Source of the DNA: Mesorhizobium sp.
Lineage (GTDB): Bacteria; Pseudomonadota; Alphaproteobacteria; Rhizobiales; Rhizobiaceae
DNA length: 44,944 nucleotides
Assembly (NCBI GenBank): GCA_004020545.1
Contig: SAQE01000026.1
Span: 1-44,944 of the forward strand
Reading direction: 5' to 3'
The stretch's first letter is position 1. The number at the start of each line of letters is the position of its first letter. Position numbers and translations under genes: made by a program. Shown piece after piece: positions 1-44,944 of this stretch. The notes below the pieces were generated by a model. The model saw nothing but the letters and a program-made list of their open reading frames with translations, was not told where the DNA came from and did not search any database.

Positions 1-588
1 TGCACCGGCCGTCACATCACAATCGATTCATCGATCCCCGGACGTGCTCTAGTGACCAAGACGAAGAGTGATCCTAAGCGCTGTATGATGTTACATCAAC
101 ATGGACGACTTGCTCGAGCAAAAGACGCTCGCAATTCGCCAAGCCTCATGACCGCTCAGTTTGCGAACTCGACGTACAGAACTTGATAGGAGCGGTATTG
201 GATCCGTTATCCGCAAGCCTGTCGTTGCCGAAGGCCACCTGGGCGCTGGCCGGTTCTGAGGACGGTGCAAGATTCACCAGTGCCGTGGCTGACGCTGACA
301 GGCCAAGTGATGATACCGGTGGCGCCGATGGGATCGACCAGGCTTGCGCCTTGCTGAACTCTCTCGCTGGCAACTCGAAAATAGCAGCCTCGGCCATAAA
401 CGAATTTCTGATAGAGATGATGACACTGGCTCTCCTGGGCGAGAGCGGTCGAGAAACGGTAGCGCAGCTTGCTTGTGTGACCTCCATAGCGCTACATGGT
501 AGCCATCGTCGACAAGGAATCTAGGGACATCGGGGGCTGAGAGACAGTGACCGCGCTCCCGTCTGCACGAAATCTTGGGGAGCGAGTC
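1..588. other. Left edge: no convincing gene
   Basis: Two overlapping 113-codon open frames run in opposite directions here (183-524 plus, 146-487 minus). Neither has a recognisable domain or a good ribosome binding site, and neither shows clear rhizobial third-position bias. The stretch may be intergenic or a decayed gene. Nothing else is seen apart from AT-richer sequence near 60-110. Confidence 0.3.
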
Positions 589-738
589 ATGCCAGATGAA
601 GAAAAACCTGCGATTGCTCCTACCCGCGAGCGCCTAACCGCGAGCCATGAGCAATTCCTTGCCGAATTGCCTGCCGAGACGAAAGAGTACATCGCGCATT
701 CAAAGCTGATGATAATCGAGGCCGGAATCGCTGCTTGA
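589..738 (+). CDS. Small hypothetical protein (49 aa)
   Basis: The ATG at 589 is preferred over the in-frame GTG at 547 because a GGGGAG element lies seven bases before it. The product is acidic and hydrophilic, with many Glu and Ala residues and probably one helix, and has no cysteines, signal peptide or membrane segment. I do not recognise a family. The next small gene follows on the same strand after about 50 bases, so the two may be co-transcribed. Confidence 0.5.
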   Translation: MPDEEKPAIAPTRERLTASHEQFLAELPAETKEYIAHSKLMIIEAGIAA

Positions 739-788
739 TCCGAGCAGGTCGCAGCCAGTGTCGTAAGTCGGCAAACGGGATTCAACAA

Positions 789-968
789 ATGGCCTACACT
801 GTCATCTGGTACGATAGACAGGGTATCGTTGAAAAGACGCCCTTCGATACTGAGAAAGAAGCGCGGGACCATGCGCTGGCGGCCTTTCGAGATCGAAAGT
901 CCGGTATCGTTGCGGTTGAAGTCCGCAAAGACGACGGCACGGTCGTATTCAGCCAGGCAGGAGGCTGA
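789..968 (+). CDS. Small hypothetical protein (59 aa)
   Basis: The frame is open from 735, but the natural start is the ATG at 789, giving a product that opens MAYTVIWYDRQG. The composition suggests a compact beta-alpha-beta fold: a short strand, a charged helix (residues 20-33) and two further strands ending VFSQAGG. Short proteins of this look are frequent in rhizobial accessory regions. No catalytic or metal-binding motif is visible and no function is proposed. Confidence 0.55.
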   Translation: MAYTVIWYDRQGIVEKTPFDTEKEARDHALAAFRDRKSGIVAVEVRKDDGTVVFSQAGG

Positions 969-1161
969 GAGGGGGCGCCGCTGCTAAAGATCCTTTTGCC
1001 CTATTCCGAGGCGAAGCCGGACCGAACCCTCCAGTTCCTTGGCAAAACCAAATGCGGACTGAAGAACCGTCGTTTCATTTCAAACGACAGATCCTTGGTC
1101 GCTGATCGTCATCGGCAGTTCCATCTTGCCTGCGGCCGCGGTTAGGCGAAAGGACGTCTAA

Positions 1162-1419
1162 ATGTCAAACTCTTCCCGGGCATTCTACACAAGTTCGAAC
1201 GGCGACCGCTGGCTGGTCGTTAGGGTCGGCGAGCGCGGCGAGATTTTCGTGAGGCACGAGCCGAACCTGGCCTTGGGCGGTCAGCCTTCCGAGGTTGACA
1301 TCGGGACGTTCATCGCCCGCGGACCTGGCTCACCCGAAGGCAAAGCCTTGATTGATCTGCTCGACCAACTGCGCGCCGAACAGGATCGCGAGGGCGTGGA
1401 AAAGCCAGGCGATCGATAG
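1162..1419 (+). CDS. Hypothetical protein (85 aa)
   Basis: Starts at ATG 1162 with GGCGAAAGGACG upstream as the ribosome binding site. The N-terminal half is predicted beta-rich (SNGDRWLVVRV, then GEIFVRHEPN), and the C-terminal half is a charged helix ending in Asp/Arg/Glu-rich sequence. The middle contains a GTFIARGPGSPE segment that I associate with small uncharacterised rhizobial proteins. It is soluble with no signal peptide. It converges on the NYN gene, whose stop lies about 45 bases away. Confidence 0.6.
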   Translation: MSNSSRAFYTSSNGDRWLVVRVGERGEIFVRHEPNLALGGQPSEVDIGTFIARGPGSPEGKALIDLLDQLRAEQDREGVEKPGDR

Positions 1420-1462
1420 GTGGCCAAACTATAGGGACGCCGGCATACGTAGCCCGTAGCGA

Positions 1463-2218
1463 TCACGTCTTGCGCCTTCCCCCTCGCGCGGCCTCCGGTT
1501 TTATTCTGATGCGCAACGTCCCGCCCTCGGGACGGTCGATTTCGAACGCGTTCGTCTTGCGGACGAGATCGCTCAGCTTGCGAAAGCCGAAGGTGCGTGG
1601 ATCGAAGTCAGAAGCCAGATTGGCAAGCCGCGTTCCGACCGCACCGAGCGGAACCCAGCCATCCTCGCTTTCCATCTGCGCGATGGTTTTGCGGATGATC
1701 GGCACGGCCGCGGAAGGCGGCTGCAATGGCTTCACAGTCGATACGGCTTCAGGTTCGTTTGCTGGCGCGGAAGCCAGCAGGTTCTCGGTATAGACGAACC
1801 GCCGGCATGCCTGACGGAAACTCTCCGGTGTCTTCTGCTCACCGAAGCCGAACACGTCGATGCCCTGCTCGCGGATGCGGGCCGCGAGCCGGGTGAAATC
1901 GCTGTCGGAGGAAACCAGGCAGAAACCGTCGAACCGGCCGCTGTGCAGCAGATCCATCGCGTCGATGACGAGCGTGATGTCCGAGGCGTTCTTGCCTGTC
2001 GTGTAGGCGAACTGCTGCTGGGGTATGATTGCGTGCTTCGAAAGAACGTCGGCCCACGCTTTCGAGCGCGAACTGGAAAAATCGCCATAGATGCGACGCA
2101 CGCTAGCCTCGCCGATCTTGGCGATCTCCTCGAACAGCCCATCGGCGATCTTGGCCGAGGCGTTGTCGGCATCGATGAGAATGGCAAGGCGTGGCGAGCG
2201 CGGCTCTGACGGCATCAT
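1463..2218 (-). CDS. NYN-domain (LabA/DUF88-type) protein with C-terminal OST-HTH domain
   Basis: The N-terminal domain (about residues 8-140) has the acidic constellation of the PIN-like NYN nuclease fold: LIDADN near the start, then ASDITLVIDAMDLL, then SSDSDF followed by GIDVFGFG. These Asp residues normally bind the catalytic metal. A linker leads to about 70 residues resembling an OST-HTH/LOTUS RNA-binding domain (EDGWVPLGAVGTRL, DPRTFGFRKLSDLV). Proteins with this pairing are thought to act on RNA; the target is unknown. The frame is open to 2272, but Met at 2218 lies just 10 bases after the stop of the upstream zinc-ribbon gene and fits an operon start better. Cytoplasmic. Confidence 0.8.
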   Translation of the reverse strand: MMPSEPRSPRLAILIDADNASAKIADGLFEEIAKIGEASVRRIYGDFSSSRSKAWADVLSKHAIIPQQQFAYTTGKNASDITLVIDAMDLLHSGRFDGFCLVSSDSDFTRLAARIREQGIDVFGFGEQKTPESFRQACRRFVYTENLLASAPANEPEAVSTVKPLQPPSAAVPIIRKTIAQMESEDGWVPLGAVGTRLANLASDFDPRTFGFRKLSDLVRKTNAFEIDRPEGGTLRIRIKPEAARGGRRKT

Positions 2219-2228
2219 GGTCTTTTCG

Positions 2229-2408
2229 TTAGCGCTGTTCGTGCCATCTGAAGTTCTTGCTCTCAATGTCAATGATGTCGCCGCAGTTCGCGCATTCCAT
2301 CTGGGTGTGAGTACGAATCCAGCCGACGAGCGTCTTTGCCTGACGATGGCACCGGGGACATTCCACGTCGATTTCGAAGCTGTCCGTCTCGCGCAGCGTC
2401 ATCGCCAT
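2229..2408 (-). CDS. Zinc-ribbon small protein (59 aa)
   Basis: A short frame with two CxxC knuckles: ECPRCH at about residues 17-21 and ECANCG at about 39-43. The spacing matches a zinc ribbon, so it probably binds one Zn ion. The sequence after the second knuckle (DIIDIESKNF) is a typical beta-hairpin end. It sits in a minus-strand run, starting 3 bases after the stop of the preceding basic small protein and ending 10 bases before the NYN start. This arrangement suggests co-expression with the NYN protein. A nucleic-acid or adaptor role is possible but not shown. Confidence 0.65.
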   Translation of the reverse strand: MAMTLRETDSFEIDVECPRCHRQAKTLVGWIRTHTQMECANCGDIIDIESKNFRWHEQR

Positions 2409-2411
2409 GCC

Positions 2412-2567
2412 TCAGCTTTCGTCAGCAGCGGGCTCTCGCGCTTCTTTCCGCTCTGTGGATGAAGGTTTTTCCTTCGCAGCTTTCCCCGCAAGCTTGGCTT
2501 CTTTCTTGGCCGCCTTGGCCTTGTCTCGTTGACTCCGCTCGTATCGATAGTTCGGCTTCATCGCCAT
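2412..2567 (-). CDS. Lys/Ala-rich basic small protein (51 aa)
   Basis: Opens MAMKPNYRYERSQRDKAK and continues as an Ala-Lys-Glu helix, ending acidic. A strong ribosome binding site (GGGAGAGGT) lies just before the ATG at 2567. I recall very similar short proteins from many rhizobia, usually annotated hypothetical. The charged, low-complexity composition suggests a disordered or helical nucleic-acid-associated protein, which is inference only. It is the first gene of the 2567-1463 group. Confidence 0.6.
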   Translation of the reverse strand: MAMKPNYRYERSQRDKAKAAKKEAKLAGKAAKEKPSSTERKEAREPAADES

Positions 2568-2667
2568 TCGACCTCTCCCTATCTGGTAGCTCCGTCAGGC
2601 CGAATGCTGGCTGAAATTGCAATCCAGCCAGCGCGCGGCTCAAACCTCGCAGTCGCTGTCGCCAAGT

Positions 2668-2919
2668 TCAGTAGATTTCCACCGCGCGGTCGTAGCCGAT
2701 CCCCGCCCCCTCAAGCGCGGTGAGGAATGCGGCACTCGCGTCATCGGCAGCACCATCTTCGGCGCAGCGCTTCATCGCGTCGGTCCAAGCCAGGCTGTCG
2801 TTTCCTGGCCAATGGTCAAACAGGAAATCCGAGGCCTGTGCAACGGACTCAATCAGAGTGAAGCCGATCGGACCGGCCATATAGACAACCACGGGAACCC
2901 GGAATTTTTTGCCAGCCAT
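2668..2919 (-). CDS. DUF982 family protein (83 aa)
   Basis: The sequence fits the DUF982 pattern: an N-terminal strand (FRVPVVVYM), then VAQASDFLFDHWPG, then DAMKRCAEDGAADDASAAFLTALEGAGI. These small proteins are abundant in Rhizobiales and have no assigned function. The start at 2919 (MAGKKF) is chosen over 2943 because the extra N-terminal residues do not match the family. Two more members lie at 10245 and 10574, so the window holds three divergent paralogs. Confidence 0.75.
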   Translation of the reverse strand: MAGKKFRVPVVVYMAGPIGFTLIESVAQASDFLFDHWPGNDSLAWTDAMKRCAEDGAADDASAAFLTALEGAGIGYDRAVEIY

Positions 2920-3000
2920 CGCGCACCCTACGCCCGATTGCATCGAAAGACGAGCATGGCAGGTCGATTGTTCGCCCGCTTTGATCGCACCCAGATGCTG

Positions 3001-3276
3001 CTACCTGAAATCGGCGGCGGTCAAAGTGTAGGAGTCGCGGCGGTGGCGCGCATAAACCTTGCCTGCCACGTGCAGGATGGAGGTCCGCAAGCCATCGAAT
3101 GCCGAAAGATAGGCCGTCTCCACGCTAGTCTTCCCACCCAGGACAATGCCGTTTTTGGCCAGTGCCTCGGCCTCGATGAAGAAACGGATTTGAAACATGC
3201 CGTCATGACCGATGAAGTAGACGCCATTGCGCTCCTGATCAAAGCTTCGGCTGGGATTCGGGAATGCGAGCGTCAT
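3001..3276 (-). CDS. DUF1488 family protein (91 aa)
   Basis: The product begins MTLAFPNPSRSFD, the characteristic DUF1488 opening, followed by GVYFIGHDGMFQIRFFIEA and a helical C-terminus. The family is common in proteobacteria and uncharacterised. The start at 3276 overlaps the stop of the upstream gene as ATGA, indicating translational coupling. The longer frame to 3351 would add residues overlapping the upstream gene and is not favoured. Cytoplasmic. Confidence 0.75.
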   Translation of the reverse strand: MTLAFPNPSRSFDQERNGVYFIGHDGMFQIRFFIEAEALAKNGIVLGGKTSVETAYLSAFDGLRTSILHVAGKVYARHRRDSYTLTAADFR

Positions 3277-3593
3277 GACTGGTCTGCCGGTGTCTCGGGC
3301 GCAGCGAAGAACCGTGCGGCGATCCTCTCCCTGCGGCGCTCGCTGTTGCAAAAGTTGAGGGACAGCATGCTTTTCGTCGCTTCCGAACGGCTGAGTCCGA
3401 TCACGGAGGCGCCGTTCACATGCGCCGGAATGCCCGTGAAGACGTGATAGACGGTCCTGGAACGATCGGCTTCCACGCGGCGGCCATATTGATGGTCCCT
3501 AAAGTCGCTTGCCTGCGCGCCGCCTGCATTTTCCTCGCGAAGACGAGGCCTGGCGTCGCGAGCGGCATCGGTGCGAGGGTCGCTGGCGTTCAT
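3273..3593 (-). CDS. Hypothetical basic protein (106 aa)
   Basis: Start at 3593 (MNASDPRTDA) overlaps the stop of the 80-aa upstream gene by four bases, and its own stop overlaps the DUF1488 start by four bases. The middle segment TVYHVFTGIPAHV is followed by LSRSEATKSMLSLNF and an Arg-rich helix. It is soluble, with no cysteine motif except one Cys near the C-terminus. I recall similar uncharacterised proteins in Mesorhizobium but cannot name a family. The overlaps make it very likely translated. Confidence 0.6.
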   Translation of the reverse strand: MNASDPRTDAARDARPRLREENAGGAQASDFRDHQYGRRVEADRSRTVYHVFTGIPAHVNGASVIGLSRSEATKSMLSLNFCNSERRRERIAARFFAAPETPADQS

Positions 3594-3832
3594 GATGTCG
3601 GCCCTTCGTCTATGGCCGTCTGCGCGGCGATGATGCTGGAATAGATCGTCGCGCCGTCGGCGTCGGCGATGGCGACGGCATCTGGCCACTGGGGCATGTA
3701 CAGCGTCCTTGCCAGAAGGCGCGCGATCTCGATCGCCGCGTCGAGGTCGGCCGTATCCACGGTCTCACGGCCAATGACTGCGTGCGCGTCGTCGGCAACG
3801 CGCGTGCGATAGAATTCGATCACGACCTTCAT
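3590..3832 (-). CDS. Hypothetical protein (80 aa)
   Basis: First gene of a three-gene translationally coupled run (3832 to 3001). The product MKVVIEFYRTRVADDAHAV begins with a beta strand, then a helix containing AAIEIARLLARTL, then a strand and helix (DAVAIADADGATIYSS). This strand-helix-strand layout resembles a small alpha/beta fold. No motif identifies a function. The stop overlaps the next start by four bases. Confidence 0.6.
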   Translation of the reverse strand: MKVVIEFYRTRVADDAHAVIGRETVDTADLDAAIEIARLLARTLYMPQWPDAVAIADADGATIYSSIIAAQTAIDEGPTS

Positions 3833-3861
3833 ACGAGTCCGCCTCGCGCAAACATCTGCCG

Positions 3862-3999
3862 TCAGCCCTTGCTCTTGCTTTGGGCGTGAGTTCCACCGGC
3901 ACCTTTGATTTGGCCGAACGCACTCTCAGGCTTGACCGGAATCTTTTCCTGCTTCGGCTTCTTGATCTCTCTGTTCGAGCGCTTCTGTCCCTTGGCCAT
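3862..3999 (-). CDS. Small basic protein (45 aa), overlapping its upstream neighbour out of frame
   Basis: Opens MAKGQKRSNREIKKPKQEK and ends GGTHAQSKSKG, a highly basic and probably disordered peptide. The pattern MAKGQ(K)RSNREIKKPK is one I recall from many rhizobial small proteins. It lies within reach of the 3926-4285 gene but in another frame of the same strand, sharing bases 3926-3999. This is too short for ordinary gene callers but has a sensible composition. A role in nucleic-acid binding is only a guess from charge. Confidence 0.55.
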   Translation of the reverse strand: MAKGQKRSNREIKKPKQEKIPVKPESAFGQIKGAGGTHAQSKSKG

Positions 4000-4285
4000 G
4001 TCCGAATGTCCTTTCGATGAGCATCATGCCGCCGTCCGACACCTCGTCGACCGGTTCCAGCCTGTCCTCCGTCACCACCCGCTCATGCGGTTCGGCGTCG
4101 CTGCGGATGCGGTATTGCGGCGAGTTTCCCCTCGGCGGCAGGGTACGGGTGACATGGTAGATTTCACCGGTCTTCGGACCAACGCCGGGGCCACCTTTGA
4201 GCCGGACCGCCTGTCCGACGTCAAAAAGACGTGTCAGGGCTCCGTGCTGGATTGGTCGTGCGTTGCGTTGCGTGAGGGTCGTCAT
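3926..4285 (-). CDS. Hypothetical rhizobial protein (119 aa)
   Basis: Begins MTTLTQRNARPIQHGALTR, and the core GQAVRLKGG...YHVTRTLPP...PQYRIRSDAEPHERVV looks like a small beta-barrel or SH3-like fold. The core pattern is familiar from short rhizobial proteins of roughly 85 residues. Here the frame continues for about 30 further polar, Glu-rich residues across the start of the 45-aa gene. The extension may be an old frameshift that removed the original stop. Its start overlaps the stop of the upstream gene (ATGA, 4282-4285). Confidence 0.6.
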   Translation of the reverse strand: MTTLTQRNARPIQHGALTRLFDVGQAVRLKGGPGVGPKTGEIYHVTRTLPPRGNSPQYRIRSDAEPHERVVTEDRLEPVDEVSDGGMMLIERTFGHGQGTEALEQRDQEAEAGKDSGQA

Positions 4286-4545
4286 GATTGCCTCCGGTCC
4301 TTGTCGAGCGCGGCCTCGAGCGAGGCCGGTTCGATCGGCACCATTTGCTGCGTGGATCCCTTAGCGGAGATCGCCGGTAGGTGAATGAAAGTTGCCACGC
4401 GGCGCCATGCGGTGCGAGAAGCCCCTTCGAGAGATTCCTCGTCGAGATCGACGCGATACTCTCCGGCTGGCTGCGGCTCATCGAAGCCCGGCAGGATAAA
4501 CGCCGCATTGAAGCGAACGACGGTCGGCGTGGTGCGAGTGGTCAC
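4282..4545 (-). CDS. Hypothetical protein (87 aa), GTG start
   Basis: The frame is open to 4710, but composition changes at about 4545 where a GTG follows an AGAAAG element. The product then reads VTTRTTPTVVRFNAAFILPGFDEPQPAGEY, a clean beta-rich start. The core LPGFDEPQPAGEYRVDLDEE and the ending PASLEAALDKD are of a type I recall from rhizobial small proteins. It is translationally coupled to the next gene by a four-base overlap. No function can be assigned. Confidence 0.6.
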   Translation of the reverse strand: MTTRTTPTVVRFNAAFILPGFDEPQPAGEYRVDLDEESLEGASRTAWRRVATFIHLPAISAKGSTQQMVPIEPASLEAALDKDRRQS

Positions 4546-5005
4546 TTGCGGCTTTCTGCGGAAATGCGCGCATGCGCCTTCCGCTTCAGTTCGAGCCGAA
4601 CCGGCAAAACAATGTCGGATATCGCCAGCACATCCGTGGTAAGAGCCGGCATCATTCCAAGGGTTCGAACGAAACGAGATGCCGCGCCGGGAGCGGCGCA
4701 ATGCATTCACTATCGAAATCGGAGGCCGGATGGCGAGGCTTCATGATCACGACAGCCACCTCGACCAAATCGACGAATTTTACATATGCGCCCCAATTGC
4801 GCTGCGAACAAGACGGTGATGGCGTTTTATTTTTATCGGTTAAGTAAAAATTGGAACACTGAGGTCAAAAAAAAACGGCAGAAATTCTCCGCATCTAACG
4901 CGATATTTAACGTGCCTCGCAATTATTGGGGCATATAATTTTGCCGACCTGGCAGATAATTTCGGTTCTCCTATCTATCGCGGAGCAAGCAGTCTATAGA
5001 AGGGT
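4546..5005. other. Divergent intergenic region with an AT-rich core
   Basis: This separates the minus-strand group from the plus-strand genes that follow. From about 4740 to 4980 the sequence is markedly AT-rich for this genome, with runs such as TTTTATTTTTATCGG and a nine-A tract at 4868-4876. A GGAAC at about 4852 is not followed by a GTT at the right distance, so I do not call it an EcfG promoter. The region probably holds the promoters of both flanking groups. Confidence 0.4.
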
Positions 5006-5320
5006 ATGCGCACCCGTTCCGCCGTAAGGAAGAAGTGGCCGTCAAAGCTTGGTCGCCCGACAGCCGCGCCAACCGTGAAGCCTGGCATTTTGGGCACATC
5101 GGAGATCTCGTCCAAGCGCGAACCGCCTCGCGCTTTCGGCAAGCTTGGCACCAAGGCGCCGCTCGCTGTCGCGGCGGCAGGGCGCGCTAGTGCGAACGCG
5201 ACGGTTGGGACGAGCATGGGGTTGACGCTCCCTTCATATGGACCACTCGCATTGAAGGTGTGTGTCGCGCTCTGGATTGTCGCTGTGCTGGCCTCGGTTT
5301 TTGTCATCATAAAAGCCTGA
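5006..5320 (+). CDS. Hypothetical protein with C-terminal membrane anchor (104 aa)
   Basis: The first 75 residues are basic and rich in Pro, Ala, Gly and Lys (likely disordered). The last 20-25 (ALKVCVALWIVAVLASVFV) form one strong transmembrane helix, giving a tail-anchored layout. AGAAGGG precedes the ATG at 5006. A 209-codon frame on the other strand (4975-5604) covers the same bases but has no recognisable feature. The hydrophobic tail is the main argument for this strand. Confidence 0.45.
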   Translation: MRTRSAVRKKWPSKLGRPTAAPTVKPGILGTSEISSKREPPRAFGKLGTKAPLAVAAAGRASANATVGTSMGLTLPSYGPLALKVCVALWIVAVLASVFVIIKA

Positions 5321-5364
5321 CCCGGTCGGCATTCGTCAGAGGCGAAAACGAGAAGGATGCCAGC

Positions 5365-5556
5365 ATGGCAAAGCGCTACGCGCTTCGGATGGACAAGGCG
5401 AACAGTTGGACCGTTATCGACATCTTCACCGGCCAACCTGCCGAGTTTGAGAAAAAGATGATGATCGGCATCAAGACGCGTCGAGCGGAAAAGATCGTTG
5501 GCGAATTGAACATTCAGGACGCCAAGCGGCGGGAAGAGGCCGGTTGGGAATCCTGA
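5365..5556 (+). CDS. Small hypothetical protein (63 aa)
   Basis: Begins MAKRYALRMDKANSWTVID at ATG 5365 with AGAAGGA seven bases upstream. The central segment VIDIFTGQPAEFEKKMMIGI is followed by a charged helix. A similar phrase (VYHVFTGIPA) occurs in the 106-aa protein at 3273-3593, so the two may share a small fold. It is soluble with no cysteines. The further frame upstream to 5260 would give an unlikely Cys-rich N-terminus and is rejected. Confidence 0.6.
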   Translation: MAKRYALRMDKANSWTVIDIFTGQPAEFEKKMMIGIKTRRAEKIVGELNIQDAKRREEAGWES

Positions 5557-5658
5557 TTGAGCGGCAAGGCCGATATTGCGGTTCAACGCTCCTGGCCCGG
5601 TCATGTGGAGCGATCGCCGACTTCCTCCTGTGGTTATTCATTTGAAAGGATAAGGCCC

Positions 5659-5841
5659 ATGAGAACCATGAAAACACCGGATGCCCCGCCCCCCGTGATC
5701 GTGGTGGTCGCCAAGTCATCCAGGATTCTGTCGGCTCGGCTGACCATCAGAACCGACGAAGCAGCAAGACGCAGGATCGCCGATACCGACGGAACTCTAA
5801 GGCGGGCACGCGAACTCGCGGAACGCAACCGCCTGATTTGA
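5659..5841 (+). CDS. Small hypothetical protein (60 aa)
   Basis: The ATG at 5659 follows GAAAGGATAAGG, a good ribosome binding site. The product opens MRTMKTPDAPPPVIVVVAKS, then a long Arg/Ala-rich helix (DEAARRRIADTDGTLRRARE). The N-terminal VIVVVAK could be a short strand. I do not recognise the family. An overlapping minus-strand frame (5634-5927) lacks a comparable start and is rejected. Confidence 0.4.
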   Translation: MRTMKTPDAPPPVIVVVAKSSRILSARLTIRTDEAARRRIADTDGTLRRARELAERNRLI

Positions 5842-5970
5842 ACCAGCCCCTTCGTTGGCCCAAAGGTGTCTATCGCAACAGCCGCCACCGTGATTAGTGC
5901 CGAAAACTGCATTTCCCAGCGAGGCAAGGTTCGGGTTCAGGGGATCGGCTGACGAGTGGGAGAGGGACAA

Positions 5971-6189
5971 TTGGCAACTATCGAATTGATAACAGTTGAG
6001 GAGCGGCCCGGTGGCCAGCTTCTATTTAATGTTCGCGTGACCTCAATCGCTGGCAAGATAGAACTGCCGATCGCCATCGAGGGCCAAGGATCTGTCACTT
6101 CAAATGAAACGACGGTTCTTCAGTTCGTGCTTGGTTTTGCCAAAGACCTAGAGGCTTCGGTTCGGCTTCGCCTTGGAGTGGAGCAATAG
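5971..6189 (+). CDS. Small hypothetical protein (72 aa), TTG start
   Basis: The frame opens at GTG 5956, but GGGAGAGGG at 5957-5966 is clearly the ribosome binding site for a TTG at 5971. The product is then (M)ATIELITVEERPGGQ. The predicted fold is mostly beta: strands in LLFNVRVTSI, KIELPIAIEG and TTVLQFVLGF, with a terminal helix. No motif suggests an activity. It is isolated on the plus strand. Confidence 0.55.
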   Translation: MATIELITVEERPGGQLLFNVRVTSIAGKIELPIAIEGQGSVTSNETTVLQFVLGFAKDLEASVRLRLGVEQ

Positions 6190-6722
6190 CGGTCTTAAGC
6201 AGCGACGAGTCACTGTGCCAATGATCTGGTCTGGACACGATGCAAGACCTAGCAGGTTGCTTTGGGCTAGAAAGCCGACCGTTCATTCAGCGACCGATTC
6301 GCGGCCAGGCGCTTGGTCGGGAACCGGCGTCAAGTGTCGACGGCGTGGGCTCTGATAGTGGGGGAACCAACATCATGAGCATCATCGGCGAGACGGTGGC
6401 CGTCCAGAACGCCGCAGAGCGGAAGCCGTTTTCATCGACTGAAGGTTTGTCCTCCCAAAGATAGTCGCCGGTCAGATATTCACATGCTCCCAGGAGAGGA
6501 GACTGGAAAGCAGGTGCTCGGGAACGGCCTGTCCGGCGCTGAACTCAACGGCCGAGATGGGGCCGATTCCGGGCAGCTTTCAAGAAGGCCGCCGTCGAAG
6601 CGAAGACGCCCCGAGCCGACGAAGCCGTCGGCGAAGTATCGCGGCGGCTGTGCGCGGTGATCCTTGGCTCACTCTGTCTTTCCACGGCACGTGGCGCCCA
6701 CCGATCCTGATCGGGTCGGCAG
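6190..6722. other. Gene-poor stretch
   Basis: No frame here is convincing. A short plus-strand frame from ATG 6375 (29 codons, MSIIGETVAVQNA) has GGGGGAACC before it but no other support. At 6580-6680 one plus frame reads KKAAVEAKTPRADEAVGE, which could be the remains of a coding sequence. I see no terminator or repeat. Confidence 0.3.
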
Positions 6723-7118
6723 TCACTTAACGCCAAGAGCGTCCTTGAGCTCTGCCAGTTTTCTCATGCATCCTTGCTCGTCGCCAGCTTGGGACATCTT
6801 GCGGGCTTCAGCCATCAGCTCGCTGGGATGTTCGGCGCTTTGGGCGCCACGGCTGCCAGTCACCTGCTCCTGATGAGGTGTTGTTGGCTTCACAGCTCCC
6901 GCCGTTGATCCAGTGACCTCGGTGCCGCCCTGCTGCTTGCCGGCCAGGACCTCGGCTTGGTGCTTCGTCGCCGGAATGCCCGACTTGTTAGGGACTGCGC
7001 CCGTTTCGGCAGTGACGACGTTTGGCTCGAGTGCCTTCAACTCCTGTTCGCAGTTGGCAAAAGCCGGCGCAGCGAACGTTAAGATGAAAGCCGACGCGAG
7101 GGCTATTCGTATACACAT
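6723..7118 (-). CDS. Secreted small protein (131 aa)
   Basis: Start at 7118 (MCIRIALASAF) has GGGAGG at proper distance; the frame's first codon at 7124 is a GTG. Residues 1-22 are a Sec signal peptide with hydrophobic core and cleavage after AAPAFA. The mature protein begins NCEQELK, has a Gly/Thr/Gln-rich middle, and ends with a helix containing GCMRKLAELK. The two Cys (about residues 23 and 117) could form a disulfide in the periplasm. A consensus EcfG-type promoter lies about 36 bases upstream, so induction in the general stress response is expected. Confidence 0.75.
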   Translation of the reverse strand: MCIRIALASAFILTFAAPAFANCEQELKALEPNVVTAETGAVPNKSGIPATKHQAEVLAGKQQGGTEVTGSTAGAVKPTTPHQEQVTGSRGAQSAEHPSELMAEARKMSQAGDEQGCMRKLAELKDALGVK

Positions 7119-7153
7119 GTACACCTCCCAATAAGGACTTGGTTCCTAACGAA

Positions 7154-7178
7154 AACGGCCCTAGCCCCCGCGGGTTCC
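7154..7178 (-). promoter_or_regulatory. EcfG-type (general stress sigma) promoter
   Basis: On the minus strand this reads GGAAC, sixteen bases, CGTT, an exact match to the alphaproteobacterial EcfG/RpoE2 consensus as I know it. The -10 element ends 36 bases before the start codon at 7118, leaving a plausible short leader. Confidence 0.75.
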
Positions 7179-7574
7179 TCAAATCGCAAAGCGCCAGCGA
7201 GGAGGATAAAGTGGTTGACTTAACCGCGTAGGCTTTGACCTTCGCGAACATGTACCGGCGCGTGCCAGCTCAAACGAGGAACCTAAAGTTGTCGGGCACG
7301 GCCCCGCCGGGGCCATCGAATTCCAACTCGCCTTGGCACCGGCCGGCGAGGCCTGCCGGGAGGCCGGGGACCAAGGCAGGATCCGGATGTCCGAAACGGG
7401 TCGCACCATGCCGTCTATTAGCGCCCGTCCGACCACCGTATGGCGGAGAAACCGGCCATATCCCCGTCATGTGAAAGTTGCCGTGGCGCTTAGGGTGTCA
7501 TTTCGCCCCGTACCCGAGTCGACCCCGGAAACCCTTCCAGTCTACCTGAAATGCGGGTCTACCGGTGATGAAGC
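7179..7574. other. Intergenic stretch, no gene seen
   Basis: Several overlapping frames are open on both strands (for example 7179-7436 minus, 7333-7611 plus), but none has a recognisable domain or a good start. The sequence near 7290-7370 is very GC-rich and partly palindromic. The upstream half probably serves the promoter of the secreted protein at 6723. Confidence 0.3.
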
Positions 7575-7754
7575 TCAGCGAGGAGGCAACCATTCACCTC
7601 GCAGCCTTTGATATGCGAGGTGGAAGTGCCCACCTTCGGCACCTATCGTTGCGTTGCCGATCACCTGGCGCAGTTCCGCCGGCTTATAGCAGCGCGTGAC
7701 GCGGCAGCGAACGCATGTGATGCGTGCGATCTGCCCAGCATCATGAGCATGCAT
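7575..7754 (-). CDS. Small CxxC protein (59 aa), possibly frameshifted at its C-terminus
   Basis: Begins MHAHDAGQIARITCVRCRVTR, followed by CYKPAELRQVIGN. This resembles rhizobial short proteins that carry a Cys knuckle, a YxPxxL motif, and normally a second CxxC near the end. Here the sequence after IGN loses the expected pattern and no second CxxC appears, so a frameshift or truncation is likely. GGGACG precedes the ATG at 7754. Zinc binding by the remaining cysteines is uncertain. Confidence 0.45.
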   Translation of the reverse strand: MHAHDAGQIARITCVRCRVTRCYKPAELRQVIGNATIGAEGGHFHLAYQRLRGEWLPPR

Positions 7755-7904
7755 CAACGTCCCAGGGCGCACCTCGCGGCCACTTCTCGGGTTGTTCCGG
7801 CAATGCCTGAAATGAGGAACATATTCCTGTCCGGTCAAGAGGTCTCTTGACTCTTCGTTCTCTTTTTGTTCACATCCTCCAAGATAGCCGCAAGGGAGGC
7901 GAAA

Positions 7905-8663
7905 ATGCCACTCCGCTTGGTGATCGAGAACGCAACGTTCCAAGAACTTGCCCGCGGGGTAGCAGCCGCAGAGGCGGTTTTTGAAGCCTCTGGAATTTCC
8001 TATGAGGACGCTGCGAACGGCATGCTCGCTGTCGAGTTATGGGACATGAAGGGGTTTCCCGAAGACGCGGAGCCGAGCGAGGAAGAGGACGCAGCCGCAA
8101 CTGTCTGGTTCAAGGCCGAGCGCGCCGCCTGCGATGCGTGTTGCGCCGGATGGCCGGCAGATAAGGTCGTTCGAGCCCACCGGGTTTTGGGAATCGGTCC
8201 GATCGAGCCGAAGGTTAAGATGGTCAATCTGGCAACTTGGCCGGACAGACAGCGGCGCTACCCGGAGATCATAGAACGACTGGAAACGGCCACAGGTCCT
8301 GACCGCCAGCTCGACATCGACATCTGCTATGTGATGGGCTGGGTCAATGAACCGGGGACGCCGGAAGAGGCCGCGGAGTTGGGCCTGCCGTATCTCACCG
8401 GCAATTTGGCTGAGGTGGCCGAAATCACCCAGAAATCGCTCCAGGGCTGGACAATCGAAATCGACCAAGACCCCTGCGATGCCCGCATTCTTGACCCGGA
8501 GCGCGATAAAGCCAGCAAGGACGAGGATGATAGGAGCGTGGCCGCTTGGCGCTATTTCGATGGTCGGCGTTATATGGAGACGCCGCCGGCCAACACTGCG
8601 ATTGCCCTGACGCTGGCGGCTATGCGCCTTCAGGCCGACAGTTTTCTGCCCCAGGCATGGTGA
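7905..8663 (+). CDS. Hypothetical protein (252 aa), phage-like C-terminus
   Basis: Start at 7905 (MPLRLVIENATFQELARGV) follows GGGAGGCG; the frame is open from 7866. The N-terminal 100 residues are acidic (PEDAEPSEEEDAAAT) with helices. The middle contains LDIDICYVMGWVNEPGTPEEA. The last 80 residues alternate a tryptophan-containing strand (LQGWTIEID) with TPPANTAIALTLAAMRL. That ending resembles uncharacterised prophage-type proteins in alphaproteobacteria that finish with an Ala-rich helix. Three cysteines cluster at CDACC near residue 90. No catalytic residues are evident. Confidence 0.6.
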   Translation: MPLRLVIENATFQELARGVAAAEAVFEASGISYEDAANGMLAVELWDMKGFPEDAEPSEEEDAAATVWFKAERAACDACCAGWPADKVVRAHRVLGIGPIEPKVKMVNLATWPDRQRRYPEIIERLETATGPDRQLDIDICYVMGWVNEPGTPEEAAELGLPYLTGNLAEVAEITQKSLQGWTIEIDQDPCDARILDPERDKASKDEDDRSVAAWRYFDGRRYMETPPANTAIALTLAAMRLQADSFLPQAW

Positions 8664-8707
8664 GACGAAGCCGTGGCATTCCCCGGCCATCGGTCATTGA
8701 TCGCGAT

Positions 8708-9001
8708 ATGCCGCATCAGATCGCTCTGCCTGACGACATCTGCACCGATCGCAACTTCACGCTGATCCGGCGCTTTGTCTCGGAGCACGGCCTGACATGC
8801 AGAACCAGGACGGTGACCGCGGTTTGGGAGGACGGCAAGCAGGAACAATGGCGGCTGCATTGCTTCGCTGATCGCGCGGCAGCGGCGGCCTTCCTTGACC
8901 GCTTCGGCGGCATCGTGTTCGATCCGAAGCGTACCGGAAGCCCTGCGGAATTGAGGTCGAGGCATGTGCGGGCGCTACACCAGATATCTGCCATGGTCTG
9001 A
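8708..9001 (+). CDS. Hypothetical protein (97 aa) upstream of SRAP
   Basis: The product MPHQIALPDDICTDRNFTLI runs through WEDGKQEQWRLHCFADRAAAAAFLDRFGGIVFDPKR. It matches a family of small rhizobial proteins I recall beside SRAP genes, with a conserved W-R-hydrophobic-F core. An alternative start is ATG 8657, which would overlap the stop of the preceding gene by a few bases. The 3' end overlaps the SRAP start by 38 bases in another frame, so the two are probably co-translated. Confidence 0.6.
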   Translation: MPHQIALPDDICTDRNFTLIRRFVSEHGLTCRTRTVTAVWEDGKQEQWRLHCFADRAAAAAFLDRFGGIVFDPKRTGSPAELRSRHVRALHQISAMV

Positions 9002-9656
9002 AATCCATCGCCTCTACCGGCTGACGGCGCCGGCCGATGTCGGGCGCAACGACGCGCCGCGCTACAACATCGCGCCCACGGATGAGGTGCCTTTCGTCAC
9101 CTGGGCAGACGACGGCAATCACAAGGTCCGTGTCGGCCGCTGGTGGCTGGTGCCCTTCTGGGCGAAGGAAATGCCGAAGGGGGCTATGTTCAACGCCCGC
9201 ATCGAAGGTGTCGACACGACGCCGGCGTTTCGAGACGCCTTCAAGTCGAAGCGCTGCCTGATCCCTGCCGATGGCTACTATGAGTGGACCAAGGGCCCGG
9301 CGGATGGTGGCAAAGACCCATGGCACATTTTTCAGCCGGACCACGCGCCTTTCTCGTTCGCTGGGCTGTGGGCCTACAATTCGAACCTCGACGTAACGAG
9401 CTGTACGATCATCACCGAGCCGTCGGCGGCGCCCGTCAACCTGATCCATGACCGCCAGCCGCTCATGCTCAAGCCGGCCTATTACGATGCCTGGCTTGAC
9501 CCGAAGACGCCGGCCGGCGACCTGAAGGATATCCTCAGCCACGACATCGATGGCCAGTTGCAATTCTACCGCGTCGGCCGGCAGGTGAACGCGGCGGCGA
9601 TCAACAAGCAGCCCAACGACCACGCCGGGCTGATCGAACCGATCAAACTGCTATGA
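8964..9656 (+). CDS. SRAP (HMCES/YedK-type) abasic-site protein
   Basis: A full-length SRAP domain of 230 residues. Cys2 after the initiator Met (MCGRYTRY) is the residue that, once exposed, crosslinks abasic sites in single-stranded DNA. Other active-site elements are present: RYNIAPTDEVP, FNARIEG (Asn77), GYYEW (Glu107) and IHDRQP (His162). The usual IHDRMP is IHDRQP here, a mild variation. The family protects stalled forks from abasic-site breakage. It overlaps the following 53-aa gene by four bases, forming an operon of at least four genes (8708-10056). Confidence 0.93.
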   Translation: MCGRYTRYLPWSEIHRLYRLTAPADVGRNDAPRYNIAPTDEVPFVTWADDGNHKVRVGRWWLVPFWAKEMPKGAMFNARIEGVDTTPAFRDAFKSKRCLIPADGYYEWTKGPADGGKDPWHIFQPDHAPFSFAGLWAYNSNLDVTSCTIITEPSAAPVNLIHDRQPLMLKPAYYDAWLDPKTPAGDLKDILSHDIDGQLQFYRVGRQVNAAAINKQPNDHAGLIEPIKLL

Positions 9657-9814
9657 GCGACGAACCGAGCCGCCCCGGTGAACCTGTGCAGGCGCGCGAG
9701 CGCGGTCCGCTCGGGCACATCTGCGAGCATGCCGGATGGGGCTTCGCTCGACCAACGCAACTGTCGCACTGGTTTTGCTTTGAACAACGCGGCGAGGGAG
9801 AGAAATTCCTATGA
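9653..9814 (+). CDS. Small hypothetical protein (53 aa) in the SRAP operon
   Basis: A short frame that starts inside the SRAP stop (ATGA, 9653-9656) and ends inside the start of the next gene (ATGA, 9811-9814). Perfect coupling on both sides is strong evidence that it is translated. The product has one Cys-His-rich patch (GHICEHAGWGF) and a WFCFEQRG segment, giving Cys and His residues that could bind a metal. It is not a family I can name. Confidence 0.65.
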   Translation: MSDEPSRPGEPVQARERGPLGHICEHAGWGFARPTQLSHWFCFEQRGEGEKFL

Positions 9815-10056
9815 TCAGCCCGCCTAAACGTGCCAGCGCCTACCCGGACCGCGAGATCGACTGTCAGGAAGCAATGGAGCCTGGGTTCCAAGCCATTGTC
9901 GATTGTATGTTGGAGGCCGGTTGGACGCGGGGCGAGGTGATACGGTCACTGCGCAGACTGATCGCCGCCGACAACGTGACGCAAAAGGAAAACGCCAGGG
10001 TTGAGGCCGAACTGGCCATTGCCAGGGCGATGCTGCGCGCTGGGAAAGCACTTTAG
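9811..10056 (+). CDS. Hypothetical protein (81 aa) in the SRAP operon
   Basis: Begins MISPPKRASAYPDREIDCQEA and continues as helices (VDCMLEAGWTRGEVIRSLRRL). Two Cys are separated by about 13 residues (DCQEA, VDCML). The opening resembles rhizobial small proteins with a YPDRE(I/L)DCQEA signature. A decayed relative with FYADRELDCQEA lies at the right edge of the window on the minus strand (44706-44800). Coupled to the previous gene by a four-base overlap. Function unknown. Confidence 0.65.
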   Translation: MISPPKRASAYPDREIDCQEAMEPGFQAIVDCMLEAGWTRGEVIRSLRRLIAADNVTQKENARVEAELAIARAMLRAGKAL

Positions 10057-10244
10057 CCTAGTCCTGCGACACTGGCTGCAACGGGCGATAGAGCCTATAG
10101 CGAGATTGGGTCCGCCGTGCTCTCGTCGACGTCGGTGACGGGCATCTTGACGGCCAAAATTTTCAGACCAATATTTTTTTGTCGGGCGGACCGCTGTCGG
10201 TCGCGCCCGTCACACTCAATTGTTCGTTCGACTTGGAGGATCCT

Positions 10245-10547
10245 ATGAACGATCGGATGTTCGACAGCCCTGTTTTCGTGAAGAGCGGGACCGGCCTGAT
10301 CCAGGAGATCGCGTGCTTGGAGGACGCCCTGGAATTTCTATACGAATGGCCAAAAAACAGACGCGGCACCATTTATGAAACCGCGCTCCGCGCATGCCGG
10401 AGAGCATTTGACGGCGACTACCCGCGATCGGCCGCAAGAGAAGCGTTTTGCGGCTTCGCCAAGTCGGCCAAAATCCATGAGGAAGTGACCGCAGTCTTGC
10501 CGTGGATGGCCGGCAACCGTAGCCAGGGTGGCGGGCTGAGCACTTAA
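10245..10547 (+). CDS. DUF982 family protein (100 aa)
   Basis: Start at 10245 follows GGAGGA. The product has the family layout: strand FDSPVFVKS, then IACLEDALEFLYEWPKNRRG, then ALRACRRAFDGDYPRSAAREAFCGFAKSA. The last 20 residues extend beyond the usual core. It is immediately followed by another DUF982 gene, which is 26 bases downstream with its own strong ribosome binding site, so this is probably a tandem duplication that has diverged. Members are widespread in rhizobia and uncharacterised. Confidence 0.78.
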   Translation: MNDRMFDSPVFVKSGTGLIQEIACLEDALEFLYEWPKNRRGTIYETALRACRRAFDGDYPRSAAREAFCGFAKSAKIHEEVTAVLPWMAGNRSQGGGLST

Positions 10548-10573
10548 AGGCGTCGTGAAAGGAGGAATTCACG

Positions 10574-10858
10574 ATGCTCTCCCAATCCTTCGAAACGCCG
10601 GTCCGGGTATGGGTCGGACTGGGCTTTCCACGCCAACTCAATACGGTCGCAGATGCCTATCAGTTCGTGGTTGACTGGTGCGGCAACAGCCCGGAACAAA
10701 GGGCAGCGATCCGCGCCTGCAAAGCAGCGTTGGCAGGAGATGTCGACGCCGAGTCTGCAAGAGGCGTGTTGGTAGCCTTCGCGCGCAAGAAAGACATCCT
10801 GCTCGACGAAGGCGCAATGCCACCGTTTGCGGAAAGAGCGCCGCAGACCCACGTCTGA
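10574..10858 (+). CDS. DUF982 family protein (94 aa)
   Basis: Preceded by AAAGGAGGAATTC, a near-ideal ribosome binding site. The sequence FETPVRVWVGLGFPRQL then VADAYQFVVDWCGN then AAIRACKAALAGDVDAESAR matches DUF982. The final residues (FAERAPQTHV) are a loose tail. It follows the 10245 paralog and is probably co-transcribed with it. A perfect 22-base palindrome nine bases after the stop may terminate transcription. Confidence 0.78.
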   Translation: MLSQSFETPVRVWVGLGFPRQLNTVADAYQFVVDWCGNSPEQRAAIRACKAALAGDVDAESARGVLVAFARKKDILLDEGAMPPFAERAPQTHV

Positions 10859-10866
10859 CCCAACGA

Positions 10867-10888
10867 GCGGCGGCCGATCGGCCGCCGC
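10867..10888 (+). terminator. GC-rich perfect palindrome, possible terminator
   Basis: An 11-base arm (GCGGCGGCCGA) is followed directly by its exact reverse complement just after the DUF982 stop codon. There is no T-run, so it is a stem-loop of uncertain role rather than a classic intrinsic terminator. Confidence 0.45.
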
Positions 10889-10962
10889 CATAATCCGCCC
10901 TTTCTGAACAGCGCCGGGAGCGCAAACAGGCGATTACCGGCGACCAGCGTGGTTCCAGCTGG

Positions 10963-11185
10963 CTAGTCTTCTTCCCGAAAATCCTTGAGTGAGGCGTGCC
11001 GGAGCTTCTCCTCACCCTTCAAGAACTTCACCAACCCGACCAGGCCGGGCTTGAGCCATTCGGCCTTTTCCTTCGCCAGTCCCTTCGGCGGTGGAGCGCC
11101 TGTCTTGCCTTGTACGCAGTTCCAGAGGCCTGTCGCTTGTCTGCCTTGAAGGTGACGAAGGCGCCGGCAGCAGGACCGCCAGGCA
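10963..11185 (-). pseudogene. ligD: Remnant of LigD-type ATP-dependent DNA ligase C-terminus
   Basis: On the minus strand one frame reads GAFVTFKADKRQA. After a frameshift another reads GKTGAPPPKGLAKEKAEW, then KPGLVGLVKFLKGEEKLRHA and DFREED before a stop at 10963. This is the OB-fold end of bacterial LigD ligase. The piece at 39812-40200 carries nearly the same words (GAFVTFKADKRQALWDRV, GAPPPKVLTKEKAEW). There is no nucleotidyltransferase core, so it cannot be active. It lies next to another gene remnant (histidine kinase). Confidence 0.8.
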
Positions 11186-11389
11186 GGTTGTTGATATCTT
11201 CATGTCTCCCCCCGAAGATACGTGAAAGCTATATTCCGTAATTGGGAAACACAACACGGTTCGGAAGCGGGGCCGCCGGTCAGAAACCGCAGGGCTGCGG
11301 ACTCGGTGGCGGCGCCATAGCCCGGCCTCGGGTCCCGTAGCGCGGGCGCTAGCTACGAGGCGGACGGCTCGTCATTCCGCGCCGGCATC

Positions 11390-11580
11390 GCCAGCACCGC
11401 CAGGCCAAGCTCCGTACCACCCCTGTTCGGTCGCGTCGTGAAATAGGGTTCGAACGCCCGGTCCATCATTTCAGGCACCATCCCGGCGCCCTGGTCGCAG
11501 ATCTCGACGGCAAGCATCGTCTGCGTTCGCTCGGCAATGATGAGATTCGCCACCCCCTTGCATCGCTGCGGCAGCGCTCG
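11390..11580 (-). pseudogene. Fragment of a sensor histidine kinase ATPase domain
   Basis: The minus strand encodes VEICDQGAGMVPEMMDRAFE followed by PYFTTRPNRGGTELGLAVL. These are the G1, F and G2 boxes of a histidine kinase. The intact kinase at 18693-20849 has nearly the same sequence (VDVCDEGTGMVPEVMDRAFE). At DNA level the match extends upstream through the N-box region GCAGCGATGCAAGGGGGTGG, where one base is missing. The rest of the kinase is absent, so this is a decayed partial copy. Confidence 0.8.
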
Positions 11581-11699
11581 GCCAAGTGTCGCCGATGAAA
11601 CGGCGGGACTTCATCGACATTCCCGATCCCGTATAACTCGGCCTGGCGGCCGCCGAAGCCCATGCACAAAGAGCCGCGTCCGATGGCTCGACCGCTACT

Positions 11700-12101
11700 C
11701 TAAGACTGGAGAATGGTGTCGATCTCCTCAAGCAATGAGTAGCAGTAGGAGATTCGCTCCGGCGCCTGCCGCGCGAATTCCACAAAATATTCCGCCACGC
11801 GCATCACTGCCAATTCAGCGCCGAAGGATTCCTCCAACCGCTGCTTTCACATCATCACATCACCAAGTGGCATATCGCCCATTTCGGATGGCCACACTTC
11901 AACGCCGAGTCCGCCATCCTCGTCGATGCGCAGACAAAGCATCGACTCCTTATTGACCAGTGTAAACGCAACGGGGACATATGGCGCAACAGAGCAATAA
12001 TCTCGCTCACGCTTGAAGGTCTCTATATTCGCCTTGAGGCGCGAACGGGCCATCTTGGGATCATTGAACCTCTCCAGAAGCATGAGCGCGTGTCGACGCA
12101 T
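11700..12101 (-). pseudogene. Hypothetical gene interrupted by an in-frame TGA
   Basis: From ATG 12101 the frame reads MRRHALMLLERFNDPKMARS and on to MGDMPLGDVMM, where TGA (11847-11849) stops it after 84 codons. The same frame then continues with clean coding character (RLEESFGAELAVMRVAEYFV, then ISYCYSLLEEIDTILQS) to a TAG at 11700. The two parts most likely were one gene of about 133 codons now carrying a nonsense mutation. Alternatively, the 84-aa product is the real protein. Family not recognised; both parts look soluble and helical. Confidence 0.5.
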
Positions 12102-12209
12102 GGCTGAAATCTGGCTCGGCTTGCTTTTTGTCAAATCGTTCGTCGGAATATTTCGACATCCTCGATACGACCCTGAATGCTGGCGATGAGGCATACTGCG
12201 CAGCGCCCA

Positions 12210-13118
12210 TCACGAGTCACGCCAGTAGACGTCAGGTTCCCCGAGCTTGGCCGGATCGTCTATCTCGGCGTTCGATCTTTGTGCGATGAGACCGGCCAAG
12301 ATCTCCGCGGCAGCCAGCACCGGAGTGATGCTTTGAAAGTAGAAGCGCTTGGGCAGTGGCACCAATATGCTGGCGCGAGCCAGGGCGGCGACCGGCGAGA
12401 GGCGATCATCGGTGATGGCGACGATAGCCAGACCGCGGCATGAAGCCTTACGCGCAACCTCGACGCTCAAGCGCGCATGGGGCGCGATGCTGATCAGGAG
12501 CAGAGCGTCACCCGGGCCGGAGTTCCATAGCGCGTCCATGCCCGTGCCACCTGTGTCATCCAGCAGGACGGCCGGCTTGCGGAAATGCGACAGCGCATAG
12601 GTGAACTGATGCGCGACCGCATATTGCGAGCGCAGCCCAAAGCAAAATATCCGCGGCGCGCGAGCGAGGATCTGCGCTGCATTCACAAGCTGCTGCGAGA
12701 ACTCCCTGCCCTCGGCCAAACGGGATGTTTGGCGCGCAAAAGTAGCGATGACGTTGTCAGGCTCGACATGAACGTCCACCGCCGGCAGCGCGCCGACGTG
12801 CGGCCGTACGCTGCCGGCGGCGAAAATGGCACGATATCGCGATCGGATTTCCTCATAGCCGTCAAAGCCGACCCAATGCGCCAGCCGCATCATGGTCGTA
12901 TGACCGACCGCAGCCTTGCGCGCCAGTTCACGCATCGAGCAGAATGCGACCTCCGCCGGATGGTCGAGCATGTACTTCGCCGCCAGCTTGAGCTGCTGCG
13001 GCATTTCCTCGAACTGATCGAGAAACAGCTCCTCTACATCGTGGGGTGCTCCTGCCACGGAACTCGAGGACACGAAGATTTCGTCCTTCCTCGCAAGCCG
13101 TTGGACCATATCTCCCAT
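12210..13118 (-). CDS. MurR/RpiR-family transcriptional regulator (SIS domain)
   Basis: The N-terminal 80 residues form the RpiR helix-turn-helix domain (LKLAAKYMLDHPAEVAFCSM, ELARKAAVGHTTMMRLAHW, VGFDGYEEIRSRYR). Residues from about 125 to 260 form a SIS sugar-phosphate-binding domain (IFCFGLRSQYAVAHQFTYAL, DALLLISIAPHARLSVEVAR, GLAIVAITDD). Such regulators usually sense phosphorylated sugars. The frame opens with GTG 13190; ATG 13118 or 13109 are plausible starts and 13118 is given. It lies on the same strand about 95 bases after the ABC ATPase gene, so it may be the last gene of that operon and control it. Confidence 0.88.
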   Translation of the reverse strand: MGDMVQRLARKDEIFVSSSSVAGAPHDVEELFLDQFEEMPQQLKLAAKYMLDHPAEVAFCSMRELARKAAVGHTTMMRLAHWVGFDGYEEIRSRYRAIFAAGSVRPHVGALPAVDVHVEPDNVIATFARQTSRLAEGREFSQQLVNAAQILARAPRIFCFGLRSQYAVAHQFTYALSHFRKPAVLLDDTGGTGMDALWNSGPGDALLLISIAPHARLSVEVARKASCRGLAIVAITDDRLSPVAALARASILVPLPKRFYFQSITPVLAAAEILAGLIAQRSNAEIDDPAKLGEPDVYWRDS

Positions 13119-13213
13119 CCTTTGTTGCTCTATTGAGAACCCCACGAAAGAGCTTGCCGGCGATACTTCTCGTCGAAGCGAAAGCCGCACTTCGCATCAG
13201 GCTTCACTCGGTT

Positions 13214-14308
13214 TCAGTCAGTGACAAGCTTGAGCTTGCCGGGGTCGAGAAGCAGCCCGACCGAGCGTGAATCCATGTTCCGGATGGGAGCCTGATATTC
13301 GGTGTGGTAGAGCAGGCCGATTGGCGAGTTGATCCGGTAGAGAACCCTGTCGCCCAAAAAGGCGCAGGATTCGATTTCTCCGACCAAGCCGTCATGGGCT
13401 TCTGCTTGAGTTAGACGAAGCGCCTCCGGGCGAACCACAAGCTTTGCCGGCCCGGCCAGGACCGCCGCATCCGAAACTGCTATCTCGGAGCCTGCAATCG
13501 TCGCGACCCATTTCCCGTCCCTGGACTGGCGCGCTTCGCACTCTAGTAGGTTGGCTTCTCCGATAAAGCTCGCGACGAAGGAAGACCGGGGGTGTTCGTA
13601 GAGCCCGGCCGCTGTTCCCCGCTGCGCGACGCGACCCGATTGCATCACGACCATCGCGTCGGAGACCGCCATGGCCTCCTCCTGGTCGTGGGTAACGTAG
13701 ACCGTCGTGACGCCCAAGCGCTGCTGCAGGGAACGTATCTCGTCGCGAACCAGGCGTCGGAGCTTTGCATCGAGGTTCGACAGAGGCTCGTCCAGCAATA
13801 GAACTTCCGGCTCCAGGACGACAGCGCGGGCCACGGCGACTCGCTGCTGTTGCCCGCCGGACAGTTCGCTGGGGAGCCGAGCCCCATAGCCGGCGAGGCC
13901 GACCATTTCCAACGCCTGCTCTGCCTTTAACCTCGCTTCAGTCTTGCGTATCCCCGACATCAGAAGGCCATAGGAGACGTTCTCGATCACGCTCATATGG
14001 GGAAACAAGGCGTACGACTGGAAAACCATGGCGACGTTGCGATACGTCGCGGGCAGCATCGATACGTCACGACCGCCGATCACGATTCGGCCGCGCGTCG
14101 GCAGTTCCAGCCCTGCGATCATGCGCAATGTGGTCGTTTTTCCGCAGCCACTCGGTCCGAGCAGAGTGACCAGCGATCCCGGTTCGATGTCAAAGCTGAC
14201 ATCGTCCACGGCGCACACACTCCCGTAGACTTTGGACACGGCCTCGAACACCACGCGACCATGCTCGGCAAACACTGTCTTTGCAGTTACTCTCGCAGTT
14301 TGCAGCAT
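13214..14308 (-). CDS. ABC importer ATP-binding protein (FbpC/AfuC/PotA type)
   Basis: A 364-residue ATPase with every expected element: Walker A GPSGCGKTT at about residue 52, Q-loop MVFQSYALFPHM, signature LSGGQQQR, Walker B VLLLDEPLSNLD, and switch His in VYVTHDQEEAM. The C-terminal third is a TOBE-type regulatory domain (SFIGEANLLECEA, KLVVRPEALRL). It powers import through the double permease encoded just upstream (16591-14408), with about 100 bases between them. Substrate follows from the binding protein and is discussed there. The start at 14308 has AAAGGAGG upstream. Confidence 0.93.
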   Translation of the reverse strand: MLQTARVTAKTVFAEHGRVVFEAVSKVYGSVCAVDDVSFDIEPGSLVTLLGPSGCGKTTTLRMIAGLELPTRGRIVIGGRDVSMLPATYRNVAMVFQSYALFPHMSVIENVSYGLLMSGIRKTEARLKAEQALEMVGLAGYGARLPSELSGGQQQRVAVARAVVLEPEVLLLDEPLSNLDAKLRRLVRDEIRSLQQRLGVTTVYVTHDQEEAMAVSDAMVVMQSGRVAQRGTAAGLYEHPRSSFVASFIGEANLLECEARQSRDGKWVATIAGSEIAVSDAAVLAGPAKLVVRPEALRLTQAEAHDGLVGEIESCAFLGDRVLYRINSPIGLLYHTEYQAPIRNMDSRSVGLLLDPGKLKLVTD

Positions 14309-14407
14309 GAAAAAGTCCTCCTTTCATGACCCGCCGATGAGCGTCAGGCGGTCTTGTGCAACCATATGTTGCCGCCGCATGACGCCCGCTATCTTTGTCC
14401 AGCGCGC

Positions 14408-16591
14408 TCATGCCCGAACCGGAGCTGCCGCTATTTTGGCCAGGCGCTCGTGCCGTCTTAGGCGGCGGGTTCCGAAAGCGAGCTGAACGGCGATAACGAC
14501 CGCGAGCATGACGGCGATGAGAACATTGGCGTAGGCAATCGCCACGCCATAGTTTCCGTTCTCGACGAGACCGACGATGTAGGCTGTCGCCATGTTGTGG
14601 TCGGCGCTTACCAGGAAAATGATAGCGCTCACCGAGGTGATGGCGCGGATGAAGGAATAGGCGATGGCCGCCACAATGGCCGGACGCAGCAGCGGCAGCA
14701 CGATCTTGCGCAACGTCTGCCAACTGTCGGCGCCAAGCGTCAGCGAAGCTTCGTCCAGGCTGTGATCGATCTGCTTCATCGCAGCGATGCCGCCGCGAAC
14801 GCCGACAGGCATGTTACGGAACACGAAGCAGAGGACGAGGATGACGCCGGTCCCGGTAAGTTCGATCGGCGGGACGTTGAAAGCCAGGATGTAGCTCAAA
14901 CCGACCACAGTGCCGGGAACGGCAAAGCTTAGCATCGTCGCAAACTCGAAGGCGCTTTTTCCGACGAATTGCTGGCGGACCAGAAGCCAAGCCGTCAACA
15001 GCCCGAGGGCGGCTGTCAAAGGCGCTGCAATCAGCGAAATGCTGAGAGTTGTCGCGAGCGAGCCCCACCCCGAGCCGGTCCAGATCAGCTTGCCGTCCGA
15101 CCAGCCAATCCCGAAAGCTTCGCGATAGTGGTCGAGCGTGAAGGCGTGGTCGAGACCCCACAGTTTCACGAAGCTGCCGTAGAGGATCATGCCGTAGACA
15201 ACCACCGTCAACGCAAGCCAGGGAAGCGTGAGGCAATGGACGGTCAAGGCATGGGCGCTGGACAATGGCGTGTGTGCGCCATTGTCTCCCTTGCCTGTAA
15301 TGGTCGCGTAGTTTTTTCGCCCAACCCAGCGGCGCTGGAGCAAGAACGCGCCCAGAGTGAACAGGAGCAAGATGATGGCGAGCACGGCCGCGCGCGCCGG
15401 ATTTGCTTGGGCGCCGACCACTGCGAAGTATATCTCGGTGGAAAGAAAGCCGCGCGCTCCGCCAAGGACGAGTGGGTTGCCGAAATCGGCAAGGCTTTCG
15501 ATGAAACCCAGTAGGAAAGCGTTTGCGAGTCCGGGCCGGAACAGCGGCAGCGATATCGTGCGCATGGTGGCTGAAAGATCTGCCCGCAAGGTCTGAGCCG
15601 CCTCTTCGAGCGACGGACTGACCCCCTCGACAACACCGATCAAAACCAGGAAGGCAATCGGTGTGAATGCAAGCGTTTGTGTCAGCCAAACGCCCCAAAA
15701 ACCGTAAAGCCAGCGCCCGGCTTCGATACCCGCCAATTGCGACACCCACGTCGTTACCGCACCGGCACGCCCGAAAAGCAGGATAAGCGCGAGGCCCACC
15801 ACAAAAGGCGGCGTGATGATCGGCAAGACAGTGAGGGCGCGAAGTAGTCTTTTCGCCGGAAAGTTGGTGCGGGTCATCAAAAGCGCGAAAGCCAACCCAA
15901 ACAGTGTGGTGCTGCTTGCCGTCATCACCCCAAGGAGAAGTGAGTTGATCGCCACGCCGCAACTGCGCCCGCCAGACAGGCACGCAAGACCCCAGATATC
16001 TCTTCCGGTCGCTGTGGTGAGAAATGAAGTGATCGAACCACGCCCTCCCGAGGGAGCGAAGGCTTGAACCAGGACGTGCAAAATCGGGTAGAAAACAAAT
16101 AAGCCGACAAGCGCCAGAACAAGGCCGATTGAGGCGATGGTAAAGGCGTCCCGGTTGCCCAAGCCTAACTTCGACCAGACGATGGCCACACAAACGAACA
16201 GGCCCGCACAGGTGATCATCGCCCCGTAGCCGAGCGCGGTGGAATTGACGTCGGCCAGAAATTCGAGTCCGGTCCAGCGTTCCACGAACGGCGGCGCGAC
16301 AATTGTCAGCAGGGCCGCACCCAACCCGGCCAGGAGCAATCGCTCCCGGCCTTGCAGGAAGCGCATATCAAAGGCCGACAGCAGCACCAGAGCCAGGGAC
16401 AGGAAAGGCAACGCTAGCAAAAGCCGGCCGTGAAAAAGCAGGTGAAGAATGCCGGGGGCGCCGGCTTCGGACAGCAAACCGCCGGTTTCGATCCAATCCG
16501 GCTCGAACAGGCCGTACTCGACACCAAACCAGGGAAAGAGGCAGAACCCCGCAAGGCCGAGTGCCGCAGAAATGGCGAGGGCGCGTTGCAT
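14408..16591 (-). CDS. ABC importer permease with two fused transmembrane domains (FbpB/AfuB type)
   Basis: 727 residues, about twice a single permease, with two BPD_transp_1 domains. Each carries its EAA loop: EEAAQTLRADLSATMRTISL (about residue 335) and DEASLTLGADSWQTLRKIVL (about residue 625). The N-terminal 170 residues add four hydrophobic helices before the first domain, giving roughly 14-16 membrane spans. The fused architecture is typical of ferric-iron and hexose-phosphate importers of this class. It lies 120 bases after the binding-protein gene on the same strand. A GC-rich spacer separates it from the ATPase gene. Confidence 0.92.
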   Translation of the reverse strand: MQRALAISAALGLAGFCLFPWFGVEYGLFEPDWIETGGLLSEAGAPGILHLLFHGRLLLALPFLSLALVLLSAFDMRFLQGRERLLLAGLGAALLTIVAPPFVERWTGLEFLADVNSTALGYGAMITCAGLFVCVAIVWSKLGLGNRDAFTIASIGLVLALVGLFVFYPILHVLVQAFAPSGGRGSITSFLTTATGRDIWGLACLSGGRSCGVAINSLLLGVMTASSTTLFGLAFALLMTRTNFPAKRLLRALTVLPIITPPFVVGLALILLFGRAGAVTTWVSQLAGIEAGRWLYGFWGVWLTQTLAFTPIAFLVLIGVVEGVSPSLEEAAQTLRADLSATMRTISLPLFRPGLANAFLLGFIESLADFGNPLVLGGARGFLSTEIYFAVVGAQANPARAAVLAIILLLFTLGAFLLQRRWVGRKNYATITGKGDNGAHTPLSSAHALTVHCLTLPWLALTVVVYGMILYGSFVKLWGLDHAFTLDHYREAFGIGWSDGKLIWTGSGWGSLATTLSISLIAAPLTAALGLLTAWLLVRQQFVGKSAFEFATMLSFAVPGTVVGLSYILAFNVPPIELTGTGVILVLCFVFRNMPVGVRGGIAAMKQIDHSLDEASLTLGADSWQTLRKIVLPLLRPAIVAAIAYSFIRAITSVSAIIFLVSADHNMATAYIVGLVENGNYGVAIAYANVLIAVMLAVVIAVQLAFGTRRLRRHERLAKIAAAPVRA

Positions 16592-16710
16592 GACGTGCTC
16601 CCTTCTTGGCGCGCGGACGACGTCCGACGCCTGGTCTTCGGTTGAAGTCGGCAGTTAGGCAGGTCCTGACCCGGCCTGAGCCTAACTACGGACCTACTGG
16701 CTTCCTCAAG

Positions 16711-17733
16711 CTACCTGGCGGCCTTGATTTCGCTGTCGAACCGCGACAGCAGCCGGGCCCGCACATCGGCAGAGCCGTAGGTGGCGAAGTCATAGTCGAC
16801 AAGCTTGATCTTGGTGATGTCCGGCGCTCCCGGCGGAACGGAAGCCTTGCCATTCGAGGGCACTTGGTTTTGTCCGGCCTCGGCTCCCGTCGCCTGACCC
16901 TCCGCGCTGAGGGCATAATCGACGAACAGCTTGGCGTACTCCAAATTTCGGGCTCCCTTGATGATGCTGACGGCGCCAATCTCGTAGCCGGTTCCCTCGC
17001 AAGGAGCGACGATCTCCAGAGGGAAACCGGCCTGTTTTTGGGTCACCGCATCATGCATGAAGGAGACGCCGACCAAGGTTTCGCCGCGAGCGGCCGCCTT
17101 GACTGGGGCTGAACCCGACTTCGTGTAGTTGTTAACATTGCGGTCGAGCTCGCCAAGGTATTTGAAGGCCTCGTCTTCGCCGAAGATTTGGACCAGCGTG
17201 GCCAGCACCGTATAGGCTGTTCCGGAAGAGTTCGGATTGGCGATCTGTATTTCACCTTGATAGGCTTGGTTGGCGAGATCCTTCCAGCATTTGGGCGCAG
17301 GAAGATTCTTCTTCTGCAGGATTTGCTTATTGTAGGCGAGGCCAAGCGCACCGGCATAGATTCCGGCCGCGCGGCCACCAGATATCTCGAAGAAATTTTG
17401 TGCCCAAGGCAGCAAATCGGGCTTGTTGACTGAGGTGTATGGCTCCAACAGCCCTTCGGATGCAGCCTGCAACTGCGGGTCGCCTGTGCCACCCCACCAA
17501 ACGTCGACTTTGGGGTTTTCCTTCTCGGCACGGACTTGGGCGAGGATCTCGCCGGAACTCTTGCGAACCATCGACACGTCGATGTTCGTCTTGCGCTCAA
17601 ATGCCTTCTCGAATGCGGTGCACCAGGCTTCATCCGCGCCGCAAAGGACGTTGAGCCTGCCGCCTGCCTGCGCGGCCGGGACTGACGCCAGCAATGCCGC
17701 GAAAGCGATCCCGGTGAGCATCCCAATCTTCAT
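16711..17733 (-). CDS. Periplasmic binding protein, FbpA/AfuA class (substrate probably not iron)
   Basis: Residues 1-23 are a signal peptide ending AAQAGG. The mature protein has the class fold: RLNVLCGADEAWC, VDVWWGGTGDPQLQA, GGRAAGIYAGALGLAYNK, NPNSSGTAYTVLATL, and ALSAEGQA near the end. Iron-binding members coordinate Fe(III) with adjacent tyrosines; no YY pair exists anywhere in this sequence, and the region is NNYTKSGSAPVKA. AfuA-like members bind hexose phosphates, and the SIS-domain regulator nearby fits a sugar-phosphate ligand. It is first in the minus-strand operon and divergent from the two-component pair. Confidence 0.88.
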   Translation of the reverse strand: MKIGMLTGIAFAALLASVPAAQAGGRLNVLCGADEAWCTAFEKAFERKTNIDVSMVRKSSGEILAQVRAEKENPKVDVWWGGTGDPQLQAASEGLLEPYTSVNKPDLLPWAQNFFEISGGRAAGIYAGALGLAYNKQILQKKNLPAPKCWKDLANQAYQGEIQIANPNSSGTAYTVLATLVQIFGEDEAFKYLGELDRNVNNYTKSGSAPVKAAARGETLVGVSFMHDAVTQKQAGFPLEIVAPCEGTGYEIGAVSIIKGARNLEYAKLFVDYALSAEGQATGAEAGQNQVPSNGKASVPPGAPDITKIKLVDYDFATYGSADVRARLLSRFDSEIKAAR

Positions 17734-17804
17734 ACTATCCTCCCTTCCGACGCGGCTGGCTGTTCCTCAAGGCCGCCTGAAGAGGATCGTACATGAAGCG
17801 AAAA

Positions 17805-17827
17805 TCGCAACTCGATTTGTGTTGCGA
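17805..17827. promoter_or_regulatory. Inverted repeat in the divergent promoter region, candidate operator
   Basis: TCGCAAC, nine bases, GTTGCGA forms a perfect 7+7 inverted repeat between the binding-protein start (17733) and the response-regulator start (17956). Arm spacing of about one and a half helical turns would suit a dimeric regulator. The response regulator or the RpiR-type protein are the obvious candidates; neither is shown. Confidence 0.5.
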
Positions 17828-17955
17828 GCCTTTCATGCCCCCGCTCCATCCGTTTTCAAAGATGGCAATTGTTACATTTGTGACGAAGGCGGTCATTAAG
17901 CTCCGTTTTGAAATCGCAGCGCGCGACTGTATGTTGGTACCAGGAGGAGTTGCTG

Positions 17956-18696
17956 TTGGAGAATACCAAGATCCTGATCGTGGAGGACGATCCGGAGATG
18001 TCTGAACTGATCTCCGACCTCGTGTTCTCCGAGGGTTGGGTGCCGATCGCCGTTACATCGGCGGAGGAGGCTTGGCGGACGCTGGCGCAACAGCGCGTTC
18101 ATATCGCTCTGATCGACCATAATTTGCCGGGACTGTCTGGACGCGCTTTCGCGCAGCGTCTGCGCCAGGAACAGAACATCGGCATTTTGTTGGTGACGGC
18201 ATCTGGCAGCGCTGCCGACCGTGTGCTGGGCCTCGAGACGGCCGCCGACGACTATGTCGTAAAACCATTCGAGCCGATGGAACTAGCGGCTCGCATCAAG
18301 GCCGTTCTGCGCCGGTCGACGGGACGTTTGAAGCCGGAGCCAAGCGGTCCTTCACGAGAAGAGGCAGAACCGAGACTGCGAATCGGCAACTGGCAGATCG
18401 ATTTCAAGCAGCGGCGCGCAGTATGCCTGGATGATCCCGCCGCCACGCTGACGAACTCGGAGTTCGCGCTCCTGGAGGTTCTCGCCGAAGCACCGGGCGA
18501 AGCCGTCGATCGCGTTCGCATACTCAATCGGCTGGGTGCGGATGACGATCGCTTTGTCGATCGCAATGTCGACGTGCTGGTGCTGCGGTTGCGCCGCAAG
18601 ATCGAGCTCAATCCTTATTTGCCGAGGCACATCAAGACACGGCGGGGCAAGGGCTATGTTCTGGTGGTGGATCCTGCGAGCGAGGCTGCGGGTTGA
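17956..18696 (+). CDS. OmpR/PhoB-type response regulator, TTG start
   Basis: The receiver domain opens ENTKILIVEDDPEMSELISD, with phospho-acceptor Asp54 in ALIDHNLPGLSG and the conserved Lys in DYVVKPFEP. The C-terminal winged helix (about residues 140-240) contains LTNSEFALLEVLAEAPGEAV and NVDVLVLRLRRKIE, then HIKTRRGKGYVLV. GGAGGAG six bases before a TTG at 17956 sets the start; the upstream TTG at 17908 lacks such a site. The stop overlaps the kinase start (TTGA). Likely controls the divergent transporter. Confidence 0.9.
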   Translation: MENTKILIVEDDPEMSELISDLVFSEGWVPIAVTSAEEAWRTLAQQRVHIALIDHNLPGLSGRAFAQRLRQEQNIGILLVTASGSAADRVLGLETAADDYVVKPFEPMELAARIKAVLRRSTGRLKPEPSGPSREEAEPRLRIGNWQIDFKQRRAVCLDDPAATLTNSEFALLEVLAEAPGEAVDRVRILNRLGADDDRFVDRNVDVLVLRLRRKIELNPYLPRHIKTRRGKGYVLVVDPASEAAG

Positions 18697-20849
18697 AGCA
18701 TCGATTTTTTTTCTCTTCCATAGCGTTCCGGCTGCCGTTCGCGATCCTCTCTATCTGCGGGCTGGTGGCAAGTCTTGCGCTCGTGGCGATCTACGGCCTG
18801 TCGCGGGCAGAATCGGAGATGGCCTCCTACGGCTCGACCGCCTCTGCCAGCCTAGCCAAGGCGTCGACCGTTTCGCGGCAGGTTTCTGCGCTGCTGTCGA
18901 CGGCACCGTTCCTGCTCAATACGACATCGCCCTATAGGCTCTCCAACGAAAGTCTGCAGATCGTCCGCCAGATCGACACGCTGACGGAATACATTGGGCG
19001 CCAACCTGCCGATGTTCTAGCCGATCTCGACCAAGACGACCGAACCCATCAGGTCCTCGACGTGCTTTCGGCGATCCGAAAGGAGACGCTTGCGCTTGCC
19101 AACGAGGCGGACGAGGCGGAACACTATAAGAGCCTTGTCGCTGCCACCGTGGCGAAACTGGAGGCGTTGCAGCAAGAGCCCAGGTTCGTGCCAACTAACA
19201 ACAACGCCCTGAAGCAGATTGCGATATCGGCGGCAGCGTCCGACAACTTTCTCCAGCTGGGCGAGTTGCAACGCCAATATCTGAGGCTCAGCGAACCGTC
19301 CCGCAGCACGAGCCCCGCGGTCGAGCCCAAAGGTACACTGGCGCTTTATGATGGCGTTTTCGAGCTGCGCCAGGCTTATCTCAGCCGCATGTTCGCAGTC
19401 CGCTCAGCGCTCACCCGGCTGGGCACGGCTTCACAAAATCTGGGGGCGGCCACTGAAGCGCAGTTCATGGGAGCAGGGCAAACACTGAGCAAGGGGTTCG
19501 CTTCGACGACCCAGGCACTCACTCATTTGCGCCAGGTCATCCTCGCCGCCCTGCTGCTGGTAATTGCGCTCAGCGTCTTCGCAATCCTCACGGTGATCCG
19601 GGTGTCCAAGGCCATAATGGGGATTTCCGAGGGCATGCATCAGCTGGCGCGGGGCGAGAAGGACGCTCAAGCGCCGCGCTTCGAAGGTCCTGAAACAGAG
19701 CTGCGTAACCTTGTCCGGGCTTTCACGGCATTCAAGGCAAGTGTCGACCGCGTCGCACACCTGCGAAGCACCGCCGAGGCTGCTGCACGCACCATTCGAT
19801 CGACATTCCGCAGCATGAATGAAGGTATCGCCATATTCGACCATTCAGGTCGGCCGATAACCATGAACCACCGTATTATCAAGCTGATGCAACAGAATCC
19901 GTCCGCCCGCAAATTGCCCGCGCGCTCCTTTGCATCGCAGATCAAAGAAATCGCCCCGGACCTGCTTCCCGATGGCCTGGCGAACCCGGGCAATTTGCGC
20001 AACCCCGTAGTCCTGCGCGCCAGATGCTCGGCGCATAGGGTCTTGGAGATCTCGCTTTCACGACAGGCGGGCGAACGGGTCGTGATGCTTGTCCGGGACA
20101 TAACGGAGGCGGACCTCCAAGAGGCTGATGCCAGGAGAGCGCAAAGGCTCGACGCGATGATGCGCATGACGCACCAGGTCAGCCACGAAGTCGGCAACAT
20201 GATCGGCATCATAACGGGCAGCTTGGGTTTGTTGGAAAAGGCCTCGCCCCTTGACCCGATGCAACAGCGCCATCTGGCGCGCATACGCAAGGCGGCGGAG
20301 CGCGGAAAGACGTTGGCCAGCAGCATGCTTTCGGCTGCAAGCCAGCAGGTGCTTGCTCCGGCACGATTCGATGTCGGGGCACTGCTGCTGGGAATGCTGG
20401 ATGTTCTCGAGATGGCCGCCGGCAATCATTGCGTGATAAGGCTCGATCTTCGCCGTCCATTGCCTCCCGTCTTCGTCGATCCTGCCCTGTTCGAGCAAGC
20501 GGTGCTCAATCTGTGCCTGAACGCTGCCGCAGCGATGCAAGGGGGTGGCGAAATCCTCATCATTGCCGAGCGAAGGCAGGCGATGCTTGCGGTCGACGTC
20601 TGCGATGAGGGCACCGGGATGGTGCCTGAAGTGATGGACCGGGCGTTCGAGCCCTATTTCACGACGCGACCGAACAGGGGTGGTACGGGGCTTGGCCTGG
20701 CGGTCGTGTACGGCTTCGTCCGGCAAAGTGGCGGAGAGGTGTCGATACACTCACGCCCGGGCGAAGGCACACGCGTCGAAATGCTTTTTCCAGCGCTGCC
20801 GGAGAACCACGGAGACGCGCAATCCCCGCAACTGGCGAATGAGCAGTAG
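18693..20849 (+). CDS. Large hybrid-free sensor histidine kinase, TTG start
   Basis: 718 residues. An N-terminal membrane helix (about 10-35) and a second helix (about 280-305) bracket a 245-residue periplasmic sensor of helical character. A HAMP-like linker (SKAIMGISEGMHQLARGEKD) and a PAS-like segment (RSMNEGIAIFDHSGRPITMN) follow. The catalytic core has phospho-His498 in HQVSHEVGNMIG, N-box NLCLNAAAAM, G1 DEGTGMVPEV and G2 GGTGLGLAVV. The starting TTG overlaps the response-regulator stop (TTGA), so translation is coupled. A decayed copy of the ATPase domain lies at 11390-11580. Its ligand is likely the transporter's substrate or a related signal. Confidence 0.9.
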   Translation: MKHRFFFSSIAFRLPFAILSICGLVASLALVAIYGLSRAESEMASYGSTASASLAKASTVSRQVSALLSTAPFLLNTTSPYRLSNESLQIVRQIDTLTEYIGRQPADVLADLDQDDRTHQVLDVLSAIRKETLALANEADEAEHYKSLVAATVAKLEALQQEPRFVPTNNNALKQIAISAAASDNFLQLGELQRQYLRLSEPSRSTSPAVEPKGTLALYDGVFELRQAYLSRMFAVRSALTRLGTASQNLGAATEAQFMGAGQTLSKGFASTTQALTHLRQVILAALLLVIALSVFAILTVIRVSKAIMGISEGMHQLARGEKDAQAPRFEGPETELRNLVRAFTAFKASVDRVAHLRSTAEAAARTIRSTFRSMNEGIAIFDHSGRPITMNHRIIKLMQQNPSARKLPARSFASQIKEIAPDLLPDGLANPGNLRNPVVLRARCSAHRVLEISLSRQAGERVVMLVRDITEADLQEADARRAQRLDAMMRMTHQVSHEVGNMIGIITGSLGLLEKASPLDPMQQRHLARIRKAAERGKTLASSMLSAASQQVLAPARFDVGALLLGMLDVLEMAAGNHCVIRLDLRRPLPPVFVDPALFEQAVLNLCLNAAAAMQGGGEILIIAERRQAMLAVDVCDEGTGMVPEVMDRAFEPYFTTRPNRGGTGLGLAVVYGFVRQSGGEVSIHSRPGEGTRVEMLFPALPENHGDAQSPQLANEQ

Positions 20850-20915
20850 GGGGCAGACCGTCAGTGCGGTGGCCGGCATTCCATTTGGATTTTTTGGTGA
20901 GGGGGGAGAGAGGTT

Positions 20916-20987
20916 ATGTTTGCGGTGGGTGTTTGGGCTTGGTTGCTTGAGGATAATCGAGGGAGGCTGCGATGCTCGAAAAGGTGA
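20916..20987 (+). other. Possible short upstream ORF before the giant gene
   Basis: ATG 20916 is preceded by GGGGAGAGAGG and opens a 23-codon frame (MFAVGVWAWLLEDN...) that overlaps the first five codons of the next gene out of frame. The ribosome binding site is strong, so it could be a leader peptide modulating the large gene. It may equally be chance. Confidence 0.25.
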
Positions 20988-23900
20988 TGTGGAAACCGCC
21001 CGTGCCTCCTGCGAAGGATGTTTCGGGGGATGGGCGGCAGTTCACCTCGCTTGCGTCGACGGCGAGCCAGAGCAAAGCGCAAGCTGATGGGATTGCGCGC
21101 TCGCTGGCGGCAGGCAAGGGCATCGACCAAATTGTCAAGGAGCACCGCGGCTGGACGCGCGAGCAGGTACTCGCCCAGTTGAGGGCGGCAGGTTACGAAG
21201 TGAAGGTGACGGAGCCGCAAGCGGGCGAGACGCGGGTGACGCAGGTGCGCGACCCGAAGAACGGCAAGACGGTCACCGAGTATTCCGATTTCCAGCATGG
21301 CACCTACTACACCGCGGTGAAGGCACCGGGAGGTGAGGAGGTGTCGACGCCGGTGCGCGACGGCCTGGGGCGCAAGGTGACCAGCCATCGTGACGCGTCA
21401 ACGGGCGCGATCACGACGCGTTATGAAGACGACCTCAATCTGTCTGACGGAAGGACTGTCGAGACGACGCGGCTCGCGGACGGCACGATGGTGACGAAGA
21501 CCACACAGCGTGGCGGCGCCACCGGGACGGAGGTGACAGCCCCCGACGGGCAGCGGACGAAGCTCGTGGGCGACCAGCAGCCGACACGTGAGGGGATGGA
21601 GCCGATCCTCGAGGGCCTTGCCCGAGGCAAAAGTATCGACCAAATTGTCAAGGAGCACCCCGGTTGGACGCGCGAGCAGGTGGCCGCCCAGTTGAGGGCG
21701 GCAGGTTACGAAGTGAAGGTGACGGAGCCGCAAGCAGGCGAGACGCGGGTGACGCAAGTGCGCGACCCGAAGAACGGCAAGACGGTCACCGAGTATTCGG
21801 ATTTCCAGCATGGCACCTATTACACCGCGGTGAAGGCACCGGGGGGTGAGGAGGTGTCGACGCCGGTGCGTGACGGCCTGGGGCGCAAGGTGACCAGCCA
21901 TCGTGCCCCGTCAACGGGCGCGATCACGACGCGTTATGAAGACGACCTCAATCTGTCTGGCGGAACGACTGTCGAGACGACGCGGCTCGCGGACGGCACG
22001 ATGGTGACGAAGACCACACAGCGTAATGGCGCCACCGGGACGGTGGTGACAACCCCCGACGGGCAGCGGACGAAGCTGGCGCAGGATCAGAAGCCGACAC
22101 GTGAGGGGGCGCAGCCGATCCTGAAGAAGATTGCCGCTGGCAAGACGATCGACGAGATCGTCAAGGAGCACCCTGGCTGGACGCGCGAGCAGGTGCTCGC
22201 CCAGTTGAGGGCCGCCGGCTACGAGGTGAAGGAGACGACGCCCACGTCAAACGGCACTTCCGGCACGACGCAAGTGCGCGATCCGCACACGGGCAAGGTG
22301 GTGGCAAGCTACTCGGGCAACGGTCCCGACGGGCCGTACACTTCGCAGCTTGTCAACGGAGATGGCGATACCATCACGGTTACTCGGGATTCCCAGGGTA
22401 AAACCACGCGCAAGGTGGTCGAGTCGAACGGACGGCAGACGACGACCACCACGCAGGAGGTGGACGGCAAGACAAAGAAGACCGTCAAGGTGACGTTCAA
22501 CGGCTATACGTTGACAACGGGTCCTGACGGCAAGCTCGCGCTGACCGACAGCGAGGGTAACGAAGTGAAGATCAAGCCGGGCGCGATGCTGGAAGGGTTG
22601 GCCCGGACCCTCTTGGCCGCCAATCCCAACAGCAGCGATCCTGCCGAGCGCAAGGAAGGGGAGATCGTCAAGACGTTCATCGAGGGCGTCTTTGCCGGCG
22701 AGCGGCTGCCGGACCTGATCGCTGAGGCGCGAGGTCTGGGCGAAGAGACGCAGCGCATGCTGGCAAAATATGGCGACAGTCATGTAGCGCAGCCGATCAG
22801 GGACAAGGACAAGAACATCATCGATCCGATCGGGTTGCCACCGGCGGGCAACGCGCCCTCGGGCGGCAAATGGGTACCGGTGAAGATCCAGGGCCAGTGG
22901 AAATGGGTAGACCCCAAGGTGGCGCAGGGGATGGCGGCGGAGAACGTGGCGCTGTCACGGGTTGCGGAGACCCGCGCCAAAGTGCATCGCAGCCAGGCAC
23001 AGTTCGACGCCCTCGCTCTTGATCCGGCCTACAAGGGCGCGCTTGCCGATGCACGCAGGACGATCAACAAGGCGCTGGCGCCCTACGGACTGCAATGGAC
23101 CCCCCCAAAGCCGAAAGGTACTTTGGAGGAGGCGCGGCAGAGATTGGCCGGCACCGAGACGATGCTGAAAAACGCCAGCGGCGCGCGCAGCGAGTACGAA
23201 CAGGCGGCACGCATCCTCAATAACGCCATCACTCGGTTGAACTCCCTCTTGGTGCCGCTGGTTACCGCGCCCGTGAAAGGGCCTCAAGTGCGCGCTGGGG
23301 GTGTCAACCACGCGTTGCAGGATGCGCAGGACGAAGAGGCGCGCACGAAGGCAGTCAGCCTGTTCTCGGAGGTCGGCCTGCACATGAGCAGGGGCGACAA
23401 ACTCTCGCTCGACTATTTGGTCGGCCTTGGCGAACAGAACCTGGCGGCGAGCAAGGGAACGCCGCAGTACAAAAAGCTCGAAGCAGCGATGGCCGACCTC
23501 AAGCAGATGCAGACAGCGGCGGGCCAGCAGTTGGAGCTGGCAGAGGCCTACCACAACTTCTACCAGGCCCACGGCGATGCCTCGGCGCTGCGGGTTCTCG
23601 GCCAAAAACTTCTTGCCGAGTACAACAGCAAGAACCAGTTCCTGTTCGAACCCAACAAGAAGCACAGCACCTATGGCGGCAAGTATCTGGGCAAGTTCAC
23701 GGGCCAGGAGATCGAGGTCCGGGACGGCCAGGCCTGGGTGGTCAACCACTTCGAGGAGGGCACGACCGAACAACAGCTGACCTATGCGCCTGACGCCAAG
23801 AATGTGCGCGGCGAGTATCGGGATCGGGCCCTCAACAAGGAATGGCAGACAGCGCTAAAGCCCAATCCTTCCGTGTGCCAGAATGATCCGCTCCAGGCCG

Positions 23901-26900
23901 AACTGCAGGCGGGCAAGAATCTCAACACGGTGCTGAAACAGCAGATCGACGGCAAGATCAAGCTTCTCGACGGCACCATCCGCGACTTGCAGAACCGTTA
24001 TGACGGTGCCCTGAAGGAGCACGGTCCGGGCAGCACGGAAGCGCCGGCGGGAATGCTGCCAAAGGGGACGCAGCCGGTCGAGATCGATGTCGGCGGACAC
24101 AAGATCAAGGTCGCGCCGGAAGTCGTTTCCCAATATGAGAAGGGCGGGCTCGAGGCATTTGCAAAGGGCGGCAAGCCGGTCTGGATCGAGATTGAGCGCG
24201 ACGACGGCAGCCGCGGCACCGATGGCCGATGGGTGGACCCAGAACTGGCGGTCTTGCGGCTGCGGCTGAGCGTAGCGCAAACGCAGCGTCAGGGCGTAAG
24301 CGACCTTCGTAGCGAGGTGGAAGGTTTCAGCGCCTGGTACACGTTGCGCCAGCAAGAGCCGGCCCCGCTGGTCGGAACCGACCCTGGACTGGACAAGGCC
24401 TCTCTCGACCATCACCAACAACTGACGCTCGACGCCATCTACCAGCCGCAGTACCAGGCCATGCTGCGCTCCGCGCAAAACGACAATGGCAGCGACTTCG
24501 AGTTCCGCCGTGTGGAGGGCTCGACGCTGGAAGCGACCGTCTCGCGCATGCTCGGCCTCGGCGGCAGTTCCGAGGGACGCAAAGCGCTGAAGGAGGCGAC
24601 ACAGGAGATCCGTGGGATCGGTGACAAGGTGGATGTGCGCGTTGTGCCGCTCTTCCATGTCGACGGGACCGGGGGCTCGCAGCAGATCGCCCTGCTTGCC
24701 GTCAAGGGTGGCGACGGCAAGACTTGGTACATCGATGCCGCCGGCATGAAGTTCGAGAGCCTGAAGGACTTCCAGGACAACAACCGGCAGTTCGGCGAGA
24801 ACGGCAAGCTGGTGGTGCCTGCCGGACTGGAGATGAAGGCAGGCGCCGACGGCAAGATTGCGCTCGACGTGGTCAAGGCGCGCAACGTGTCGGTCCAGGA
24901 AAAGATCATTGATCCGGTAGTCGGCCTTGTCGGCACCGTTGCCACGGTCGCGTCCTTTTCGGGAGTTCTTGCTCCCGTCGCGGCCCCTGTGGCACTGGCC
25001 AGCGGCGCCTATCTCGGCGGCCGCACCGCCTATATGCAGACGCAGTATCTTACCCATGGCGGAGAATGGGGCGACAGCGAGTCGCTGATGAACATGGGGA
25101 TGATGGCAACCGTTGCCCTGCCGGTGGGATCGAGCACGCTGCGCACCATCGGCATGGCGGGAAAGCCGCTCGCCACCGGAGCGCGCATGTCGCTTTGGAG
25201 TGCCTCGCGCGCCAGCATTGGCGCGGTCAGGGCCGACAGCGAACTCGCCACTGCCGCCAAAGCCTACATGCGCTCCCCTACCAAGCTCAACCGCCTCGCC
25301 CGCGGCATGGACTGGAGCGCGATCGGCATCGGCGCCCCGCTGATGGCGGCCTCAGCCCACAATCTGTTCCTCTATGGCGACCAGATGTCCGGCCTGCAGC
25401 TCGCCGATGCGCTGACCGGCCTTGGCGTGGGCGCGATTGGCACCGGCATGGGCGTGCGCAACCTCAGAGCCACGAAGCCACAAACGCAGTCCAGCGCAAT
25501 GCCGCGCTCGGGCACGATCGAACTCGTCGATGAGACCGGTCGAACGATCACCGCCCGCCATCTCGGCCCGCCGCCGAAGAGTTCCGACGACATCCTTCTG
25601 CCCGAACCGGATGGAACCCAGCCACGCGGCGACGATCCACGCCACCAGTCCAAGACCCACATCCTCGTGCGCGACCCCGATACCGGCGAGGCCGTTGTCC
25701 TCCCCTATGTGCGCGGCGCGTCCTCCGAACACACACCGAACCCAGCAGGTGAGCCTGACCCGTCCACCAACCCCGCGGGCGAGACCAATCCAAAGCAGAA
25801 GCAGCCCGAGCAACCGGCGCCGAAAGCGTCCTCCTCCAAACCGGCTGAGACGTCTCCGACGGAGACAAAGGGGCCTCCAGCTCTCAATGTCAAACGCGCC
25901 GCCGCCTACATACTGGCGGCCAGGGTACTGGCGGCAGCCTTCGGCCATCTCACTGGCATCACCACCATCTACAACGCCATGAGCGGACAGGGAGCAAGCA
26001 CCGCTGCCTACTACCGCTCGGCGCTTTCGAAACTTGCCTGGTACACCCATAACCACGGAATGATCGATGTCTTCGAACTCGCCGCCAAAGGTGAGGTCGA
26101 CAAAGCCATGGCCCGCCTCAACAAAATCGTCGACCGAGCCCAGAAAAAAGGCGCGGCGCCGTTGAATGAGGAAGAGACCGAAGATCTGCGAGCCCTGGTG
26201 CAGCGTGTCGGCAACCATGGCGCGGCATACCGCGCTGCCCTGGAAACGCTCGATCCAGCGATGCGGGATACATTGCCCGCTATCAGGATCCGCGACCTTC
26301 CGCTGCCGGAAGAGGTCATCCGGAACTGGCTGCCTGAGAATCTGGAATCGCTGCCGGAGATCGACAGGATTCTCACGGCAATGAGCGAGGAACCGAGCGG
26401 GGAGTATTCCGGGAAAAAACCGGCGGAGATCCTGGCCGATCTGTCGCGCAAATTCGACCTTCTGGCGGATATCGACGGCGAAGGGCCAATACGCAATCGT
26501 CTTCTTGCCACCAAAGAAGCCCGCGAAGCCTATCGGGCGCTGTATGGGGCATTGAAGGAAGCCCTTCCGAGCGGATCGGACCGGCAACGGATCGATCACA
26601 AGGCAGCCGAGAAGAAACCGGGTAGCTCAATGGCCCCCGACACTTGGCGCGGATATCTGTTCAAACTCGGTTCCTTCGGCGGCGCCTTCAACGTTCTCCT
26701 CGCCTGGGGGAGCAAGGGAATGCCTTCCCATGGCGGCTCGCTCCTGCACTCGTTTGTCGGTTGGGGCGGCTACCTGGCCGACCCAGCCGGCGTTGTGCCG
26801 GCAACCATCGTTCAATGGAAATATCTCAAGGCGCTTCGCGAGCTGTCCGACTACAAGGCCGACCATCCTTATCCGCGCACTCCGGAACAGGAAGAGCAGC

Positions 26901-27658
26901 TGGCTATTTTGGAGGCGCGCCGCAAGCGTCTCAACACCTTGGCAGATTACACCAGCATCGCCAGCGGCATCCGCAATATTCTCGTCGGCGCCCAATATTT
27001 GATGGGCGGCAACTATCCTCTCGCGCTCGGATCGTTCCTTCAGGCCGGGAGCAGCTTCGGATGGGTGCTGGTCCAACAGACGCCAAAATCGTTGAAGATC
27101 GCGCCTGGCACCAAGCAGGCCATTCGCTACAGCTCGATCTCATTGGGGATCGTGGTTCCGACCGCAATCATGCTGTGGAAGATCTTGGCCGACGAAGAAC
27201 AGAAAAAGACGGGTCCCAGCATGTACGGGTTGGCAACGGAGGGCTACAGGGACCTCAGCCAAGCCGTCGGGGCCTGGGGCAAGGCGCTGGGACTCGACGA
27301 GCTTCTCGGCTACCAACCTTCTGACCTCGCCTTCGCCAAGGCGATAGGGCAGATGGCCAACGTGCCTTTCGACCCGTCCTTGATGCCGGGCCAGAACGGC
27401 TATCCCGATCTGCGCAGCATAGCCGTTGCGGACCCCGGCGCAGACGACCCGACCTGGCCGTTCGGCATTGAAGGACGAGGCAATCCAAGACTCGAGCGCG
27501 AAGGGTTCGCTCCGGTTCTTGCCCAGGAAGGTGACACGATTTCACGCATCGCGCGGGCTTATGCAGCGGATGTTGCCTCGACGGTTATGCTCAACATGGA
27601 CCATATCGCTGATCCGAGTTTGATCTTTCCCGGAGACAGAATCTATCTCCCTGCATGA
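20972..27658 (+). CDS. Giant repetitive protein (2,228 aa) with C-terminal LysM domain
   Basis: Start at ATG 20972 with GAGGGAGG before it. There is no Sec signal peptide. Residues 51-500 hold 171-residue tandem repeats, each opening with a helix pair (IDQIVKEHPGWTREQVLAQL) followed by beta-rich, RHS-like text (PDGQRTKL, RLADGTMVTKTTQR). Residues 500-1300 are helical and polar. About 1170-1490 resembles DUF4781-type sequence from memory. Hydrophobic segments lie near 1317-1355, 1643-1670 and 1895-2120, and the linker 1570-1640 is Pro/Ser/Glu-rich. Residues 2180-2228 form a LysM domain (LAQEGDTISRIARAYAADV, ending PGDRIYLP). Only one or two Cys occur. It may be a surface or effector protein; no secretion genes lie nearby. 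Confidence 0.85.
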   Translation: MLEKVMWKPPVPPAKDVSGDGRQFTSLASTASQSKAQADGIARSLAAGKGIDQIVKEHRGWTREQVLAQLRAAGYEVKVTEPQAGETRVTQVRDPKNGKTVTEYSDFQHGTYYTAVKAPGGEEVSTPVRDGLGRKVTSHRDASTGAITTRYEDDLNLSDGRTVETTRLADGTMVTKTTQRGGATGTEVTAPDGQRTKLVGDQQPTREGMEPILEGLARGKSIDQIVKEHPGWTREQVAAQLRAAGYEVKVTEPQAGETRVTQVRDPKNGKTVTEYSDFQHGTYYTAVKAPGGEEVSTPVRDGLGRKVTSHRAPSTGAITTRYEDDLNLSGGTTVETTRLADGTMVTKTTQRNGATGTVVTTPDGQRTKLAQDQKPTREGAQPILKKIAAGKTIDEIVKEHPGWTREQVLAQLRAAGYEVKETTPTSNGTSGTTQVRDPHTGKVVASYSGNGPDGPYTSQLVNGDGDTITVTRDSQGKTTRKVVESNGRQTTTTTQEVDGKTKKTVKVTFNGYTLTTGPDGKLALTDSEGNEVKIKPGAMLEGLARTLLAANPNSSDPAERKEGEIVKTFIEGVFAGERLPDLIAEARGLGEETQRMLAKYGDSHVAQPIRDKDKNIIDPIGLPPAGNAPSGGKWVPVKIQGQWKWVDPKVAQGMAAENVALSRVAETRAKVHRSQAQFDALALDPAYKGALADARRTINKALAPYGLQWTPPKPKGTLEEARQRLAGTETMLKNASGARSEYEQAARILNNAITRLNSLLVPLVTAPVKGPQVRAGGVNHALQDAQDEEARTKAVSLFSEVGLHMSRGDKLSLDYLVGLGEQNLAASKGTPQYKKLEAAMADLKQMQTAAGQQLELAEAYHNFYQAHGDASALRVLGQKLLAEYNSKNQFLFEPNKKHSTYGGKYLGKFTGQEIEVRDGQAWVVNHFEEGTTEQQLTYAPDAKNVRGEYRDRALNKEWQTALKPNPSVCQNDPLQAELQAGKNLNTVLKQQIDGKIKLLDGTIRDLQNRYDGALKEHGPGSTEAPAGMLPKGTQPVEIDVGGHKIKVAPEVVSQYEKGGLEAFAKGGKPVWIEIERDDGSRGTDGRWVDPELAVLRLRLSVAQTQRQGVSDLRSEVEGFSAWYTLRQQEPAPLVGTDPGLDKASLDHHQQLTLDAIYQPQYQAMLRSAQNDNGSDFEFRRVEGSTLEATVSRMLGLGGSSEGRKALKEATQEIRGIGDKVDVRVVPLFHVDGTGGSQQIALLAVKGGDGKTWYIDAAGMKFESLKDFQDNNRQFGENGKLVVPAGLEMKAGADGKIALDVVKARNVSVQEKIIDPVVGLVGTVATVASFSGVLAPVAAPVALASGAYLGGRTAYMQTQYLTHGGEWGDSESLMNMGMMATVALPVGSSTLRTIGMAGKPLATGARMSLWSASRASIGAVRADSELATAAKAYMRSPTKLNRLARGMDWSAIGIGAPLMAASAHNLFLYGDQMSGLQLADALTGLGVGAIGTGMGVRNLRATKPQTQSSAMPRSGTIELVDETGRTITARHLGPPPKSSDDILLPEPDGTQPRGDDPRHQSKTHILVRDPDTGEAVVLPYVRGASSEHTPNPAGEPDPSTNPAGETNPKQKQPEQPAPKASSSKPAETSPTETKGPPALNVKRAAAYILAARVLAAAFGHLTGITTIYNAMSGQGASTAAYYRSALSKLAWYTHNHGMIDVFELAAKGEVDKAMARLNKIVDRAQKKGAAPLNEEETEDLRALVQRVGNHGAAYRAALETLDPAMRDTLPAIRIRDLPLPEEVIRNWLPENLESLPEIDRILTAMSEEPSGEYSGKKPAEILADLSRKFDLLADIDGEGPIRNRLLATKEAREAYRALYGALKEALPSGSDRQRIDHKAAEKKPGSSMAPDTWRGYLFKLGSFGGAFNVLLAWGSKGMPSHGGSLLHSFVGWGGYLADPAGVVPATIVQWKYLKALRELSDYKADHPYPRTPEQEEQLAILEARRKRLNTLADYTSIASGIRNILVGAQYLMGGNYPLALGSFLQAGSSFGWVLVQQTPKSLKIAPGTKQAIRYSSISLGIVVPTAIMLWKILADEEQKKTGPSMYGLATEGYRDLSQAVGAWGKALGLDELLGYQPSDLAFAKAIGQMANVPFDPSLMPGQNGYPDLRSIAVADPGADDPTWPFGIEGRGNPRLEREGFAPVLAQEGDTISRIARAYAADVASTVMLNMDHIADPSLIFPGDRIYLPA
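21122..21634 (+). repeat. Tandem 513-bp repeat, copy 1
   Basis: First copy of an in-frame 171-codon repeat in the giant gene, beginning at ATCGACCAAATTGTCAAGGA. Copies 1 and 2 differ at a small number of positions over their whole length, including silent sites, so the duplication is recent or kept uniform by recombination. Confidence 0.9.
21635..22147 (+). repeat. Tandem 513-bp repeat, copy 2
   Basis: Second copy, exactly 513 bases after the first, with the same reading frame. Differences include GTGGCCGCC for GTACTCGCC in the helix segment and GCCCCG for GACGCG near the end. Confidence 0.9.
22148..22500 (+). repeat. Third, diverged repeat copy
   Basis: Begins exactly 513 bases after copy 2 (ATCGACGAGATCGTCAAGGA). 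The helical opening (IDEIVKEHPGWTREQVLAQL) is conserved. The following beta-rich part has drifted (TTPTSNGTSGTTQVRDPHTG) but keeps VRDP and TG-K-V. The unit fades by about 22500. Confidence 0.75.
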
Positions 27659-27722
27659 GCCTCACCGCGCGTTGCTGATGGGGGCGCTAGACAGTTCCTG
27701 GTGGAGGATTGCCTTGACATCG

Positions 27723-28952
27723 ATGACAGAAAGGGAAATGGCAGAATTAGTCGTATTGAAAACAGGAGGATCGGAGAAAGCGAGCAACAACACTCAACTC
27801 TATATCGTAATGCTCGCTGTGGCAGTTGTCGCGTCAAACTCTCTCATCCTAAGCCCGATCCTGTCGGACGTGGCGACATCTCTTGGTTCGACCCCGACTG
27901 CGATTTCAAGAGCCGTTGCAGCCTACGGCGCAGGAACCATGATCTCGGCGCTGTTTCTCGCCCCGCAGATCGACCGGCTTGGGGCAAGTCGAGCCTTGAG
28001 GTTCGCTCTGCTTTCTCTCGCTCTCGCGCTTCTGTGCAGCGCAGGTGCGACCAATCCATTGATGCTCATGGGCGCCCAAGCATTTGCGGGCCTAAGTGCC
28101 GGGGTCATCCTGCCGTCCAGCTATGCTCTGGCAACGCTTTTCGGTGAACCCAAAGAGCTCTCCCGCTCCCTCGGTAAGGTGCTTTTCGGCTGGTCTTTGG
28201 CATTCGTCTGCGGCATCCCAGGACTGGCACTGATCTCAGACCTCTTGGCATGGCATTCTGCCTATTTGATTTTGTTTGCGATTGCGCTGTTTCTTTCTTT
28301 CGAGGTTCGCAATGCTTCAAATCTTGAGTACGGTGCCGCGAAGAAGAGTGTCCAGCCGAGCCTTCTTACTGCCTTGACTCAGAACAACGTCCCTGTGCTG
28401 CTCATAGTGTGCTTCCACTTTACCTCCGCATTTTATGGAGTTTTTGCTTTTCTTGCCGATCAGGTCCGACAGGCCTCGGCAACCACTGCAAGCGCAGCCG
28501 GCGCTATCATTTTTGCGTTCGGTGTCGGTTTTGCAGCGGGAACGGCGGCCACCTGGTTGGTCGACAAGATCGGCGCGCGCAGGCTTTTGCCGGCTGCGCT
28601 ATTCATCAATGCCGCTGTCTATGGATTGATGGCAATTGCTGGACGCGACTATGCGGCAACCCTGGCCATTGTGACTCTATGGGGAGCTAACACGAATGTC
28701 TCCCTTAACATGATTGTTCTCTTGCTATCCCAGAGCAGCTCCGCAGCGAAGGGGCGTATCCTTGGGTTGAATAGCGCCACGACTTATCTTGGCGCCACAT
28801 TTGGTGTGACTGTGGCCGGCATTTTCTATGAGGCCTCGGGCTTCGAAACCGTGTCGCTGTGCGCGGTCTTGCTTCAGGTCTGCGGGGCAATGCTGTTTTG
28901 GGCCGCCACAATCGCCGATAGCAAAGTGCAGTCGCCAACTGCAGCGCAATAG
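27723..28952 (+). CDS. MFS transporter (12-TM drug/metabolite exporter type)
   Basis: 409 residues with about twelve hydrophobic helices. Hallmarks are the opening helix (LYIVMLAVAVVASNSLILSP), the loop 2-3 sequence LAPQIDRLGASRALR in the place of the family motif A, and a repeat of that pattern between helices 8 and 9 (WLVDKIGARRLLPA). The start is uncertain: ATG 27723 is given, with in-frame TTG 27714 or ATG 27738 as options. It lies 64 bases after the giant gene on the same strand and could be co-transcribed. The DHA1-like look suggests export of a small molecule; the substrate is unknown. Confidence 0.85.
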   Translation: MTEREMAELVVLKTGGSEKASNNTQLYIVMLAVAVVASNSLILSPILSDVATSLGSTPTAISRAVAAYGAGTMISALFLAPQIDRLGASRALRFALLSLALALLCSAGATNPLMLMGAQAFAGLSAGVILPSSYALATLFGEPKELSRSLGKVLFGWSLAFVCGIPGLALISDLLAWHSAYLILFAIALFLSFEVRNASNLEYGAAKKSVQPSLLTALTQNNVPVLLIVCFHFTSAFYGVFAFLADQVRQASATTASAAGAIIFAFGVGFAAGTAATWLVDKIGARRLLPAALFINAAVYGLMAIAGRDYAATLAIVTLWGANTNVSLNMIVLLLSQSSSAAKGRILGLNSATTYLGATFGVTVAGIFYEASGFETVSLCAVLLQVCGAMLFWAATIADSKVQSPTAAQ

Positions 28953-29032
28953 ACAACCCTTGAACGCCGAACATCGGTTCATGTCGCCGGCGCTGATGGT
29001 TACCAGACACCGAGCTTAGCGCCGAACATCCG

Positions 29033-29310
29033 AACCTAGTTGGCTTCAAGGAGTTCGGCGGTCCGGCGGATTTGCGCTATGTGGCGGAAAACATCACCGC
29101 CGCGACGACGAGGTTGCGCTAATGATCGGCGTCGAAACCGCCGTCTTCCACGGTTTGGTCAATTTGCGGCGCGTCCGGCGCCATCACCGGCATCGGCAAT
29201 GTGCTGCCCAAGGAAGTGCTGCATCTGGTGGGTCTCAACCAGGCGGCAGCGAAAGGCGACGCCGAAGGGCGCCGGGCTGGCGCTGGAGTTGGGGCCGCGC
29301 TTGGTAGGAG
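29033..29310 (+). pseudogene. Decayed dapA-family (DHDPS/NAL superfamily) fragment
   Basis: Stitching three frames gives LVGFKEFGGPADLRYVAENI, then DDEVALMIGVETAVFHGLVN, then GAITGIGNVLPKEVLHLVGL and AAAKGDAEGRR. These match the C-terminal half of dihydrodipicolinate-synthase-like aldolases, including the glycine-rich GAITGIGN turn. At least three frameshifts separate the pieces, and the catalytic Lys half is missing. It cannot encode an active enzyme. It follows the MFS gene by about 80 bases. Confidence 0.75.
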
Positions 29311-29508
29311 TTGCTCACCGGCGGGTCGGCTTCCGGGCTCTGAAGATGCGCAGATGTTGCATAATCGATATGTGCAAAGCCAGAAAGCGCAGCTGAAAAT
29401 GTCAATGTGATTCTCTCAGCATCTACGTACTCTCGCGCTAAAGTATCCTTCGTTTGTATGGCGGATAGATTGGCGGCGGCTGATAACCTCCACCTCAGCC
29501 GGTGCGAT

Positions 29509-29568
29509 GCGAGCCTTTGCTGGTCAGGTCCGGCGTGTGCTGGCCTACCCCGCCAGCCTTGCCGGGCC
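29509..29568 (-). repeat. Conserved noncoding repeat, inverted partner of 41949-42006
   Basis: On the minus strand it shares GGCCCGGC-AGGCTGG-GGG and GTAGGCCAGCACACGCC (GCTAGGCCAGCACACGCC in the partner) and more. The match is about 60 bases with only a few substitutions. Both copies lie downstream, in the same relative orientation, of a 91-aa CxxC gene or its remnant. Confidence 0.7.
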
Positions 29569-29574
29569 GCCATC

Positions 29575-29769
29575 GCTTGGCAGCGATTGCCGGTTGCGTT
29601 CGAAGATTGCAATTTTCTGCCTGTAGCTCAGCCGCATCTCGACGTGACAGCCATCGCACGTAAGAGACTTCACGCTCTTCATCCAAGAGCCCTATTTGAC
29701 CAACGCCCGATTACAGAGAGGACAATGGAATACCAGGTCCTTGTCGAATAGTTCAGGTGAAAGAGCCAT
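29575..29769 (-). pseudogene. Copy of the 66-aa zinc-ribbon protein, stopped by TAG
   Basis: From ATG 29769 the minus strand reads MALSPELFDKDLVFHCPLCN and RALVK, then TAG at 29692-29694. The frame then continues SWMKSVKSLTCDGCHVEMRL and QKIAIFERNRQ. This is the same protein as the intact gene at 30574-30774 (MALSPELFDQDMILHCPICN). The nonsense codon at position 26 separates its two CxxC knuckles, so it is probably dead. Confidence 0.8.
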
Positions 29770-29848
29770 TGCGTTAGCCTCCTGAGATGGAAGCAGCAAG
29801 ATGGATGCCAGAGCACCGGGCTTGAATTGAGACATTGCCCTATCAGGG

Positions 29849-30080
29849 TCATGAGCAAGGCGTGCACCGCCGCTTATCTGGCGTCACCGAGCGGTTGGTG
29901 AAATGCAGATTTCGATCGTCGCGGCCGGCCACCCTGCACTCGTAGCAGAAGAAATCCTTCATGAGATCCCGATGCACACGAGATTGGTCCGCTTTGAGTC
30001 GCCTCACCAGTTCGGCGACTCAAGAACAGCTTTCCGCCTACAGGTCAGGCAATCGACTGCCAGTGCCTGGCTTCTTGCAT
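29849..30080 (-). pseudogene. Decayed copy of the 91-aa CxxC protein at 41502
   Basis: Minus-strand pieces include LVRRLKADQSRVHRDLMKDF then CYECRVAGRDDRNLHFTNRS and VTPDKRR. The intact gene has LVRRLGPDQSCMHYDLIKVL then CHECRDAGRDDRNLHFTTHA. The first half is frameshifted and contains stops, and the start region has lost about 30 bases. Its flanking DNA also matches the 41.3-42.0 kb region, so this belongs to a larger inverted duplication. Confidence 0.8.
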
Positions 30081-30330
30081 CGTCATGGCGATCTCCCGAA
30101 ATGACGTCACCGCACCGGCGAGGATTATATTCCTCATTGCTTGCCAGATGATAAGCGCCGTAACTGGCCGCCCAAGGAACTGGGAGCCAACGGTACCCGG
30201 CCTGTCGGGGAGTCGGGGTTGACTAGGGGACGTACAGGCCGGGCCCCTTACCCCGGATCGCGGGGCAGACATTCATTATGCGCCGGTTTTCAACGACTGG
30301 CATTACTAATTTTAGTCTTGGCTAATAAAA
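30081..30330 (+). ncRNA. Conserved structured noncoding element, copy A
   Basis: Outer stem CCCGGCCTGT (30196-30205) pairs with ACAGGCCGGG (30234-30243) and encloses a smaller hairpin (AGTC, loop, GACT). A second hairpin, CCCCG-GATCG-CGGGG, follows at 30251-30265. The element ends in a conserved CTAATAAAA (30322-30330) and runs into a terminator-like hairpin. A related copy on the minus strand at 41257-41501 keeps both stems. It is noncoding in both copies. Strand is inferred from the terminator; promoter not identified. A palindromic intergenic repeat is the alternative. Confidence 0.5.
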
Positions 30331-30364
30331 GCCCGCCGCCGGGACATACGGCGACGGGCTTCTC
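30327..30364 (+). terminator. Intrinsic-terminator-like hairpin
   Basis: AAAAGCCCGCCGCC, nine-base loop, GGCGACGGGCTTCT forms a GC-rich stem with one mismatch flanked by A and pyrimidine-rich ends. It directly follows the structured element and would end a plus-strand transcript. Confidence 0.6.
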
Positions 30365-30573
30365 TAGCGACCCAGGAGCGGACATGCCCGATGCCAGCTG
30401 CAACCGGCAATCGCGAAGGTCTGTTCCATGTACATGCGAAAATATTAGCATCTGCTTGACGAAGCGGCCGCCCGCGCCAGACTCATGTCCATGGCGAAGG
30501 GACAGCATCCACCGCTAGATGCCTTGCCTGGCATTCATCTTGCAGCGCCATCCTTTTTCGGGAGGCTGATGCG

Positions 30574-30774
30574 ATGGCTCTTTCACCTGAACTGTTCGAC
30601 CAAGACATGATCCTTCATTGCCCGATCTGCAATCGGGCGATGGTCAGGAAGGGTTACTGGATCAAGAGCGTAAAGGCATTCACCTGCGACGGATGCCATA
30701 ACGAGATGCGGCTTACCTACGGGCAGAAAATTGCGATCTTCGAGCGACACCGCCAAGCGGATGCCAAGCGCTAG
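30574..30774 (+). CDS. Zinc-ribbon small protein (66 aa)
   Basis: MALSPELFDQDMILHCPICN opens the protein; the knuckles are CPIC (about residues 16-19) and CDGC (about 37-40). The spacing of about 17 residues suits one bound zinc. The remainder is a short strand pair and a helix (QKIAIFERHRQAD). GGGAGG lies before the ATG. A nonsense-mutated paralog lies 0.8 kb upstream on the opposite strand (29575-29769). Unknown role; the fold is common in proteins touching nucleic acid or protein partners. Confidence 0.7.
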   Translation: MALSPELFDQDMILHCPICNRAMVRKGYWIKSVKAFTCDGCHNEMRLTYGQKIAIFERHRQADAKR

Positions 30775-30954
30775 CCGCTCTGCAATGCTGGCGGTGGGCC
30801 GATATGCGCAGCATGTGAATGAAGGATACCTTGGATGGCGTCCGCGACGAGGTCGCCACCATCGCAACTGTGCGCAGCGGGCTACGGAAGATCGGGTGAG
30901 CGTATCGATCCCGTCCTACGGGCAGCCGCATTCCGTTGTTGACCGAACATCGAA

Positions 30955-31125
30955 GTGACTAAGGGACAGCCGATCGAACTGATGGGCGATATCACCCACG
31001 TCGACGAAGGCAGGGTCACCGTGAATCTGGGCATACCAGTCACCGTGAATGCTGACACCGTCAGGCTTGTAACGCGCTACGTTCCGCCGAAGGGAAAGAC
31101 GCCGCTCTCGGACAATGCAACATGA
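30955..31125 (+). CDS. Small hypothetical beta-rich protein (56 aa), GTG start
   Basis: GTG 30955 begins a clean frame: VTKGQPIELMGDITHVDEGR, then VTVNLGIPVTVNADTVRLVT. The pattern of alternating strands resembles a tiny OB- or SH3-like barrel and matches short rhizobial proteins I recall with the opening GQPIELTGEVT. It was shorter than usual calling limits. No ribosome binding site stands out except AACATCGAAG just before it. Function unknown. Confidence 0.55.
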   Translation: MTKGQPIELMGDITHVDEGRVTVNLGIPVTVNADTVRLVTRYVPPKGKTPLSDNAT

Positions 31126-31873
31126 CGAACCTTTCGCAGCTTGGCCCACCGATCATCGGAACGCGGCACGGAAGGGAAATGGGCAGTGAAGCCGATCATT
31201 TCCACACAAGTGCCCGGTTTTTGGTTAGGTCATCATCGCCTGGCCTCCAGAGCCCGAATCTGAGCCGAGTTAGCCGCCGCAAAAGTCGTCGGCGGCACAC
31301 CTTCAAGTCGTACCGCTTGCCAGTGGCCACAACCACACGGACAAGATTCTGCTCTCCCAGTCATAGGCAGTTTTGCTAATCGAGGTGGAGGCATGACGCC
31401 AAGCGATCGCGCCAGCCTTTTATTTCCAGACTGCCCCGAAGCGGAGCTCTCGCCTGTCCCACGTCGGGATCAGAGTGCTGGCACCGGTCTTGCGCTGAAG
31501 AGACTACCGGTACTCTTCCACCATAGTCCTGATGGGGATCAGGAACTTACCGGGCTTGAGGATTTGGGGTTCCCCGCCCGGAGGTCGTTCTTTCAGAACA
31601 TGTGCCAAATGCCTCGATTAAATGTGGGCGAGCCCGCCCGTTTGAGGGACCGGACGGGCTCTCGGGTCGTGCTCAAGAGGCGACCCGAGGCAGCGCGCCC
31701 AGGCAGCCGCGCACTGCCAAGAAACCAAACGCCAACCGATTTGCTTGTTCCGAACAAGAAAAAAGGCCACCGGCCGGAGCCAGCGGAAAAGGACTGGAGT
31801 GGCCAGAGTATACTCCCTGGCATCAATTCAACGCGTCTCGAGTGCGTTTGTTCAAGCAATCGCTAAAGCGCTG
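31126..31873. other. Gene-poor stretch with one hairpin
   Basis: Plus-strand frames 31122-31379 and 31393-31866 are open but Arg/Pro/Ser-rich without domains or good starts, and I regard them as chance. At 31630-31662 GAGCCCGCCCG, ten bases, CGGACGGGCTC forms a stem with one mismatch. A GGAAC at 31150 has no matching -10. Nothing else is recognised. Confidence 0.35.
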
Positions 31874-32155
31874 TTAGCACCCTTCTGTCGTCGTTTTCAT
31901 CTGGCCCGGCGTCGCCGTCTTAGCGTCGGTGTCCTGCTGGCCGGGAGCTGCTTGCTTCGCACTCCCGGTCTGCTGGCCGGGCGCGCAGTCCTTCGCCGAA
32001 TTCGGATTGGTCGACTTGGTGGTTGTTGAATCCGTACTCTGGTCGGTCGGCATTGTTGTCGTAGTGGACGATCCATTCGTCGAGTTGCTCGACTGCGCGA
32101 AGGCAAGACCGGTCGACAACGCCATCATGGCTGACGCGATAAGAAGCCGTTTCAT
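31874..32155 (-). CDS. Secreted low-complexity protein (93 aa)
   Basis: Residues 1-21 are a signal peptide (MKRLLIASAMMALSTGLAFA). The mature part is rich in Ser, Thr, Asn and Gln (STNGSSTTTTMPTDQSTDST) and contains three PGQ elements (CAPGQQTG, AAPGQQD, ATPGQMK). Two Cys, in DCAPG and the last residue, could pair in the periplasm. The product is probably disordered. An EcfG-like promoter sits 40 bases upstream, so a role in general stress is likely. Confidence 0.75.
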   Translation of the reverse strand: MKRLLIASAMMALSTGLAFAQSSNSTNGSSTTTTMPTDQSTDSTTTKSTNPNSAKDCAPGQQTGSAKQAAPGQQDTDAKTATPGQMKTTTEGC

Positions 32156-32194
32156 GCTGATCTCCTGTTTGGGGAAATGTCCCTTCAGTTTCCA

Positions 32195-32219
32195 AACTGG
32201 AGAACGGGGAAACGGTTCC
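32195..32219 (-). promoter_or_regulatory. EcfG-like promoter
   Basis: Minus-strand GGAAC, sixteen bases, AGTT. The -35 is exact and the -10 differs at its first base from CGTT. The element ends 40 bases before the start codon of the secreted protein (32155). Confidence 0.6.
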
Positions 32220-32469
32220 TAGTGCGCTCGACACGGGGCCTGATCCCCCGCCAGGCCGGCGCCGGTGCTTTTGTTGAAACGAAGCGGTGCTGTCGACTGG
32301 ACAAACAGCGCCCTTCTAAATCCCCGTTTGGTGTCGCGGTCACTTAACCATCCAATCCCGCGCACGCTATGAGGAATGCCGTGTATGCGTCCCCCTCGCG
32401 GCAAGGGGAACCTAAGCGGAAAGTGAGGGTTTTCTAATCGAAGGGATAGCAATCGAGGATGCACGAAGA

Positions 32470-32697
32470 ATGGTTGAACTTTTGAGCCTGGAAATGGCAG
32501 TCGCAAGGCTGCGCGCGAAGCGAGCCGAACTCTCCCTTAAGCAGGCAAAGGCCATGCTCTACGACAACCACGGGCTTGCGGTCAGTCTTGCGCTTTGCAG
32601 CCGCATCCGGGTCGGGCAAGCGCGCGCGAGAGCAGCTCGGCGGCGACTTTTGAAAATGGTGCCATCCACAAGCGCATTGAGGGATACGGCGCCATGA
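32470..32697 (+). CDS. Possible small helical protein (75 aa)
   Basis: The frame from ATG 32470 gives a continuous amphipathic helix pattern (SLEMAVARLRAKRAELSLKQ, then a break near NHGLAVSLALC, then RARAARRRLLK). The composition is more protein-like than the opposite strand. The start has only a weak purine-rich site (CGAAGA). No family recognised. Treat as tentative. Confidence 0.35.
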   Translation: MVELLSLEMAVARLRAKRAELSLKQAKAMLYDNHGLAVSLALCSRIRVGQARARAARRRLLKMVPSTSALRDTAP

Positions 32698-32699
32698 TG

Positions 32700-33001
32700 T
32701 TTCCGACATTGTCATGCAAGGCCAAAAACGCCGCGCGGTCTATCACGCCGTAAGGCTGGCGACGATCCACGTCGGGTCGTAAAGCGACTGGATAGGCCGG
32801 TTGGCCGATGAGGTTGAGAAGGCCGCGGCCGTTTTGGAGAGGCAGCGGTTGCCCCTTCTCTGCCGACAAACGCGATGCACCGGGCTTCGTTCCTGCAGCG
32901 GCGATGACAGCTCGCCCTGGAAGGAATGCATGCCGCGCAGCGTATGGAACCAGCGGCCATATTCCCGGCTAGATGCAAGAGGCAAATGCAGGATCGAAGC
33001 T
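32700..33001 (-). pseudogene. Possible unrecognised gene remnant
   Basis: Minus-strand frames show coherent but broken coding character: GRWFHTLRGMHSFQGELSSP in one frame, RPIQSLYDPTWIVASL before a stop, and DRAAFLALHDNVGNIMAPYP in another. The pieces might be one frameshifted gene. I cannot assign a family. Confidence 0.3.
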
Positions 33002-33403
33002 ATGAGCGTGCTTTATCGTGCGGCAAAAATCGCCGAACAGGCTCATGCCGGTCAGACAGACAAGACCGGACAACCCTTCATCGAACATTGCCGCCGGGTT
33101 GCCGACGCCGTCGAAACGATTGATCAGAAGGTTATTGCCTACCTGCATGATGTTCTGGAGAAGGGCGACGGCTGGAATCGCGATCGCCTCGAAAGGATCG
33201 GCCTCGGACCCTCGATTGTATCGGCTGTAGATGCGCTCACCAGAAGATCCGAAGAAGACGATCTCGCTTTCATACGCAGGGCAGCTGCCAATCCGCTGGC
33301 ACTCCCGGTCAAGCGGGCAGACCTTGTCGACAATCTCCGGCAGGCGCGCCAGACTGGAGCCGCGACATCAAAATACCGGGAGGGGTTTGCGAGTCCTGGA
33401 TGA
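33002..33403 (+). CDS. HD-domain phosphohydrolase (SpoT/MESH1-like), apparently frameshifted at the end
   Basis: 133 residues. The opening AKIAEQAHAGQTDKTGQPFI, then EHCRRVADAVETI, supplies the first His, and YLHDVLEKGDGW is the HD pair. This is the layout of the RelA/SpoT hydrolase half and small alarmone or NADPH hydrolases. PVKRADLVDNLRQAR supplies the later conserved Asp. The C-terminus reads KYREGFASPG; dropping one G from the GGGG run near 33383 restores KYREGLRVLDEEFPN and a stop. The catalytic part is intact, so activity may survive. Likely cytoplasmic nucleotide hydrolase. Confidence 0.75.
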   Translation: MSVLYRAAKIAEQAHAGQTDKTGQPFIEHCRRVADAVETIDQKVIAYLHDVLEKGDGWNRDRLERIGLGPSIVSAVDALTRRSEEDDLAFIRRAAANPLALPVKRADLVDNLRQARQTGAATSKYREGFASPG

Positions 33404-33499
33404 AGAGTTTCCCAACTGATGCCTGCCTTTCTGGCAACGGCAAGCCCAGCCTTCGGCATCGACCTGCCGCATCACCACACCGAAGAGCGATGGAAAATG

Positions 33500-33640
33500 T
33501 GTCCGGCAACCGGTTCCTCTGCCTCTCAACACGCCTCCAATGGAGGCGAGGACAGCCGATGCGTTGCCGGAAGGGAATGGATCTTGGCAGTATGAGCCGA
33601 AATGGAATGGCTTTCGTTGCCTCGCCTTCAAGGCGGCCGG
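33500..33640 (+). pseudogene. ligD: Fragment of ATP-dependent DNA ligase around motif I
   Basis: The frame reads PLPLNTPPMEARTADALPEG then WQYEPKWNGFRCLAFKA. This is the start of the adenylation domain; EPKWDGFR normally carries the ligase nucleotidyl Lys. The Lys is kept but the following Asp is Asn. Coding character ends within about 15 codons, where unrelated sequence begins. It could be the missing N-terminal half of one of the C-terminal ligase remnants at 39.8 or 43.7 kb. Confidence 0.7.
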
Positions 33641-33740
33641 ACCAGGCGCCGCGCCAATGCGCATTCGAACAAATCGACGAAACCGCGATCAAAGCGCCCT
33701 CGCCCATGCGGCGGTGATTGCGTCGGCAGTGATCCCGGAA

Positions 33741-34952
33741 TTAAGCCTTGAACGCGAACAGGTCCGCATCCGTATCTTCTCCGCCCTTGATCGACGCCGA
33801 GACGACCTCAGAAGCGATCTGTGAAAAGAGGATGCCATTGCCGCCATAGCCCATCACCGCATGTATGCGAGGATGGTCGGGTAATGCACCGATGATCGGC
33901 AGCCCGGTGCCTATCGCGCCGAACGATCCGCTCCAGGCGAACTCCGCCTTGGTGTCGAGCAACGGGAAAATCCGCTTGAGCTTGTTCGAGAGCTGCGCTG
34001 CCTTTTTGTCTGTTAGTGCGTTGCGGCGCTCTTCATCAGTGAAATCCTCGTCCTCGCCGCCGCAAATCACACGCCCATCGGCCGTCGCACGGACATAGAG
34101 ATACGGGTCGGAGGCTTCCCAGATCATAGCAGCGCCTGGCCAAATCTTTGCTGGTTGTTGCCGGGTCGCGATCGCCCATGTCGAAATGACTTTGTGGCTG
34201 ACGGCCGGCACGACATCGAGCAGCTCATAACCGGTCGTTAGAATGAGATGGCGGGCTGTGATTGTGGGCCCCTGGCGCGTGACTACGACTACGCCAAGCC
34301 GATTGTCCTCGATCGCCATCGCCTCGGCTGGAGCGTACAAGCGCGCCTTTTTGTTGAGCGCGGCCAGCAGCAGACCGGCAGTAAGCTTTCGCGGATCAAG
34401 CGCCAGATTGTCGTGGCTGAGAATGGCGCCGCCACGATCAATGCCGAATTCATCCCGCAACCTTGCACGGATTAGAAACGATGCGCCGATACCGGCTCGC
34501 CGACGTGCCTCAGCTTCCTTGCGCAGGTCCATTGGACCGAGCGTAGTGCCAGCCAGGTAAAGTGACTGGGTGCTCACCTGGCTGCAGCGGATGCAGAGTT
34601 CCGCTATCCGCCCTTCAAGGTTGATCACAGCAAGCCGCGAACGCCGCCATGCCTGCTGGGCAGCAGCGCCGCCGATCATCTTCGACAGCTTCGTCAGCGG
34701 CTGATCGATTTCGAACTGTACCAATGCAGTTGTCGCGGCCGTCGATCCTTGCAGAGGCCCACGCCTGTCGATGCAGATGACGGAAAGCGCATCACGCGTC
34801 AGCGCTTCGGCCATCATAGCGCCGCTGATCCCCATGCCGACGATCAGCACGTCGGATTTCACGTCGCGGGCTAGGCGGCCCATGGGCACGGACGGCGATC
34901 GGTAGGCAGACCAGACAGGAGTTCCGCTTCTAAGATCGAGTTTGCGCTGCAT
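33741..34952 (-). CDS. FAD-dependent oxidoreductase (DadA-like amine/amino-acid oxidase)
   Basis: 403 residues. The dinucleotide-binding site SDVLIVGMGISGAMMAEAL lies at about residues 33-51, followed by an acidic strand end (CIDRRGPLQGSTAATTA). The substrate domain spans about 90-330, and the C-terminal flavin contact is GYGGNGILFSQIASEV. The overall layout is that of the DAO superfamily, which oxidises amines or D-amino acids. The substrate cannot be read from sequence. No operon partner: both neighbours are remnants. The start at 34952 is the only good Met (MQRKLDLRSGTPVW). Confidence 0.88.
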   Translation of the reverse strand: MQRKLDLRSGTPVWSAYRSPSVPMGRLARDVKSDVLIVGMGISGAMMAEALTRDALSVICIDRRGPLQGSTAATTALVQFEIDQPLTKLSKMIGGAAAQQAWRRSRLAVINLEGRIAELCIRCSQVSTQSLYLAGTTLGPMDLRKEAEARRRAGIGASFLIRARLRDEFGIDRGGAILSHDNLALDPRKLTAGLLLAALNKKARLYAPAEAMAIEDNRLGVVVVTRQGPTITARHLILTTGYELLDVVPAVSHKVISTWAIATRQQPAKIWPGAAMIWEASDPYLYVRATADGRVICGGEDEDFTDEERRNALTDKKAAQLSNKLKRIFPLLDTKAEFAWSGSFGAIGTGLPIIGALPDHPRIHAVMGYGGNGILFSQIASEVVSASIKGGEDTDADLFAFKA

Positions 34953-35091
34953 GGAACCCCCGACTTCCCTACCATAAGTCGGTCGAAGCCTTGCCGTTCC
35001 ACCGTCCCCGATCAGAGGACGGAAGAACCGGCCGGGTGGGCGGGTTCATCCATCGAGCTAACCGCACGAAGCATCAATCGTCGGAGACTTT

Positions 35092-35375
35092 ATGGAACCG
35101 CGTGACAAGCAAAGATCCCTGCAGCAGGACGAGGTCGAGGCCCCCGACCATCGAACACCAAGACTGGGACGCCCTGGAAGGCAGCAAGGTGCTTCCAGAC
35201 AGCGTCGTCGCGGAAAACGACACGCCGGACACTTGGGAAACAGAAGGAACGCTTCCCGAAGAAGACGACGACAACGCCACCAGAACAGCGACAAAGCCCT
35301 GCCCAACGAGGAAGAGGAGTGCGAGCTGTCACGAGAGCCGTCCAGGAAGGGAACTGGTTCGACGAGGTTTGGTAC
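35092..35375 (+). pseudogene. Frameshifted small acidic gene
   Basis: Three frames together read MEPRDKQRSLQQDEVEAPDH, then WDALEGSKVLPDSVVAENDT and WETEGTLPEEDDDNA, then LPNEEEECELSREPSRKGT. Rhizobial small acidic proteins of this type end in a SR(D/E)PS(K/R)EG motif. At least two frameshifts break the gene. It runs directly into the alkB remnant, so both decayed together. Confidence 0.5.
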
Positions 35376-35565
35376 AATGTTTGCGGCGCCCGCCGCCCAA
35401 AGCGATCTTTTCGGCGGCCACAACTTTCCGAAAGGCTTCCGCTATCAACCGGTACTGAGACCCGTGACGAAGCAGCCGAAGCGGTCAGCCTCGATTTCCA
35501 GGGCCATCTTGCCAACCGGCAGATTGTCAGCTTCGGCCTGCGCTACGACTGCGGTCTAGGTCAGG
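35376..35565 (+). pseudogene. alkB: Remnant of AlkB-type 2-oxoglutarate dioxygenase N-terminus
   Basis: One frame gives SDLFGGHNFPKGFRYQPVL. The next gives RDEAAEAVSLDFQGHLANRQ then IVSFGLRYDCG. These match the beginning of rhizobial AlkB proteins (DLFG, P-GF-Y, VSFGW-YD). The Fe-binding HxD...H part is absent. The remnant ends abruptly where a minus-strand dehydrogenase remnant begins, which marks a recombination junction near 35566. Confidence 0.65.
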
Positions 35566-35790
35566 TCGTGGACGCACCGACCAGTACCGAACTTCCGACG
35601 GCGACGCCAACCGGACGACCTCGCGCCTCGCCCTTGTCGTTGAGGAAGCCGGTCACCACGTCCCGCGCCTTCCCGTTCGGGTGACCGCCGGTGAAAGGTA
35701 CGAAGACGACGCTGTAGACGTTGAAGCGCTGGCGGTTCCAACTGCCGTGTTCGCCGACGAAGACGGCGCCGCTAGGGACTGCGGCTGCCA
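35566..35790 (-). pseudogene. C-terminal remnant of a PQQ-dependent sugar (sorbosone-type) dehydrogenase
   Basis: The minus strand reads SGAVFVGEHGSWNRQRFNVY then SVVFVPFTGGHPNGKARDVV, TGFLNDKGEARGRPVGVAV. HGSWNR and GRPVGVAV are hallmark segments of the beta-propeller sorbosone/glucose dehydrogenases. Only about 75 codons remain and both ends are lost. A separate short minus frame just upstream (FHRKVPPPQKFVPGEP) may be another piece. Confidence 0.7.
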
Positions 35791-35950
35791 GGGTGAAATG
35801 GCTTCACATACGGCTCCCCTGGAACAAATTTTTGTGGCGGCGGAACTTTCCGATGAAATGGAGGTTCGAGCGCCATAGGGACGAACTGGGCTACTCCTAC
35901 CTGTGGCGCGCTTTGCAGCAGGCAGAGCGGCTCACAAATAGGAGACGGCC

Positions 35951-36415
35951 ATGAAACACCAAACACGCGAAGAACTAAATGCAGTCGCGGAGATCGATGC
36001 AGCCTGCCCGGCAATGACGCGAAGCCAGCGATTGGAACACTGGGCCGCACTTCTCGAGCGCGATCCCGACCGGTGCCTGGGAGCACTGCCCGGCACCGAG
36101 TACATGAGGGCGGATGTACGAGACAAAGCACAATGTACCGAATCTCCGCTTAGCATCGCTTTCGCTGATCCAATCTTGCACGCGCAGGGTCTGAAGAGCG
36201 ACACCTATGGCGAGGCACGGCGTTTCTTCGAACTATCGGAATGGCAGCTGCATGCCATTGTTTGCCATTGTCATGTCGGCGCCACCATGAAAGCCGGCTG
36301 GGTTGCCGTGCAGGTCCGGGCCGCCACCAACGAAGATGGAAAGCTTTTCAGCAAACTGCGGGAGACGATCGCTGGTTGGCCAGCAATTCGCCTTTTCGCT
36401 CACGCCAGGGAATAG
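35951..36415 (+). CDS. Hypothetical protein (154 aa)
   Basis: ATG 35951 follows TAGGAGAC. The product has MKHQTREELNAVAEIDAACP, then RLEHWAALLERDPDRCLGAL and a second domain with FELSEWQLHAIVCHCHVGAT. The Cys-His-Cys-His cluster in VCHCHVG could bind metal, although other interpretations are possible. Similar proteins occur in rhizobia under the label hypothetical. It is a single plus-strand gene among remnants. The C-terminal strand-helix pair (KLRETIAGWPAIRLF) completes the domain. No signal peptide. Confidence 0.65.
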   Translation: MKHQTREELNAVAEIDAACPAMTRSQRLEHWAALLERDPDRCLGALPGTEYMRADVRDKAQCTESPLSIAFADPILHAQGLKSDTYGEARRFFELSEWQLHAIVCHCHVGATMKAGWVAVQVRAATNEDGKLFSKLRETIAGWPAIRLFAHARE

Positions 36416-36602
36416 TCGAAGCTGCGGTTGCAGCTCGACCGTTATCTGCTTTTCGGGATGTCCCTGACGCCCGATCTCAGCATCCGACGCGGCGTGTCTC
36501 AGTTTGAAATTTCGACTCATTAAAATTGGAACCGAGAACGCTCCTGTGAATTGATCCACCAAGCGGTCGATTTTCTTCAGGATGTGGCCGCCTCAAGCAG
36601 CA

Positions 36603-36648
36603 AAAGCCCGTCGCCAACGTTCCCCACAATAGGCGGCGGGCTTTCTTT
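36603..36648 (+). terminator. Intrinsic terminator
   Basis: AAAGCCCGTCGCC (36603-36615), sixteen-base loop, GGCGGCGGGCTTT (36632-36644), then CTTT. The 13-base stem has one G-T wobble. It could end a transcript from the 154-aa gene or an unseen small RNA. Confidence 0.7.
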
Positions 36649-36915
36649 ATGTGCCGGTCGAATGCAGAATGTGGACGCGGCCCAAAACTCAAACGCGATG
36701 AAGCTATTTGTTTTCGAAGCGCTCAAAGCGTGGCTTCACGCTCCACGAAAAGGGATTGGCGCCCGCCACGTTTCTGGGCGGCTTCCCAATCGTACAACCC
36801 TTCCCGATGGTGATCGCAGGTCCGTGGTATGCCCCGATGATGATTAACCGCCCCTGCACGGGACAGCGGGTTTTGGGGGAAAAACTCTACGGAATCGAAA
36901 CAACAGCTTGCCATT

Positions 36916-37089
36916 GTGGATGGGCTCGAATCCACTGGTACCCTCGGCAACTTTCGCGTTCTTATCGATGTGGCCCTTGAAGCTGGCGACTCATCCGTTG
37001 AAGCTATGGTCTGTATGAAGGCAACGGAACTTGCTCTGCCACTGAGCCAATATCTCGACGACCGTTTCGTCCCACAATGGCAGCGATAG
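36916..37089 (+). CDS. Possible small protein or gene fragment (57 aa)
   Basis: The frame, open without ATG from about 36845, reads VDGLESTGTLGNFRVLIDVA then EAGDSSVEAMVCMKATELAL and LSQYLDDRFVPQW before a TAG. The helical composition is protein-like, but no good start or ribosome binding site exists. GTG 36916 is used for the coordinates. It may be the tail of a longer lost gene. Family unknown. Confidence 0.35.
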   Translation: MDGLESTGTLGNFRVLIDVALEAGDSSVEAMVCMKATELALPLSQYLDDRFVPQWQR

Positions 37090-37218
37090 GTTCATGAAAA
37101 ACCCGCGCCACATTTGAAGGTCGTGAGCGCGGGCCAGCTAATGTTGCAATGTTGCCTACGCAGGAGCCATAGCAGCGGCCCCATACGCTCGTATGAAACT
37201 GTTAGAAGCGGCTAAAAT

Positions 37219-37960
37219 TCAGCGAAGAGATGCCGATTTCCGGCTAGCCTTAGGCTGCTGTTTGATGCCCTCTTTGGCAAGGCTCTTGCGAAGCATCGAT
37301 GCGAGATCGACAACGTTCTCCTTCGGCTTGGGCGCCGGCTTCGGAGGCTTCTTGCCCTTGCGCTCGGCATCGATCATCGCAATCAACGTCGAATTTCGTC
37401 ACCTTTTTGTCGATCAGGAGTTCCACGATCTCAAGGAGATCCTTGTCGTATCCGGCGCTTTTCAGATCGTCGAAGACGCTGCGTTCCGAGATCATTTCAT
37501 TGTGGCTACGAAGTTCGGTCAACAGCATTCCTTTCCCGAAAGGCTGGATCCCGACCTCGCGGCCGCGCTGTAGAGCACCACGGAAAAGGCTTCGACCGCG
37601 GCGCCGTCGGCGGGATAACGGGTTTCTCAAGATAGCGGGTGTCGATTTCGTCGAGCGCCACGAATTCCTCGACTTCCAGCTTATGCGCCGAGGTCAGCTT
37701 CAGCTTCTTGATTTCGTCGGGCTCGATCTCGATGAAGTCGCCCTTCTCAACCTCGCAGCCTTTAATCTGATCTTCCGAATCGACGACATCGCCGGTCTCT
37801 TCGTCAACATATGCGCTCTTCACCGGGAGCCGGTCTTCCCGGTTGAGAATCTTGAAGTGGATCTTCGAGGCTTCGCTGGTTGCACCAACCAGCTTCACGC
37901 CGCACGACACCGATCCTACCTTCAGGAATCCCTTCCAAACCGTAGCGCTGCAATGGCTAT
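37219..37960 (-). pseudogene. ku: Decayed ku gene
   Basis: Pieces in two frames align with the intact Ku at 40408-41232: VWKGFLKVGSVSCGVKLVGA, IEPDEIKKLKLTSAHKLEVE, then after a shift VGIQPFGKGMLLTELRSHNE and NVVDLASMLRKSLAKEG. There is a short deletion after RYLEKP, about 50 missing bases that covered LREAMKRKHVAAR, and about 30 missing near KKVTKFD. The start codon is ATA-like. It is on the opposite strand to the intact copy, 3 kb away. Confidence 0.85.
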
Positions 37961-38198
37961 TCCTCGTGCTTGCAACCAAAGGCGTCGGTGGCCTTTGCCC
38001 CGATCGCGGGCGGACGGCTCGTCCGCCGATTTCTTCAGCTACAGCAGTCAGCGCTCGGGAGAGATTGAGCAGCTTTTTGGTGTTCGAACGACCGCGCACG
38101 CCGCTGGAGGATCCAGACGCACCTATTTCGTTCGGGGATGACTGCACCTTCGCTGACCAGAGCCGCGTCTGCGGCGGCGTCAGCGGGAAGCATGATCG

Positions 38199-38498
38199 TC
38201 ATTGATGCGCTCTTGTTCTCGCCGCCTTCTTGGCTGACGCCGATCGTTCGGAGGCCGAGCGATTGGCTGAGGCAGCGCCACCCTTCCTTCCGCCCTTATG
38301 AGCGGCTGGATTTCCGGTGTGCTTGCCCCTGCCGGAGCCGCCTTCCTTTTTGCCACCGCCATCGTCCTTGTTGACGGTCGCCCAGGCGCGCCGCTCGGCC
38401 TCCTTTTCCGAAATACCGCGCTTCTCGTAACCTTCGGCGATATGATCGGCCTTGCGTTCCTGCTTGTCGGTGTATTTCGACTTGTCTCCGCGTGGCAT
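38199..38498 (-). CDS. Basic Gly/Lys-rich small protein, annotated elsewhere as plasmid stabilization protein (99 aa)
   Basis: The sequence MPRGDKSKYTDKQERKADHI, then GYEKRGISEKEAERRAWATV and a Gly/Lys tail (GGSGRGKHTGNPAAHKGGRK), matches a widespread rhizobial protein that databases often label plasmid stabilization protein, on weak grounds. The tail is disordered and Lys/Arg-rich, suggesting nucleic-acid binding. It is third in a minus-strand group (38999-38199) behind an EcfG-like promoter, so stress-regulated expression is likely. Confidence 0.75.
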   Translation of the reverse strand: MPRGDKSKYTDKQERKADHIAEGYEKRGISEKEAERRAWATVNKDDGGGKKEGGSGRGKHTGNPAAHKGGRKGGAASANRSASERSASAKKAARTRAHQ

Positions 38499-38507
38499 GC
38501 ATGCCTC

Positions 38508-38705
38508 CTATTTATTTCGTTTCGTTTTCAACGCATCTCCGAGATCGCGTTTGTCAGGATCCTTGAGGTTTTCGCCGGCGGCATCGCGATCTTCGTCCGG
38601 ATCGTCTTTGGCTGGCAGATAGCCCGGAGGCCGGTTTTCCGGCGGGCCCTCCCAGCGCGGTTTCTGTTCGGTGGTGCCTGGAGCACCGTGGCGCGGGGTA
38701 GTCAT
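38508..38705 (-). CDS. Small hypothetical protein (65 aa)
   Basis: MTTPRHGAPGTTEQKPRWEG opens a Pro/Gly-rich, charged peptide that ends DLGDALKTKRNK. It is probably disordered. It lies between the PRC-barrel gene (9 bases upstream) and the basic protein gene (9 bases downstream), in one transcription unit. Similar small proteins beside PRC-barrel genes are familiar in rhizobia. AGGAGG precedes the ATG (plus-strand CCTCCT). Confidence 0.6.
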   Translation of the reverse strand: MTTPRHGAPGTTEQKPRWEGPPENRPPGYLPAKDDPDEDRDAAGENLKDPDKRDLGDALKTKRNK

Positions 38706-38714
38706 ATTGACCTC

Positions 38715-38999
38715 CTAATCGCGGTGTTCCGGCATGCTCTTGAGTTGATCCTTCGTCCACGACGTCGCGGCGTGCACGCCGCCATCTTCGTCGCGCATGA
38801 AGTCGAGCTGGTTTATGGCAACGGCAACAGGCTTCGCGCCAATGCCGAGGAAGCCGCCGACATCGATGACGACCTGGCTACCATGGACATGATCGACAGA
38901 GCCGATCTTCTCGTCCTGGGGTCCGTATATAGTTGCGCCTTCGAGAATGTCCGGGGTGAGTTCGGCGTTTGTTAGCCTTACGTGATTTGTATGGTCCAT
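38715..38999 (-). CDS. PRC-barrel domain protein (94 aa)
   Basis: The core is a PRC barrel: LEGATIYGPQDEKIGSVDHV, then SQVVIDVGGFLGIGAKPVAV, then LDFMRDEDGG and SWTKDQLKSMPEH. The GGFLGIG(A/E)K element is shared with the double-PRC protein at 42696. The start at 38999 is preferred to 39008 because GCGGAG is nine bases before it. No signal peptide, so it should be cytoplasmic. It heads a three-gene operon behind an EcfG-like promoter and is a likely general-stress protein. Confidence 0.85.
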   Translation of the reverse strand: MDHTNHVRLTNAELTPDILEGATIYGPQDEKIGSVDHVHGSQVVIDVGGFLGIGAKPVAVAINQLDFMRDEDGGVHAATSWTKDQLKSMPEHRD

Positions 39000-39030
39000 G
39001 GCTCGCATCTCCGCTGGGTGAGATTCAAAT

Positions 39031-39055
39031 AACCGGCGGAGGGAGAAACAGTTCC
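39031..39055 (-). promoter_or_regulatory. EcfG-like promoter
   Basis: Minus-strand GGAAC, sixteen bases, GGTT. The -35 is exact; the -10 differs from CGTT at one base. It lies 31 bases upstream of the PRC-barrel start at 38999. Confidence 0.65.
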
Positions 39056-39384
39056 GCCCCTACGAAGGGACGACAGGGGCCAAATTTCCGTGGCGGGCGA
39101 GGATTGACCGGCCGGGCATTTCAGTGAGCGGTCCTATCGCGCGAGTCCGCTACAGCCTTGCTATCGGGTGAACCGCATTCTCGCAGCGATGGTGCTAGCA
39201 ACACCAGCAGGCCCTCGAGAGTGGCGGCCCTGCTAATGTTGCCGTATGCACGGCCTGTTCCGAAGCGACACCTGCCTCGGACAAGCCCGTGCGAGAGCCA
39301 CGAGTTTCCAGATTTGTCTTCCCAACTCACAATGCTTGGAAGACCTCCTAGCGGTCTTGAAGACGCGACGACTTTTTCTATGCC

Positions 39385-39810
39385 ATGATCAAGGCGCAGG
39401 CCTATGCAGATTTTATGTCAAGAACCGTGGTTGTGGCGATTGCCGTAGTTCGCGCGCTGATCCTCGCATCAGTGAATCTCGATTTGAACCCCGCCTATTT
39501 CAACAGAGGGTTCAACCGACCTAAAAATATCGTGACCGCCGCCGCGCTCACGGTTGTCCCCATAGTATTGACGGCTGCAGGCGATGACCTTCGATTCTCT
39601 CTTCTCGACTTCGCTCTGTTATGGCCCAGCGGCCCAGATGCCGGCTGGTCGTTCACGCTTCCCATTATATTTCCATTGGCGGCAATCGCATCGCTCTATG
39701 TCTTAGGCGCCATTCCGGCTTTGGCAGCGGAGCGGGCGCGCTCGCCCTTTGCGTTTTCGGCAAGCCCTACTGTTCGACGCCGGCTGGGTCGCATTGGTGG
39801 GAGCCTTGGT
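39385..39810 (+). CDS. Possible membrane protein, truncated and fused into ligase debris
   Basis: The frame from ATG 39385 encodes three to four hydrophobic stretches: TVVVAIAVVRALILASVNLD, then NIVTAAALTVVPIVLTAAG and LPIIFPLAAIASLYVLGAIP. It would be an inner-membrane protein of about 120 residues. Beyond about 39740 the frame runs out of coding character and enters the ligase remnant, so the natural C-terminus is lost. No family recognised and no good ribosome binding site. Confidence 0.35.
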
Positions 39811-39811
39811 G

Positions 39812-40200
39812 AGCCGGCGACGCCGTCTACCACCTGGCTTGCGAAGCGGGCCTGGAAGGCATCGTCTCGAAACGGCTGGACAGCGTCTACCGCAGCGGTT
39901 CGACGATGAACTGGCGCAAGATCAAGTGCTATGTCGAGAAGGAGATGGACATCATCGGCGTGAAGCGCGAGACGGGGAAGCCGGCTATGGTGCTGATGGC
40001 CGACAACGGCCGCTATTGGGCGGCGCGTTCGTCACGTTCAAAGCGGACAAACGGCAGGCCCTATGGGACCGCGTGAAGGCCAAGACCGGCGCGCCGCCGC
40101 CGAAGGTCTTGACTAAGGAAAAGGCCGAATGGCAAGCCCGGCCTAGTCGGTCGGGTGAAGTTCTTGAAGGGCGAGGAGAAGCTTCGCCAGCTTGAAAGGT
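39812..40200 (+). pseudogene. ligD: Remnant of LigD-type ligase, motif IV to C-terminus
   Basis: Successive frames give DAVYHLACEAGLEGIVSKRL then YRSGSTMNWRKIKCYVEKEM, DIIGVKRETGKPAMVLMADN, then GAFVTFKADKRQALWDRVKA and, after another shift, KPGLVGRVKFLKGEEKLRQL. EGIVSK is ligase motif IV and WRKIKC motif V. At least two frameshifts are present and the motif I half is missing. It lies 200 bases upstream of the intact ku gene on the same strand, where a working ligD partner might once have stood. Confidence 0.85.
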
Positions 40201-40355
40201 AGGCTAGCAAACCTGGCCCCGCTGGGTAGCCCGGTCCTGCGAATCCTGTGTTACCCAAGATAATCAGGCCGGGCTATTCAGCCTACGCAACCGACAACGC
40301 CTTGTGCAGGCGACTCCACGCCTGCTGAAGGACTTTGGAAGAAAACTCGACGGCT

Positions 40356-40380
40356 GGAACCACGCTCGGCGCCAGATGTT
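40356..40380 (+). promoter_or_regulatory. EcfG-like promoter upstream of ku
   Basis: GGAAC, sixteen bases, TGTT. The -35 is exact and the -10 differs at one base from CGTT. It ends 27 bases before the ku start (40408). Confidence 0.55.
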
Positions 40381-40407
40381 CCATCAGAATGATCACGGGA
40401 TTGTAAC

Positions 40408-41232
40408 ATGGCGGCCCCACGCGCGGTTTGGAAAGGTTTTCTGAAGGTCGGTTCGGTTTCTTGCGGCGTTAAGCTCGTAGGGGCGACCAGCGAGGCCGGA
40501 AAGGTCCATTTCAAGATCCTCAACCGGGAGGACGGTCTGCCGGTCAAGAGCGCCTACGTCGATGAAGAGACCGGCGATGTCGTCCCGTCGGAAGACCAGA
40601 TCAAAGGCTACGAGGCCGAAAAGGGCGACTTCATCGAAATCGAGCCCGACGAGGTCAAGAAGTTGAAGTTAACCTCGCAACACACGCTTGAGGTGAGCGA
40701 ATTCGTCGCCCTTGATGACATCGACACTCGCTATCTCGAAAAACCCTATTATGTCATTCCGGCCGACGGAGCTGCGGTCGAGGCCTTCACAGTGCTCCGT
40801 GAGGCAATGAAGAGGAAGCACGTCGCGGCCCGGTCTTGCGTCGTCCTCTACCAACGCGGTCGAGAAGTGGTCATCCAGCCCTTCGGAAAGGGAATGCTTC
40901 TGACCGAGCTGCGTACCCACAACGAGATGGTTTCCGAGAGCAGCGTTTTCGACAATCTGAAAAGCCCGAAATACGATGAGGATTTGCTCGAAATTGCCAG
41001 CCTTCTGATAGACAAGAAAGTGACCAAGTTCGATCCGTCGAAGTTTGAGGACACCTATGAAGACGCGCTGATTGCCATGATCGATGCCAAGCGCAAGGGC
41101 AAGAGGGCGCCAAAACCCGTGCCACAGCCAAAAGAGAACGTCGTCGATCTCGCTTCAGTGCTTCGCCAGAGCCTGGAGAAAGAAGGCATCAAGCGACAGC
41201 CCAAAGCAAAGGCCGGCCGCAAGTCGGCGTGA
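40408..41232 (+). CDS. ku: Bacterial Ku, non-homologous end joining DNA-end binding protein
   Basis: 274 residues with the complete bacterial Ku core: RAVWKGFLKVGSVSCGVKLV, HFKILNREDGLPVKSAYVDE, GYEAEKGDFIEIEPDEVKKL, the central LEKPYYVIPADGAAVEAFTV, and KGMLLTELRTHNEMV. The C-terminal 35 residues are Lys-rich, the part that usually contacts LigD and DNA. Ku homodimers encircle DNA ends and recruit LigD. No intact ligD is present here, only fragments, so the partner must be elsewhere. An EcfG-like promoter and a T-rich terminator flank the gene. Confidence 0.95.
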   Translation: MAAPRAVWKGFLKVGSVSCGVKLVGATSEAGKVHFKILNREDGLPVKSAYVDEETGDVVPSEDQIKGYEAEKGDFIEIEPDEVKKLKLTSQHTLEVSEFVALDDIDTRYLEKPYYVIPADGAAVEAFTVLREAMKRKHVAARSCVVLYQRGREVVIQPFGKGMLLTELRTHNEMVSESSVFDNLKSPKYDEDLLEIASLLIDKKVTKFDPSKFEDTYEDALIAMIDAKRKGKRAPKPVPQPKENVVDLASVLRQSLEKEGIKRQPKAKAGRKSA

Positions 41233-41235
41233 CGT

Positions 41236-41256
41236 CCTCCGGCGGCGGGAGTTTTT
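41236..41256 (+). terminator. Short hairpin with T-run after ku
   Basis: CTCC (41237-41240), GC-rich loop, GGAG (41248-41251), then five T. The stem is short but the position four bases after the stop and the T-run support termination. Confidence 0.5.
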
Positions 41257-41501
41257 ATTAGCTAAGCAGCCTAACGTTGTTAATGCCGGGCGCTTCAAGG
41301 TAGCGCATAATATGCATATGCCCCGGGCTCGAGACCGGGGTAAGGCCCGGCCTGTACGCCCAAGTCGCCCCTCGACTTCCCCGACAGGCCGGGTATCCGG
41401 TTCGCTTCCAACGCGTATGCAAGGCGACCTTGCAAAGTGCCGAATTAGGAATATCATCCTTTTCGGTGAGGCGACCCATCTCACGAGGATCGCCATAGAC
41501 G
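41257..41501 (-). ncRNA. Conserved structured noncoding element, copy B
   Basis: Minus-strand partner of the 30081-30330 element. It keeps the outer stem CCCGGCCTGT (41393-41384) and ACAGGCCGGG (41355-41346), with a 28-base interior as in copy A. It also keeps an inner AAGTCG/CGACTT hairpin and a CCCCGG/CCGGGG hairpin at 41340-41321. Both arms of the inner hairpins differ from copy A at places that keep or add pairs. It occupies the gap between ku and the divergent-facing 91-aa gene. Confidence 0.5.
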
Positions 41502-41777
41502 ATGAAATTCCCCTTCACAGAAGACACGCTCGGCAAGAAGCTCGAAGCTGGCACGGACATGTCGGTCGACTGCCTCACTTGCCGGCGTCATGCGATCCTT
41601 GACGTTGCAGAATTGGTGCGCCGGCTCGGGCCGGACCAGTCGTGCATGCACTATGACCTAATCAAGGTGCTCTATTGCCATGAATGCCGCGACGCCGGCC
41701 GCGATGACCGCAACCTGCATTTCACCACCCATGCGGTGACGCCGGGCAAGCGCAAAGGCTGGACGCCTTGTCCTTGA
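41502..41777 (+). CDS. CxxC zinc-binding small protein (91 aa)
   Basis: After MKFPFTEDTLGKKLEAGTDM, the first knuckle VDCLTCRRH is followed by a helical insert (ELVRRLGPDQSCMHYDLIKV) and a second knuckle LYCHECRDAGRDD. The order CxxC...CxxC suggests a zinc ribbon or treble clef. The C-terminal NLHFTTHAVTPGKRKGW adds basic residues. A decayed copy sits at 29849-30080. Unknown function; nucleic-acid binding is possible. Confidence 0.7.
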   Translation: MKFPFTEDTLGKKLEAGTDMSVDCLTCRRHAILDVAELVRRLGPDQSCMHYDLIKVLYCHECRDAGRDDRNLHFTTHAVTPGKRKGWTPCP

Positions 41778-41812
41778 AGCGGGGAGCGGCCCGGCAAGCC
41801 AGTTCAGGAAGA

Positions 41813-41833
41813 CCCACCGGGCCGACCGGTGGG
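41813..41833 (+). terminator. Perfect 8-bp stem after the CxxC gene
   Basis: CCCACCGG, five-base loop GCCGA, CCGGTGGG, 35 bases after the stop. No T-run follows, so termination is only possible rather than likely. Confidence 0.4.
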
Positions 41834-41948
41834 CTGGAACTCAAAACAAACCGCACACCGGCTGGCCGGATTATATCAGCTCTCGGGAGAGCATTCCGTC
41901 ATGCGAACGAAGGGTCCTGACGTTACGGATTCAAGGCCAAGTGCTAGG

Positions 41949-42006
41949 GGCCCGGCGAGGCTGGTGGGCTAGGCCAGCACACGCCAGACCTAACGAGTGG
42001 GGCTCG
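41949..42006 (+). repeat. Conserved noncoding repeat, partner of 29509-29568
   Basis: GGCCCGGCGAGGCTGG and GCTAGGCCAGCACACGCC match the minus-strand copy at 29.5 kb nearly base for base. Together with copy B and the CxxC gene it defines the inverted segmental duplication. Confidence 0.7.
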
Positions 42007-42045
42007 GGGGCGAGACACGGCACAGGTTAACGAAGCACCAACGAC

Positions 42046-42252
42046 CTAATTCCCGCGCGGGGGCCTGGCTCTTGGTGGCAAGCTTTCACACGGATTTGCA
42101 GCCAATCGAGCGATTCGCCGATCTCTTAGCCACAGAGATTTCTTGCTTTCCAGTGTCTCATGGCGATCGTCATCAGCGGCCGATCGCTCTTGCATTGAGG
42201 CGACCGCATAGTCGGCTCTGTTCGTTCGATAGTCTTTTTCTTGGACAGACAT
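42046..42252 (-). CDS. Small hypothetical protein (68 aa)
   Basis: GGGAGGAAAACG directly precedes the ATG at 42252, a strong start. The product opens MSVQEKDYRTNRADYAVASM and has QERSAADDDRHETLESKKSL, a charged helix with many Asp and Arg. The C-terminal 25 residues are Arg/Pro-rich and may be an extension after loss of an earlier stop. A familiar look for rhizobial stress-associated small proteins, but unnamed. No promoter motif found nearby. Confidence 0.55.
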   Translation of the reverse strand: MSVQEKDYRTNRADYAVASMQERSAADDDRHETLESKKSLWLRDRRIARLAANPCESLPPRARPPRGN

Positions 42253-42603
42253 CGTTTTCCTCCCGGTCCGCGGGCATCTCCCTCCTTTAGCCTGGACGGA
42301 GTCACTAGCTGCCGATGCATTGCCGGAGTCTACAAATTGTGGATTGCATTAAGATGATACACTCAAGCACCCATCTCCCGATTCGGAGCGGCGCCTGCTT
42401 TGGCTTGAAGCAGAGCCTTAACCAGCATCGCTGTTGGCGAGCCATCACGAATTGGCGAGCCACCACGAAAAAGCGCTGATTTCGACATGGCTTGCAGGAT
42501 CGCTTGCCAGGCAAGGCAGTGCGCTCAACGGCGCTCCGACGGGCCACCTGAGCGCCCCGCTGGGACTTCGGTCTACTCCGACTGGGACCGTGGGCCCAGG
42601 CGC
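42253..42603. other. Intergenic stretch, no gene seen
   Basis: Frames on both strands (for example 42305-42757 minus and 42434-42640 plus) are open but Cys/Arg/Pro-rich without domains. The nearest signal is the EcfG promoter at its right end. A direct repeat of GGCGAGCCA(T/C)CACGAA occurs at about 42436-42470. Confidence 0.35.
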
Positions 42604-42628
42604 GGAACGTAAGGCAATCGCCGCCGTT
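42604..42628 (+). promoter_or_regulatory. Consensus EcfG promoter
   Basis: GGAAC, sixteen bases, CGTT, an exact consensus match. It ends 67 bases before the start of the double PRC-barrel gene (42696). Confidence 0.78.
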
Positions 42629-42695
42629 TGTCGAAAGTGACGCCGGCAAACAAAACGGCAGTTCATCAACCAGGCAACTCATAAGGAAATCTACG

Positions 42696-43538
42696 ATGAT
42701 CCGGAAAATATTGGTGACCGGAGCGACCGCTGCATTGCTGTCGACTGCGCTCTGCACTGTCCAAGCTTACGCCGAGGACAAGACCAAGCCCGCTTCCCAA
42801 GCCGCGGTCGTCGCGCCCGTGACCGATGGAAGCCTCGTGTCCAAGATTATGGGCGTAGCTGTCTATGACAGCACGGCCGATGACGCGACGAAGATCGGGG
42901 ACGTCAACGACATTGTCCTCGACAAGGACGGCAAAGCCAAATTGATCGTCATCGGGGTCGGGGGATTCCTCGGTGTCGGCGAGAAAAATGTCGCCTATGA
43001 TTTCAACAAGATCGAATGGGTCAACAAGAAAGGCGAGCGCTGGCTCGTCGCCAAAACCACGAAGGAAGAGCTTCAGGCTCAGCCTAACTTCGACACCAAG
43101 GCCTATGATACCGCCAACACCCAACCCGCCACCGATACTGCCAATCAAACGGCTCCTGCCAAGACCGACCAAACCGCGACGGGCTCGGTCGACAAATCGA
43201 CGCTAACCGCGATGCCGTCCGAGAAGATCAGCGCGGCAAATCTGATCGGCACCAATGTCTATGGCGCGGACGATGCGAAAGTCGGCGAAATCGGCGACGT
43301 CATCCTGACCGGCGACAAGAAGGTCGATGCCATCATCGTGGACGTCGGCGGCTTTCTCGGCATTGGCGAAAAGAAGGTCGCTGTCGGCATGGAGAACCTC
43401 AAGTTCATGACCGACAAAAACGGCAACCGCTATCTCTACACGAATTTCACCAAGGACCAGTTGGAGGCACAAACGGCCTACGACAAGGGCACCTACGCTC
43501 AGAACCGCGACAAGCAGCGCATCATTGTCAAGCATTGA
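42696..43538 (+). CDS. Secreted double PRC-barrel protein (280 aa)
   Basis: Residues 1-26 form a signal peptide (MIRKILVTGATAALLSTALC, cleaved after AYA). Two PRC-barrel domains follow: about 47-120 (SKIMGVAVYDSTADDATKIG, LIVIGVGGFLGVGEKNVAYD) and about 180-260 (LIGTNVYGADDAKVGEIGDV, AIIVDVGGFLGIGEKKVAVG). An acidic, Thr/Ala/Gln-rich linker joins them. Both domains keep the GGFLG(V/I)GEK turn. It is probably periplasmic and possibly envelope-associated. The exact EcfG promoter makes it a likely general-stress protein. Confidence 0.88.
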   Translation: MIRKILVTGATAALLSTALCTVQAYAEDKTKPASQAAVVAPVTDGSLVSKIMGVAVYDSTADDATKIGDVNDIVLDKDGKAKLIVIGVGGFLGVGEKNVAYDFNKIEWVNKKGERWLVAKTTKEELQAQPNFDTKAYDTANTQPATDTANQTAPAKTDQTATGSVDKSTLTAMPSEKISAANLIGTNVYGADDAKVGEIGDVILTGDKKVDAIIVDVGGFLGIGEKKVAVGMENLKFMTDKNGNRYLYTNFTKDQLEAQTAYDKGTYAQNRDKQRIIVKH

Positions 43539-43597
43539 GGTCGAAATGCGCCCGCGCCGGTGCGATGCGGGCGTTGCTCAACATAGGGAGAGCGACC

Positions 43598-43672
43598 ATG
43601 AACAATCTTATCTGGCTCGTAGGAGCAATAGTCATCATAATAGCCATACTGAGCTTCCTCGGCCTCCGGTGA
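43598..43672 (+). CDS. 24-aa single-pass membrane peptide
   Basis: AGGGAGAG followed by ATG 43598 starts a short frame reading MNNLIWLVGAIVIIIAIL and ending SFLGLR. It is essentially one transmembrane helix with a basic end. I recall nearly identical tiny proteins in rhizobia, near stress genes. It lies 59 bases after the secreted PRC-barrel gene on the same strand and is likely part of that unit. It is too short for usual gene finders. Function unknown. Confidence 0.6.
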   Translation: MNNLIWLVGAIVIIIAILSFLGLR

Positions 43673-44210
43673 GGCGCGAGGCAGAAATTTGCGCACGCTG
43701 CCGCTGATCGAACGAAAGGCGAAGCTTTGGAACCTGATCAAGCCGGCCAAGGGCATCATCCAATATAGCGATCATGTCGAAGGCGGTGGCACAGCCTTCT
43801 TCCAGGCCGTCGAGAAGATGGGCATCGAGGGCATGGTCTCGAAACGCAAGGGGAGCCCGTATCGTAGCGGGAAGCTCGATTTCTGGGTCAAAACCAAATG
43901 CTGGGAGGTCGGTGACTTCGAGCTCTTAGGCATCATGCGCGAGCCAGGCAAGCCGGCTGCCGCGATCATGGCGCGCGACGGGCGCTATGCAGGCACCGCC
44001 GTGGTGACGCTGCCCGGAGGCCTGCGAGAAAGGCTGTGGCAGCGCGTCCAGCAAGGCAAGGCGACAAGGCCGCCTCGCCCTGTGCCGACGGCCGTCGCTG
44101 GCGCTGACGTCGAATGGGTCAAGCCCGGCATCACCGGCAAGGTGAAGTACCTGCGCGGCGAACATAAGCTGCGCCACGCTACGATGCAGCATTTTCGCGA
44201 AGAGAGCTAA
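43673..44210 (+). pseudogene. ligD: N-terminally truncated ATP-dependent DNA ligase (LigD type)
   Basis: An open frame of about 175 codons from TTG 43689: LRTLPLIERKAKLWNLIKPA, HVEGGGTAFFQAVEKMGIEG, then MVSKRKGSPYRSGKLDFWVK and TKCWEVGDFELLG. EGMVSK is motif IV and WVKTKCW motif V; the OB-fold follows and the frame ends FREES. Motif I with the nucleotidyl Lys is absent, so it cannot ligate on its own. Junction with the 24-aa gene is at about 43673. Unlike the other pieces it has no internal frameshift. Confidence 0.85.
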
Positions 44211-44226
44211 CAGCGCCGGTGCAGCT

Positions 44227-44421
44227 CTATTTCTGCACAATCCAGTCCAGCATGTCCGGGTCCACGTCCTCTATCCCGGTCATGGTGCGCACCAGGCGCT
44301 CAGCGCACTCGCGCCATTGGATCTCAGGGATGTTATCTTCGATAACCCACGCCCTGAACGCCGCGCGGATGACATCGCAATCGAAGGCAGAAATGGAGTC
44401 GCGTGTTTGAGCTTTGGCCAA
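44227..44421 (-). CDS. Small helical protein (64 aa), TTG start
   Basis: GGGAGGG five bases before a TTG at 44421 sets the start; the frame is open to 44517. The product reads LAKAQTRDSISAFDCDVIRA, then AFRAWVIEDNIPEIQWRECA, ERLVRTMTGIEDVDPDMLDW. All-helical, with acidic C-terminus. Similar rhizobial proteins with ISxFDCxVI...GxEDVD are familiar but unnamed. It faces the ligase remnant convergently with 16 bases between stops. Confidence 0.6.
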   Translation of the reverse strand: MAKAQTRDSISAFDCDVIRAAFRAWVIEDNIPEIQWRECAERLVRTMTGIEDVDPDMLDWIVQK

Positions 44422-44574
44422 ACGAACCCTCCCGCGTCTATGGGCGGGAGCACCCAGGGCTTCCAAGCGTCCGCGTGCCTCTATTCGGTACGGACGACTT
44501 GAAGACGATACACCCAAAGAAAGTCAGCACCGAGTCAATTCGGTCCGACTGAAGTCCGACACCATTGCGGAAGG

Positions 44575-44608
44575 AAAGCCCGCCGTCTCAGGGAGCGGCG
44601 GGCTTGTG
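44575..44608 (+). terminator. Intrinsic-terminator-like hairpin
   Basis: AAGCCCGCCG (44576-44585), ten-base loop, CGGCGGGCTT (44596-44605): a perfect 10-base stem with flanking A and T-rich ends. Works in either direction. Confidence 0.6.
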
Positions 44609-44705
44609 CTTGGGTATAATGCTGGCGGCCTAAGGGGGACGACGACCGCCTTTCCACATAATCGCCAGATTGGCGTTCGGTTCCGAACAATTTTATTTGG
44701 GTTTG

Positions 44706-44800
44706 TCAGCGATATAATCGCCTGCAATCGACGATTACTTCGAGCCAGGCTATTGCCTCCTGGCAATCGAGTTCGCGATCGGCATAGAAAAAGCGTCGCC
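44706..44800 (-). pseudogene. Fragment related to the 81-aa gene at 9811
   Basis: The minus strand reads FYADRELDCQEAIAWLEVIV then DCRRLYR and a stop. The intact relative has AYPDREIDCQEAMEPGFQAI then VDCML. Only the N-terminal third is recognisable. Confidence 0.55.
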
Positions 44801-44944
44801 TGGGACGTAAGCGACGGGCTTCTACAGTCGGCAGCTTCGAACCATCGACCGCGGTCTTTTGCGCCGCAGTTCCAGGCAAATTGCGGTTTCCCGGCACGCG
44901 CTGCCGATTTGTGGCGGACGCTTCAAAGCTTCGCATTGTTAGGG

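What the first reader, a model, noticed from the sequence alone, without database searches (positions are those of the whole stretch)
20972..27658. 2,228-residue repeat-containing LysM protein of unknown role
A single gene takes 15 percent of the window. It joins RHS-like beta-rich tandem repeats, a long helical body, a region resembling DUF4781 from memory, several hydrophobic segments, and a C-terminal LysM domain, with no Sec signal. LysM suggests contact with peptidoglycan or chitin-type glycans. The absence of secretion genes nearby leaves its export unexplained. It may be an effector, a surface adhesin or a cell-wall-anchored toxin carrier.
Basis: partly seen in the sequence, partly recalled or inferred. 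Interest (0 to 1): 0.75.

Follow-up and report, generated by a model that had tools for sequence, protein, structure and literature searches.

The report
Giant secretion-system partner protein, unlinked copy
This very large protein belongs to a family of giant proteins that travel with one particular bacterial injection machine (a type III secretion system), so it is most likely cargo or a delivery part of such a machine, although this copy sits far from the machine's genes.

Summary
The 2,228-residue ORF is real: DUF4781 and LysM score over Pfam cut-offs, with three 171-residue repeats and a long helical body. Its export is no longer a blank. Of 119 Mesorhizobium-group genomes, 35 match; in 33 of these a relative (2,612-4,152 residues where unbroken) sits inside a type III secretion (T3SS) cluster between sctD/rpiR and lysR/ykuD/sctJ. 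The window's own genome has such a cluster with a 3,329-residue relative on another contig. The giant tracks one T3SS type: 34 of 34 genomes with that SctV match, against 1 of 33 with only other SctV types, a fragment. Genomes with only the giant-type T3SS lack recognised NolX or SseC translocators (0 of 11); 55 of 56 with other types have one. Phyllobacterium plasmids put T3SS, giant and homologues of the window's flanking two-component and transporter genes in one block. Best reading: an unlinked paralogue of a T3SS-dedicated, probably exported giant. That the giant is also the translocator is bolder. Secretion was not shown.

The parts
20972..27658 (+). gene of the 2,228-aa giant protein (P0001)
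   Evidence: open frame; homologues
20960..20966 (+). Shine-Dalgarno-like AGGGAGG five bases before the ATG
   Evidence: sequence read
21107..22242 (+). three tandem units of 171 aa (helix-turn-helix plus beta strands), as far as the DNA copies match
   Evidence: fold model; Pfam DUF433/PASTA
22640..24022 (+). long helical body, residues 557-1017
   Evidence: fold model
24386..24895 (+). best-predicted core of the second model, about residues 1139-1308, overlapping DUF4781
   Evidence: fold model; Pfam DUF4781 at residues 1250-1354
24917..24973 (+). first strong hydrophobic segment, residues 1316-1334
   Evidence: hydropathy; similar place in relatives
25505..25831 (+). about 110-aa module (1512-1620) that recurs in relatives, up to at least twice further downstream
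25868..27220 (+). C-terminal helical module, residues 1633-2083, shared with L008, G266 and Phyllobacterium giants
27119..27190 (+). second strong hydrophobic segment, residues 2050-2073
27524..27652 (+). LysM domain, residues 2185-2227
   Evidence: Pfam
17908..18696 (+). response regulator
   Evidence: Pfam; same neighbour in L008, L102, L107, L108
18693..20849 (+). sensor histidine kinase, ends 122 bases before the giant gene
   Evidence: Pfam
13214..17733 (-). ABC transporter ATPase, permease and substrate-binding protein, divergent from the two-component genes
   Evidence: 61-72% identity to annotated genes of L107
12210..13190 (-). RpiR-type regulator, 38% identical to the RpiR-type gene beside T3SS-embedded giants

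Best explanation
P0001 is an unlinked (orphan) paralogue of a family of giant proteins dedicated to one T3SS type of Hyphomicrobiales. Shown: family membership, the embedding of relatives in T3SS clusters, and the tracking with that T3SS type in the genus sample. Inferred: the giant is exported by that T3SS (in this strain, the one on contig C111). Its N-terminal repeats act as export or delivery module, its helical body and two hydrophobic segments engage a membrane, a variable region between the two segments carries a payload in some relatives, and LysM holds or guides the C-terminus at peptidoglycan. P0001 keeps the chassis, but no payload domain was recognised in it.
For: In 33 of 35 matching genomes (of 119) a giant is flanked by SctD and RpiR homologues on one side and LysR, YkuD, SctC-N and SctJ homologues on the other (in G101 the giant is split into two frames, in G080 a front piece is a separate frame). 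SctV, SctJ and SctT over NCBIfam cut-offs in L009; SctN the best match, under its equivalog cut-off. Tracking with T3SS type: 34 of 34 against 1 of 33. In the phylum sample DUF4781 occurs in 6 of 398 genomes, all 6 among the 28 with SctJ over cut-off, 4 of them within 16 kb of it. G266 and Phyllobacterium T1293 carry T3SS, giant, ABC transporter and two-component genes in one block; 628 likewise but with only the substrate-binding gene of the transporter found. In 628 a second protein beside the block shares about 190 N-terminal residues with the giant (53%) on a different body, as a portable leader would. Giants are poor in cysteine: median 0.9 per 1000 residues against 7.4 in 55 other genes. 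PMC12580581 (passage read) reports a HopBF1+DUF4781 protein inside T3SS clusters of B. cenocepacia.
Against: P0001 itself is not linked to T3SS genes. It is shorter in front: its residues 38-41 align to about residues 105-177 of relatives, so a leader of roughly 70-130 residues is missing or unlike. No secretion experiment or signal predictor was available. The ABC/two-component cassette is not special to giants: 35 plasmids carry the kinase, at most 2 of them (Phyllobacterium) with a giant match; the best of them (Roseateles, Shinella, Rhizobium and others) are 52-54% identical to the window's kinase, nearer than the T3SS-linked Phyllobacterium kinases at 45%; the one such cassette opened, in R. 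leguminosarum, shows no T3SS gene within 10 kb; G042 has the kinase but no giant match. T3SSs of P. zundukense and R. johnstonii, SctV 51-52% identical to L009, have no giant match. G578's DUF4781 giant is 585 kb from SctJ. Two more giants without T3SS flanks occur in G115. The association statistics are not corrected for shared ancestry.
Confidence: 0.6

Rival explanations
1. It is a polymorphic toxin-like T3SS effector: the giant is only a carrier, the variable middle is the active part, and P0001's C-terminal helical module (1633-2083) is an unrecognised toxin. (Overlaps in part with the best explanation.)
For: Enterotoxin_a (ADP-ribosyltransferase fold, recalled) in 6 of 31 family proteins scanned, Scabin-like in 4, DNA/RNA endonuclease in 2; nuclease also in the Bosea protein, D-glutamate-cyclase-like domain in L094. 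YezG-like immunity gene after the DUF4781 protein in L098 (2e-8) and weakly in Bosea (0.0013, under cut-off).
Against: No toxin domain recognised in P0001, and a toxin-type domain in only 1 of 8 variable middle segments scanned. A giant in each of 33 clusters is unlike a dispensable effector.
Confidence: 0.3
2. It is a non-exported scaffold or tether: LysM (and SH3 in relatives) holds the injectisome to peptidoglycan during assembly.
For: LysM in 24 of 31 and SH3_3 in 19 of 31 family proteins scanned; a YkuD (L,D-transpeptidase) homologue next to the LysR gene beside the giant, or at the end of the T3SS cluster; a giant in each of 33 clusters.
Against: Payload-type domains in some relatives, size variation of T3SS-embedded copies and a leader shared with a second protein fit export better.
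Confidence: 0.15
3. P0001 is a relic or re-purposed copy that no longer works with any T3SS and is run by the neighbouring two-component system.
For: Orphan position; long branch in the tree (0.55); shorter N-terminus; two further orphan giants in G115.
Against: 2,228 codons open with a good Shine-Dalgarno-like sequence; body 52-54% identical to T3SS-embedded giants; C-module also present in T3SS-linked Phyllobacterium giants.
Confidence: 0.25
4. It is a surface adhesin or cell-wall protein exported by another route.
For: LysM; beta-rich repeats.
Against: No hydrophobic N-terminus; relatives embedded in T3SS clusters. Other secretion systems of this genome were not searched for.
Confidence: 0.05

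Closest known systems
DUF4781 protein of Phyllobacterium sp. T1293 (WP_227988990.1) and sp. 628 (WP_188346307.1)
   Same: DUF4781 body (37-38% identical), C-module (26-28%), two hydrophobic segments, homologous two-component and transporter neighbours (in 628 only the substrate-binding gene of the transporter was found)
   Different: beside a T3SS; start differently; neither BLAST with P0001 (both) nor Pfam (T1293 only) showed a LysM domain at their end
T3SS-embedded giants of Mesorhizobium (e.g. L009 in Mesorhizobium sp. M1C.F.Ca.ET.210.01.1.1; L007 in the window's genome)
   Same: repeats, body, DUF4781 region, adaptor module, homologous C-terminal LysM end
   Different: L007 and L009 are about 1,100 aa longer, with a variable middle, and T3SS-linked; in the midpoint-rooted tree P0001 groups with one clade of them (98/95), not with its own genome's copy
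HopBF1+DUF4781 protein WP_321175898 in T3SS clusters 1-4 of B. cenocepacia
   Same: DUF4781 in a large T3SS-cluster protein (passage read, PMC12580581)
   Different: carries HopBF1 and SEC10/PgrA regions; not compared by sequence here
HrpK/HrpF-type and NolX translocators
   Same: large T3SS proteins; a 1,106-residue HrpK-like protein with two predicted membrane helices is described in a P. syringae T3SS (passage, PMC3574062)
   Different: no sequence likeness found: PF16937 not listed for P0001; two HrpK proteins do not match the giant profiles or loci
Polymorphic toxins
   Same: long repeat-rich carrier, swapped enzymatic domains, sometimes an immunity gene (passages, PMC3482391)
   Different: P0001 has no recognised toxin domain, and no immunity gene was recognised beside it

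Membership tests
T3SS-associated DUF4781 giant family (as defined here) | body plus DUF4781 region homologous to T3SS-embedded giants | tested here: met
   52-54% identity to the nearest over residues 497-1512 or more; Pfam DUF4781 over cut-off; tree
T3SS-associated DUF4781 giant family (as defined here) | gene linked to T3SS core genes | tested here: not met
   no T3SS core gene found on the 79.8-kb contig; in 33 of 35 matching genomes, the window's included, a copy is so linked
T3SS secreted substrate | T3SS-dependent secretion | not testable with these tools
   inferred only
T3SS translocator (HrpF/HrpK, NolX, SseC) | sequence match to a translocator family | tested here: not met
   PF16937, PF05819 and PF04888 are not among the 15 Pfam families listed for P0001 up to E 1
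T3SS translocator (HrpF/HrpK, NolX, SseC) | two hydrophobic segments in a secreted protein | tested here: inconclusive
   two strong segments in P0001; both in 10 of 12 giants examined; membrane insertion not shown
Polymorphic toxin | C-terminal toxin domain | tested here: not met
   none recognised in P0001
Polymorphic toxin | adjacent immunity gene | tested here: not met
   the next gene downstream is an MFS transporter
RHS/YD-repeat protein | RHS repeat HMM match | tested here: not met
   Pfam gives DUF433/PASTA; Foldseek RHS likeness weak
LysM protein | LysM HMM over cut-off | tested here: met
   25.4 bits against 20.9

The most novel reading that the evidence does not exclude
The giants are translocator and effector in one: the T3SS type that owns them has no separate recognised translocator because the giant does that job. 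Two recurrent hydrophobic segments bracket the variable region, so membrane insertion would itself place the payload loop in the target cell's cytosol. P0001 would be a second, payload-poor copy able to serve the same machine.
Probability: 0.2. Interest if true: 0.88.

Novelty: new variant of a known kind. Interest (0 to 1): 0.62.

Why it matters
It turns an orphan 'LysM giant' into a member of a T3SS-bound family and raises a testable question: how does a T3SS type without NolX or SseC proteins get cargo across the target membrane? If the giant does it, translocation and cargo are fused in one chain, which would change how T3SS parts and substrates are told apart. It also shows that the window's genome, which has a NodC match over cut-off, carries a second T3SS (SctV 86% to L009) unlike its NolX-bearing one (SctV 46%), with no function assigned here.

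Tried and rejected
Foldseek of residues 1029-2228 against PDB: no match better than E 0.16, so no fold is assigned to DUF4781. Foldseek of 1-1028 gave two hits under E 0.001 (an Elp123 complex and a microtubule chain) with TM under 0.1; taken as chance. A papain-like reading of DUF4781, made by eye, was dropped: Foldseek gives no support, and P0001's only cysteine is residue 969, outside the core. HrpK (PF16937) as a test of missing translocators failed in this genus: 0 of 119 over cut-off, NolX-bearing genomes included; NolX and SseC were used instead. LWXIA (NF012230) fits one member of each of A1 and A2, and is not listed for P0001. ABC/two-component genes as a specific mark of the giant: weakened, because the cassette exists without it and the best giant-less kinases are nearer. 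P0001 as a recent duplicate of the genome's own T3SS giant: not supported by the tree, which warns of long branches. SPC24 matches in PDB (E 0.6) taken as chance. Pfam on eight variable middles: six gave nothing, one repeats and SH3, one an ADP-ribosyltransferase-type domain with repeats and SH3. Antibacterial use of the T3SS was considered because of YezG-like genes; not pursued beyond one paper listing. A motif scan for the first repeat found it at residue 48 in P0001 and 119-145 in four relatives, at 363 in one and not at all in four, so the N-terminal comparison rests on BLAST.
Full report
What is there. The ORF 20972-27658 (+) encodes 2,228 residues, preceded by AGGGAGG. Pfam over cut-off: DUF433 (45 bits), DUF4781 (33), PASTA (27.3), LysM (25.4). 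Three repeat units are spaced 513 nt apart, two of them 95% identical over 300 nt. AlphaFold (residues 1-1028, mean pLDDT 79) shows helix-turn-helix plus beta-strand units and then long helices from 557 to 1017. Residues 1029-2228 fold poorly overall (pLDDT 63.7), best in a core at about 1139-1308. Two strong hydrophobic segments lie at 1316-1334 and 2050-2073; there is one cysteine in all. Foldseek gives no close PDB relative for 1029-2228. For 1-1028 it gives two hits under E 0.001 with TM under 0.1 (an Elp123 complex, a microtubule chain), taken as chance, and weak likeness to RHS, lectin and OspA-type beta structures.

Where its relatives live. The window lies on contig C107 of a 7.0-Mb, 188-contig genome. 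The genome has a NodC match over cut-off. A 3,329-residue relative lies on contig C111, flanked by genes 86% and 72% identical to SctV and SctD of L009 on one side, and by LysR, YkuD, SctC-N and SctJ homologues on the other; SctU, SctN, SctQ, SctR and SctT homologues lie just beyond. In L009, SctV, SctJ and SctT score over NCBIfam cut-offs; SctN is the best match but under its equivalog cut-off. In the genus, 35 of 119 genomes match P0001. In 33 of these 35 a giant has the same flanks, some homologues only partly covered (L007, L009, L010, L040-L067, L070, L071); in G101 (L071) the giant is split into two frames, and in G080 (L049) a front piece is separate. In the other two genomes (G103, G117) only fragments were seen. 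G115 has, besides its T3SS copy, two giants without T3SS flanks in the stretches fetched (L068, L069), so orphan copies occur elsewhere too.

Tracking. SctJ over cut-off occurs in 67 of 119 genomes, including all 35 that match P0001. Typed by SctV at E 1e-120, 34 genomes have the giant type (71-100% identical to L009; G074 and G117 partial) and all 34 match P0001; 33 have only other types (47% or less), and one of them (G103) has a giant fragment. In the phylum sample DUF4781 occurs in 6 of 398 genomes and SctJ over cut-off in 28 of 398; all 6 are among the 28, and 4 of the 6 have SctJ within 16 kb; in G578 it is 585 kb away, and in the window's genome on another contig. Hypergeometric chances are 8e-12 (genus) and 7e-8 (phylum), but shared ancestry makes these too small. 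In the family sample 6 of 151 genomes match, own included; G153, G203, G266 and G188 show T3SS homologues beside a match, G229 is marginal.

Missing translocators. NolX (PF05819) is in 54 of 119 genomes, all with another SctV type; SseC (PF04888) is in 5 of 119. Of 56 genomes with another type, 55 have one of the two (G010 has neither). Of 11 genomes with only the giant-type T3SS, none has either. That NolX and SseC families are translocators is recalled; Pfam names PF16937 a translocator. PF16937 finds nothing over cut-off in the genus and so does not test it. T3SSs of P. zundukense and R. johnstonii, SctV 51-52% identical to L009, have no giant match but hold a PF16937 protein; those proteins have no match in the giant-bearing loci searched. 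NCBIfam named no translocator among ten unassigned proteins of the T1293 cluster. PMC3574062 (passages) describes a 1,106-residue HrpK-like protein with two predicted membrane helices in a rhizobial-like T3SS of P. syringae, and says the second T3SS of NGR234 lacks such a gene, so absence of a recognised translocator is not unique to giant-type systems. Of 12 giants examined, 10 show both hydrophobic segments, one near the DUF4781 region and one towards the C-terminal end, although the distance between them runs from about 740 to 2,600 residues. This is why I keep a translocator-plus-cargo reading as the novel case. It is an inference from absence and position.

The window's own neighbourhood. 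Upstream lie a histidine kinase, a response regulator, a divergent ABC transporter and an RpiR-type regulator. Homologues of the kinase, response regulator and transporter adjoin a giant in L008 (93-95% identical; the giant is cut by the contig end and points the other way relative to the kinase) and in L102 (G266). In the Phyllobacterium sp. T1293 plasmid they adjoin a DUF4781 giant, with sctT to sctU following within 20 kb; in 628 likewise, but only the substrate-binding gene of the transporter was found. In G266, SctU, SctC, SctV, SctD, SctJ, SctN, the giant and the cassette lie in one stretch of about 34 kb. Against a special bond: the kinase is in 35 plasmids, of which at most the two Phyllobacterium ones have a giant match; the best of these giant-less kinases are 52-54% identical to the window's, nearer than the T3SS-linked Phyllobacterium ones at 45%; the cassette opened in R. 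leguminosarum WSM1325 has no T3SS gene within 10 kb; within the genus the kinase (E 1e-80) is in 3 of 119 genomes, two with an adjacent giant, one (G042) without any. P0001's body groups with 16 T3SS-embedded giants (98/95), not with its own genome's copy; the tree is midpoint-rooted and warns of long branches. Its C-module (1633-2083) matches only L008, L102 and the Phyllobacterium giants among those compared, at 35 bits or more.

Payloads. Of 31 proteins scanned at E 0.001 (P0001 included; several are DUF4781 or LysM proteins rather than giants), 6 match Enterotoxin_a, 4 Scabin-like, 2 Endonuclea_NS_2, 1 a D-glutamate-cyclase-like domain; LysM is in 24 and SH3_3 in 19. The Bosea DUF4781 protein ends in a nuclease domain. 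P0001 has none of the enzyme domains. A YezG-like immunity gene follows the DUF4781 protein in L098, and weakly in Bosea. In Phyllobacterium 628 a 1,194-residue protein shares about 190 N-terminal residues with the giant on another body.

What is known. Searches for DUF4781 (3 papers), LWXIA (3 papers, none relevant by title), Mesorhizobium T3SS with LysM, ADP-ribosyltransferase or Rhc-III, giant effector terms, T3SS with LysM, translocon and Phyllobacterium and a second T3SS in Mesorhizobium gave, in the listings and the passages I opened, one direct precedent: PMC12580581 (passage and outline). PMC3973906 (passages) groups rhizobial T3SSs as Rhc-I to III, with M. loti in Rhc-I; I did not place the giant-type system on that scheme. 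I found no paper on the Mesorhizobium giants in these searches of an open-licence library, which is incomplete; most listed papers were not opened.

Verdict. P0001 is a real and unusual protein, an unlinked member of a T3SS-bound giant family. Family membership is about as sure as sequence allows. Export by a T3SS is likely but not shown, and less sure for this copy because of its shorter N-terminus. Mechanism is open.

Noticed in passing
L098 8590-8961 and L109 33363-33758: A YezG-like immunity gene directly follows a T3SS-cluster DUF4781 protein (2e-8 in L098; 0.0013, under cut-off, in Bosea, whose protein ends in a nuclease domain). This hints at self-protection or antibacterial use of a T3SS.
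   Followed up: partly
L108 11183-14767: Phyllobacterium sp. 628 has a 1,194-aa protein next to the kinase that shares about 190 N-terminal residues with the giant (53%) but not its body.
   Followed up: partly
L075 6872-7732; L094: A D-glutamate cyclase gene follows SctT in the own-genome T3SS cluster, a homologue lies beside the giant in L094, and a D-glutamate-cyclase-like domain sits inside that giant; with YkuD and LysM this gives the locus a peptidoglycan theme.
   Followed up: no
window 37506-38147 and 40408-41232; L076 11922-12755; window 33540-33824 and 43689-44210: Several Ku-like genes and short LigD-like pieces on one contig; names are from memory, by eye, not from a family search.
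   Followed up: no
L107 (NZ_CP088275.1): The paper on strain T1293 (passages seen) puts the T3SS on plasmid pT1293c, while the record that holds it is titled pT1293a.
   Followed up: no
L067, L068, L069 (G115): One genome with three giants, two of them without T3SS genes in the stretches fetched, so orphan copies are not unique to the window.
   Followed up: partly
L071, L072, L073 (G101, G117, G103): Giants split or reduced to fragments; in the G117 stretch the LysR, YkuD and SctJ side of the T3SS cluster was not found either.
   Followed up: no
genus survey: Three T3SS groupings seem to coexist in the genus sample: one with NolX, one with SseC, one with the giant.
   Followed up: partly
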